A DNA stretch of 32,301 nucleotides from a virus: IMG/VR virus record IMGVR_UViG_3300002460_000115, positions 1 through 32,301 of that record; one strand, 5' to 3'. How positions within the stretch are numbered: the first letter of the stretch is position 1; each line of letters opens with the position of its first letter. The notes beneath the pieces are model-generated. The model saw only the letters and a program-made list of their open reading frames with translations, was not told the origin of the DNA and did no database searches. The position numbers and the translations under genes are program-made. Shown piece by piece: positions 1 to 32,301 of the stretch.

Positions 1-1
1 G

Positions 2-139
2 TTGTGCCACTCCTCCATCAGCGACTGGCAGAGCATGAGTGGTAAAACCATTCGCATTGAGGAGAAGGAGTGCCATAAATCGTGCCTTCAACACCTCACC
101 ATTCGCGACATCGAAGCGAAGACTAGGGAGGCATCATGA
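2..139 (+). CDS. C-terminal fragment of an unknown small protein (cut by window start)
   Basis: The frame is open from base 2 to a TGA at 137-139, and that stop overlaps the ATG of the next gene (ATGA at 136-139), the usual sign of translational coupling. The visible 45 residues contain three Cys and several His (for example ECHKSC), which might bind metal, but no family is recognised. The true start lies before the window. Bases here are visibly GC-richer than the genes to the right. It is called a gene mainly because of the ATGA junction and the same arrangement in the two genes that follow. Confidence 0.45.
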   Translation: MCHSSISDWQSMSGKTIRIEEKECHKSCLQHLTIRDIEAKTREAS

Positions 140-327
140 AACCTGTCAAGATCGTCGTGAACGACGACTGGGGGTTCGTGGACGTAGGCGAAGGGTATCT
201 CATGTGTATCGGCACAAGGGACGCAGTGGAACGGGCCGATGCCGAGACACTCTCCCTGATGTTGAGAGATGCCATCGCGCAAAACGCGTTCAAGAATCTC
301 AACTGGAAGAAGGTCGCGGTGAATTGA
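136..327 (+). CDS. Hypothetical 63-aa protein
   Basis: The ATG is preceded by a GGGAGG ribosome-binding site at about 126-131, one of the clearer ones in the window. The product is small and mildly acidic (starts MKPVKIVVNDDW, ends KKVAVN) with no signal peptide, membrane segment or known motif. It overlaps its upstream neighbour by ATGA and its downstream neighbour in the same way (TGA 325-327, ATG 327), so the three look like one operon. Codons favour G/C at third positions, unlike the AT-rich phage genes beyond 550. No function can be assigned. Confidence 0.6.
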   Translation: MKPVKIVVNDDWGFVDVGEGYLMCIGTRDAVERADAETLSLMLRDAIAQNAFKNLNWKKVAVN

Positions 328-479
328 TGACCACTAAGTGCATCGCTTGCGGACGAGAGTGGAAGCCACGGGACTGGAGATATTTCATTTCAGTCTGTGG
401 AGTGTGCGCGAAAAAAATCCTAGCACAGATGGAACGACAAATGAGTCCCCTCTTGCTAGAAAAAAAGTCCTCCAAATAG
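327..479 (+). CDS. Small two-CxxC zinc-ribbon protein (50 aa)
   Basis: The start at 327 is chosen because it overlaps the upstream stop by ATGA; a longer frame to 39 exists but would run through two other genes. The protein has two CxxC pairs (CIAC near residues 5-8 and CGVC near 24-27), about 16 residues apart, as in a one-zinc ribbon, followed by a basic helical tail. Such mini zinc ribbons are common in phages and usually have no known role; nucleic-acid or protein binding is inferred. It is the last gene before a hairpin terminator. Confidence 0.6.
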   Translation: MTTKCIACGREWKPRDWRYFISVCGVCAKKILAQMERQMSPLLLEKKSSK

Positions 480-486
480 GGGGCAG

Positions 487-528
487 ATAGCTAGACCTTT
501 CGGTATCCGAAAACCCTCTAGCTATTTT
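487..528 (+). terminator. Intrinsic terminator after the first three genes
   Basis: Nine-base outer stem ATAGCTAGA (487-495) pairs with TCTAGCTAT (517-525). An inner stem TTTCGG (498-503) pairs with CCGAAA (507-512) around a 3-nt loop, and a short T run follows (525-528). It begins 8 bases after the stop at 479 and precedes the next promoter. Confidence 0.7.
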
Positions 529-534
529 GAACTG

Positions 535-543
535 TGGTATAAT
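535..543 (+). promoter_or_regulatory. Extended -10 promoter of the ninG-like gene
   Basis: The element reads TG-G-TATAAT (TG at 535-536, TATAAT 538-543), a perfect extended -10. The ATG at 555 is only 11 nt downstream, so the transcript should carry a leader of about 5 nt or less. No good -35 is seen; that position falls in the preceding terminator. Confidence 0.6.
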
Positions 544-554
544 TTATATATATA

Positions 555-1019
555 ATGAAAAAATTTCAATTTAAAAAACGAGGCGGATTTTTAAAACATA
601 AAACTAAACTTCGGAAGAAATCAAAGTTAGAATTTAGGAAATTGAAGGACCAACTTTGGGAACTGTGTAAGAAATTGACTAGAAGACAGTTTGGAAACGC
701 TTGCTACACCTGTGGGTATATGCCCCTAGAAGGCTCAAATTGGCACACAGGGCACTTTATTGCATCAAGTATATGTTCTACCGAGCTTCGGTATGATTTG
801 CGCAATTTACGCCCCCAGTGCCGAAATTGTAATTTTTGGAGAAGTGGGGACTGGGTAGTATACGAGGCTCGGCTGGTAAGTGAACATGGGGAAGACTATG
901 TAAAAGAACTAAAAACTAGGAATATAAAAACGAAAGGGTTAAAGTACGATTCTTTGTGGTATCTTGACAAGATTGCGGAATATGCTACACTATTAAAAGC
1001 CGAACCTACAACTGATTAG
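555..1019 (+). CDS. ninG: NinG/Rap-like recombination nuclease
   Basis: Resembles phage lambda NinG (Rap), a structure-specific nuclease that helps resolve recombination intermediates. After a very basic N-terminus (residues 1-45, many Lys/Arg) come CYTCG at about 51-55, HTGHFIASS at about 65-73, then LRYDLRNLRPQC and CNFWRSGD. This matches the order Cys pair, GHFI, RxDxRNxxxQC, CNxxxSGN that defines the family and its HNH-like zinc centre. Length (154 aa) is shorter than lambda NinG (about 200). The gene stands alone between two terminators with its own extended -10 promoter. A free-standing HNH homing nuclease is less likely given the GHFI/QCxxCN pattern. Confidence 0.8.
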   Translation: MKKFQFKKRGGFLKHKTKLRKKSKLEFRKLKDQLWELCKKLTRRQFGNACYTCGYMPLEGSNWHTGHFIASSICSTELRYDLRNLRPQCRNCNFWRSGDWVVYEARLVSEHGEDYVKELKTRNIKTKGLKYDSLWYLDKIAEYATLLKAEPTTD

Positions 1020-1048
1020 GTAGGCGACCAATTTGGAATAAAGCACGA

Positions 1049-1073
1049 AGCGGGGCTAAATACCTCGCTTTTT
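1049..1073 (+). terminator. Intrinsic terminator after ninG-like gene
   Basis: AGCGGGG (1049-1055) pairs with CCTCGCT (1063-1069) through one G-T wobble around a 7-nt loop and is followed by TTTTTG. It lies 30 nt after the ninG-like stop. Confidence 0.7.
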
Positions 1074-1092
1074 GTCTTCTAAAAGAGTAAAG

Positions 1093-1117
1093 CTAGCTGA
1101 CTGCGTCAGCAGTCTAG
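1093..1117 (-). terminator. Hairpin at the convergent end of the leftward operon
   Basis: CTAGCTGACTGCGTCAGCAGTCTAG contains the perfect inverted repeat GCTGAC-TGC-GTCAGC (1096-1110); on the minus strand an alternative stem GACTGC-TGAC-GCAGTC forms, followed by a loose T-rich stretch. It sits between convergent genes, so it probably ends leftward transcription, although the T run is weak. Confidence 0.4.
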
Positions 1118-1150
1118 AATAGGGGGTTGCTTATGGATTTATAAACTTGT

Positions 1151-1330
1151 TTAAATAATTTTCATTTTTTCTAATTGTTTCAAGGCGGTTTTCCCAATTT
1201 CGGTGTCAGCTTTTACTTCCAGTAAAACTACATTCCAACTACAAGCCCCATATTCTTTATCCACATAAATTACTTCACTTCGTAGTGGAATTGGCAAGTT
1301 TGCATATATTTTCAAAAATCTTTCTTTCAT
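1151..1330 (-). CDS. Hypothetical 59-aa protein, last gene of the leftward operon
   Basis: Reading leftwards from ATG at 1330 to TAA at 1151-1153, the product starts MKERFLKIYANLP and ends EKMKII. It has no recognised motif; the middle (IYVDKEYGACSWNVVLLEVK) looks like alternating beta strands. The start follows the preceding gene by only 6 nt, and codon use is like its neighbours. Function unknown. Confidence 0.6.
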   Translation of the reverse strand: MKERFLKIYANLPIPLRSEVIYVDKEYGACSWNVVLLEVKADTEIGKTALKQLEKMKII

Positions 1331-1336
1331 AACATA

Positions 1337-1510
1337 TTATTTATTGGTAAAGGTTTTGATGTGTTTTTTTAATGCTTTCACTATTGGATTTATTGGACGA
1401 TTACACGAGTTTTTATCTCTTAAATGAACTTGGCATTGAAAATAACCCCACCCATCATTATCTCTAGCAAATAAATCATCTTTTTTGTAGCACTCTTGTT
1501 CGTCTTTCAT
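1337..1510 (-). CDS. Hypothetical 57-aa protein with three Cys
   Basis: ATG at 1508-1510 is immediately preceded (in its own direction) by the cassette AGTAGTTAATAAT that recurs before other genes of this cluster. The product begins MKDEQECYKKDDLF and carries Cys at about residues 7, 26 and 36 with His29, which could form a small zinc site. It contains YFQCQVHLRDKNSCNRP. No family is recognised. It ends TAA at 1337-1339, six bases before the next gene. Confidence 0.6.
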   Translation of the reverse strand: MKDEQECYKKDDLFARDNDGWGYFQCQVHLRDKNSCNRPINPIVKALKKHIKTFTNK

Positions 1511-1538
1511 ATTATTAACTACTAAATCTGCAACGACT

Positions 1539-1682
1539 CTATGTTTTTAATAAATCAACTTTCAACCTTTTTATTTTACAACTAGAGCATCTATCAAAAT
1601 ACTTATTTTTAATATGCCCAGCACTTTTCCAATCGTGATGACATTTTCCTTTTTCTCTTCTTTTATATATTCCCTTTGGCAT
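1539..1682 (-). CDS. 47-aa MPKGIYKR-type protein with CSSC motif
   Basis: Start at 1682 is chosen because it follows the repeated stop/start cassette; a longer frame to 1754 would overlap the previous gene. MPKGIYKRR is the N-terminal signature seen on many phage NUMOD/HNH proteins (compare MPTGVYKRK at 14310). Residues about 18-38 have CHHDW and a CSSC pair that could chelate zinc. It lacks an HNH core, so it may be a degenerate relic of a homing endonuclease or a stand-alone DNA-binding peptide. Confidence 0.55.
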   Translation of the reverse strand: MPKGIYKRREKGKCHHDWKSAGHIKNKYFDRCSSCKIKRLKVDLLKT

Positions 1683-1686
1683 ATTA

Positions 1687-1863
1687 TTAACTACTTTTAA
1701 TCTCTTCCCATTTATTTTCTTCGGCATTGAACCATTTATCGTTTTGTGTATCAATTAAAAAATCATATCTGCCGTCTTTCATCATAGCCAAATCTTCGCG
1801 GGTAATTTCATTTTTGCCCCAGATAATATTATTACTTAGAGTTCGTATGTATTTATACTTCAT
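1687..1863 (-). CDS. Hypothetical 58-aa acidic protein
   Basis: Runs leftwards from ATG 1863 to TAA 1687-1689, four bases before the next ATG. Starts MKYKYIRTLSNN and ends WEEIKSS; several Trp and Asp/Glu, no known motif. Both its start and its stop lie in copies of the repeated cassette (AGTAGTTAATAA), the final two Ser codons being part of it. Function unknown. Confidence 0.6.
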   Translation of the reverse strand: MKYKYIRTLSNNIIWGKNEITREDLAMMKDGRYDFLIDTQNDKWFNAEENKWEEIKSS

Positions 1864-1874
1864 AGATTTATTAA

Positions 1875-2045
1875 CTACTTACTTTTAATAAATCGTTGTC
1901 TTTTAATTTCTTTTTCAGCCAACTTTCTTTCCTTTGTTTTTTCACTAGCCGTCTTTTTTGGCTTCAAAGGTTTTGCCTTGTTCTTTTCTGTTCTTGATTT
2001 TTGTTCCGCAGAGTGTTGCGGTGTTCTATGATATCTGTGTCCCAA
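1875..2045 (-). CDS. Highly basic 56-aa protein with TTG start, probably split from its original start by an HNH gene
   Basis: No ATG is present; the frame begins at TTG (2043-2045) two bases after the HNH stop and reads LGHRYHRTPQHSAEQ, rich in Lys/Arg, to TAG at 1875-1877. The bases at its start, TGGGACACAGATA, are identical to the start of the upstream HNH gene (MGHRYK). The simplest reading is that this gene once began ATGGGACACAGATATCAT at the upstream cassette and the HNH gene was inserted after that point. It may still be translated from TTG, or be a damaged gene. The product would be a disordered basic peptide. Confidence 0.5.
   Translation of the reverse strand: MGHRYHRTPQHSAEQKSRTEKNKAKPLKPKKTASEKTKERKLAEKEIKRQRFIKSK
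2032..2044. repeat. 13-bp direct repeat flanking the HNH gene (left copy)
   Basis: TATCTGTGTCCCA occurs at 2032-2044 and again at 2592-2604, the two copies being 560 bp apart and bracketing the HNH endonuclease frame. They overlap the starts of the 56-aa gene and of the HNH gene. Confidence 0.75.
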
Positions 2046-2047
2046 AA

Positions 2048-2605
2048 TTATTCTTTTAATACTGACAATAATTCCTGAAAAATTGGAATCATTCGTTTCT
2101 CTTCTTCACGACCTCTGGGGTGATGAAAGGCACAAAGTGTAATGCCATTTGTTAATATATATCTTAATTCTGGGTATTCAATCCAGTTAAAAATATGATG
2201 TGATTCCAGCCGACCGCTACAATCATCATTAAATAATCTACATTTCCAACCATCTCTATTTTTAATAGAAAACATCCACTCTCTATATTGTCCATCAAGA
2301 TGTTTCTTTTCTGATTTTTTTAATTTCGTTCTATCTTTAATCCACTGGTAAGATTTTTCTTTTGTTCTTTTACCTATTGAATTCATACTTATATTTTTTC
2401 TTGTTTCTGTTGATACAAGATGTCCTTTGTTTTTTTTACTTATTTTATTTTTTGTTTCCTCGGACATTTTTTTATTTAGATTATGTCTTGAATGGTTTTC
2501 ACTAATTTTTCTTTTGTGTTTATCTGAAAATGGCGGTAATTTATAACCAGATTTCCCTTTGTTCCACGGAATGTTACCTTTTTTAAATTTGTATCTGTGT
2601 CCCAT
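2048..2605 (-). CDS. HNH homing endonuclease with NUMOD3 repeats
   Basis: 185 aa. The N-terminal half carries NUMOD3-type DNA-binding motifs: WNKGKS (about 14-19), SDKHKRKISENHS, MSEETKNKISKKNKG and STETRKNISMNS. The C-terminal half is an HNH nuclease: WMFSIKNRDGWKCRL, LESHHIFNWIEYPELR and ITLCAFHH, with His-His as the catalytic pair and Cys/His zinc ligands. Such genes are selfish elements that cleave phage DNA lacking them. It sits between the replication genes and the small-gene cluster, and its flanking 13-bp repeat supports recent insertion. The first five residues (MGHRY) seem borrowed from the invaded gene. Confidence 0.85.
   Translation of the reverse strand: MGHRYKFKKGNIPWNKGKSGYKLPPFSDKHKRKISENHSRHNLNKKMSEETKNKISKKNKGHLVSTETRKNISMNSIGKRTKEKSYQWIKDRTKLKKSEKKHLDGQYREWMFSIKNRDGWKCRLFNDDCSGRLESHHIFNWIEYPELRYILTNGITLCAFHHPRGREEEKRMIPIFQELLSVLKE
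2592..2604. repeat. 13-bp direct repeat flanking the HNH gene (right copy)
   Basis: Second copy of TATCTGTGTCCCA, identical to 2032-2044. It supplies codons 1-5 of the HNH gene on the minus strand. It can be read as an insertion duplication or as target homology kept by homing. Confidence 0.75.
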
Positions 2606-2606
2606 A

Positions 2607-2625
2607 TATTATTAACTACTTTTAA
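2607..2625. repeat. Stop/start cassette repeat (copy before the HNH gene)
   Basis: TATTATTAACTACTTTTAA is identical at 2607-2625 and 1682-1700; shorter or altered copies lie at 1511-1523 and 1866-1879. On the minus strand it reads TTAAAAGTAGTTAATAATA and each copy ends 0-4 nt before a start codon, providing stops TAG and TAA for upstream frames. No Shine-Dalgarno sequence lies between it and the ATGs. Confidence 0.65.
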
Positions 2626-2676
2626 GGAGGGAGTTCCCCCAAAACCGCTACTTAACTATTTAAGGAATAGACTTCC

Positions 2677-3018
2677 CTAAAAGTTGTCTGGTAATATATC
2701 ACTTTCTAGTGTCATATTTTTTGCTAGATCTTCTAATTCTTTTTTCACGGCGAATTCTTTGCGACCCATAAGTTTATTTGCTTTGCTTAATTTATCTTGA
2801 AGTATAGCATATTTTGCAGGATGTTCTTTATAGATAACCGCACCATATTCATTTAATGCACCTTCGTCTGTAAGCCATTTTGTGATATCGTCAATTTTAT
2901 TTCCGTCATTGTATTTTTCTTTTAAGAGATTATTCAAAGCCCACAATTCTGTATTTGTGTATTCAGGATATTGATATTCTTCTTTTTCTTCTTGTTGTGT
3001 ATTGTAGTATTTTTTCAT
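2677..3018 (-). CDS. Hypothetical acidic/helical protein in the replication operon
   Basis: 113 aa, starting MKKYYNTQQEEKEEYQYPEY and ending ESDILPDNF. It overlaps the zinc-finger gene upstream by ATGA (3015-3018). The charged helical body shows no enzyme motif. Lying two genes after the initiator it occupies roughly the place where lambda-like phages carry a helicase loader, but I see no resemblance to lambda P or to DnaC/AAA proteins, so this is only positional. Confidence 0.65.
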   Translation of the reverse strand: MKKYYNTQQEEKEEYQYPEYTNTELWALNNLLKEKYNDGNKIDDITKWLTDEGALNEYGAVIYKEHPAKYAILQDKLSKANKLMGRKEFAVKKELEDLAKNMTLESDILPDNF

Positions 3019-3374
3019 ATAAATAATGGATTTTGACCTAATTTTAATTCTAAGACCTTTTTACAAGTTTCAATATCTGTTTCACCTGTATGATATTGCT
3101 TACCTAATTCTTTTGAGATAATTTGATATAAAGTTTTTCTACCTATTTGTTTTGATTTCCATAAAGGATCAATCTTTGCGTGAACTTTTCTACGCCAATC
3201 CCGTAATTCCTTGTTAGCCATCACTCCTAAAGCGTTTCTGGTATTTTGATGACAACCAACATAAGCATCGCACGGCTTGCAGTAGTAGCACATATACGAC
3301 TTCCCATAATTTTTGCCATATATTTCTTTATTCTCGCACCACCGTGCTTCTTTTTTACAATAAGGGCATTGCAT
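3015..3374 (-). CDS. Zinc-finger protein, DUF3268 type
   Basis: 119 aa. The N-terminus has CPYC (3-6), Cys13, CYYC (29-32) and Cys35, with the family-typical stretch CKPCDAYVGCH, then a helical part ANKELRDWRRKVHAKIDPLW and KTLYQIISKELG. This matches zinc-finger proteins of the DUF3268 type in phages and plasmids; their biochemical role is not known to me, but nucleic-acid binding is likely. Its ATG overlaps the Rep O stop (TAATG at 3372-3376 read leftwards), so the two are translationally coupled and it probably works with replication. Confidence 0.75.
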   Translation of the reverse strand: MQCPYCKKEARWCENKEIYGKNYGKSYMCYYCKPCDAYVGCHQNTRNALGVMANKELRDWRRKVHAKIDPLWKSKQIGRKTLYQIISKELGKQYHTGETDIETCKKVLELKLGQNPLFI

Positions 3375-4129
3375 TAGTATCTTACCTTAAAGGCATTTAT
3401 ATTATTAGCTGATAATGCGAATGATAATTTGACTTTGTCTTCCTCTCTTGTTTTTCGGTTATCAAACCAATCTTGAAATAACTTTTCTATTCCATCAGGT
3501 GTTAGTTCGTGGGGCTTGTTTATAGCGTTTAGGACAATGAAATAGCTTTTAGGTGTGGCTATAGGACGTTTAGAGTATTTAGTAGCCATTTTATCAAAAA
3601 GTAAGGCAAGGCGTATAGCTTCCTTGTTCTTATTTTCTTTAATAGGTTGTTCTCTAGTTTCCCCTGTTTCGTAGTCTATTGTATTTTCTTTGTATTTCAT
3701 TTTAGTGTTCACAACCACTTTAGTGGTGTTTCTTTTGTTTTCTTTCTTTCTTTTGTATGTATACCCGCCTTTACCACTTTCGGTATACCCGCCTTTACCG
3801 AATATATTACTAGACTTTACTAGTATACCCGCATTTACTACCCAAGTTTCCCAGTCTTTATTAAATCCAAGTAGTATACCCCGCTTTACTAGTAATTTTC
3901 TTGTTAATAAATTTTTTAAGGATTTTACGACTGTTACCCTTGATAACTCGGTTTCTTTCTCAAATTGTGTTAAACTTATTCTATCTTCCTTTTTATGAAA
4001 ACCATAAGTTTTTCTAATAACACACATCAATAAGTCTTTTTCGGAAGGTGGTATACGCAACTTTACTAGGTGTTCCCAAATTTCGTTAGCAAGTATAGTA
4101 TATCCATTTTTAACTTGTGGACTAGCCAT
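3374..4129 (-). CDS. Replication initiator, phage Rep O family
   Basis: Initiator that binds the phage origin and recruits the helicase machinery. The start at 4129 gives MASPQVKNGYTILANEIWEHLVK, matching the usual N-terminus of Rep O proteins; an in-frame ATG at 4159 would add ten residues but lies inside a stable hairpin. Residues about 1-100 form the winged-helix DNA-binding domain (LMCVIRKTYGFHKKEDRISLTQF, ETELSRVTVVKSLKNL); only short parts are quoted as motif. A low-complexity basic middle (KRKKENKRN) follows, then a helical C-terminal domain (about 165-251). As in lambda, the origin iterons lie inside this gene. It is first in a leftward operon. Confidence 0.8.
   Translation of the reverse strand: MASPQVKNGYTILANEIWEHLVKLRIPPSEKDLLMCVIRKTYGFHKKEDRISLTQFEKETELSRVTVVKSLKNLLTRKLLVKRGILLGFNKDWETWVVNAGILVKSSNIFGKGGYTESGKGGYTYKRKKENKRNTTKVVVNTKMKYKENTIDYETGETREQPIKENKNKEAIRLALLFDKMATKYSKRPIATPKSYFIVLNAINKPHELTPDGIEKLFQDWFDNRKTREEDKVKLSFALSANNINAFKVRY
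3725..4067. other. Putative replication origin: iterons inside the Rep O gene plus AT-rich purine tract
   Basis: Direct repeats with consensus GTATACCCGCNTTTACY: 3759-3775, 3783-3799 (identical 17-mers), 3823-3839, 3874-3890 (one or two changes), and a degenerate copy at 4051-4067. Copies 1-2 encode GKGGYT while copies 3-4 are read in another frame (VNAGIL, VKRGIL), so the DNA and not the protein is what is repeated. Next to copy 1, in the direction of gene reading, lies an A/G-only-like tract on the coding strand (about 3725-3756). Iterons followed by an AT-rich purine tract in the middle of O is the layout of the lambda origin. Confidence 0.7.
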
Positions 4130-4150
4130 ATCATTATATTTCCAGCGAAA

Positions 4151-4197
4151 AGGGAGCATCCGACTGGATATAGCTTTTGACGGCTAAATCGGATACT
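4151..4197 (-). promoter_or_regulatory. Leader hairpin before Rep O (attenuator or start-site block)
   Basis: On the minus strand AGGGAGTATCCGA pairs with TCGGATGCTCCCT (one mismatch in 13) around a loop of about 25 nt, then TTTTCG. The ATG at 4157-4159 is inside the stem. It can act as a terminator-like attenuator between promoter and initiator gene. A second inverted repeat, GGATATAGC (4167-4175)/GCTATATCC (about 4231-4239), overlaps it and could form a competing structure. Confidence 0.5.
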
Positions 4198-4247
4198 CCC
4201 TGCTCGCAATAAATTATTAAATTATTATTCGCTATATCCATACCTAC

Positions 4248-4276
4248 ATCCTACCAGATTAAAAATATCTTTGCAA
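4248..4276 (-). promoter_or_regulatory. Leftward early promoter for the Rep O operon
   Basis: On the minus strand TTGCAA (4276-4271), 17-nt spacer, then TAGGAT (4253-4248) preceded by TG one base upstream (TGGTAGGAT). The predicted transcript starts near 4241 and would begin with the leader hairpin. Confidence 0.5.
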
Positions 4277-4283
4277 GTAATTA

Positions 4284-4322
4284 TGGGGATAACTCTGCTT
4301 GTGCTAATTGTATGCATATGAT
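4284..4322 (+). promoter_or_regulatory. Rightward early promoter with DnaA-box-like element
   Basis: TGGGGATAACT (4284-4294; reverse AGTTATCCCCA) is followed at once by CTGCTT (4295-4300), a 16-nt spacer and TATGAT (4317-4322). The same order and spacing recur at 5605-5643. Divergent from the Rep O promoter, so the intergenic region 4160-4307 is a two-way control region. Confidence 0.5.
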
Positions 4323-4727
4323 ACACTACTTCTAGTGCAATATCCAAAGCCAATTAAATATCTTTGTCATAGATACTGGAGAGGCACAAGTCATATAGGA
4401 AACTGGTATTACAAGCAATGGTATATGCGAAAGATAGCCAAGCCACTAGGATTAAAAAGTTATAGATATTTTATTGCAAAGAAAAGAAGAATAAACAAAA
4501 GACACCAACGAGGACTTTATGGAAATAGAATTTTACATATGAAACCTTTTAGAAAAAAACTAACTTGCGACCATTGCGGAATATGCCAAAGAAGTTTCGG
4601 CGAGAAAGATACAATAACACTTGACCACATTCTACCAAAAGAAAAATATCCCCAACTAGTTTACGACATAAGAAATATGCAATTAGCCCACGATAGATGT
4701 AATAGCTTAAAAGGAAATAATTTATGA
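4308..4727 (+). CDS. HNH endonuclease domain protein
   Basis: The C-terminal half holds an HNH nuclease: CDHCGICQRSF (about 88-98), ITLDHILPKEKYPQL with Asp-His as catalytic pair, and MQLAHDRCNSLKGNN, a typical HNH ending. The first 80 residues are aromatic and basic (KYLCHRYWRG, YYKQWYMRKIAK). The start is uncertain: the longest frame begins at TTG 4308, which overlaps the predicted -10; GTG 4335 or ATG 4425 (giving 100 aa and a complete HNH) are more plausible. The stop overlaps the next ATG (ATGA 4724-4727). Unlike the NUMOD/AP2 nucleases in this window it lacks a separate DNA-binding module, so it may be a phage nuclease rather than a homing enzyme. Confidence 0.7.
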   Translation: MYAYDTLLLVQYPKPIKYLCHRYWRGTSHIGNWYYKQWYMRKIAKPLGLKSYRYFIAKKRRINKRHQRGLYGNRILHMKPFRKKLTCDHCGICQRSFGEKDTITLDHILPKEKYPQLVYDIRNMQLAHDRCNSLKGNNL

Positions 4728-5251
4728 GAATACGAGCAAGGTTGATAACTAAAAACTACGAGTTAGAAGAAAGGAGAAAAAAACTTGGCTACTCTCAACA
4801 AGACTTTGCGGATATTGTAGGTATTCCAATAAATGTTTATCAAAGAATAGAACAGATAAAACAAAAACCTACAGAAGAACAAGCAGTATCAATGGCGTTA
4901 GAATTAAAAGTTTCAAAAGATATTTTATTCCCGCAAGGATACGAAAAGATAATAGATATATTTAATACTCAATTTGAAAGAATAGCAGATTATACACCAC
5001 CTTTATTACAAGTAGACGAACAATTATTATTAGAACAAGCAGACGCAAGATTTACAGTAGGAAAGATGTTAAAAGATTTGCCCGAAAGAGAAAGAAATTT
5101 AATTGAAATGAGATATGGGTTAAAAGATAAAGAACCAAAAACATTAGATGAAGTGGCTAGAAATATGGGCGTAACGAGAGAGAGAATAAGGCAGATAGAA
5201 GCAAAAGCACACGAACTAATTAGAAGTAAATATAAAGCAGAACAATTATGA
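4724..5251 (+). CDS. XRE helix-turn-helix fused to sigma-70 region 4
   Basis: 175 aa with two DNA-binding modules. Residues about 11-70 are a Cro/CI-type HTH (LEERRKKLGYSQQDFADIVG, then IPINVYQRIEQ). Residues about 113-170 are a sigma-70 region 4 of the primary sigma type: LPERERNLIEMRYGL, PKTLDEVARNMGVTRERIRQ and IEAKAHELIRS. Regions 2 and 3 are absent, so it cannot act as a full sigma factor. Known families suggest that region 4 contacts -35 DNA and the RNA polymerase beta flap. A role redirecting polymerase to phage promoters, or blocking host sigma, is inferred. Coupled by ATGA to both neighbours. Confidence 0.8.
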   Translation: MRIRARLITKNYELEERRKKLGYSQQDFADIVGIPINVYQRIEQIKQKPTEEQAVSMALELKVSKDILFPQGYEKIIDIFNTQFERIADYTPPLLQVDEQLLLEQADARFTVGKMLKDLPERERNLIEMRYGLKDKEPKTLDEVARNMGVTRERIRQIEAKAHELIRSKYKAEQL

Positions 5252-5421
5252 ATGCAATTTATGAATACAAAGTAATACAAATTACTACTGGGGAAAATAA
5301 AGATAAATTGGAAGGATTTTTAGATAGTTGGGGAGCAATCGGTTGGGAATTATGTCATTGGGAAAGATATATAGATGCAAGTGTATATGTATTTAAGAGA
5401 TTAAAAGATAAAGAATATTAA
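5248..5421 (+). CDS. DUF4177-like small protein
   Basis: 57 aa: IYEYKVIQI at the N-terminus, LEGFLDSWGAIGWELCHWER in the middle and YVFKRLK at the end. This is the beta-helix-beta pattern (YEYKVV, LNxxGxxGWELV, FKR) of DUF4177 and related small phage proteins of unknown role. The ATG overlaps the stop of the sigma-like gene (ATGA 5248-5251), so it is co-translated with that regulator. Confidence 0.65.
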   Translation: MNAIYEYKVIQITTGENKDKLEGFLDSWGAIGWELCHWERYIDASVYVFKRLKDKEY

Positions 5422-5422
5422 A

Positions 5423-5566
5423 ATGAAAACAAAAAATAAAAGAATACCACTATCAATGATACGACTTTACAAGTTAGCCCAAAAATTCGCGAAAGATAAA
5501 AAACAAGCGGAAGAAGTCGCCTCTTATTTAAAGTATGTATTTGAACACAAAAACGACACCCTCTAA
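5423..5566 (+). CDS. Hypothetical 47-aa basic helical protein
   Basis: Starts MKTKNKRIPLSMIRLYK one base after the preceding stop and ends EHKNDTL. Basic, with helices AQKFAKDKKQAEEVASYLKY; no known motif. It closes the 4308-5566 operon; a control region follows. Confidence 0.5.
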   Translation: MKTKNKRIPLSMIRLYKLAQKFAKDKKQAEEVASYLKYVFEHKNDTL

Positions 5567-5604
5567 CCCCCTAGAAACAAAGTAAATACCCTAGTATGGG
5601 GAGG

Positions 5605-5643
5605 TGGGGATAACTTTGCTTGCGGTTAATTAAATAATATGAT
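5605..5643 (+). promoter_or_regulatory. Promoter with DnaA-box-like element before the SPFH operon
   Basis: TGGGGATAACT (5605-5615), TTGCTT (5616-5621), 16-nt spacer, TATGAT (5638-5643). Box, -35 and spacing are the same as at 4284-4322. The 5567-5682 interval holds no other gene. Confidence 0.55.
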
Positions 5644-5682
5644 AATATATTGGTATTATAAATTAAGGTGAAAAAAATCATT

Positions 5683-5757
5683 ATGTGTTTAATTATACCA
5701 GTTTTTGTTTTTATAGTCGTTGTAGTATTAATAGTTAATTTTAGTGAAAAAAGATAA
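5683..5757 (+). CDS. 24-aa membrane micro-protein upstream of SPFH gene
   Basis: ATG 5683 with AAGGTG 12 nt upstream; a GTG at 5668 in frame would add five residues. The product is almost wholly one hydrophobic helix (CLIIPVFVFIVVVVLIVNF) ending SEKR. Its TAA overlaps the ATG of the SPFH protein (TAATG 5755-5759), suggesting coupling and perhaps a joint membrane complex. Too short for family assignment. Confidence 0.5.
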   Translation: MCLIIPVFVFIVVVVLIVNFSEKR

Positions 5758-6626
5758 TGTTTAATTATTTCAAGCAAGGTGAGTATGGAGTCAAGTTAGA
5801 TACTCCAAAAGTGGTGTTGCATAGCATTGTTTTATTGTTTGGTTTAATGTTTATATTTGGTTCGTTTGGAACTATCGGCGCTGGTGAGCGTGGAGTTAAA
5901 ACTCGTCTTGGTGCGATAGTCGGAACGAAAGAGCCAGGTCTATATTTCAAACTCCCATTCGTTGAAGATGTGGTTGCAATGGAAGTGAAGACCCGAACTA
6001 TCAATTACGATAAAAATGGACACGAGGGCGACACACTAGATTCTTCTCAATTATCAGGTGCTTCTAAAGATTTACAGGATGTGGCTATCGGGGTAGTAGT
6101 AAATTATCACATTGACCCAACAAAGGTATCAGATATTTATGCACAATATCGTTCAGTAGAAAACTATGAAGTTAATGTTATTGAGCCAGCTATTCGTGAA
6201 GTAGTTAAATCAACATCAGCACTTTACACCGCAGAAGAATTGGTTACGAAACGAGCAGATTATAGCGATAAAGTTAATTTAATCCTTACAGATAGACTGG
6301 GTGCTAAATTTGCAATACTGGAAAGATTTAATGTTACAAACTTTGAGTTTTCTCAGGCATTTACTCAAGCCATTGAAAGTAAAGTAACCGCAGTTCAAAA
6401 GGCAGAGGCGGCTAAAAACAAACTAGAGCAGATTAAGTTTGAAGCTCAACAAACGATTGAAACAGCAAAAGCCACAGCAGAGGCAATTAGAATTCAAGCC
6501 CAAGCCGTAAACTCACAAGGTGGGGCAGATTATGTTCAATTACAAGCAGTATCAAAGTGGAACGGAATATTGCCTATTCAAATGATTCCGGGAGGAACTG
6601 TGCCATTTATAAATCTAAAAAACTAA
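5757..6626 (+). CDS. Prohibitin / SPFH-domain membrane protein
   Basis: 289 aa, usual length for prohibitin-like proteins. A hydrophobic anchor at about 20-40 (VLHSIVLLFGLMFIFGSFG) leads into the SPFH domain: GTIGAGERGVKTRLGAIVG, EPGLYFKLPFVEDV, then VKTRTINYD, DVAIGVVVNYHI, and VIEPAIREVVKS. A helical coiled-coil segment follows (about 205-245, AVQKAEAAKNKLEQIKFEA and ETAKATAEAIRIQA). Prohibitin-like proteins form membrane rings that can regulate FtsH or scaffold membranes. In a phage it might protect or reshape host membrane during infection; that role is inferred. It overlaps genes on both sides (TAATG). Confidence 0.85.
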   Translation: MFNYFKQGEYGVKLDTPKVVLHSIVLLFGLMFIFGSFGTIGAGERGVKTRLGAIVGTKEPGLYFKLPFVEDVVAMEVKTRTINYDKNGHEGDTLDSSQLSGASKDLQDVAIGVVVNYHIDPTKVSDIYAQYRSVENYEVNVIEPAIREVVKSTSALYTAEELVTKRADYSDKVNLILTDRLGAKFAILERFNVTNFEFSQAFTQAIESKVTAVQKAEAAKNKLEQIKFEAQQTIETAKATAEAIRIQAQAVNSQGGADYVQLQAVSKWNGILPIQMIPGGTVPFINLKN

Positions 6627-6742
6627 TGACTTACGAAACATTCTACAAAGAATACGAAAAGCTGAAAAGAAAAGCCCAAGCAGTAAATAAAAAAAGCAAG
6701 AAGTGGTATATCATTGTTAGCACTAGAATTGTAAAAAAATGA
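6626..6742 (+). CDS. Hypothetical 38-aa basic protein
   Basis: Start ATG 6626 overlaps the SPFH stop (TAATG); a longer frame from 6557 would lie inside the SPFH gene. MTYETFYKEYEKLKRKA and KKSKKWYIIVSTRIVKK: a basic helix then a beta strand. No known family. Confidence 0.5.
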   Translation: MTYETFYKEYEKLKRKAQAVNKKSKKWYIIVSTRIVKK

Positions 6743-6855
6743 AAGAAAAAATCTGCCAAAAATGTAAATACAAATGGACACCCCGTGTAGAAGAACCCCG
6801 GGCTTGTCCAGCTTGCAAAACTTATATCAAAACTCCTAATGCACCAAATAAATGA
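6739..6855 (+). CDS. 38-aa zinc-ribbon protein
   Basis: ATG 6739 overlaps the previous stop (ATGA). It has CQKC at residues 6-9 and CPAC at 23-26 with YKWTPRVEEPRA between, a classic single zinc ribbon of the kind found fused to or beside nucleic-acid enzymes. Free-standing copies are common in phages. Function unknown. Confidence 0.6.
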   Translation: MKEKICQKCKYKWTPRVEEPRACPACKTYIKTPNAPNK

Positions 6856-7093
6856 AATATTAAAAGATAAGAAGTTCCAAGTAAAGAAGCCACACAAGAA
6901 CGAAGAACGGCTAATACTCATTGATAGACTTTCTACTATTACAGGTTGGGCGAAAAAAAGTATTCATTTCCAAACAATAAAGTTTCCCGACAGTTGGCTC
7001 TACGACATAATCCAATACTGTGAGCATTTTAGTAATCCAAAACTTCGCAACCAAAAACTAAAAGAATTTATTACCAAGTCAAAACAAGGATAG
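6839..7093 (+). CDS. Hypothetical 84-aa basic protein
   Basis: Overlaps the zinc-ribbon gene by 17 nt. Contains ERLILIDRLSTITGWAKKSIHFQ and KFPDSWLYDIIQYCEHFSN, which could form a small helical DNA-binding fold. No family is recognised. It is the last gene of the 5683-7093 operon. Confidence 0.6.
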   Translation: MHQINEILKDKKFQVKKPHKNEERLILIDRLSTITGWAKKSIHFQTIKFPDSWLYDIIQYCEHFSNPKLRNQKLKEFITKSKQG

Positions 7094-7094
7094 C

Positions 7095-7150
7095 TGGGGA
7101 TAAACTACGGTCTTTCCTGGCTTGACTTTTACTTACGCTTGCGATAAACT
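7095..7150 (+). promoter_or_regulatory. DnaA-box-like element and sigma-70 promoter, leaderless gene
   Basis: TGGGGATAAACT (7095-7106), then TTGACT (7122-7127), 17-nt spacer, TAAACT (7145-7150). The ATG at 7157 is 6 nt after the -10, so transcription should begin at or next to the start codon. Confidence 0.55.
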
Positions 7151-7156
7151 ATTTAT

Positions 7157-7291
7157 ATGAAAAAGAAACTAGGAAGGGGACACGCTCGCTGGGCAGGCAT
7201 ATCCAAGAAAGATCGCTCTAAAGAAATGTCCAAGGTAGCAAAAGGACTATGGAAGAAGATAAGGGAGGGCAAATTGACAACACAAGCGTAA
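7157..7291 (+). CDS. Small basic 44-aa protein
   Basis: MKKKLGRGHARWAGISKKD, then SKEMSKVAKGLWKKIREGK. The pattern RWAGISKKERSK resembles short phage and plasmid proteins annotated only as hypothetical. It is very basic, with a probable nucleic-acid-binding helix. It sits exactly at the predicted transcription start of the upstream promoter. Confidence 0.55.
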   Translation: MKKKLGRGHARWAGISKKDRSKEMSKVAKGLWKKIREGKLTTQA

Positions 7292-7294
7292 ACG

Positions 7295-7321
7295 TGGTAT
7301 AAGTGCAAGATGTGGATAACT
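7295..7321 (+). promoter_or_regulatory. Extended -10 element and perfect DnaA-box
   Basis: TGGTATAAG (7295-7303) is an extended -10 with its start point expected near 7310. TGTGGATAACT (7311-7321) contains TGTGGATAA, the reverse complement of the consensus DnaA box TTATCCACA. In this copy the box lies just downstream of the -10, where a bound protein would repress. A 7-codon frame MWITTLA starts at 7310. Confidence 0.45.
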
Positions 7322-7350
7322 ACGCTTGCGTAAAGGAAAGGTTAATGATA

Positions 7351-7479
7351 ATGTATGTAGGTAAGGGCAACCTTACACATATCGGAGCTAGGGGGATGAG
7401 CGGTAAAGAGGTTTCGACTTTGATACACGCAACACTCCCCCAAAACCCCGAACTTATCAATCTAACAAAAACATTATGA
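7351..7479 (+). CDS. Hypothetical 42-aa protein coupled to the transglycosylase
   Basis: ATG 7351 has AAGG about 9 nt upstream; an in-frame ATG at 7345 is possible. The product MYVGKGNLTHIGARGMSGKE then LPQNPELINLTKTL ends with TGA overlapping the next ATG (ATGA 7476-7479). The coding DNA contains a perfect hairpin GTAAGG-GCAA-CCTTAC (7361-7376), which may control translation. No family is recognised. Confidence 0.5.
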   Translation: MYVGKGNLTHIGARGMSGKEVSTLIHATLPQNPELINLTKTL

Positions 7480-7925
7480 AAATATTTTATTTAGGCAAAG
7501 AGGTTCGCGATTCACAAGGGCGTTTCAGCTCTTTATGGAAAAAGACAAAGTGGTTTCTAAAAAGAGTGGCAATAGGCGTAGTAACAATATTCTTTTTAGC
7601 AAGTATTTATGTAGCGGGAGGATATGGTAATCCGGTTGTTAAAGCGGAGTTAATTAAGAGTGAATTTCCTCCAATACTTACGAGGATAGCGAAGTGTGAA
7701 AGCCCAACAGGACATTGGAAGAATGGTCAAGTAATAATAAATATAAATAATAATGGTTCTTATGATCAAGGTAAATATCAGATAAATTCCATTTGGAATA
7801 AGAAAGCAACAGAGATGCAGTTAAACCTAACTATAGAAACTGATAATGAGAAGTTTGCTGAGTTTCTATATGCCACCCGTGGGACAGGTGATTGGTCGAG
7901 TTCAGCTAAATGTTGGCAGAAATAA
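7476..7925 (+). CDS. Membrane-anchored lytic transglycosylase-like protein
   Basis: 149 aa. Residues about 27-48 are a membrane anchor or signal (VAIGVVTIFFLASIYVAGGY). The exported part has ILTRIAKCES, with Glu about 75 as the expected catalytic acid, GSYDQGKYQINSIWNKKA and an end FAEFLYATRGTGDWSSSAKCW. The order IAxCES, GxxQIN, W..S..CW is that of short lysozyme-like transglycosylases, two Cys probably forming a disulfide. They cut peptidoglycan. Position among early genes, away from head genes, leaves open whether it serves lysis, DNA entry or superinfection exclusion. This architecture is one I associate with Patescibacteria/CPR genomes, a weak host hint. Confidence 0.7.
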   Translation: MKIFYLGKEVRDSQGRFSSLWKKTKWFLKRVAIGVVTIFFLASIYVAGGYGNPVVKAELIKSEFPPILTRIAKCESPTGHWKNGQVIININNNGSYDQGKYQINSIWNKKATEMQLNLTIETDNEKFAEFLYATRGTGDWSSSAKCWQK

Positions 7926-7926
7926 G

Positions 7927-8049
7927 ATGTCAAAACTTACATTTGAGGAAAATGAAATAATGGGTATCACCGAAGAAGAGTTGGCCGAACTTAAAAGAGT
8001 AGCCGAAGAAGTATATGGAAAACAAAATATTGAAGTTAATACTAAATAA
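7927..8049 (+). CDS. Hypothetical 40-aa acidic protein
   Basis: Start 7927 lies one base after the transglycosylase stop; a longer frame from 7846 would overlap that gene. MSKLTFEENEIMGITEEEL then KRVAEEVYGKQN: a single charged helix-rich peptide of unknown role. Confidence 0.5.
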   Translation: MSKLTFEENEIMGITEEELAELKRVAEEVYGKQNIEVNTK

Positions 8050-8059
8050 AGACAGAGGT

Positions 8060-8176
8060 ATGATAGGTGAACTTTCCCTTGACCTCTACGAGATGGACTT
8101 ACTAACCTATCCCCTACCTCAAAGTGCATTATCGAGTTGGAGTAAATTTAACCGCCTAAGGCAATTATTCAAATGA
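8060..8176 (+). CDS. Hypothetical 38-aa protein
   Basis: ATG at 8060 follows AGAGG closely; product MIGELSLDLYEMDLLTYPL, then SSWSKFNRLRQLFK. Its TGA overlaps the next ATG (ATGA 8173-8176). Coding status rests on this overlap and on the operon setting. Confidence 0.4.
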   Translation: MIGELSLDLYEMDLLTYPLPQSALSSWSKFNRLRQLFK

Positions 8177-8262
8177 TAACAAGTGAAAAAACAGAAAATA
8201 GAATTATAGTCGTAGTCGCAATATTAGCAGTAGGTTATTTCTTAATTAGAAGTCTTATATAA
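8173..8262 (+). CDS. 29-aa single-pass membrane micro-protein
   Basis: MITSEKTENR then the hydrophobic helix IIVVVAILAVGYFLI and RSLI. Overlaps the previous gene by ATGA. It might be a holin-like or regulatory peptide beside the transglycosylase, but a single helix is not evidence of this. Confidence 0.45.
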   Translation: MITSEKTENRIIVVVAILAVGYFLIRSLI

Positions 8263-8266
8263 AATT

Positions 8267-8791
8267 ATGCCACCAAAACCACCAAGTAGTGTAGGACAGT
8301 TCGCAAAGTTGCAAGACGGAGAAAATCGTTATCGTTTTTTATCAGAAGTAGTTTATGGTTGGGAAGGTTGGAAAGACAAAAAGCCTTTTCGCCACGAAGG
8401 AATGGAGTGCAAGATTAAGCCTGAGGATGTAGATAAGAATAGCTATGGCAACCTTGCTATTAGTTTCTTTTGGGCGGCAGTAGTTTGGAATTACAAAGAA
8501 AAGAAAATTCAAGTGTTGTCGCTTACTCAAAAAACCATCATGGACGTGTTGTATGACTACACTCAACAAGAAGAATTTGGAGACTTAAAAGGTTATGACA
8601 TTAAAATCAACAGAAATAAGGAGGGCGACAAAGTAACATACATAACTACCGCCATGCCACCAAAACCAGTAGCCAAAGAAATAGCTGAACTATACGCAGG
8701 TACTGATGTAAATCTAAAAGCTATTTTCCGAGGCGAATACCCAATGGGCAACCATCAAGACCCTATACCCGAGGAAGATGTGCCGTTTTAA
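8267..8791 (+). CDS. Single-stranded DNA-binding-like protein
   Basis: 174 aa. The N-terminus FAKLQDGENRYRFLSEVVYG with GWEGWKDKKPFR resembles phage ssDNA-binding proteins that open with a LxxGxNxxRxLS strand pair. The C-terminus IPEEDVPF is the acidic, Phe-ending tip typical of SSB proteins that recruit partners. A beta-rich middle (AISFFWAAVVWNYKEKKIQVLSL) fits an OB fold. Next to a NinB-like gene this makes a recombination/replication pair. The fold is inferred from these features. Confidence 0.6.
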   Translation: MPPKPPSSVGQFAKLQDGENRYRFLSEVVYGWEGWKDKKPFRHEGMECKIKPEDVDKNSYGNLAISFFWAAVVWNYKEKKIQVLSLTQKTIMDVLYDYTQQEEFGDLKGYDIKINRNKEGDKVTYITTAMPPKPVAKEIAELYAGTDVNLKAIFRGEYPMGNHQDPIPEEDVPF

Positions 8792-8806
8792 AGCCCCACG
8801 AGCCCT

Positions 8807-9184
8807 ATGGTAAAGAGTAAACGAGAAAAACAAGTAAGTGTTAAACAAAGAACAAACTCTCAAAATAGGGCATTGTGGAAGGGATTAACCTTATTAGCCA
8901 ATGAGATGAACGCCAAAGGACTAGATATTAGAAAAGTATTGAAACCTACATACGAGATTTGGTGGACGAAAGATATGGTACACGACCACCTATGGCTACC
9001 CTTTCAAAAGATAAAGTTTGGCACAAACAGTACAACTTTTCTTCACAAACAAGGGCAAATAGACGAAATATGGGAAGACTTATTTAGAAATCTAGGTGAA
9101 AAGTTTGGAATAGAATATATAGACTTTCCAGTAGACGAGCAAAAGCAATACGAGAAACATAATCACGGAACGTACCAACAATGA
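8807..9184 (+). CDS. NinB-like recombination protein
   Basis: 125 aa: RTNSQNRALWKGLTLLANEM, then LDIRKVLKPTYEIWWTKDMV, LWLPFQKIKFGTNSTTFL and LGEKFGIEYIDFP. The R(T/S)xxQNxxLW opening is shared with lambda NinB, an ssDNA-binding recombination mediator, and with a wider group of phage proteins carrying the same opening and the LGEKFGI ending. The resemblance is good for that wider group and weaker for NinB itself. Neighbouring SSB-like and NinG-like genes support a recombination role. Confidence 0.55.
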   Translation: MVKSKREKQVSVKQRTNSQNRALWKGLTLLANEMNAKGLDIRKVLKPTYEIWWTKDMVHDHLWLPFQKIKFGTNSTTFLHKQGQIDEIWEDLFRNLGEKFGIEYIDFPVDEQKQYEKHNHGTYQQ

Positions 9185-9444
9185 ACACCAAGACACAACT
9201 CCAATGGACAAAAGATAGACTTCTGTATGACGGCGAAGTATCTCGTAACGCCGCCTTGCAAATGTATATCACTCGGCTCGGCGCACGAATCAACGATCTC
9301 AAAAATGTAGGATGGGAAATAAATGGTAAGTGGGTAAAGACTGAACAAGGGAAAGATTTTGTCTACTATCTTGTTTCCTCACCTTTAAAGAAAGTAACTT
9401 ACCATGTGCCGGAATTAAATAAAACTATTGATTTATTTCAATGA
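9181..9444 (+). CDS. Winged-helix HTH protein
   Basis: 87 aa. WTKDRLLYDGEVSRNAALQMY, ITRLGARINDLKNVGWEI and a following beta wing with a final hydrophobic strand match small phage helix-turn-helix proteins (the pattern ALxxYGITRLxARIxDLRxxG). They probably regulate transcription or adapt replication proteins. Overlaps its neighbours by ATGA-type junctions (9181 and 9441). Confidence 0.7.
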   Translation: MNTKTQLQWTKDRLLYDGEVSRNAALQMYITRLGARINDLKNVGWEINGKWVKTEQGKDFVYYLVSSPLKKVTYHVPELNKTIDLFQ

Positions 9445-9632
9445 AACCTATCAGCCACAAAACACTATTAAGAAAATCCCGCAACTACCGCAACGAGCAA
9501 GCAATCAGGAAACTTGCCGCTCACGAGAGCTTAAAAGAATGGTCGAAAACTGATACAATACCTATACCGAAAGTACCCAAACAAAACTTAACGCCTGGCT
9601 TATGGTATTTTATTAGACAACTAGCGCCATAG
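9441..9632 (+). CDS. Hypothetical 63-aa basic protein
   Basis: MKPISHKTLLRKSRNYRNEQ, then AAHESLKEWSKTD and LTPGLWYFIRQLAP. Overlaps the HTH gene (ATGA). Basic, no family recognised. Confidence 0.55.
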   Translation: MKPISHKTLLRKSRNYRNEQAIRKLAAHESLKEWSKTDTIPIPKVPKQNLTPGLWYFIRQLAP

Positions 9633-9639
9633 CCTCCTT

Positions 9640-9714
9640 ATGACAAAAAACAAGTTAAGGATAGTTTTGTACCTAATTTCGGCTATACTTATTATTCTAA
9701 TAGTGTTAATATAG
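9640..9714 (+). CDS. 24-aa membrane micro-protein
   Basis: MTKNKLRIVL then YLISAILIILIVLI to the stop: nearly all one hydrophobic helix with a basic N-terminus. There is no ribosome-binding site, so it could be chance, but it resembles the membrane peptides at 5683 and 8173. Confidence 0.35.
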   Translation: MTKNKLRIVLYLISAILIILIVLI

Positions 9715-9719
9715 TTTCA

Positions 9720-10802
9720 ATGCAACTCGAAGATTTTGTTCGTGTCGTAAATAACTACTACAATTCCAAGGGACTTGACTCTGATATAAATCGCATTGTG
9801 TTAGACCAAGAAGTTGTCAACTATGTTGCTTTGGCCCAACAGAACCCACTACCCAAATATAAAGTTGCTTTGGTATTTACCTGTTTGAACCCTCTTTACT
9901 GGGAGTTTGCTCCAGAGATGGTTAAAGGAGCTAAACAATTTTTTCTTCCAGGTCATAAAACAGACTTTTTCTTTTGGACTGATATACCCGAAAACCCTGA
10001 TGAAATAAGGACAAAAATGATGTCCACTTTTCAGAATATACTTCAACAATTTGGGGCAAATCCGAATGACCAAAATCTTTTAAATTTAGATGTAACAATT
10101 AAAGGTAAAAATATGAATTTCCCGAATATGATTAAGAGTGTTCAAGAACTTCGTAAAATGGAAGGAGTAAATATTATACCAACTGAACCAATAGACTGGC
10201 CTATGCCTACTCTCTTACGCTATCACTTATTTTTGCAACAAGAGGAGAAGTTAAAGGAATATGATTACATAGCATATTGTGACATCGACATGAAATGGGT
10301 TGGAGTCTGTGGAGATGAAATTTTACCTAAAAGTGGATTATTTGCCGCCCCTCATCCTGGCTATTATCTTCCGAAAGAACTTTATCCACCCTACGAGCCA
10401 AATGAACTATCAACAGCATATATTAAAAGACCTGGGAGAGTGATAACTGAAGATGGCAAACGAAGATTTAGACCCGAATACTACGCGGGTGGTTTTCAGG
10501 GGGGTAAATCTAGACCATTTATAGAAGCCATGAAGCGTATGAGAGACAGAATAGACATTGATAGAAAAAATGGGTATACCGCAATCTGGAACGATGAGTC
10601 GCATTGGAATTTTGAGTTATCTGAAAACCCACCAGAGATTATGTTAGACCCTGGGTATATTTATCCTGACTCATTGATTGACGATTTTTACACTAAAAAG
10701 GTTTGGTGGAGGAATTTCCAACCTAAACTAATGACTCTTACAAAGTGGTTTTCGCTTAGTCCTGAAGGAGGTCAAGCAGTGGCTAACATGACGAAAAAAT
10801 GA
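9720..10802 (+). CDS. Glycosyltransferase family 6 (ABO-type)
   Basis: 360 aa. GT6 enzymes transfer Gal or GalNAc in alpha-1,3 linkage, retaining configuration. Visible family motifs: KVALVFTCLNPLYWEF (about 48-63), TDFFFWTD, MPTLLRYHLF, YIAYCDIDM with metal-binding Asp188-x-Asp190, HPGYY (212-216), YYAGGFQGG (254-262) and WNDESHWN (290-297), equal to the DESHLN motif of ABO and alpha-galactosyl transferases. The DxD is kept, as in animal and cyanophage GT6; most bacterial members have NxN. A long insert (about 95-150) is unusual. First gene of the glycan island and coupled by ATGA to the GT2 gene. Confidence 0.85.
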   Translation: MQLEDFVRVVNNYYNSKGLDSDINRIVLDQEVVNYVALAQQNPLPKYKVALVFTCLNPLYWEFAPEMVKGAKQFFLPGHKTDFFFWTDIPENPDEIRTKMMSTFQNILQQFGANPNDQNLLNLDVTIKGKNMNFPNMIKSVQELRKMEGVNIIPTEPIDWPMPTLLRYHLFLQQEEKLKEYDYIAYCDIDMKWVGVCGDEILPKSGLFAAPHPGYYLPKELYPPYEPNELSTAYIKRPGRVITEDGKRRFRPEYYAGGFQGGKSRPFIEAMKRMRDRIDIDRKNGYTAIWNDESHWNFELSENPPEIMLDPGYIYPDSLIDDFYTKKVWWRNFQPKLMTLTKWFSLSPEGGQAVANMTKK

Positions 10803-11467
10803 TAAGTATTGTAATTCCATCATTTAATCAACAAGACTACTTATGTGATGCAATAGAGTCGGCCATTGCCCAAAAAAATCCTTACCTAAATGTGGAGGTG
10901 ATTGTAGTTGATGATGGGAGCACTGATAATTCTCTTGAAATAGCAAGAAAGTATCCTGTAAAAGTTGTCTCTCAGACTAATCGTGGTTTGAGTTCAGCAA
11001 GGAACACAGGGATTATGAATGCAAAAGGACATTATATTTTATTTTTAGATGCGGATGATATTTTATTAGAAGGGGCAATTTTAAAAATACAAAAAATAAT
11101 AAAAGCAACGAACGCGGATATAGTCTCTCCATCTTTTAGAACCTTTGGCACTTCTAATCAAGAAATAATTTTGATGCCTAATCCTACCATAGAAGATTTT
11201 AAGGTTGGAAATCGGATAGCGTATTGTTCAGCGATAAAACGAGAAGCACTACTAGAAGTGGGTGGATATTCTCCTCGGATGACTTGGGGTTGGGAAGATC
11301 TCCATTTGTGGATAAACTTATTGACTAAGGGAAAGAAAATTGCTACAATACCAGAAGTATTATGGCTCTATCGCACAAAAGAAAAATCTATGTGGCTTGA
11401 TTCAGTACAACACTCTGAAGAACTTACTAATCAAATTAAAAAGGATTTTCCATTTTTTTATGCGTAA
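10799..11467 (+). CDS. Glycosyltransferase family 2
   Basis: 222 aa, a complete GT-A fold: ISIVIPSFNQQDYLCDAIES at the start, VIVVDDGSTDNS (nucleotide-binding Asp pair), LSSARNTGI, YILFLDADD (metal-binding DxD at about 82-84) and WGWEDLHLWINLL with the acceptor-side ED. Inverting transfer of a sugar from a nucleotide donor in the cytoplasm. Coupled to the GT6 upstream (ATGA 10799-10802) and overlapping the fucosyltransferase-like gene. Donor and acceptor cannot be read. Confidence 0.9.
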   Translation: MISIVIPSFNQQDYLCDAIESAIAQKNPYLNVEVIVVDDGSTDNSLEIARKYPVKVVSQTNRGLSSARNTGIMNAKGHYILFLDADDILLEGAILKIQKIIKATNADIVSPSFRTFGTSNQEIILMPNPTIEDFKVGNRIAYCSAIKREALLEVGGYSPRMTWGWEDLHLWINLLTKGKKIATIPEVLWLYRTKEKSMWLDSVQHSEELTNQIKKDFPFFYA

Positions 11468-12029
11468 TATTCGGGATTTTTTTGGTGGTTTTGGTAACAG
11501 ACTTTTTCAGTTTGCTTATCTATATTCCCAGGTAAAGCAAGGAAACTTACCAGATATTTATCTCCAAGACTATCGCTATTTTGACCAATATAAGCAGGAA
11601 TTACAAGGGATTTTAGGGGCAGACTTGACAAAAACAGATTACATTTCACTCCATATTCGGCGAGGAGATTATATAGATAATCCTTTTTATGTTGACCTTA
11701 CCCAAACTGACTACTATGAGAAGGCTATTGCCGAATTTCCTAATGAGAAGTTTCTGGTATTTTGTGCCGACCGGCAAGAAAAAAGTGATGATGTGAGTGA
11801 TATGGAGTGGTGTAAGAATGTTTTTAAAGGAGGAAATTTTGAGTTCTATCAAGGACAGAATGAAATAGACGACTGGAATAAAATGGCTGGGTGTAAAAGT
11901 CAAATTATAGCTAATAGTAGTTTTTCCTTTTGGGCTTCATATATTGGGGGTGGTAAAGTGGTTGCTCCCTTGAAATGGTTTAGTGATGGTCGCGCTATTC
12001 CGTTACCAAAAGAATGGATTAAATTGTGA
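11460..12029 (+). CDS. Short GT11 (alpha-1,2-fucosyltransferase-like)
   Basis: Start 11460 is in the 3' end of the GT2 gene (the frame is open further up to 11340, but inside that gene). 189 aa: FFGGFGNRLFQFAYL (GGxGNxxFQxA motif, residues 7-21), ISLHIRRGDY (GDP-fucose binding HxRRGDY, 65-71) and IIANSSFSFWASYI. These are the diagnostic GT11 motifs in order, but the protein is about 100 residues shorter than usual, with the segment between the first two motifs much reduced. Expected reaction is GDP-Fuc transfer to a galactose 2-OH. With GT6 it is the pair that builds A/B-type antigens. Confidence 0.8.
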   Translation: MRNIRDFFGGFGNRLFQFAYLYSQVKQGNLPDIYLQDYRYFDQYKQELQGILGADLTKTDYISLHIRRGDYIDNPFYVDLTQTDYYEKAIAEFPNEKFLVFCADRQEKSDDVSDMEWCKNVFKGGNFEFYQGQNEIDDWNKMAGCKSQIIANSSFSFWASYIGGGKVVAPLKWFSDGRAIPLPKEWIKL

Positions 12030-12035
12030 TATAAT
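12027..12035 (+). promoter_or_regulatory. Extended -10 promoter inside the glycan island
   Basis: TGATATAAT (TG 12027-12028, TATAAT 12030-12035) ends 6 nt before the ATG at 12042, predicting a leaderless message. It overlaps the stop of the GT11 gene. Confidence 0.5.
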
Positions 12036-12041
12036 TATTAT

Positions 12042-13064
12042 ATGAAATTACTCAAGCCTAAAAAAACTATTTGCATTACAGGTTCATTGGGCTTAGTTGG
12101 TTCAGAAGCTGTGCAGTTTTTTTTAAATAAGGATTGGAATGTTATTGGCGTTGATAATAACATGAGGTCGGAATTTTTTGGGGTAGAAAAAACCTCAAAT
12201 GCTTCAACATTAAATATTGATATAAGAGATGAGGAAGTTATAAATAAACTATTTCAAGAGTATAAATTTGATGCAATCTTAAATTGTGCGGCACAACCGA
12301 GCCATGATTGGTCAAAAGATAATGCTCTTATAGATTTTAAAACGAACGCCCTCGGCACACTTATCTTATTGGAAGCCACTCGCAAATATTGCCCCGATGC
12401 AGTTTTTGTTCACATTTCTACTGATAAAGTTTATGGGGAAAACTTCAAAGTGGATAATTTAATAGAGGGGCCAACCAGGTATGACACACATTATGGCAGG
12501 GGTACTCTTGGAGAAGAGGTTAGGCTAGACAATGCCGGTAATCGTTCCTTATTTGGTTGCTCTAAAACTGCGGCTGACATATATGTTCAAGAATATGGCA
12601 ATTACTTTGGAATGAAAACAGTTTGTTTTAGATGTGGGTGCATCACTGGCAAGAATCACAAAGGAGCAGAACTTCACGGCTTTATGGCTTACTTAGTAAA
12701 GTGTATTAAAGAAGGGAAAACTTATAATATCTTTGGTTATAAAGGAAAGCAGGTAAGAGACCAAATACATGTCTACGATTTAATTACAGCTTGTTATCAT
12801 TTTATTAAGCACCCACAATCTGGCGCGGTATACAACATGGGCGGTGGCAGAGATAGAAGTGTCTCAATTTTAGAAGCTATTGATTTAGTTGAAGAAGCAA
12901 CAGGTAAAAAGGCAGTTGTCAGTTATATTGACGAACCACGAAGAGGGGACCGAATTTGGGACATCCATTGTGTGGATAAATTTAAAAAAGACTATCCCCT
13001 ATGGGACTACAGGTTTTCTTTACAAGATATTATTAAAGATTTATGTCAAAACAGGAACGAATAA
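12042..13064 (+). CDS. NAD-dependent sugar epimerase, CDP-paratose 2-epimerase-like
   Basis: 340 aa extended short-chain dehydrogenase. GSLGLVG (residues 14-20) binds NAD; HISTDKVYG (about 124-132); FRCGCITG, then GAELHGFMAYLVKC and GKQVRDQIHVYDL, all typical of the CDP-paratose/tyvelose epimerase branch. The catalytic YxxxK is FGCSK (Phe171, Lys175), so the usual Tyr is missing. I recall homologues with LFGASK at this site, so this may be a subfamily trait. Expected work is epimerisation or redox on a nucleotide-deoxysugar. Has its own leaderless-type promoter. Confidence 0.8.
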   Translation: MKLLKPKKTICITGSLGLVGSEAVQFFLNKDWNVIGVDNNMRSEFFGVEKTSNASTLNIDIRDEEVINKLFQEYKFDAILNCAAQPSHDWSKDNALIDFKTNALGTLILLEATRKYCPDAVFVHISTDKVYGENFKVDNLIEGPTRYDTHYGRGTLGEEVRLDNAGNRSLFGCSKTAADIYVQEYGNYFGMKTVCFRCGCITGKNHKGAELHGFMAYLVKCIKEGKTYNIFGYKGKQVRDQIHVYDLITACYHFIKHPQSGAVYNMGGGRDRSVSILEAIDLVEEATGKKAVVSYIDEPRRGDRIWDIHCVDKFKKDYPLWDYRFSLQDIIKDLCQNRNE

Positions 13065-13162
13065 GAAAAATAAAAAACTTGATTGGGATTTTTCAAAGAG
13101 AAAAGAATTATTTTAAAGTGGATAGACTTAAATTTTTACTCAAACAAACTAAAAAGATATGA
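13043..13162 (+). CDS. Hypothetical 39-aa basic peptide linking two SDR genes
   Basis: Starts inside the end of the epimerase gene (22-nt overlap) and its TGA overlaps the next ATG (ATGA 13159-13162). MSKQERIRKIKNLIGIFQRE then KNYFKVDRLKFLLKQT: one or two basic helices. The ATGA junction suggests real translation; function unknown. Confidence 0.45.
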   Translation: MSKQERIRKIKNLIGIFQREKNYFKVDRLKFLLKQTKKI

Positions 13163-13845
13163 TTCTCCTTACTGGTAACTTAGGAAATATAGGTTCAAGA
13201 CTTGCAAAAAAGTTAGACTCTTTTATTGGTATAGATACCAAAGATGGAAAGAATCTTTTAACTTGCGAATTACCAGAAAATATAGATGTAATCTATCATT
13301 TAGCGGCTCATGCTCCCGTAGAATGGTCTTGGCAAGACCCTATGCGAACTATGGAAAATTTGGTCAATACAGTTCGTTTGGTTAATCACTACCCTAATGC
13401 GAAAATAATTTTTGCTTCTACGGGAGCTTCGATTGATCCCGTGTCTCCCTATGGATTCTCTAAATGGGCTTGTAATGAATACTTAAAACGGTTTCATAAA
13501 AACGCGGTAATACTTTACTTTCCAAACATCTTCGGTTTGCCTAGAAGTGTGGTTGATCTCTTCAAAGGAAAAGACGAGGTGGTGATTTATGGAAATGGGC
13601 TTCAGACAAGAGACTATGTACATGTAGATGACATTGTATCAGGTCTTGTCAAGGCTAAAGATTGGGAAGCAGGAGAATATTTTTTAGGGAGTGGGGTACA
13701 GACTAACTTATTACAACTTGCTGAAGGTAAAATAGTTCACTTTAAGGAGGCCCGTAAGGAAGCTAGAGAGTCAGTTTTGCCTAATACCACTCCTGAAGGT
13801 TCTTGGAAGCCAATTATTAATGTAATGGATTACATAAATAATTAA
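13159..13845 (+). CDS. Short NAD-dependent epimerase/dehydratase-like SDR
   Basis: 228 aa, about 80-100 residues shorter than usual for sugar SDRs. GNLGNIG (6-12) is the NAD-binding loop; IYHLAAHAP; ASTGAS in place of STDEVYG; SPYGFSK gives the YxxxK pair Tyr98/Lys102; QTRDYVHVDDIV is the usual substrate-domain motif. The C-terminal substrate domain is reduced. It could be a reductase or 4-epimerase acting on the ketosugar made by the 4,6-dehydratase-like enzyme at 15317. Confidence 0.75.
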   Translation: MILLTGNLGNIGSRLAKKLDSFIGIDTKDGKNLLTCELPENIDVIYHLAAHAPVEWSWQDPMRTMENLVNTVRLVNHYPNAKIIFASTGASIDPVSPYGFSKWACNEYLKRFHKNAVILYFPNIFGLPRSVVDLFKGKDEVVIYGNGLQTRDYVHVDDIVSGLVKAKDWEAGEYFLGSGVQTNLLQLAEGKIVHFKEARKEARESVLPNTTPEGSWKPIINVMDYINN

Positions 13846-13848
13846 TTT

Positions 13849-14262
13849 ATGATAAAAGGAATAACTTTCGGAGCGTTTGATCTTCCACACGCTGGGCATT
13901 GTTTAATGTTAGAGGAAGCCAAAAAACAATGTGATTGGCTTATTGTAGGACTTCAGAATGACCCCAGTGAAACACCCATAGAATACAGGGGAAAGAAAAA
14001 AAACAAACCTATTCAAAGATTAGATGAGAGATACATTCAACTAAAATCCAATAGATATGTGGATGAAATAGTTACCTACAATAGCGAGAAAGATTTATAT
14101 AAATTACTTTTAGATATTAAGCCAGACATTAGGATAATAGGCGCGGACTGGAATGGTAAAAATTTTACAGGACATAACTTGCCAATAAAAGTATTTTTTA
14201 ATAGTCGTAACCACTCTTATAGTACAACTGAGTTGCGTAACAGAATAAAAAATGCCAATTAA
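13849..14262 (+). CDS. Cytidylyltransferase-like nucleotidyltransferase
   Basis: 137 aa: ITFGAFDLPHAGHCLMLEEA contains the HxGH nucleotide-binding motif (HAGH at 14-17), followed by CDWLIVGLQND and RLDERYIQLKSNRYVDEI, and it ends YSTTELRNRIK, equal to the STTxxxxRI motif. Length and motifs match glycerol-3-phosphate cytidylyltransferase (TagD) and the heptose-phosphate adenylyltransferase domain. It would activate a phosphorylated small sugar or alcohol with CTP or ATP for transfer. True substrate unknown. It is not the larger type (RfbF) that makes CDP-glucose. Confidence 0.8.
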   Translation: MIKGITFGAFDLPHAGHCLMLEEAKKQCDWLIVGLQNDPSETPIEYRGKKKNKPIQRLDERYIQLKSNRYVDEIVTYNSEKDLYKLLLDIKPDIRIIGADWNGKNFTGHNLPIKVFFNSRNHSYSTTELRNRIKNAN

Positions 14263-14274
14263 CCCAAAAATAAC

Positions 14275-14302
14275 TTGCTTTTCATATTGTGGGTGATATA
14301 CT
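14275..14302 (+). promoter_or_regulatory. Promoter of the inserted HNH gene
   Basis: TTGCTT (14275-14280), 16-nt spacer, TATACT (14297-14302) with TG at 14294-14295. The ATG at 14310 is 7 nt after the -10. The same TTGCTT-N16 spacing is seen at 5616-5643. Confidence 0.5.
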
Positions 14303-14309
14303 ATAATAT

Positions 14310-14765
14310 ATGCCAACAGGAGTATATAAAAGAAAACTAGGAACAGGTAAAGGTGTATTTGGTAAATATACTAGAACTTTAGATATTAGAAAAAAAATGA
14401 GTAAATCTCATAAGGAGAATCCTACTAGATATTGGCTTGGTAAAAAAATTCCTAAAGAGATAGTAGAACGCATAAAAGAAACTAAATTAAAAAATGGGAA
14501 AGAAGGTAATAAAAACTACTTCAAGGTGCATGTATTTAAGGGTGAAGAACACAGATTATGGAAGGGTGATAAGGTAAGTTATATACCACTACACCAATGG
14601 CTTTATAGAGAACTAGGTCAACCAGAAATTTGTGAATATTGTGGTAAAACAGGGTTAAAGGGGAAACAAATACACTGGGCTAACAAAAGCAAGAAATATA
14701 AAAGAGACTTAGAAGATTGGCTTAGATTATGTGCTAAGTGCCATTATCATTATGACAGAGACTAA
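14310..14765 (+). CDS. HNH homing endonuclease with NUMOD3-like motifs
   Basis: 151 aa. MPTGVYKRK start, DIRKKMSKSHKENPTRYW and GKKIPKEIVERIKETKLKN as NUMOD3-type DNA-binding segments, then CEYCGKTG (about 109-116), QIHWANKSKKYKRDLEDW and LCAKCHYHYD, an HNH/zinc nuclease of the form seen in phage homing genes. It splits the sugar genes between the cytidylyltransferase and a GT2 and has its own leaderless-type promoter, consistent with a mobile insert. The last 14 nt overlap the next gene. Confidence 0.8.
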   Translation: MPTGVYKRKLGTGKGVFGKYTRTLDIRKKMSKSHKENPTRYWLGKKIPKEIVERIKETKLKNGKEGNKNYFKVHVFKGEEHRLWKGDKVSYIPLHQWLYRELGQPEICEYCGKTGLKGKQIHWANKSKKYKRDLEDWLRLCAKCHYHYDRD

Positions 14766-15339
14766 AAATCCTAAGGTGAGTTTGGTTCTCCCAATACACG
14801 ACATGAAAAACGGAGCTTTCTTTTTATGGAGAGCTGTAAACTCTATCATGGAGCAGACTTTTAAAGATTATGAAATTATAATCACGAAGGAGGGTTCTAT
14901 GCCAGTAAATACGAATATAGGAATAGAAAAATCAAGAGGAGAGTTAATTAAGATACTTTACATGGATGATTATTTCACAGATAAAACTGCTTTGGAAGAA
15001 ATGGTTAAAAATTTTACAGAAAGAGATAGCTGGATGATTGTTGGAACAAACGACAACGAAAATCCCGAATGGACAGATGATATAGAAACTGGAAATAATA
15101 AACTTGGTTCGCCTTCTGCTCTAATGATGCGAGGGACAGATAGGTTGTTATTTGATGAAAAGTTATCTTGGTTGCTTGATGTGGATTTGTATAAAAGAAT
15201 GGAACATTATTGTGGACTTCCAAAGATATTGAAAGGCAATTATATCACGATAGGTAAACATGACGGACAGATGACCCATCTTATGAGTGATGATTATAAG
15301 TTGAGTGAGCACGAATATGTCAGAAACAAATACAAATAA
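14752..15339 (+). CDS. Glycosyltransferase family 2 (short)
   Basis: Start 14752 (MTETKNPK) lies just inside the end of the HNH gene; an upstream in-frame start would add seven residues. 195 aa: VSLVLPIHDMKNG, FFLWRAVNSIMEQTFKDYEI and MPVNTNIGIEKSRGELIK, with LYMDDYF as the DxD equivalent (MDD). The C-terminal part contains LSWLLDVDLYKRM, the second Asp pair of GT2 enzymes. Shorter than most members; likely active but substrate unknown. Confidence 0.8.
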   Translation: MTETKNPKVSLVLPIHDMKNGAFFLWRAVNSIMEQTFKDYEIIITKEGSMPVNTNIGIEKSRGELIKILYMDDYFTDKTALEEMVKNFTERDSWMIVGTNDNENPEWTDDIETGNNKLGSPSALMMRGTDRLLFDEKLSWLLDVDLYKRMEHYCGLPKILKGNYITIGKHDGQMTHLMSDDYKLSEHEYVRNKYK

Positions 15340-16363
15340 AAAGCGTGTGCTTATCACTGGTATCGCTGGTTCAATCGGTATTCATGTTTTTGCTCACATT
15401 ATGCACAACACAGATTGGGAAGTTGTAGGTATTGGTAGTTTTCGTCATAAGGGACTTGTAGACAGAATAGTGGAAATAACTGAAAACCATCCAGAGTGGT
15501 TAAAGCGATTAAACATGATAACCCATGACCTTTCTGCTCCCATATCTTCTTTAACAAGAGAAAAAATAGGTAAAGTAGATTACATAATTAACTTGGCTTC
15601 TTTATCAGATGTGGAGGCAAGCATCCAGCAACCCGCAGAGTTCATTCAAAACAATGTGGCTTTGATGGTAAATATGCTGGAATATGCCAAAGAGGCGAAG
15701 CCGGAAGTGTTTATCCAGTTCTCTACTGATGAAGTTTATGGGCCAACACAAAATAAAACTGACACTTACAAAGAATGGTCGCCCCAAATTCCCTCTAACC
15801 CTTACGCGGCTTCTAAGGCGTGTCAAGAGATGATTTCTATTGCCTATTGGAGAACTTATAATGTGCCAGTAGTAATTACGAATACTATGAATAATTTTGG
15901 AGAAATGCAACAACCTTATAAGTTTCCCGTGATGATACAAAAAGCAATAGAGGCGGGAGAGGAAATAACCATACATGGAAACGAAAATGGGGATATAGGT
16001 TCTCGTTCTTATATTCATTCAAGAAATGCCACAGATGCTCTATTATTTATTCTTAAACAACCTGTCTATATACACCAACCTGCAAAAGCAGACAGACCCG
16101 ACAGATATAATATCGTTGGTGATAAACAACTAGATAATTTGGAGTTAGCTCAACTTATAGCTCGTCTTATGGGTAAAGAGTTGAAATATAAACTTGTTAA
16201 CTTCCATAAAACCAGAATGGGGCATGACCCGCACTATGGGCTTGATGACTCAAAGTTAAAAGAAATGGGTTGGAGGTCGCCAGTGTCATTTGAAGATAGT
16301 CTGAAATCCACTATTGAATGGCAAACCAGCCATCCAAATTGGATTTCTAAAAATCATATATGA
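15317..16363 (+). CDS. NDP-sugar 4,6-dehydratase-like SDR
   Basis: Start ATG 15317 preferred over GTG 15305. 348 aa: VLITGIAGSIG binds NAD; FSTDEVYGP (135-143) holds the Thr-Asp-Glu triad that marks 4,6-dehydratases; NPYAASKACQEM gives Tyr163/Lys167; NTMNNFGEMQQPYKFP and SRSYIHSRNATDALL resemble RmlB. It would convert an NDP-hexose to the 4-keto-6-deoxy form, the entry point for deoxysugars. Nucleotide (dTDP, CDP, GDP) cannot be told. The ATG of the 3-dehydratase overlaps its stop (ATGA 16360-16363), fitting consecutive reactions. Confidence 0.8.
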   Translation: MSETNTNKKRVLITGIAGSIGIHVFAHIMHNTDWEVVGIGSFRHKGLVDRIVEITENHPEWLKRLNMITHDLSAPISSLTREKIGKVDYIINLASLSDVEASIQQPAEFIQNNVALMVNMLEYAKEAKPEVFIQFSTDEVYGPTQNKTDTYKEWSPQIPSNPYAASKACQEMISIAYWRTYNVPVVITNTMNNFGEMQQPYKFPVMIQKAIEAGEEITIHGNENGDIGSRSYIHSRNATDALLFILKQPVYIHQPAKADRPDRYNIVGDKQLDNLELAQLIARLMGKELKYKLVNFHKTRMGHDPHYGLDDSKLKEMGWRSPVSFEDSLKSTIEWQTSHPNWISKNHI

Positions 16364-17574
16364 AAATAAAATATAAATTTGACGGGCGTTATGGAGGGGC
16401 ACTCACTGATGAACGTGAAATGAAAGCAATTATAAAGTCGATTTACAAGTCTAATAAGACAGGAAATTGGCAAGCTGGACCTGAAGCCACTAAAATGGAA
16501 CACGAAGCTGCTAAATTCCTTGGCGTAAAATATGGAATCCTCACCACTTCTGGTTCTTGCGCGGGTTTGCTTGCGCTTCAGTCATTGGAACTTGAGAAAG
16601 GCAGCGAAGTCATCATTAGCGCGGTTACTTTTCCGACCATTTTCAACATTATTTTACAATGTGGGCTTGTTCCTGTTGTGGTTGATGCCAAGATAGGCAT
16701 CTACAACTTTGATGTAGATGAGGTCGAACGTGCGATTACAAAGAAAACTAAAGCAATAATAGCCGTTCATGCAGTGGGCAATCCATGTGATATGCCAAGA
16801 CTAATGAAAGTGGCTAAGAAATATAATGTCAAAGTCATCGAAGACAATTGTGATGGTTGGGGTTCTACCATTAAAGGACAAAAAGTCGGTAGTTTTGGAC
16901 ACGTCTCTATTACCTCATTTCATGCGGCACACATTGTCTCGATGGGTGTTGGGGGGGGCGTGTTTACGAATGACAAAAATATCGCCGAATGTGTACGAGT
17001 TTACCGCGATTGGGGTAGACAGGCAGATACTACAAAATCGAACCGATACAAGGAGCTTCCAAAAGATTATAATTCCCGTTTCATTTATGAAAAAATAGGT
17101 TATAATTTCCAAATCCTAGAACTTCAGGCGGCTATGGGAAGGGTGCAGTTGAGGAAAGCAGATGAAATAAAGAAATTAAGGCAGAAAAACTTCAATTATT
17201 TATATGAAGCATTTAGAAGTTTAAACCGAAAAAGATATTTTGAAAAAAATATAGAAGCGGAACTAATTTTGCCTTTTTTGGAATCTGCAAAAGCTGATAC
17301 ATGCTGGTTCTCTTTTCCATTAACTACAAATGGAAATAGAGGAAAACTTACAGCCTATCTTGAAAAACATGGTATAGAAACTCGCTCAATGTTTGCAGGA
17401 AATATCATCCGTCACAGTGCTTACAAAAATTCAAAATATAAAATTGGGCCTGACGGTCTAACCGAAGCAGATTACATACTCAAACATTCATTCTGGATAA
17501 CTCTACATCCCCGCCTCAAAAAAAGTGATTTAGATTATATTATTAAAATATTCAGGGATTACTACGAATGTTAG
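16360..17574 (+). CDS. PLP-dependent 3-dehydratase, ColD/RfbH-like (DegT family)
   Basis: 404 aa DegT/DnrJ/EryC1 fold: TSGSCAGLLAL, VTFPTIFNIILQCGLVPVVVD, HAVGNPCDMP and EDNCDGWGS bind PLP. The loop that normally carries the Schiff-base Lys reads SFHAAHIVSMG, with His191 in the Lys position. That change marks ColD, E1 and RfbH, which remove the 3-OH from 4-keto-6-deoxysugars to give 3,6-dideoxy sugars. The C-terminus (GIETRSMFAGNIIRH) also matches this group. The CxC iron-sulfur ligands of RfbH/E1 after DWGR are missing, so a ColD-like mechanism is likelier. Eight G (16951-16958) encode Gly198-200. Confidence 0.85.
   Translation: MKIKYKFDGRYGGALTDEREMKAIIKSIYKSNKTGNWQAGPEATKMEHEAAKFLGVKYGILTTSGSCAGLLALQSLELEKGSEVIISAVTFPTIFNIILQCGLVPVVVDAKIGIYNFDVDEVERAITKKTKAIIAVHAVGNPCDMPRLMKVAKKYNVKVIEDNCDGWGSTIKGQKVGSFGHVSITSFHAAHIVSMGVGGGVFTNDKNIAECVRVYRDWGRQADTTKSNRYKELPKDYNSRFIYEKIGYNFQILELQAAMGRVQLRKADEIKKLRQKNFNYLYEAFRSLNRKRYFEKNIEAELILPFLESAKADTCWFSFPLTTNGNRGKLTAYLEKHGIETRSMFAGNIIRHSAYKNSKYKIGPDGLTEADYILKHSFWITLHPRLKKSDLDYIIKIFRDYYEC
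16951..16958 (+). repeat. Poly-G tract (8) in the 3-dehydratase gene
   Basis: GGGGGGGG within GTT-GGG-GGG-GGC in the active-site loop. The frame is open as assembled. Such a run is rare in an AT-rich sequence where Gly is mostly coded GGA or GGT. Confidence 0.6.
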
Positions 17575-18200
17575 AGCTACCACAAATCACTCTCATAGCA
17601 CTCGGTACTAAAAACGTGGAAGGCATGTATAACGCCCTCCAACAGAGTCAAAAAGGTATAAAGTGGGGGGCAGTAAAACTCATTACCGAGATGCAATGCA
17701 ATACCATAGACGAATGGAATCACGCTATTATATTTGATTTACGAAGATTTGTAGATACTGACTTCTGTATGCTTATACACCCCGATGGCTTTGTGGTTAA
17801 TCCTGAAAGTTGGCGAGAGGAGTTTTTGTATTACGACTATATTGGTGCCCCTTGGCCACTTCCGACAGACAACTATTCGTATTTAACGCCTGATGGAGAA
17901 ATAGTCAGAGTAGGCAATAGCGTGAGTATACGAAGCCGAAAGATACTCAACTTGCCCTACGAATTGGAGTTTGCGTGGCGACCCTATTTTGGAAATACTA
18001 ACGAAGATGGATTTCTCACTTGTCATAATCGCAGACTCTTACAGCACTTTGGTTGTAGATTTGCCCCAATAGAGACAGCTAAACATTTCAGTAGGGAAAT
18101 GGAAATACCGGAGAATCAAGATATAGAAAGTCCTTTTGCGTTTCATTTACATGATACACAACCAGGTCGTAATGAGCAATACAGAGTTTTAATGGTATGA
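17568..18200 (+). CDS. DUF5672-type putative glycosyltransferase
   Basis: 210 aa: MYNALQQSQKGIKWGAVKLI, FVDTDFCMLIHPDGFVVNP, YYDYIGAPWPLP, VGNSVSIRSRKIL, NEDGFLTCH and FAPIETAKHFSRE. The order HxDGFVxNPxxW, YDYIGAPWP, GNGGxSLRS, EDxFxxxxxxxxL, FAPxxxAxxFS is that of DUF5672 proteins found in polysaccharide clusters and thought to be glycosyltransferases. Overlaps the 3-dehydratase by 7 nt and the cupin gene by ATGA. Substrate unknown. Confidence 0.8.
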   Translation: MLELPQITLIALGTKNVEGMYNALQQSQKGIKWGAVKLITEMQCNTIDEWNHAIIFDLRRFVDTDFCMLIHPDGFVVNPESWREEFLYYDYIGAPWPLPTDNYSYLTPDGEIVRVGNSVSIRSRKILNLPYELEFAWRPYFGNTNEDGFLTCHNRRLLQHFGCRFAPIETAKHFSREMEIPENQDIESPFAFHLHDTQPGRNEQYRVLMV

Positions 18201-18568
18201 AAATTATACGGAATATAAAACCAGAGTTTATAGATGAAAGAGGAGAGATTGCGCGGATATTGGATACTCCAATACAAAGCGTTTTACTTATAACTTGCAA
18301 GGCAGGTTCAATTCGCTCTAATCACTACCACAAAAAAGACTCACACTGGTGCTATATTTTATCAGGCAAAGCCGAATGGTATCAAAGGCCGATGGAGGGA
18401 GGCAAGATAGAGATGGAAATCTTAAACGCCGGAGATATGGTTTATGATCCTCCTAATATGATCCATGCTGGGAGATTTTTAGAGGATACAGTAGAGCTGG
18501 CATTTTGCACAGAACCTCGCAATCAAGACAACTACGAGGCTGACACTATAAGAGTTAAACTTATATGA
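18197..18568 (+). CDS. Cupin, sugar isomerase/epimerase-like
   Basis: 123 aa single cupin barrel: DERGEIARIL, SIRSNHYHKKDSHWCYILSG (His44, His46 and nearby residues form the usual metal/active-site cluster), EWYQRPMEGGK, GDMVYDPPNMIHAG and ELAFCTEPR. This pattern (RGxIxRxL, SNHYHKKxxH) is shared by dTDP-sugar 3,4-ketoisomerase and 3,5-epimerase relatives in surface-sugar clusters. A role rearranging the keto-deoxysugar is inferred from context. Overlaps neighbours by ATGA on both sides. Confidence 0.75.
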   Translation: MKIIRNIKPEFIDERGEIARILDTPIQSVLLITCKAGSIRSNHYHKKDSHWCYILSGKAEWYQRPMEGGKIEMEILNAGDMVYDPPNMIHAGRFLEDTVELAFCTEPRNQDNYEADTIRVKLI

Positions 18569-19236
18569 AATTTGGACTTTTGGGAACAGGAAATTGGGGA
18601 AAACATTACGCAAGATTGCTCCCAGAATATGGAGAGCTTGTCATCTTGGATAAAGAAATTGATCCAAGTGTTGACTGTGTAGTTATAGCCACTCCCGCTT
18701 CAACACATAAGGAATATATCAAAAAAGCTCTCAAAGCCGACAAACATATTTTAGTAGAGAAGCCAATGGTTTTATCAGTGGTAGACGCAGAAGAAGTTAA
18801 GAGTCTGCTGAAGAATAAAGTCTTTATGATAGCTCATCAACTTTGTTATCATGACTTTTTTAAAGAACTGATTAGCGTTGATTTAAAGTTCGTCAACTTA
18901 GTTCAGTTATACTCAAATGTCAGGCAGGATGTAAACGCCTGGTGGGATATTGCTCCGCATTTCTTTTCAGTAATTGATTTACTAAAATACGAAGGAGATT
19001 TTGATTTAATTCTTGACAACAATAGTAATAAGAAGATATGCCGTTGGGCTTTTATTGGAAATAGTGTTCGTATCATAGATGAATCTAAAAAGAAACCTCA
19101 AACTGAACCATTACGCAATGAGATTGAACACTTTATAAATTGTGTAAAAACTGGAAAAACACCCTTAACTGACATGGAACATGCATTAAGAGTAATAAGA
19201 AATATAGAAAAATATGAAACCCAATATGCAATGTAG
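18565..19236 (+). CDS. Short Gfo/Idh/MocA-family oxidoreductase
   Basis: 223 aa. FGLLGTGNWGKHYARLL is the NAD(P)-binding Rossmann loop, CVVIATPASTHKEYIKKALK and HILVEKPM follow (EKP catalytic Lys motif), then WWDIAPHFFSVIDLL, where the D-x-x-x-H pair matches the family. It lacks about 100 residues of the usual C-terminal sheet but keeps the ending EIEHFINCVKTGKTPLTDM, typical of the family. It could reduce a 3- or 4-keto group in the sugar pathway. Overlaps the methyltransferase gene by 23 nt. Confidence 0.8.
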   Translation: MKFGLLGTGNWGKHYARLLPEYGELVILDKEIDPSVDCVVIATPASTHKEYIKKALKADKHILVEKPMVLSVVDAEEVKSLLKNKVFMIAHQLCYHDFFKELISVDLKFVNLVQLYSNVRQDVNAWWDIAPHFFSVIDLLKYEGDFDLILDNNSNKKICRWAFIGNSVRIIDESKKKPQTEPLRNEIEHFINCVKTGKTPLTDMEHALRVIRNIEKYETQYAM

Positions 19237-20413
19237 AATATGCGCGTGCAAGGAGTTAGTGAAGTTCCTCGACTTGGGTAATCACCCTTTGGCTAACTCC
19301 TTTTTAAAAACTAAAGACCAAGGAGAAAAAACTTATCCTCTCCAAGTAGCATGGTGTAGAGAATGTAATCTTGTTCAACTGCTCCACATTGTGGACAGAG
19401 ATGTGCTTTATAGAGATTATATCTATTTCTCTTCGGGGGTACTAAAATTATCTGAACATTTTAGGAAATATGCCGAAGATATGATGCAGTATGTTAAACG
19501 AGGGGATTTTATAGTTGAGGTAGCAAGCAATGATGGCATCCTTTTGAAATTCTTTAGAGATGCGGGTTTTGAAGTGCAAGGTATAGACCCAGCGATAAAC
19601 ATAGCGAAGATAGCTGAGCAAATGGGTGTGCCTACTATATCTGATTATTTTAGCGAAGAATTGGCTGATAAAATTAACAGGAAAGCTAAATTGATTATGG
19701 CAAACAATGTTGTGGCTCACACAGACGACCACCACGACATGATGAGAGGTGTATCTAAACTATTAGATGAAAAAGGTGTATTTATAATTGAAGCACCATA
19801 TCTAGCGGATATGTTTGATAACTTGACTTACGATACAATATACCACGAACATTTATCGTATCTGGCTGTGCGTCCACTTAAATATCTTTTAGAGCAACAT
19901 GGATTGGAAATATTTGAAGTAGAAGTTCACGAAATACAAGGCAGGTCATTGAGAGTGTTTGTGGGACATGAGGGAGTATTTAAGATACAATCTTCTGTCC
20001 AAGAGTACATAGACCTTGAATTAAAATTAGGATTGGATAAAATTGATGCTTATCAAGAATTAGCGGCTAGAGTTATCGCACAGAAAGCACAACTCAAAGC
20101 TCTTCTAGGAGAACTTTCAAAGACAAAGAAGATAGCAGGTTACGCGGCTTCGGCTAAAGGCAACACATTATTAAATTTCTGTGAAATAGACTGTCTTGAA
20201 TATACACTTGACCACATGAAAGCAAAGCAAGGTCTTTATACTCCAGGTACTCATCTTCCTATAGTAAGTGCAGAGTATGCTTTAGAAAATCCACCTAACT
20301 ACTTTTTAATGTTGGCTTGGAATTACGAGAAACAAATCTTGGCTAAAGAAAAAGAGTACAGAGACAAAGGCGGTAAGTTTATTATTCCAGTAGAGGGTAT
20401 AAGAATTATATGA
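19214..20413 (+). CDS. NDP-sugar C-methyltransferase (TylC3/EvaC type)
   Basis: 399 aa in three parts. Residues about 6-60 are the N-terminal zinc-binding domain: CRIC, FLDLGNHPLANSFL, YPLQVAWCRECNLVQL (CxxC pairs). Residues about 85-190 are the SAM domain, VEVASNDGILLKFF and VQGIDP. YHEHLSYL (about 214) carries the catalytic Tyr-His-Glu-His set. The last part, GYAASAKGNTLLNF and PVEGIRII, is the C-terminal domain of this family. Such enzymes add a methyl to C-3 of a 4-ketosugar. ATG 19226 is an alternative start. Together with the dehydratases it points to a branched deoxysugar. Confidence 0.85.
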   Translation: MKPNMQCRICACKELVKFLDLGNHPLANSFLKTKDQGEKTYPLQVAWCRECNLVQLLHIVDRDVLYRDYIYFSSGVLKLSEHFRKYAEDMMQYVKRGDFIVEVASNDGILLKFFRDAGFEVQGIDPAINIAKIAEQMGVPTISDYFSEELADKINRKAKLIMANNVVAHTDDHHDMMRGVSKLLDEKGVFIIEAPYLADMFDNLTYDTIYHEHLSYLAVRPLKYLLEQHGLEIFEVEVHEIQGRSLRVFVGHEGVFKIQSSVQEYIDLELKLGLDKIDAYQELAARVIAQKAQLKALLGELSKTKKIAGYAASAKGNTLLNFCEIDCLEYTLDHMKAKQGLYTPGTHLPIVSAEYALENPPNYFLMLAWNYEKQILAKEKEYRDKGGKFIIPVEGIRII

Positions 20414-20422
20414 TTTAATGAT

Positions 20423-20611
20423 ATGAATAATTCCTATTTTAAAAGGTTTTTTAGAGATAAAGAAAATAAATTGTGGGGTATAGGTAATCTTGTTTTAGAT
20501 AAAATGTATGTAATTGGGCAATTAGAACCTCTTAAAGACGAAAGTTTTGGATTAACAAAGGAAGGATTAGAAATATTTATGAACACAGGTAATTGGAAAG
20601 AAGAACGATGA
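20423..20611 (+). CDS. Hypothetical 62-aa protein
   Basis: MNNSYFKRFFRDKENKLWG, then LDKMYVIGQLEPLKDESFG and MNTGNWKEER. Its TGA overlaps the next ATG (ATGA 20608-20611). No family is recognised; it resembles neither transferases nor HNH proteins. Confidence 0.5.
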   Translation: MNNSYFKRFFRDKENKLWGIGNLVLDKMYVIGQLEPLKDESFGLTKEGLEIFMNTGNWKEER

Positions 20612-21399
20612 TTTATGGAATATTTCACAAAGGAAGTGGCTTAGGCAATCAACTACACCGCTATGTAGCGACCAGAGTTTTAGCGTTGGATAAAGGATAT
20701 GATTTTGGGATGATAAATCGAGAAGGATTTAAGGGCAAATCCTTTATGAATGTAGATATGGGATTATTAGAACATACTGATGGTCCAAAGGATATAATGA
20801 TTTATATTAAAGAACCAGAGGGAAAGGTAATTCCTAAGTGGCGACGAGACGGAAGTCAACTGCCGTTTATTTGGGAAGAATGGGACAGAGGAGTATATGA
20901 TCCTGATTTTAACTTTATACAAGACAACACCATCATAGATGGAAACTTTGAAGATGAGAGATATTTTCAACACAGATTACCTGAAATAAAAGAATGGTTA
21001 AAAACAGAACCACTGGAAATACCTAATAATGTATGTGTCATAGGTTTTAGGGGGGGGGAATACTACACTGTACCCGAGCTAGGATTACCGAAAGAATACT
21101 TTGCGGAAGCTAAAGTTTTAATGTTGCAAAGAAATATAAATATGAAATTTGAGGTGCATACAGACGACCCCAAACTGGCTAAACAATTTTTCCCCAATGA
21201 TAAAATAATTAAAGATATAGCCATAAACTGGCGTTCAATGCGATACGCTAAATATGCTATAATAGCTAATAGCTCTTTTTATATTTTACCTCGTTTGCTT
21301 AATGGTGGACTGACAATCGCCCCAAGATATTTCAATCGGTATAACGTAAAACGTTGGGACTATCCGCAATCGTATTATAAATCTTTTCAATACATCTAA
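20608..21399 (+). CDS. GT11-like fucosyltransferase
   Basis: Start 20608 preferred (ATGA with previous gene); a TTG at 20593 is in frame. 263 aa: FHKGSGLGNQLHRYVATRVL matches the GGLGNQ motif, CVIGFRGGEYYTVPELG stands where GT11 has HxRRGDY (His and the first Arg replaced by Gly-Phe-Arg-Gly), and AIIANSSFYILPRLLNGG matches the ANSSFS motif. The donor-binding motif is thus divergent, so GDP-fucose is not certain. A run of nine G (21050-21058) lies in codons 148-151, inside that motif. Confidence 0.7.
   Translation: MIYGIFHKGSGLGNQLHRYVATRVLALDKGYDFGMINREGFKGKSFMNVDMGLLEHTDGPKDIMIYIKEPEGKVIPKWRRDGSQLPFIWEEWDRGVYDPDFNFIQDNTIIDGNFEDERYFQHRLPEIKEWLKTEPLEIPNNVCVIGFRGGEYYTVPELGLPKEYFAEAKVLMLQRNINMKFEVHTDDPKLAKQFFPNDKIIKDIAINWRSMRYAKYAIIANSSFYILPRLLNGGLTIAPRYFNRYNVKRWDYPQSYYKSFQYI
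21050..21058 (+). repeat. Poly-G tract (9) in the GT11-like gene
   Basis: AGG-GGG-GGG-G at codons 148-151 of the gene at 20608. Longest G run in the window. As assembled the frame is open (an ON state, if phase variable). Confidence 0.65.
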
Positions 21400-21992
21400 T
21401 GCAATTTATTTTATCACGCTATGAGCATAATATGGATTGGTTAAAGGATTACCCCGAAGCCGAAGTCATCATCTATGACCGAAGCAAAGAACCAATAGAA
21501 GGTTCTATTTCTGTTAAAAATATCGGCAGTGATTGGTATGACAAATTTACTTACATCATAGACAACTACGACAATCTTCCTGTTGTGGCTATTTATGCTA
21601 AGGCAAATCTCTTTAAATATATTACCAAAGAAGAATTTGACAAAGTAAAAGATAACAAAACTTTTACTCCCTTACTTACCCAACATCACAAAGTCTATGA
21701 GCCGATTTGCAGATATAAAGATGGAATGTATGAGGAGGTAAACAACAGATACTATCTTCATCCTCACCCTTGCAAAAATGAAACGACTGAATTAGAATTG
21801 ATGGTTATGCTAGGATTGAGTGATAAGAAGTATATACAGTTTGCGCCAGGTTCAAATTATATAATACCGAAAGAGAACATATTAAAACATACTAAGGAAT
21901 TCTACCAGAAATTAAGGTCGTACTTAGAATGGGATAGATACCCGGGAGAATGTCAAATAATGGAGCGTGGAGCGTATTATTTATGGAAATAA
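21399..21992 (+). CDS. DUF3431-like protein (putative glycosyltransferase)
   Basis: 197 aa: MQFILSRYEHNMDWLKDYPE, EVIIYDRSKEP, IDNYDNLPVVAIYAKANLFK, YIQFAPGSNYIIPKENIL and GECQIMERGAYYLW. The pattern of RYxEDxxWL, IYNK, YDxLPDxxxFxQ, F.PGAxFxVxRxxI and LERxW is that of DUF3431 proteins, found near glycosyltransferases. Reaction unknown. Overlaps both neighbours by 1-10 nt in a continuous operon. Confidence 0.65.
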   Translation: MQFILSRYEHNMDWLKDYPEAEVIIYDRSKEPIEGSISVKNIGSDWYDKFTYIIDNYDNLPVVAIYAKANLFKYITKEEFDKVKDNKTFTPLLTQHHKVYEPICRYKDGMYEEVNNRYYLHPHPCKNETTELELMVMLGLSDKKYIQFAPGSNYIIPKENILKHTKEFYQKLRSYLEWDRYPGECQIMERGAYYLWK

Positions 21993-22789
21993 AACCAAAA
22001 ATTGTAGATATATTCTCGTTTGCTGGTGAAATGGATATTTTAGAAATAAGATTAAATATTTTATATAATTTTGTGGATGAATTTATTATTTGTGAATCGG
22101 ACGAAACATTCACAGGTCTTAAAAAACCCTTATATTTTAAAGAGAATATAGCGAGATATGAGAAATTTCTGCCTAAGATAAAACATTTTGTCATGGCTTC
22201 TAACGACCCAATACTTACTTTAGGTGCAATGCAAAGTCCTGGTGTACCCAAAGATTTACATTGGTGGATTAGGGAGTATACGCAAAAAGAAAGCATGCGC
22301 TATGCGCTCACGCATTTAAAAGATGACGACTTAGTGTTTATAGGAGATGCAGATGAGATATGGAATCCGTTTAACATGCCTACAGAAAGATGTAAATTAG
22401 AAATGTTTGTCTATTCTTACTATCTCAATAATCGTTCAAGCGAGTGGTGGGAGGGAACATCAGTAATGCCCTATTCTTTAATTAAACAATACCCGCTAGA
22501 TGATTTGAGAGCCCACGATCATCATAAACGACCAATAGAGCAGGCTCCTACATTTAAAAACAATGGTTGGCACTTTACCAACATAGGTGGGGCAGAGTTC
22601 GTTAAAAGAAAGTTGGCGAGTTATAGTCACCAAGAATTCGCTATCTCTGAAATTTTAGATGGGATTGAAGACCGGATTAAGAATAATGTTGACTTTATTG
22701 GACGAAACTTTAAATTTGGTAAAGATGAAACTGATTTACCTCAGTATTTATTGCACAATAGAGATAAATATGCTAAAATGTTCCTATGA
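21983..22789 (+). CDS. Glycosyltransferase family 17-like
   Basis: Start 21983 (MEIKPKIVDIFSF); the frame is open from 21950 but inside the previous gene. 268 aa: IVDIFSFAGEMDILEIRLNI, VDEFIICESDETFTGLKKPL, REYTQKESMRYAL, DDDLVFIGDADEIWNP with a DxD-like DADE, then NNGWHFTNIGGAE and KLASYSHQE. These are the motifs of GT17 (beta-1,4-N-acetylglucosaminyltransferase III type; bacterial and viral members known). Substrate in a phage is unknown. Last enzyme of the island; the HNH gene overlaps its stop by ATGA. Confidence 0.8.
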   Translation: MEIKPKIVDIFSFAGEMDILEIRLNILYNFVDEFIICESDETFTGLKKPLYFKENIARYEKFLPKIKHFVMASNDPILTLGAMQSPGVPKDLHWWIREYTQKESMRYALTHLKDDDLVFIGDADEIWNPFNMPTERCKLEMFVYSYYLNNRSSEWWEGTSVMPYSLIKQYPLDDLRAHDHHKRPIEQAPTFKNNGWHFTNIGGAEFVKRKLASYSHQEFAISEILDGIEDRIKNNVDFIGRNFKFGKDETDLPQYLLHNRDKYAKMFL

Positions 22790-23223
22790 AAACCATTAAA
22801 CTTACTCAAGGAAAAGTGGCTTTGGTAGACGACACAGATTACGATTTGCTTTCTAAGTACAGTTGGTGTCTCCACACTAAAAGATATGCGTGTAGTAGAA
22901 TAAATGGAAAAGTTATATTAATGCACATTTTTCTATTAGGTAAGCAAAAAGGAAAAGAAATTGACCATATTAATAGAAATAAACTAGATAATCGTAGAGA
23001 AAATTTAAGATTTGTTACTAGGTCGATTAATTGCTTCAATGTAGATATAGATAAAGCTAATAAATCGGGGTTTAAAGGGGTTTCTTGGGATAAGCGTGGA
23101 AATAAATGGCGAGCGACTATTAAATTAAATTATAAACAAGTGTATAGTTCTAGCTTTTTAACTAAAGAAGAAGCTATTATGGCTCGGCAAATGGCATTTA
23201 ACAACATTATCAATATATGCTAA
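22786..23223 (+). CDS. HNH homing endonuclease with AP2 domain
   Basis: 145 aa: MKTIKLTQGKVALVDDTDYD and YSWCLHTKRYACSRINGK (the N-terminal strand unit), VILMHIFLLG, KEIDHINRNKLDNRRENLR (HNH core, Asp-His-Ile-Asn) and a C-terminal AP2 DNA-binding domain, SGFKGVSWDKRGNKWRATI then FLTKEEAIMARQMA. This is a standard phage homing enzyme. It lies between the glycan island and the chaperonin genes. Confidence 0.9.
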   Translation: MKTIKLTQGKVALVDDTDYDLLSKYSWCLHTKRYACSRINGKVILMHIFLLGKQKGKEIDHINRNKLDNRRENLRFVTRSINCFNVDIDKANKSGFKGVSWDKRGNKWRATIKLNYKQVYSSSFLTKEEAIMARQMAFNNIINIC

Positions 23224-23226
23224 AAT
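23218..23226 (+). promoter_or_regulatory. Extended -10 promoter of the chaperonin/packaging operon
   Basis: TGCTAAAAT (TG 23218-23219, TAAAAT 23221-23226), with ATG 23233 only 6 nt beyond. It overlaps the end of the HNH gene and would start the late genes. Confidence 0.45.
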
Positions 23227-23232
23227 AACAAC

Positions 23233-23469
23233 ATGAAGACTTATAAACTATTACTTAAAGAAATTAAGCAAGAGAACACTTGGGGCTACCAAGATAAGGA
23301 CGAAATAAAATTAGGCAAGGTTGCTTTCCCATTTAAAGGCAAGAATGACGATACAGAGTTTGATTTTAAGAAAGGTGATGAACTCTATTACCAGTATGGA
23401 ACTCCCGCTAAACTCGATGGCGAGGATTATATTTTAGTAAGTTTAAGTAGTCTAGTATGGCAAAAATAA
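23233..23469 (+). CDS. Miniature GroES-like co-chaperonin
   Basis: 78 aa against about 95 for GroES. The C-terminal half FKKGDELYYQYGTPAKLDGE and DYILVSLSSLVWQK aligns with the GroES pattern GDxVLFxKYxGxEVKxDGEEYLILxESDILAxIE. The N-terminus MKTYKLLLKEI fits the first strand. The mobile loop with its hydrophobic GGIVL tip is not seen; KQENTWGYQDKDE occupies the place, so binding to the chaperonin must differ. The gene overlaps the GroEL gene by 13 nt, the classical groES-groEL order. Like phage T4 gp31, it may adapt folding for the capsid protein. Confidence 0.7.
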   Translation: MKTYKLLLKEIKQENTWGYQDKDEIKLGKVAFPFKGKNDDTEFDFKKGDELYYQYGTPAKLDGEDYILVSLSSLVWQK

Positions 23470-24998
23470 TCACATTTAATGCAAAAGAGAAGCTCTTAAA
23501 GGGTATCACTAAATCAGTAGATGCTATGAAAATAACCATTGGCCCAAAAGGGCAGAATATATGCTTAACCAACGGGAACATAGTCAACGACGGCAAGCAT
23601 ATAGCTGAAGACATCATACTTAAAGACCCCATAGAAAACAAGGGAGCGACCAAAGTTCGTAATCTAGTGCGTAAAATCTCAACCGATGTGGGAGGTGGCA
23701 GAACCGCTTGCGCTATTTTATATAAAGATCTTTGTCAAACAGGACTGAATTTACTAGAACGTGGTTTTAACGCTAGTCTAATTAAAAAGGGCATGGATTT
23801 AGCTGTTAGAGACATTACCTCAGAGCTAGATAAAATGGCTAAGCCCGCCGGAGGACACTTGAAAGAAATTGCCTCCATCTCTACTGAAAGTGAGGAATTA
23901 GGTCAAGTTATAGCAGATACCATTGAAAAGGTGGGACTAGATAGTGTGGTGACGGTGGAAGAATCAAACACATTTGGGCTTACATCTGAAATCACTGAAG
24001 GCTTAAAGTTTGATAAAGGGTATATATCACCATATATGGTGACTAATGAACGGCTAGAAGCGGAATATAAAGATATTTCTGTCTTGATTACAGATAGGAA
24101 GATTTCTTTTTTCAAAGACTTGCAACCCATATTTGACGGATTGATTAAAAAAGGTAAAAAGGATTTACTCGTTATAGCTGAAGACTTAGAGGGCGAAGCG
24201 TTAAATGTGTGCGTAATAGCCAAATTAAAGGGACAATTTAATACTCTAGCCATCAAAACCCCAGGTGTAGGTGATAACAAGAAATTTTGCATAGAGGATT
24301 TATGCGCTTTAACTGGCGCGGAACTTTGGACAGAGCAGACTAATACCGCGAAAGAAGGAGTAAAATTCGGCAGAGCTAAAAAGGTTTTATCTAAAAAGGA
24401 CTCAACTATCATTCAAGCCACTGGTGATATTAAAACTTGGATAACCATCCTTAAAACCCGCAGGGAAATGACAGAAAACAAATGGGAGCAAGACCAATTT
24501 AATGAAAGAATAGCCAAACTACAAAATGGTATAGCCGTAATTAAGGTAGGGGCAAGTAGTGAAGATGAGGTCAAATACTTAAAGTTGAAAATAGAAGATG
24601 GCGTAAATGAAACTAAGAGAGCTTTAGAAGAAGGTATTGTAATGGGTGGGAATGTGGCATTTCTTGCTTGCCAGAAACCAATGCTGAGAGAATTAAATGG
24701 GGAAGAAGTTATTTTAGGACATAAAATAGTTATGAAAGCCATTGAAGCCCCACTTAGACAAATTGTGGAAAACTCTAATGGTTCGCCTGATGTAGTAATA
24801 AATCAAATAAAACAATCAAAGAACTTGACAACAGGTTATAATTCATTAGATAATACAGTGATAGATGATATGTATAAATTAGGTATTGTGGACGCAGTGA
24901 AAGTTGTAAAAGCTGTGCTACAATACGCAGTAAATGAAGCAAGTATATTTTTGAGTATAGGGGGAGATATATCAGAAGAATTAGTAGAAACAAAATAA
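23457..24998 (+). CDS. Phage-encoded GroEL-like chaperonin with altered ATPase motif
   Basis: 513 aa against 548 in E. coli, missing the Gly-Gly-Met tail. Clear GroEL hallmarks: MKITIGPKGQNICL (26-37), NDGKHIAEDIIL, EGLKFDKGYISPYMVTN at the apical boundary, GGHLKEIASIST, and NETKRALEEGIVMGGNVAF. The GDGTTTA loop is GGGRTAC (79-85): ungapped alignment from IENKGA puts Gly80 at Asp87, Arg82 at Thr89 and Ala84 at Thr91. Asp87 contacts the Mg-ATP, so ATP hydrolysis should be poor or absent. Asp52- and Asp398-equivalents are kept. Followed directly by the terminase genes. It probably folds or assembles virion proteins. Confidence 0.9.
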   Translation: MAKIITFNAKEKLLKGITKSVDAMKITIGPKGQNICLTNGNIVNDGKHIAEDIILKDPIENKGATKVRNLVRKISTDVGGGRTACAILYKDLCQTGLNLLERGFNASLIKKGMDLAVRDITSELDKMAKPAGGHLKEIASISTESEELGQVIADTIEKVGLDSVVTVEESNTFGLTSEITEGLKFDKGYISPYMVTNERLEAEYKDISVLITDRKISFFKDLQPIFDGLIKKGKKDLLVIAEDLEGEALNVCVIAKLKGQFNTLAIKTPGVGDNKKFCIEDLCALTGAELWTEQTNTAKEGVKFGRAKKVLSKKDSTIIQATGDIKTWITILKTRREMTENKWEQDQFNERIAKLQNGIAVIKVGASSEDEVKYLKLKIEDGVNETKRALEEGIVMGGNVAFLACQKPMLRELNGEEVILGHKIVMKAIEAPLRQIVENSNGSPDVVINQIKQSKNLTTGYNSLDNTVIDDMYKLGIVDAVKVVKAVLQYAVNEASIFLSIGGDISEELVETK

Positions 24999-25288
24999 TG
25001 CCAGAAGAACTTGTTAATCAAGCAGAAAACAAGCCATTAAGAAATGAAAAAGGACAATTATTACCAGGTAACACAGCGAATCCTAATGGCAGACCAAAAG
25101 GCAAAACTCTCAAAGAATATCAGGCAGAGCAATTTAGAGATATGTCAGATGAAGATAAAGCAGAATGGTTAAAAGACATAAGTAAAGATACAAGATGGAA
25201 AATGGGGGAAGGAAATCCTAGAAATGATGTGGAGGTTTCAGGTAATTTAACTATTGGAGAAGTATTAGATGAAATAGAAAATGAGTGA
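24998..25288 (+). CDS. Small terminase subunit-like protein
   Basis: 96 aa: LRNEKGQLLPGNTANPNGRP is a strong signature found in many small terminases or terminase-associated proteins (DUF5681-like opening GxxxPGxxxNPxGRPKG), then KTLKEYQAEQFRDMSDEDKA and WKMGEGNPRNDVEV. It would recognise the phage packaging site. It directly precedes and overlaps the large subunit (25281). It starts at the ATG overlapping the GroEL stop (TAATG). Confidence 0.75.
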   Translation: MPEELVNQAENKPLRNEKGQLLPGNTANPNGRPKGKTLKEYQAEQFRDMSDEDKAEWLKDISKDTRWKMGEGNPRNDVEVSGNLTIGEVLDEIENE

Positions 25289-26810
25289 CGCAAGACTTAA
25301 AGATAAAAAATGGAGGATAGACAATTTATATAAAATTCGCAATAAAGAAGGCAAGCTCGTTAAATTTAGAAGAAATAGAGTACAGCAACACTATAACGCT
25401 AATTTGCATACTAGGAATGTAATACTTAAATCAAGACAACTGGGGTTCACTACTGACGAATCCATAGATACTTTAGATGATGTTTTATTTACTCCCAACA
25501 TAGATGCACTCTTGATAGCTCATAACTTAGAGGCGGGTGAAAGTATTTTTACTAAAAAAATTAGTTTCGCTTGGGAAAAGTTAAGACCTGAAATAAGGAA
25601 ATTATACCAGTTGGACAATAAAAGTTCTAAGACTCTTAAATTTGGTTTTGGTGATAAGGGTTTTAGTTCTATCGCAGTGGATACTTCGGGGCGCTCAGGA
25701 ACATATCAACGACTCCATATTACTGAACTAGCCGAAGTATCTAAGAAATACCCCAAGAAAGTGCCTGATATAATGGAGGGTACTATTCCGGCAGTTCCTA
25801 CCACGGGAAGAATTGATATAGAATCAACATCTCAAGGAGCGAGTGGTGAGTTTTACGAAATATTTATGGAAGCGTGGGAAAGAGGAGCACCTAAATCTCC
25901 CTTGGAGTGGAAAGCACATTTTTATAATTGGACTTGGGATGATGAAGAACTTGCAAAAATAACTATTGCGATTCCCTTTAGGGAAATGCAACAAGGTGAA
26001 AGGTTTAGAGAGTATGCCGAAAAGCATAATTTGAATTCTGTTCAGATAACTTATTATTATAATAAATGGCTATCTCTCAATAAAAAATGGAACAGTTTGA
26101 AGCGAGAATATCCCACAACGCCACAAGAGGCTTTTGATGCTATCTCTGAAGGGACATTCTACGGGGAAACAATAGGTATAATGCAAGAGAATGGACAGAT
26201 AGGATTATATCCATTTGATAGAGCCTTGAAAGTTCACACCGTTTGGGATTTGGGGGTGGGTAAAAATTTAGTGGTGGGATTCTACCAACGAGACACACTA
26301 ACTAATCATATAAGGAAAATTGATTATGAGGAGGGACAAGGCAGTGAAGGAATACCAGAAATGGTAGCCAGAGTTTTGAATAAGCCATATTCTTTTGGTA
26401 AACATTTTGGTCCACATGATTTAGAAGCCACTGATATTGGAACTGGTAAAACCAGAACAGAAATTGCCAAATCCCTAGGACTAAAATTTACATTAGTGCC
26501 AGAACAGTCTATTGAAGATGGAATAAACGCAGTTAGTGTTTGGCTTAATAGAGTTTATGTGGATAAGGAAAAGTGTAAAAAGTGGATTAGAGCCATGAAA
26601 AGTTACGAACATGAGTGGGATGAAAAACGAGGAATGTACAAAGATGAGCCATTGCATAATTGGGCTTCTCATGGGGCAGATGAAGCCAGATACGCGGCAT
26701 TAGCCGAAAAACAAATGACAAACGAGACTTTCGTTAAAAGACCCTTTTACGATGAAACAGAGGCTATCTGGAAAGGCGAACCCAGTAGGTCAATAGACAA
26801 ATTTTTATGA
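25281..26810 (+). CDS. Terminase large subunit (ATPase/nuclease)
   Basis: 509 aa DNA-packaging motor. NVILKSRQLGFTT (about 49-61) is the Walker A-like loop of this terminase type (SRQxGFT rather than GKS); LLIAHNLEAGESIF follows; LHITELAEVSKKYP carries the Walker B acidic pair; GRIDIESTSQGASGEFYE is motif III with coupling Ser-Thr. The C-terminal nuclease shows VHTVWDLGVG (first metal Asp), FGPHDLEATD and HNWASHGADEARYAAL (last acidic site). Acts at the head portal. Overlaps its neighbours by ATGA. Confidence 0.9.
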   Translation: MSDARLKDKKWRIDNLYKIRNKEGKLVKFRRNRVQQHYNANLHTRNVILKSRQLGFTTDESIDTLDDVLFTPNIDALLIAHNLEAGESIFTKKISFAWEKLRPEIRKLYQLDNKSSKTLKFGFGDKGFSSIAVDTSGRSGTYQRLHITELAEVSKKYPKKVPDIMEGTIPAVPTTGRIDIESTSQGASGEFYEIFMEAWERGAPKSPLEWKAHFYNWTWDDEELAKITIAIPFREMQQGERFREYAEKHNLNSVQITYYYNKWLSLNKKWNSLKREYPTTPQEAFDAISEGTFYGETIGIMQENGQIGLYPFDRALKVHTVWDLGVGKNLVVGFYQRDTLTNHIRKIDYEEGQGSEGIPEMVARVLNKPYSFGKHFGPHDLEATDIGTGKTRTEIAKSLGLKFTLVPEQSIEDGINAVSVWLNRVYVDKEKCKKWIRAMKSYEHEWDEKRGMYKDEPLHNWASHGADEARYAALAEKQMTNETFVKRPFYDETEAIWKGEPSRSIDKFL

Positions 26811-27124
26811 CAGAAGAAGAAATAGAAATATATTTAGACGAGAAGATTGATAACCTAAAACCAGAAATTAAGGAAAGGTTTGTGTATAATTTTAGGTATG
26901 ATGTAGTTCACGAAGGTGAAAAGTTTGTTCAGTTAGCCGTAACCCAGCATAAGTTTAAGCCCCCTTTAATTTCCTTTTTCATAAAGGTAATTGCTCAGAC
27001 TCCTGATTTATCTACTAAATTATTAGATGAACTTATAAACCATGAAATTATACATACTTTCTATGGAATGGGCGAAATTGCAGCTACAGGAAGACAAAAA
27101 AACATTCATTTTCAAAAGTCTTGA
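26807..27124 (+). CDS. Small predicted zinc metallopeptidase (SprT-like zincin)
   Basis: 105 aa. KLLDELINHEIIHTFYGMGE holds HEIIH at residues 79-83, the HExxH zincin motif, on a helix led by LLDEL as in SprT-like proteins. His101 in NIHF is 17 residues on and may be the third ligand. The N-terminal half is acidic then beta-rich. It overlaps the large terminase (ATGA). Small zincins between terminase and portal could process head proteins or act on host proteins; no such activity is shown by sequence alone. Confidence 0.55.
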   Translation: MTEEEIEIYLDEKIDNLKPEIKERFVYNFRYDVVHEGEKFVQLAVTQHKFKPPLISFFIKVIAQTPDLSTKLLDELINHEIIHTFYGMGEIAATGRQKNIHFQKS

Positions 27125-27164
27125 GTTATCCACATAGATATAAACACTTGACAAGTGGTATATT
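27124..27164 (+). promoter_or_regulatory. Promoter with DnaA box and palindromic operator-like site
   Basis: AGTTATCCACA (27124-27134, containing the exact DnaA box TTATCCACA), then CACTTG-A-CAAGTG (27145-27157), a perfect inverted repeat overlapping the extended -10 TGGTATATT (27156-27164). The ATG at 27171 is 6 nt downstream. Confidence 0.55.
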
Positions 27165-27170
27165 TTACTT

Positions 27171-27542
27171 ATGGATAAAACTAATTTTGAAGTAGTGGAA
27201 GAAAATGCGATAGAAACTAACAGTGATATTAAGTGGTATGGCAAAGAAGACCGAACTGAAGAGAAGTCCATCCACGACAAAGGCAAAGGTGAACCTGTTG
27301 TTATTCGACTATTTGAGTTTAAATTTCGTCCAGATTTAGAGAGATTGCCGACTAAAGAAGAACTCTTAACTCCTGAATATATAAAGCAATTAAATACTCT
27401 TTTGTGGGCAGATGCTCTGCGTATGGTGTTGGAACCCAGAGTAGAGATTAAAAAGGAGGGATGTAAAATCTTTGTACCTTGCCAAGCGACAACCGGAAAT
27501 AGCTTTTTAGAAGAACCTAAACTGTTACAAGAATGGATATAA
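27171..27542 (+). CDS. Hypothetical 123-aa protein before the portal gene
   Basis: Acidic start MDKTNFEVVEENAIETNSD, a middle PVVIRLFEFKFRPDLERLPTK, and TLLWADALRMVLEPRVEIKK, ending CQATTGNSFLEEPKLLQEW. No family is recognised; its position before the portal suggests a packaging or head-assembly accessory. Transcription probably starts at its ATG from the promoter at 27156. The end overlaps the portal gene by 10 nt. Confidence 0.6.
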   Translation: MDKTNFEVVEENAIETNSDIKWYGKEDRTEEKSIHDKGKGEPVVIRLFEFKFRPDLERLPTKEELLTPEYIKQLNTLLWADALRMVLEPRVEIKKEGCKIFVPCQATTGNSFLEEPKLLQEWI

Positions 27543-29407
27543 AAGACATTCAAACAAGATACTCAGAATCGTTTGAGTTTTTACAAGCTCGCAAGAAAAG
27601 GCAGGCGAGTCAATTAAAACTCTTGGTGAACTTGCAAAAGGGCGACCAGACTATTGCTTCGACTCTTTTACTTACACTTTTCAATCGTGTGATGTCCTCG
27701 CTCTATGATGATAAGTTACAAATTAAATTTCTTCCGAGTCAAGGTATAAATCAGGACCAAATAAATGCTTATAATATTCTAGCTCAATCAGATTACTTGG
27801 AGATGGGCAAAGCTAAACTAGATTATGATTGGTGTTGGGATACACTATTCTATGGGCGGGGTTACATGGAAACACTAAGGTTCAACAAGAAGCGTAAAAT
27901 AATGGAACCACATGTCATTAATCCGTTAGTGTTCGGATATGACCCTATTGTAAGCGAAGTCCAGGAATGGAGATACTATTGGAAGTGGATTACGAAGAAC
28001 AAATGGGACCTGAATAAACTGATTCAAAGTGGAAAGATAACCGGCATTAAAGACGTAAAAGAAATACCGTCCGGTGTCGATGAATATTTATGGGAATACA
28101 AACAGATTGTAGACCAAGCTAGAGAAGGAATAGTGCCTGTGCCTGATCCTGGCACACATGATGTTTTTCAAATATTGGAGTTTTATTGCTACAACGATGA
28201 AGGTAAGAAATCCGTATATTGGGTGGACAAAAATTTCTCTAAAGTTTTAATGGAAGAAGAGTTGGAGTTGGATGACGATGGAGACGAGGATCACCCAGGT
28301 TCAAAATGGCCTATTGTAGTTAAAGAGTCTTATAGGCAACCCCACTCCTCGCTGCCTTTCTCCATTGCCGACTTATTAGATGACAAACATCGGGCAAAAT
28401 CCGTTTTGCTTAATCTTGCCTTCATAGCGGCTAAAGATGAAGCTAATCCCGTCTATCTCTACAACACGGACAAAGTAGATGATGTAACCCAATTCTTGTC
28501 ACGCCAAGTAAATCAACATATTCCAGTATCAGATGTTGTGGATGCTGTCGCTCCACTTAATAAGGCAAAGACAATGTCCCCTGAACTCATCAATTTCATT
28601 AGAGTCTTAGAAGCTGAAGCGGAAGACCCCATGGGAGCGGGCAGACCAATGCAACCCGAAGGGGGAGGAGGCAAACAAACAGCTACTCAGGCCGCTATAG
28701 ACCAACAACTTAACGATATGGCTCAATCTTTACTTTCTAAAGTTATGCAATTCGGCGAATCAGAGTTTTGGTCTCATTGGTTTCATCGGTATGCAAAAAA
28801 CTCTGAATCCTTAGGCTCAAAGATGGCGAATATCGTAGGAGTTAAGGGTGTAGACTCAAAAGAAATCGATTTGTCAGTTTTCCACACCGACTATCCGCCA
28901 GGCATCATGGTATATTCAGCAAAAGAGGCGGAGTATAAAGAATTAGTTTTACGAAGAGACTTAATGCAGTTATATCCAGCGTTAGTGCAGACTCTAGACC
29001 CAGACGGCATCCGCAATTTTAATAAGCATGTGTTCTTTCCAAAATTCTTACAAGACCCTTCACTCATAGATGTGATGCTTCCTAAGACAATAGATGAAAT
29101 GAAAGCAGAGGAGGAGAATGAGCAACTTAAAAATGATTCTCTTCCCCAAGCACAACCTACCGACAATCATACCACCCACATTTACACTCATCACATGGTA
29201 CAACCCAAGACTTGGGCAACCTGGCTTCACATTATGGAACACGAAGAAATGTTAGCCGAACAAAAAGCTCAAGAGCAACGAATGATGATGCAAGAAATGC
29301 AAGGAAGTGAGTTAGGAGGTAAAGGAAAGGTCGGAAAGGAGAAGTCCTCACCATTAGCACAGGCATCTCCATTAAAAACAGAAATAAAAAATGAAAAAGT
29401 CAGTTAA
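27533..29407 (+). CDS. Portal protein (putative)
   Basis: 624 aa, a suitable size for a portal, the dodecameric ring through which DNA enters the head. The N-terminal third has LTLFNRVMSSLYDDKLQI, DWCWDTLFYGRGYMETLRF and VINPLVFGYDP, the wing-type pattern of helical core plus YGxG and P-x-x-F-x-xDP motifs of many portals. A long middle helix follows (about 345-430). The C-terminus (about 520-624) is charged with EEENEQ, HHMVQPKTW and Met/Gln-rich runs. Position after terminase supports the call. No obvious tail or head-protease domain. Confidence 0.7.
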   Translation: MDIKDIQTRYSESFEFLQARKKRQASQLKLLVNLQKGDQTIASTLLLTLFNRVMSSLYDDKLQIKFLPSQGINQDQINAYNILAQSDYLEMGKAKLDYDWCWDTLFYGRGYMETLRFNKKRKIMEPHVINPLVFGYDPIVSEVQEWRYYWKWITKNKWDLNKLIQSGKITGIKDVKEIPSGVDEYLWEYKQIVDQAREGIVPVPDPGTHDVFQILEFYCYNDEGKKSVYWVDKNFSKVLMEEELELDDDGDEDHPGSKWPIVVKESYRQPHSSLPFSIADLLDDKHRAKSVLLNLAFIAAKDEANPVYLYNTDKVDDVTQFLSRQVNQHIPVSDVVDAVAPLNKAKTMSPELINFIRVLEAEAEDPMGAGRPMQPEGGGGKQTATQAAIDQQLNDMAQSLLSKVMQFGESEFWSHWFHRYAKNSESLGSKMANIVGVKGVDSKEIDLSVFHTDYPPGIMVYSAKEAEYKELVLRRDLMQLYPALVQTLDPDGIRNFNKHVFFPKFLQDPSLIDVMLPKTIDEMKAEEENEQLKNDSLPQAQPTDNHTTHIYTHHMVQPKTWATWLHIMEHEEMLAEQKAQEQRMMMQEMQGSELGGKGKVGKEKSSPLAQASPLKTEIKNEKVS

Positions 29408-29579
29408 GAAAAAAGTAGAAGAAGTCAAGCCAATAGTGAGTGTGATAGAAAATACTACAGTAATGGAAGAAGTTAAAGTAGAAGTTAAAGTAAATAAATT
29501 AGACATAGGGTTTCCAAATGAAGACATGAACAAAGTGGTCGCAAAATTAAACGAAGTAATAGATAAATTAAATGATTAA
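29391..29579 (+). CDS. Hypothetical 62-aa charged protein
   Basis: Starts in the last codons of the portal gene. KKSVKKKVEEVKP, then EEVKVEVKVNKLDIGFPN and NKVVAKLNEVIDKLND: a basic start, beta-prone Val/Lys repeats and an ending coiled-coil helix. Unknown role, probably a small virion component. Confidence 0.5.
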   Translation: MKKSVKKKVEEVKPIVSVIENTTVMEEVKVEVKVNKLDIGFPNEDMNKVVAKLNEVIDKLND

Positions 29580-29619
29580 CCCATACCCAAATCTTCCTTA
29601 TGAAAAAGGAGGGACAGCG

Positions 29620-30003
29620 ATGCAGAATTATGGTACGCACGCTTCAGTTAAAGCAGTGTATGCTAGTGAAAATGCATCCACTTCTTCAGTTATCACACTT
29701 ACTCAAGATACCACAGCAATAGAGATAGCTGCTGTTGGAGCATCGCCCACAGGCGCGGTGATGCGTTGGGTAACTTCAGTGGCGGGTTCTAACGCAAGCA
29801 CCTCCGTTATTAGCGCCGCGGGCACAGCCAACTTTGACCATGTAATAGCAAACAATACAGTAGTAAAGTTTGCTATTCCGATAGAGAGACAAGACACAAA
29901 CGCCTTCGCTAGTGTGCAAGGAGCAAATAGAGCCAATGGTCTTTATAGAAGGGTCGCAATTAAATCCATAGGAGTAGCAAGTGTACTTCTAACAGAATAC
30001 TAA
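29620..30003 (+). CDS. Putative structural protein (127 aa)
   Basis: Start 29620 is chosen because AGGAGG at 29607-29612 is the best Shine-Dalgarno sequence of the late genes; the frame is open from ATG 29572 (143 aa). Rich in Ala, Ser, Thr and Val: ASENASTSSVITLTQDT, IEIAAVGASPTGAVMRW, YRRVAIKSIGVASVLLTEY. The beta-rich low-charge composition and place among head genes suggest a head-decoration or similar virion protein. Confidence 0.6.
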   Translation: MQNYGTHASVKAVYASENASTSSVITLTQDTTAIEIAAVGASPTGAVMRWVTSVAGSNASTSVISAAGTANFDHVIANNTVVKFAIPIERQDTNAFASVQGANRANGLYRRVAIKSIGVASVLLTEY

Positions 30004-30004
30004 A

Positions 30005-30121
30005 ATGAAAAAAGAAATTAATAAAATGATGAAAGAATTTAAGCGGGACACAGGTAAAGTCAAAGGAATGACACGAAGAGAGGCTAAAGTTAATAAGGCC
30101 GCAATTAAAAATGGTTTCTAA
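30005..30121 (+). CDS. Hypothetical 38-aa basic peptide
   Basis: ATG one base after the previous stop; MKKEINKMMKEFKRDTGKV, then GMTRREAKVNKAAIKNGF. Very basic, with the T-R-R-E-A helix typical of DNA- or scaffold-contacting peptides. Unknown. Confidence 0.45.
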   Translation: MKKEINKMMKEFKRDTGKVKGMTRREAKVNKAAIKNGF

Positions 30122-30157
30122 CAGGTCGAGTAATTATTAAAACAATTAAAAAATAAA

Positions 30158-30685
30158 ATGGGTATAAGATTTCCCTTACAAAGAATTCGAGTAGTAAATA
30201 ATGGAATAATCGCAACAGGACCAGCTTCAACCGCAGGTGGTGTAGCAAATACTTTCACTATTCCTCAAGATACAGATAATATTGTAGTTAAGATGACGGC
30301 GTCTATTATGGCGGGGGGTGTTAGTGCAGTTCTACAAACCACAGATGACGCAGGAACCACTTGGTATGATGTTGCTCGAACCAGTATTGTTTCCAATGCT
30401 AATGGAGTCACCGCTCAATGGCTATCAAGTCCCGTTATTGGTACAGGAAATAGAACAACTAATCAAATTGGGAGTATTGTGGCAACAGGCAGCACTATTT
30501 CAGTTGGAAGCATCAATGGCGCAATAGGTACTGCCGGAGCTTCGACTCTTGGACAGTTAGAAGTGTCAGGTCTACCAATTCTAAGTTCACAGGGTCGTAT
30601 TTTCTTGAGATACACGTCCGCAGTTACGAGTATTATCGCTGAGGTGGTGGATGTATATGTTAATAGCGAGTCAGGAACAGCTTAA
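30158..30685 (+). CDS. Putative virion structural protein (175 aa)
   Basis: Beta-rich and small-residue-rich: PASTAGGVANTFTIPQDTD, VVKMTASIMAGGVSAVLQTTD, DDAGTTWYDVARTS, IVATGSTISVGSING and YTSAVTSIIAEVVDVYVNSE. The D-D-x-G-x-T-W-x-D-V pattern resembles jelly-roll or fibre-like virion proteins. It lies between the other head genes and is joined to the next gene by a shared base (30685). Minor capsid or decoration protein is inferred. Confidence 0.6.
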   Translation: MGIRFPLQRIRVVNNGIIATGPASTAGGVANTFTIPQDTDNIVVKMTASIMAGGVSAVLQTTDDAGTTWYDVARTSIVSNANGVTAQWLSSPVIGTGNRTTNQIGSIVATGSTISVGSINGAIGTAGASTLGQLEVSGLPILSSQGRIFLRYTSAVTSIIAEVVDVYVNSESGTA

Positions 30686-30996
30686 TGAATAATGCTTTTA
30701 TAAATAAAGAAGTAGCGTCCGAAGATTCTTCGGTTCTCTTGAGAGAACAAGTAGAAAAAACTATTAAAATTATAGAAGCGTTACAAAATATAGCTGGTTC
30801 TAATTATTGGAAAGTTCTTCAACAAAATGTATTTGAAGTGGACTTATCTAAGGCGAAGAGTCGACTCGCTAAGGAAAAGGACACAACAGAAATATTCCGC
30901 TTACAGGGTGAGATTCGATGGGGAGAAAAATTCGACCTAGAAAAGCTCCTAGAAAAGTATCGGAATGAATTATTAGGTATAAGAAAACAATTATGA
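30685..30996 (+). CDS. Hypothetical 103-aa helical protein
   Basis: VLLREQVEKTIKIIEALQN, NYWKVLQQNVFEVDLSKAKSR, then LQGEIRWGEKFDLEKLLEKY: two or three amphipathic helices. Charged and without membrane segments or known motif. Its stop overlaps the following ATG (ATGA 30993-30996). Confidence 0.6.
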   Translation: MNNAFINKEVASEDSSVLLREQVEKTIKIIEALQNIAGSNYWKVLQQNVFEVDLSKAKSRLAKEKDTTEIFRLQGEIRWGEKFDLEKLLEKYRNELLGIRKQL

Positions 30997-31367
30997 ACCC
31001 AGCTACTGTGAGTGCAAATGCTCAGCAACCAAGACAGATGGAACGCCAGGGGGGAAAGACAGTTCCTTATACGAAAATGTATCCTCTAGTGAGGGGAGGG
31101 TTATGTGATTGGTGTGGAGTGTTGGACAAAAACCAGCCTTCGACCTATCAGTATAAACTCTGTCCCCATTTCAGAGGAATGGGTGATATTGAATGTTCTT
31201 ACTGTGACCCTACCAAAGACCCAGTTGAGGTCATTAGGCACTCAGTAATGAAAATTCACGACCACCCATACGACAAAGATCAGTTTGGAAGACCAAACAT
31301 CGTAGTTGTATGCGATTCGTATGACTGTTCTACTAAACATCGGGCACGCTTTGACGTGACTGCGTAA
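30993..31367 (+). CDS. Cys/His-rich zinc-binding protein near the capsid genes
   Basis: 124 aa with CDWC (about 38-41), CPHF (about 57), CSYC (about 68-71) and CDSYDC (about 107-112), plus HDHPY and KHR. At least two zinc sites are likely. The N-terminus is disordered (SANAQQPRQMERQGGK). Unrecognised family; small zinc proteins of this kind occur in phage head modules. Confidence 0.6.
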   Translation: MNPATVSANAQQPRQMERQGGKTVPYTKMYPLVRGGLCDWCGVLDKNQPSTYQYKLCPHFRGMGDIECSYCDPTKDPVEVIRHSVMKIHDHPYDKDQFGRPNIVVVCDSYDCSTKHRARFDVTA

Positions 31368-31380
31368 CTTACTCTAAGTT
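31366..31380 (+). other. Small inverted repeat in the gap before the scaffold gene
   Basis: AACTTA-CTC-TAAGTT (31366-31380) overlaps the previous stop. No T run follows, so it is not a good terminator; it might mark RNA processing. The rest of the 80-nt gap shows nothing else clear. Confidence 0.3.
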
Positions 31381-31447
31381 AGTCACTTGGAGAATGATTA
31401 AAAGACTAATAACATAATTAAGATTCGCCTCTTATTTATTGAAAAAT

Positions 31448-31921
31448 ATGGCTGACGAAGAACTAGATTTAGAATTAGACGAACAAGAGAACATTAATAA
31501 AGTCGAAAAAAGAATTAAATCGCTCTCTGAAAAGGTTAAATTGACTTCTGAGGAACGAGATGAATTGAAAGGGTTAAATGATAATTTAACCGCCGAAAAA
31601 CATACTCTTTCTAAAGAACGAGACTTCTATAAAGGTTTCAACCAAGTTTCTGCAAAGTATCCAGGAGCGAATGAGTATCAGGATAAAATCTTAGAGAAAG
31701 TGAACGCGGGATACGAAGTGGAAGACGCGACTATCTCAATTTTAGCGAAGGAAGGCAAGTTTTCACCTGTCGTTCCCGTAGTGGAAAAAGAGACTGTTGC
31801 CGGGGGATCTGCCTCTACTGCCCTAAAAGGCGGAGAAGGTAAATCCCCCGAAGAGATGACGCAAGCCGAACGAGAGGCGACTCTCAAGGATTATGAAGCC
31901 AAAGGAGAACTTAAACTTTAA
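31448..31921 (+). CDS. Scaffold-like coiled-coil protein
   Basis: Start ATG 31448 preferred over TTG 31439. 157 aa: acidic N-terminus MADEELDLELDEQENINKVE, long coiled coil KRIKSLSEKVKLTSEERDEL and LNDNLTAEKHTLSKERDFYK, then a Gly/Ser/Glu linker and EEMTQAEREATLKDYEAKGE. Acidic N-terminus, coiled coil and a flexible tail immediately before the major capsid gene is typical of phage internal scaffolds, which organise procapsid assembly and leave. No sequence match to a named scaffold is claimed. Confidence 0.65.
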   Translation: MADEELDLELDEQENINKVEKRIKSLSEKVKLTSEERDELKGLNDNLTAEKHTLSKERDFYKGFNQVSAKYPGANEYQDKILEKVNAGYEVEDATISILAKEGKFSPVVPVVEKETVAGGSASTALKGGEGKSPEEMTQAEREATLKDYEAKGELKL

Positions 31922-31947
31922 AGAGATTCCGTAAAGTCGGAATTATA

Positions 31948-32301
31948 ATGCCAGTAACAGTAAGAGGTTCAGGATGGGGTGGCGCAAACACCGATGTTTC
32001 CGCACTCCTTCAGGCGTACATCACCGGAAAGATTGATGTGCTAGAACCTGAACTTAAATATGCCCAATTAGGGCTTAGAAAGGATGTCCCCCAAGGGTAT
32101 GACCGTCTTCTCTGGCCACAAACTAATCAAATACCAGTCATGATAAACATTCGTGGTTCTACCCTTGGTGGAACTATGTATGATTCTGTATTGGGAGGTT
32201 CGGTTTGGGGAGCAGGTGCGTCAATTCAAGGAGGAGCAGCCGCAACCGCACCTGGTTTTCCAGTGTCTTCAACAGAAGGTGTGAGAGGAATTGTAGAAGG
32301 C
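31948..32301 (+). CDS. Major capsid protein (N4-gp56-like), N-terminal part
   Basis: ATG 31948, open to the window end (118 codons). MPVTVRGSGWGGANTDVSAL, LLQAYITGKIDVLEPELKYA, GLRKDVPQGYDRLLWPQTN, then a Gly/Ala-rich loop. The opening with a helix of Leu-x-x-x-x-x-Lys-x-x-x-Leu-x-P-x-L followed by a Pro-Gln loop resembles the N4-gp56 and P22-type coat families. Its place after a scaffold-like protein is the stronger argument. The remainder lies past the right edge. Confidence 0.6.
   Translation, partial: MPVTVRGSGWGGANTDVSALLQAYITGKIDVLEPELKYAQLGLRKDVPQGYDRLLWPQTNQIPVMINIRGSTLGGTMYDSVLGGSVWGAGASIQGGAAATAPGFPVSSTEGVRGIVEG

Follow-up and report, generated by a model that had tools for sequence, protein, structure and literature searches.

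A glycan-biosynthesis island conserved in a family of small uncultured tailed phages and its possible role in virion glycosylation

Results and discussion

The virus record IMGVR_UViG_3300002460_000115 is a 32,301-base fragment, analysed here over its whole length (the window), whose right end falls inside the major capsid gene. At positions 9720–22789 it bears a glycan island, delimited by Pfam matches and family-wide synteny, in which 16 carbohydrate genes all lie on the plus strand. Eight of them encode glycosyltransferase-type proteins and eight encode sugar-nucleotide or tailoring enzymes; 15 of the 16 were placed by Pfam, and the remaining one, GT11-like, by its predicted fold. The reading we prefer, which we hold with about as much belief as doubt, is that the island specifies a soluble cytoplasmic assembly line that glycosylates virion proteins and has become fixed in a family of uncultured tailed phages with genomes of 40–44 kb. 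The initial annotation had offered three purposes, namely coating of the virion, alteration of the host envelope and modification of adhesins; the first is the best supported, and the third is a sub-case of virion glycosylation. What is unusual here is that genomes of about 40 kb should, throughout a family, give about a quarter of their length to such an island.

Organisation of the island

The count of about 15 sugar genes in the initial annotation, and its assignments to GT6, GT2 (two), GT11, GT17, DUF5672, DUF3431, three SDRs and other families, agree with Pfam, although two further genes within the island had been missed. One encodes an HNH endonuclease that is no part of the pathway (14310–14765, with a weak HNH match of 0.002, below the cut-off) and the other a 62-residue protein (20423–20611) that has no Pfam match. 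The single-strand arrangement likewise stands, but the genes are not mostly joined by ATGA overlaps: 12 of the 17 junctions overlap, but the overlap is exactly 4 bases long in only five, and elsewhere gaps of 94 and 47 bases occur. Gene starts were revised for GT11 (11460), GT11-like (20608), SDR3 (15317; the Pfam-matched SDR frame begins at 15305) and GT17 (approximately 21983). The island is separated from TerL by an HNH-AP2 gene, one small gene, and genes for a GroEL-like chaperonin and a TerS-like protein; to judge solely by this position, the island may be expressed late.

The glycosyltransferase-type proteins

The first gene of the island (9720–10802) encodes a GT6 glycosyltransferase, identified both by its domain (Pfam 2.8e-17, 62.9 bits against a cut-off of 25) and by an intact catalytic DXD motif (D188 and D190), invariant in 16 aligned sequences; the protein matches BoGT6a/ABO transferases in the PDB. 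It is followed by the GT2 glycosyltransferase GT2a (10799–11467; Pfam 1.2e-37) and a GT11 fucosyltransferase-family protein (11460–12029; 4.4e-17). A second GT2 enzyme, GT2b (14752–15339; 1.9e-7), and a DUF5672 putative glycosyltransferase (17568–18200; 2.8e-12) lie further along, and a GT17 glycosyltransferase (21983–22789; 2e-21) closes the island. The GT11-like protein (20608–21399) has no Pfam match, but its structure, predicted as a GT-B fold with a pLDDT of 93, aligns with the fucosyltransferase superfamily (POFUT1/NodZ/FUT8, Z about 11–12), and its homologues in Nomurabacteria do match Pfam GT11; its gene and that for DUF5672 adjoin one another in both phages and bacteria. The DUF3431 protein (21399–21992; 2.7e-9) has a weakly GT-A-like fold, and since its fold-search scores (best Z 7.6, with many GT-A enzymes among the matches) lie within the range of chance arrangements, it is graded only as a putative glycosyltransferase.

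A predicted pathway to a rare dideoxysugar

The remaining enzymes allow a pathway to be proposed from host hexose nucleotides. The first step would be 4,6-dehydration catalysed by SDR3 (15317–16363), which has the STDEVYG motif, matches dTDP-glucose 4,6-dehydratases in the PDB and scores 9.9e-59 against NCBIfam TIGR01181, under the equivalog cut-off. The C3 hydroxyl group would then be lost through the action of a DegT-fold protein (16360–17574; Pfam DegT_DnrJ_EryC1 1.8e-85), in which His replaces the PLP-binding Lys at the aligned E1 position (Lys in 3bb8), the replacement that marks the 3-dehydratases RfbH/E1 and ColD. The Cys-rich [2Fe-2S] loop of RfbH/E1 is absent from the alignment and the protein scores 338 bits against the RfbH equivalog (cut-off 423), which sets it apart from the Fe-S-dependent RfbH/E1 enzymes. 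Reduction or epimerisation of the 3-deoxy intermediate might involve SDR2, a short extended SDR and putative 4-keto reductase (13159–13845; Pfam Epimerase 5.1e-18), and SDR1, which resembles CDP-tyvelose/paratose 2-epimerases (12042–13064; Pfam Epimerase/GDP_Man_Dehyd; best PDB matches 9rl0 and 1orr), and the predicted product is a rare 3,6-dideoxy sugar. In this particular phage C-methylation is probably added, by a sugar C-methyltransferase (19214–20413; Pfam Methyltransf_13/23/14) that matches D-mycarose 3-C-methyltransferase in the PDB at 7.7e-89. The island also encodes a small nucleotidylyltransferase of the TagD/RfaE-domain-II type (13849–14262; Pfam CTP_transf_like), 57% identical to a Nomurabacteria protein; a cupin (18197–18568; Cupin_2 3.2e-7) whose PDB matches are mostly oxalate decarboxylases; and a short GFO/IDH/MocA oxidoreductase (18565–19236; 1.6e-15).

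From such sugars the near-constant set of eight transferase-type proteins would build an oligosaccharide to be joined to virion proteins in the cytoplasm, so that particles would come to carry a glycan resembling the host surface. Direct action of these transferases on protein is putative. As candidate acceptors, two small proteins encoded near the portal gene contain 19% and 22% Ser plus Thr, against an average of 13% that several tail proteins also surpass, which is only suggestive. Differing terminal sugars could act in a serotype-like manner, altering recognition by receptors, hosts or competitors.

Conservation across the phage family

Near-identical gene order, adjoining the packaging genes, was found in many IMG/VR contigs, and five genomes of 41–44 kb with terminal repeats contain the island. 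In a sample of 25 contigs, picked by the portal gene alone and having at least 6.2 kb of upstream sequence, island genes lie upstream of the portal gene beside the packaging genes in 24, the 25th having its island elsewhere in the genome. The core transferases are about as widespread in the family as the capsid genes. Because this synteny is kept family-wide, the earlier proposal that the island acts as a unit is supported. The transferase set is nearly constant and the sugar-making genes are exchanged between family members: a 3-dehydratase may be replaced by an aminotransferase, seen as His or Lys at the catalytic position, and the C-methyltransferase is present or absent. No tested sugar-1-phosphate nucleotidylyltransferase family was found in family records. 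Small phages rarely retain unneeded genes, and the persistence of an island of 9–13 kb across divergent genomes of 39–44 kb implies that its role is central.

The initial annotation had named mis-assembly with a bacterial chromosome as the finding that would overturn it; the same position in many independent contigs, including those with terminal repeats, leads us to reject this. That the island is either such an artefact or a passenger of bacterial origin with no function for the phage is hardly credible. It is true that the genome has five HNH-type genes, evidence of invasion by mobile elements, and that related cassettes are found in unrelated phages; but the position is constant between genomes whose portal proteins share only 57–84% identity, and the catalytic residues are intact. 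The prevalence of the island among portal-picked contigs and terminal-repeat genomes, and the spread of its transferases, count for a virion coat.

Host and alternative roles

Among the cellular gene sets examined, the nearest are surface-polysaccharide loci of Nomurabacteria (Patescibacteria; L205, L220 and L196), which suggests that the host belongs to the Patescibacteria, either Nomurabacteria or relatives. These loci share the order SDR3-GT2b-DegT-SDR2-DUF5672/GT11-like-DUF3431/GT17, with up to 75% identity to single genes of some family phages. They differ in being chromosomal, in having transferases fused in pairs and no GT6 that we saw, and in including Bac_transf, a Wzx-type flippase, Wzy_C and RmlA. 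The portal gene was not found in the genome contig set, in seven cluster-bearing bacterial genomes or in 380 Patescibacteria genomes, a search of little weight as it had no positive control; a Shine-Dalgarno-like core, present in 70 of 748 genes, is not diagnostic of host.

Surface polysaccharide of the lipid-linked kind is what the nearest bacterial loci make, so use on the host envelope would be equally natural for these enzymes. An altered repeat unit might be assembled on a host lipid-linked sugar and exported by the host flippase and polymerase, blocking superinfection or the adsorption of progeny to debris. We regard this as a real possibility, though not the one we favour. The presence of Bac_transf, flippase and Wzy_C beside the Nomurabacteria homologues speaks for it, and the same reading has been given to groundwater phages of Patescibacteriota that carry nucleotide-sugar genes for O-antigen (PMC12911398). 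On the other hand, neither integrase families nor the initiating lipid-linked Bac_transf were found in 15 family records, with positive controls, and the islands scanned encode no multi-span membrane protein. None of the membrane steps tested for is encoded by the phage, so a change to the host envelope could proceed only via the host lipid-linked machinery, and no integrase is at hand for lasting conversion; the fixed position beside the packaging genes also tells against it. Lysogenic conversion is rejected in the absence of both integrase and membrane parts, and the island is not a serotype-converting gtr cassette, in which a temperate phage encodes a membrane flippase together with a polytopic transferase.

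That the island serves to glycosylate phage DNA as a defence against restriction is very unlikely, even though a variety of glycans are known to be put on DNA by phage glycosyltransferases (Pyle et al. 2024, as cited in PMC12619734). The thymidylate-synthase-type hydroxymethylase PF00303 is absent from the 15 records (the control matched in 9 of 14), and no Tet/JBP domain occurs among 72 non-core proteins of five family genomes. The T4 type, defined by a pyrimidine hydroxymethylase, is accordingly rejected. Also, DNA glycosylation is not known to need so long a chain of transferases.

The absence of integrase, hydroxymethylase and Bac_transf from the 15 records, and of multi-span membrane proteins from the islands scanned, counts for a virion coat, as do the His/Lys exchange and the fact that homologous bacterial loci include membrane components missing from the phages. 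It is tempting to go further, though we would put this only tentatively and consider it rather doubtful in full, and to suggest that a whole family of phages of ultra-small Patescibacteria builds a host-like glycan coat in the cytoplasm, that exchange of donor genes around a constant set of transferases gives rise to capsid 'serotypes', and that genes pass both ways between phages and host surface-polysaccharide loci. If the virions are indeed coated, their glycosylation would rank with the most elaborate yet inferred for any phage, and its serotype-like diversity of sugars could be traced in sequence data; the island would in addition direct attention to the phages of Patescibacteria, a group about whose viruses little is known.

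Comparison with known systems

Viral precedents count for the virion-coat reading. Megavirinae and chloroviruses have virus-encoded transferases, clustered rare-sugar pathways and clade-specific sugars (PMC10117803), but these are giant viruses of eukaryotes in which the virion glycan is proven, whereas in the island phages it is only inferred. Freeman et al. 2023 (as cited in PMC12619734) describe mycobacteriophages whose capsid and tail tube proteins bear glycans made by phage-encoded transferases; the mycobacteriophages reported have few transferases, for example two in one F1 phage (PMC11256854), compared to eight plus a sugar pathway here.

The description of the island as exceptional for a phage was overstated, since comparable clusters with GT2, GT6 or GT17, GT11 and SDRs occur in the cyanophages Synechococcus phage RB11-B and Prochlorococcus phage P-SSM2, and RB11-B has DUF5672-DegT-GT11-like-GT17 in common with the island. 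Like these clusters, the island belongs to a tailed phage and forms a contiguous block of nucleotide-sugar and glycosyltransferase genes. The cyanophage genomes, however, exceed 200 kb, and their clusters have another order and other partners and do not adjoin terminase; the island phages, with their small genomes and a portal protein unmatched among 50,697 phage records, show neither a cyanobacterial host nor a T4-like lineage. Sugar islands are known in large phages of marine cyanobacteria, but as far as we could find none had been recognised as a constant feature of phages of such small size, and our literature search found no report of this family. A phage cassette close to the island is that of the 642-kb uncultured phage LR756502.1, which has GT6, DegT, GT2b, DUF5672, DUF3431, GT11-like, GT17, cupin and C-methyltransferase genes in similar order, with 26–46% identity to the island proteins. 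It differs in its huge genome, in a DegT protein that keeps the E1-type Cys loop, and in that DUF3431 precedes GT11-like. That the cassette recurs in so different a phage, and partly in cyanophages too, suggests that it is a reusable phage glycan module.

Organisation of the carbohydrate gene island

ORF and Pfam analysis bore out the one-strand block of carbohydrate genes that the initial annotation had placed at 9720-22789 (+). Its genes run GT6, GT2a, GT11, SDR1, SDR2, a small nucleotidylyltransferase, an HNH endonuclease, GT2b and SDR3, followed by a DegT-fold enzyme (16360-17574), DUF5672, a cupin, a GFO oxidoreductase, a C-methyltransferase, a 62-aa unknown, a GT11-like protein (20608-21399), DUF3431 and GT17. 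The genes had also been described as mostly joined by ATGA: overlaps are present at 12 of the 17 junctions, but they measure exactly four bases at only five. Downstream lie, in order, an HNH-AP2 gene, a small gene, a GroEL-like chaperonin, a TerS-like gene, TerL, the portal and the major capsid gene, the last being cut by the right end of the record (the window is the full 32,301-base IMG/VR virus record). The chaperonin (23457-24998), at the boundary between island and packaging genes, is full-length and GroEL-type (NCBIfam PRK00013, 428.6 bits, above cut-off), and seven of 20 compared genomes have it. The TerL type (25281-26810) is matched in few family members (for example L002, L003 and G015); since most carry a different protein in its place, a packaging gene appears, from these comparisons, to have been swapped within the family.

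The window encodes five HNH-type proteins (555-1019, 2048-2605, 4308-4727, 14310-14765 and 22786-23223), some of them identified only by eye; two of the genes fall within the island or at its edge, and their counterparts in relatives occupy shifting places. In the early region, 5757-6626 encodes an SPFH/HflC-HflK-like membrane protein akin to PHROG 200, and the small protein translated from 4724-5251 has the look of an XRE-type helix-turn-helix with a sigma-region-4-like segment after it. An SD-like core precedes 70 of 748 genes in the window and relatives, about the chance level, Shine-Dalgarno motifs being almost absent. G+C is 0.446 in the first kilobase (1-1000) against about 0.36, and bases 1-1200 had no DNA match among the fetched loci; a chimeric left end of the record is possible.

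Conservation and variation across the phage family

Mis-assembly had been named as a possible source of the island, and this is countered by other contigs, among viral contigs scanned with TerL, DegT and GT6, in which these genes recur in a matching neighbourhood. The analysis covered all or nearly all of the sequence of 15 relatives. Terminal repeats of 99-127 bases in five relatives of 41-44 kb suggest that these are complete genomes, and their islands, where contig ends leave them intact, measure roughly 9-11 kb, close to one quarter of the genome. In a less biased test, selection by the portal alone (alignment A1) gave 97 relatives. In 25 loci (slightly fewer if near-copies such as L105-L107 are discounted) the sequence reaches 6.2 kb or more upstream of the portal, and in 24 of these island genes lie in that stretch; the exception, L180, which shares its contig with G021, has them elsewhere. 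Another locus, L150, lacks island genes in the approximately 5 kb upstream of its portal. The GT11-like, DUF3431 and GT17 genes each occur in 19 of the 20 compared genomes, most of which were first found via island genes, and this is comparable with the capsid genes. The portal had no match among 50,697 phage records, so the family has no member among them.

Across the family islands the transferases stay, whereas the sugar-making genes vary. The C-methyltransferase is matched in the window and G021 only; most DegT proteins have the dehydratase His, and three (in G017, G020 and L134) the aminotransferase Lys; in G001 the extras are a HAD-family protein and, side by side (L084:14387-16894), a GT47-like protein with a B12-binding radical SAM enzyme. 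GT17 is duplicated in tandem in G014 (L103:7094-8640). Such swapping on a constant transferase core would resemble serotype diversification.

Proposed sugar chemistry and glycosyltransferases

SDR3 resembles dTDP-glucose 4,6-dehydratases, with an STDEVYG motif in its translation. Aligned with E1 (3bcx) and ColD, the DegT-fold protein has His at the E1 His position, which is Lys in 3bb8, and should therefore be a C3-dehydratase rather than an aminotransferase. The Cys-rich E1 loop is missing from it, and its score is below the RfbH equivalog cut-off, from which we infer a ColD-like, Fe-S-free mechanism. The closest solved relatives of SDR1 are CDP-tyvelose 2-epimerases, and the methyltransferase matches D-mycarose 3-C-methyltransferase. 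Taken together, these matches suggest a 3,6-dideoxyhexose as product, probably C-methylated in the window phage. The sugar-1-phosphate nucleotidylyltransferase family PF00483 is absent from all 15 records, so NDP-hexoses are presumably taken from the host.

The DXD motif of GT6 is kept in all 16 aligned sequences, which distinguishes the phage enzyme from BoGT6a, where NXN takes its place (PMC3961637). The GT11-like protein is predicted (pLDDT 93) to adopt a fucosyltransferase GT-B fold, and the predicted fold of DUF3431 is weakly compatible with GT-A.

Bacterial relatives and possible host

A DUF5672 search returned bacterial loci clustering GT11-like, GT17, GT11 and GT2 genes, of which those of Nomurabacteria (Patescibacteria) stood out. 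One, L205, is chromosomal (ribosomal L7/L12 is present), has the core gene order of the phage island, and also carries Bac_transf, a Wzx-type flippase, Wzy_C and a nucleotidyltransferase. Nomurabacteria fall inside or beside the phage clade in the DUF5672, GT17 and DUF3431 trees, and among the fetched loci their identities to phage proteins reach 75% (the aminotransferase-type DegT of G020), 63% (SDR) and 70% (nucleotidylyltransferase). One of 384 genomes of the Nomurabacteria's class encodes, amid other glycan genes, a protein with 68% identity to the window DegT; in two other phyla (349 and 341 genomes) identity did not exceed 45%. These results suggest gene exchange between the phage family and Patescibacteria, which the family therefore possibly infects. 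The portal alignment, run without a positive control and so a weak negative, found no match in the genome contigs or in 380 Patescibacteria genomes. Groundwater Patescibacteriota phages are reported to have O-antigen nucleotide-sugar genes and concanavalin A-like lectin domains (PMC12911398), and such lectin domains are found in the window phage family too.

Function of the island and comparison with known systems

Integrase, thymidylate-synthase-type hydroxymethylase and the initiating Bac_transf are absent from 15 records, the positive control responding for each. A simple hydropathy scan of islands that do not wrap around contig ends detected no membrane protein with several spans, and the 72 non-core proteins from five genomes yielded no Tet/JBP domain. 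Given these absences, the enzymes are most likely cytoplasmic, glycosylating phage proteins or feeding host lipid-linked intermediates. The bacterial homologues serve surface polysaccharides, and remodelling of the host envelope therefore stays a serious rival, which we regard as possible rather than probable. We prefer, at an even chance, that the soluble enzymes would glycosylate virion proteins with a host-like glycan, on account of the position beside the packaging genes, the capsid-like conservation, the solubility of the enzymes and the absence of lysogeny genes. Virion glycosylation has viral precedents in Megavirinae fibrils (PMC10117803) and, as cited in PMC12619734, in mycobacteriophage capsids (Freeman et al. 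2023).

An unannotated 642-kb record of an uncultured phage (L183, LR756502.1:436000-458000) has the island's transferase cassette, accompanied by a DegT of the E1 type; a 642-kb genome is listed among huge phages (PMC7162821), to which this one probably belongs. Parts of the gene set are also common to cyanophages and the window phage family. What sets the island apart from known phage glycan clusters is its share of a small genome, its family-wide fixation, and its design of constant core and variable sugar.
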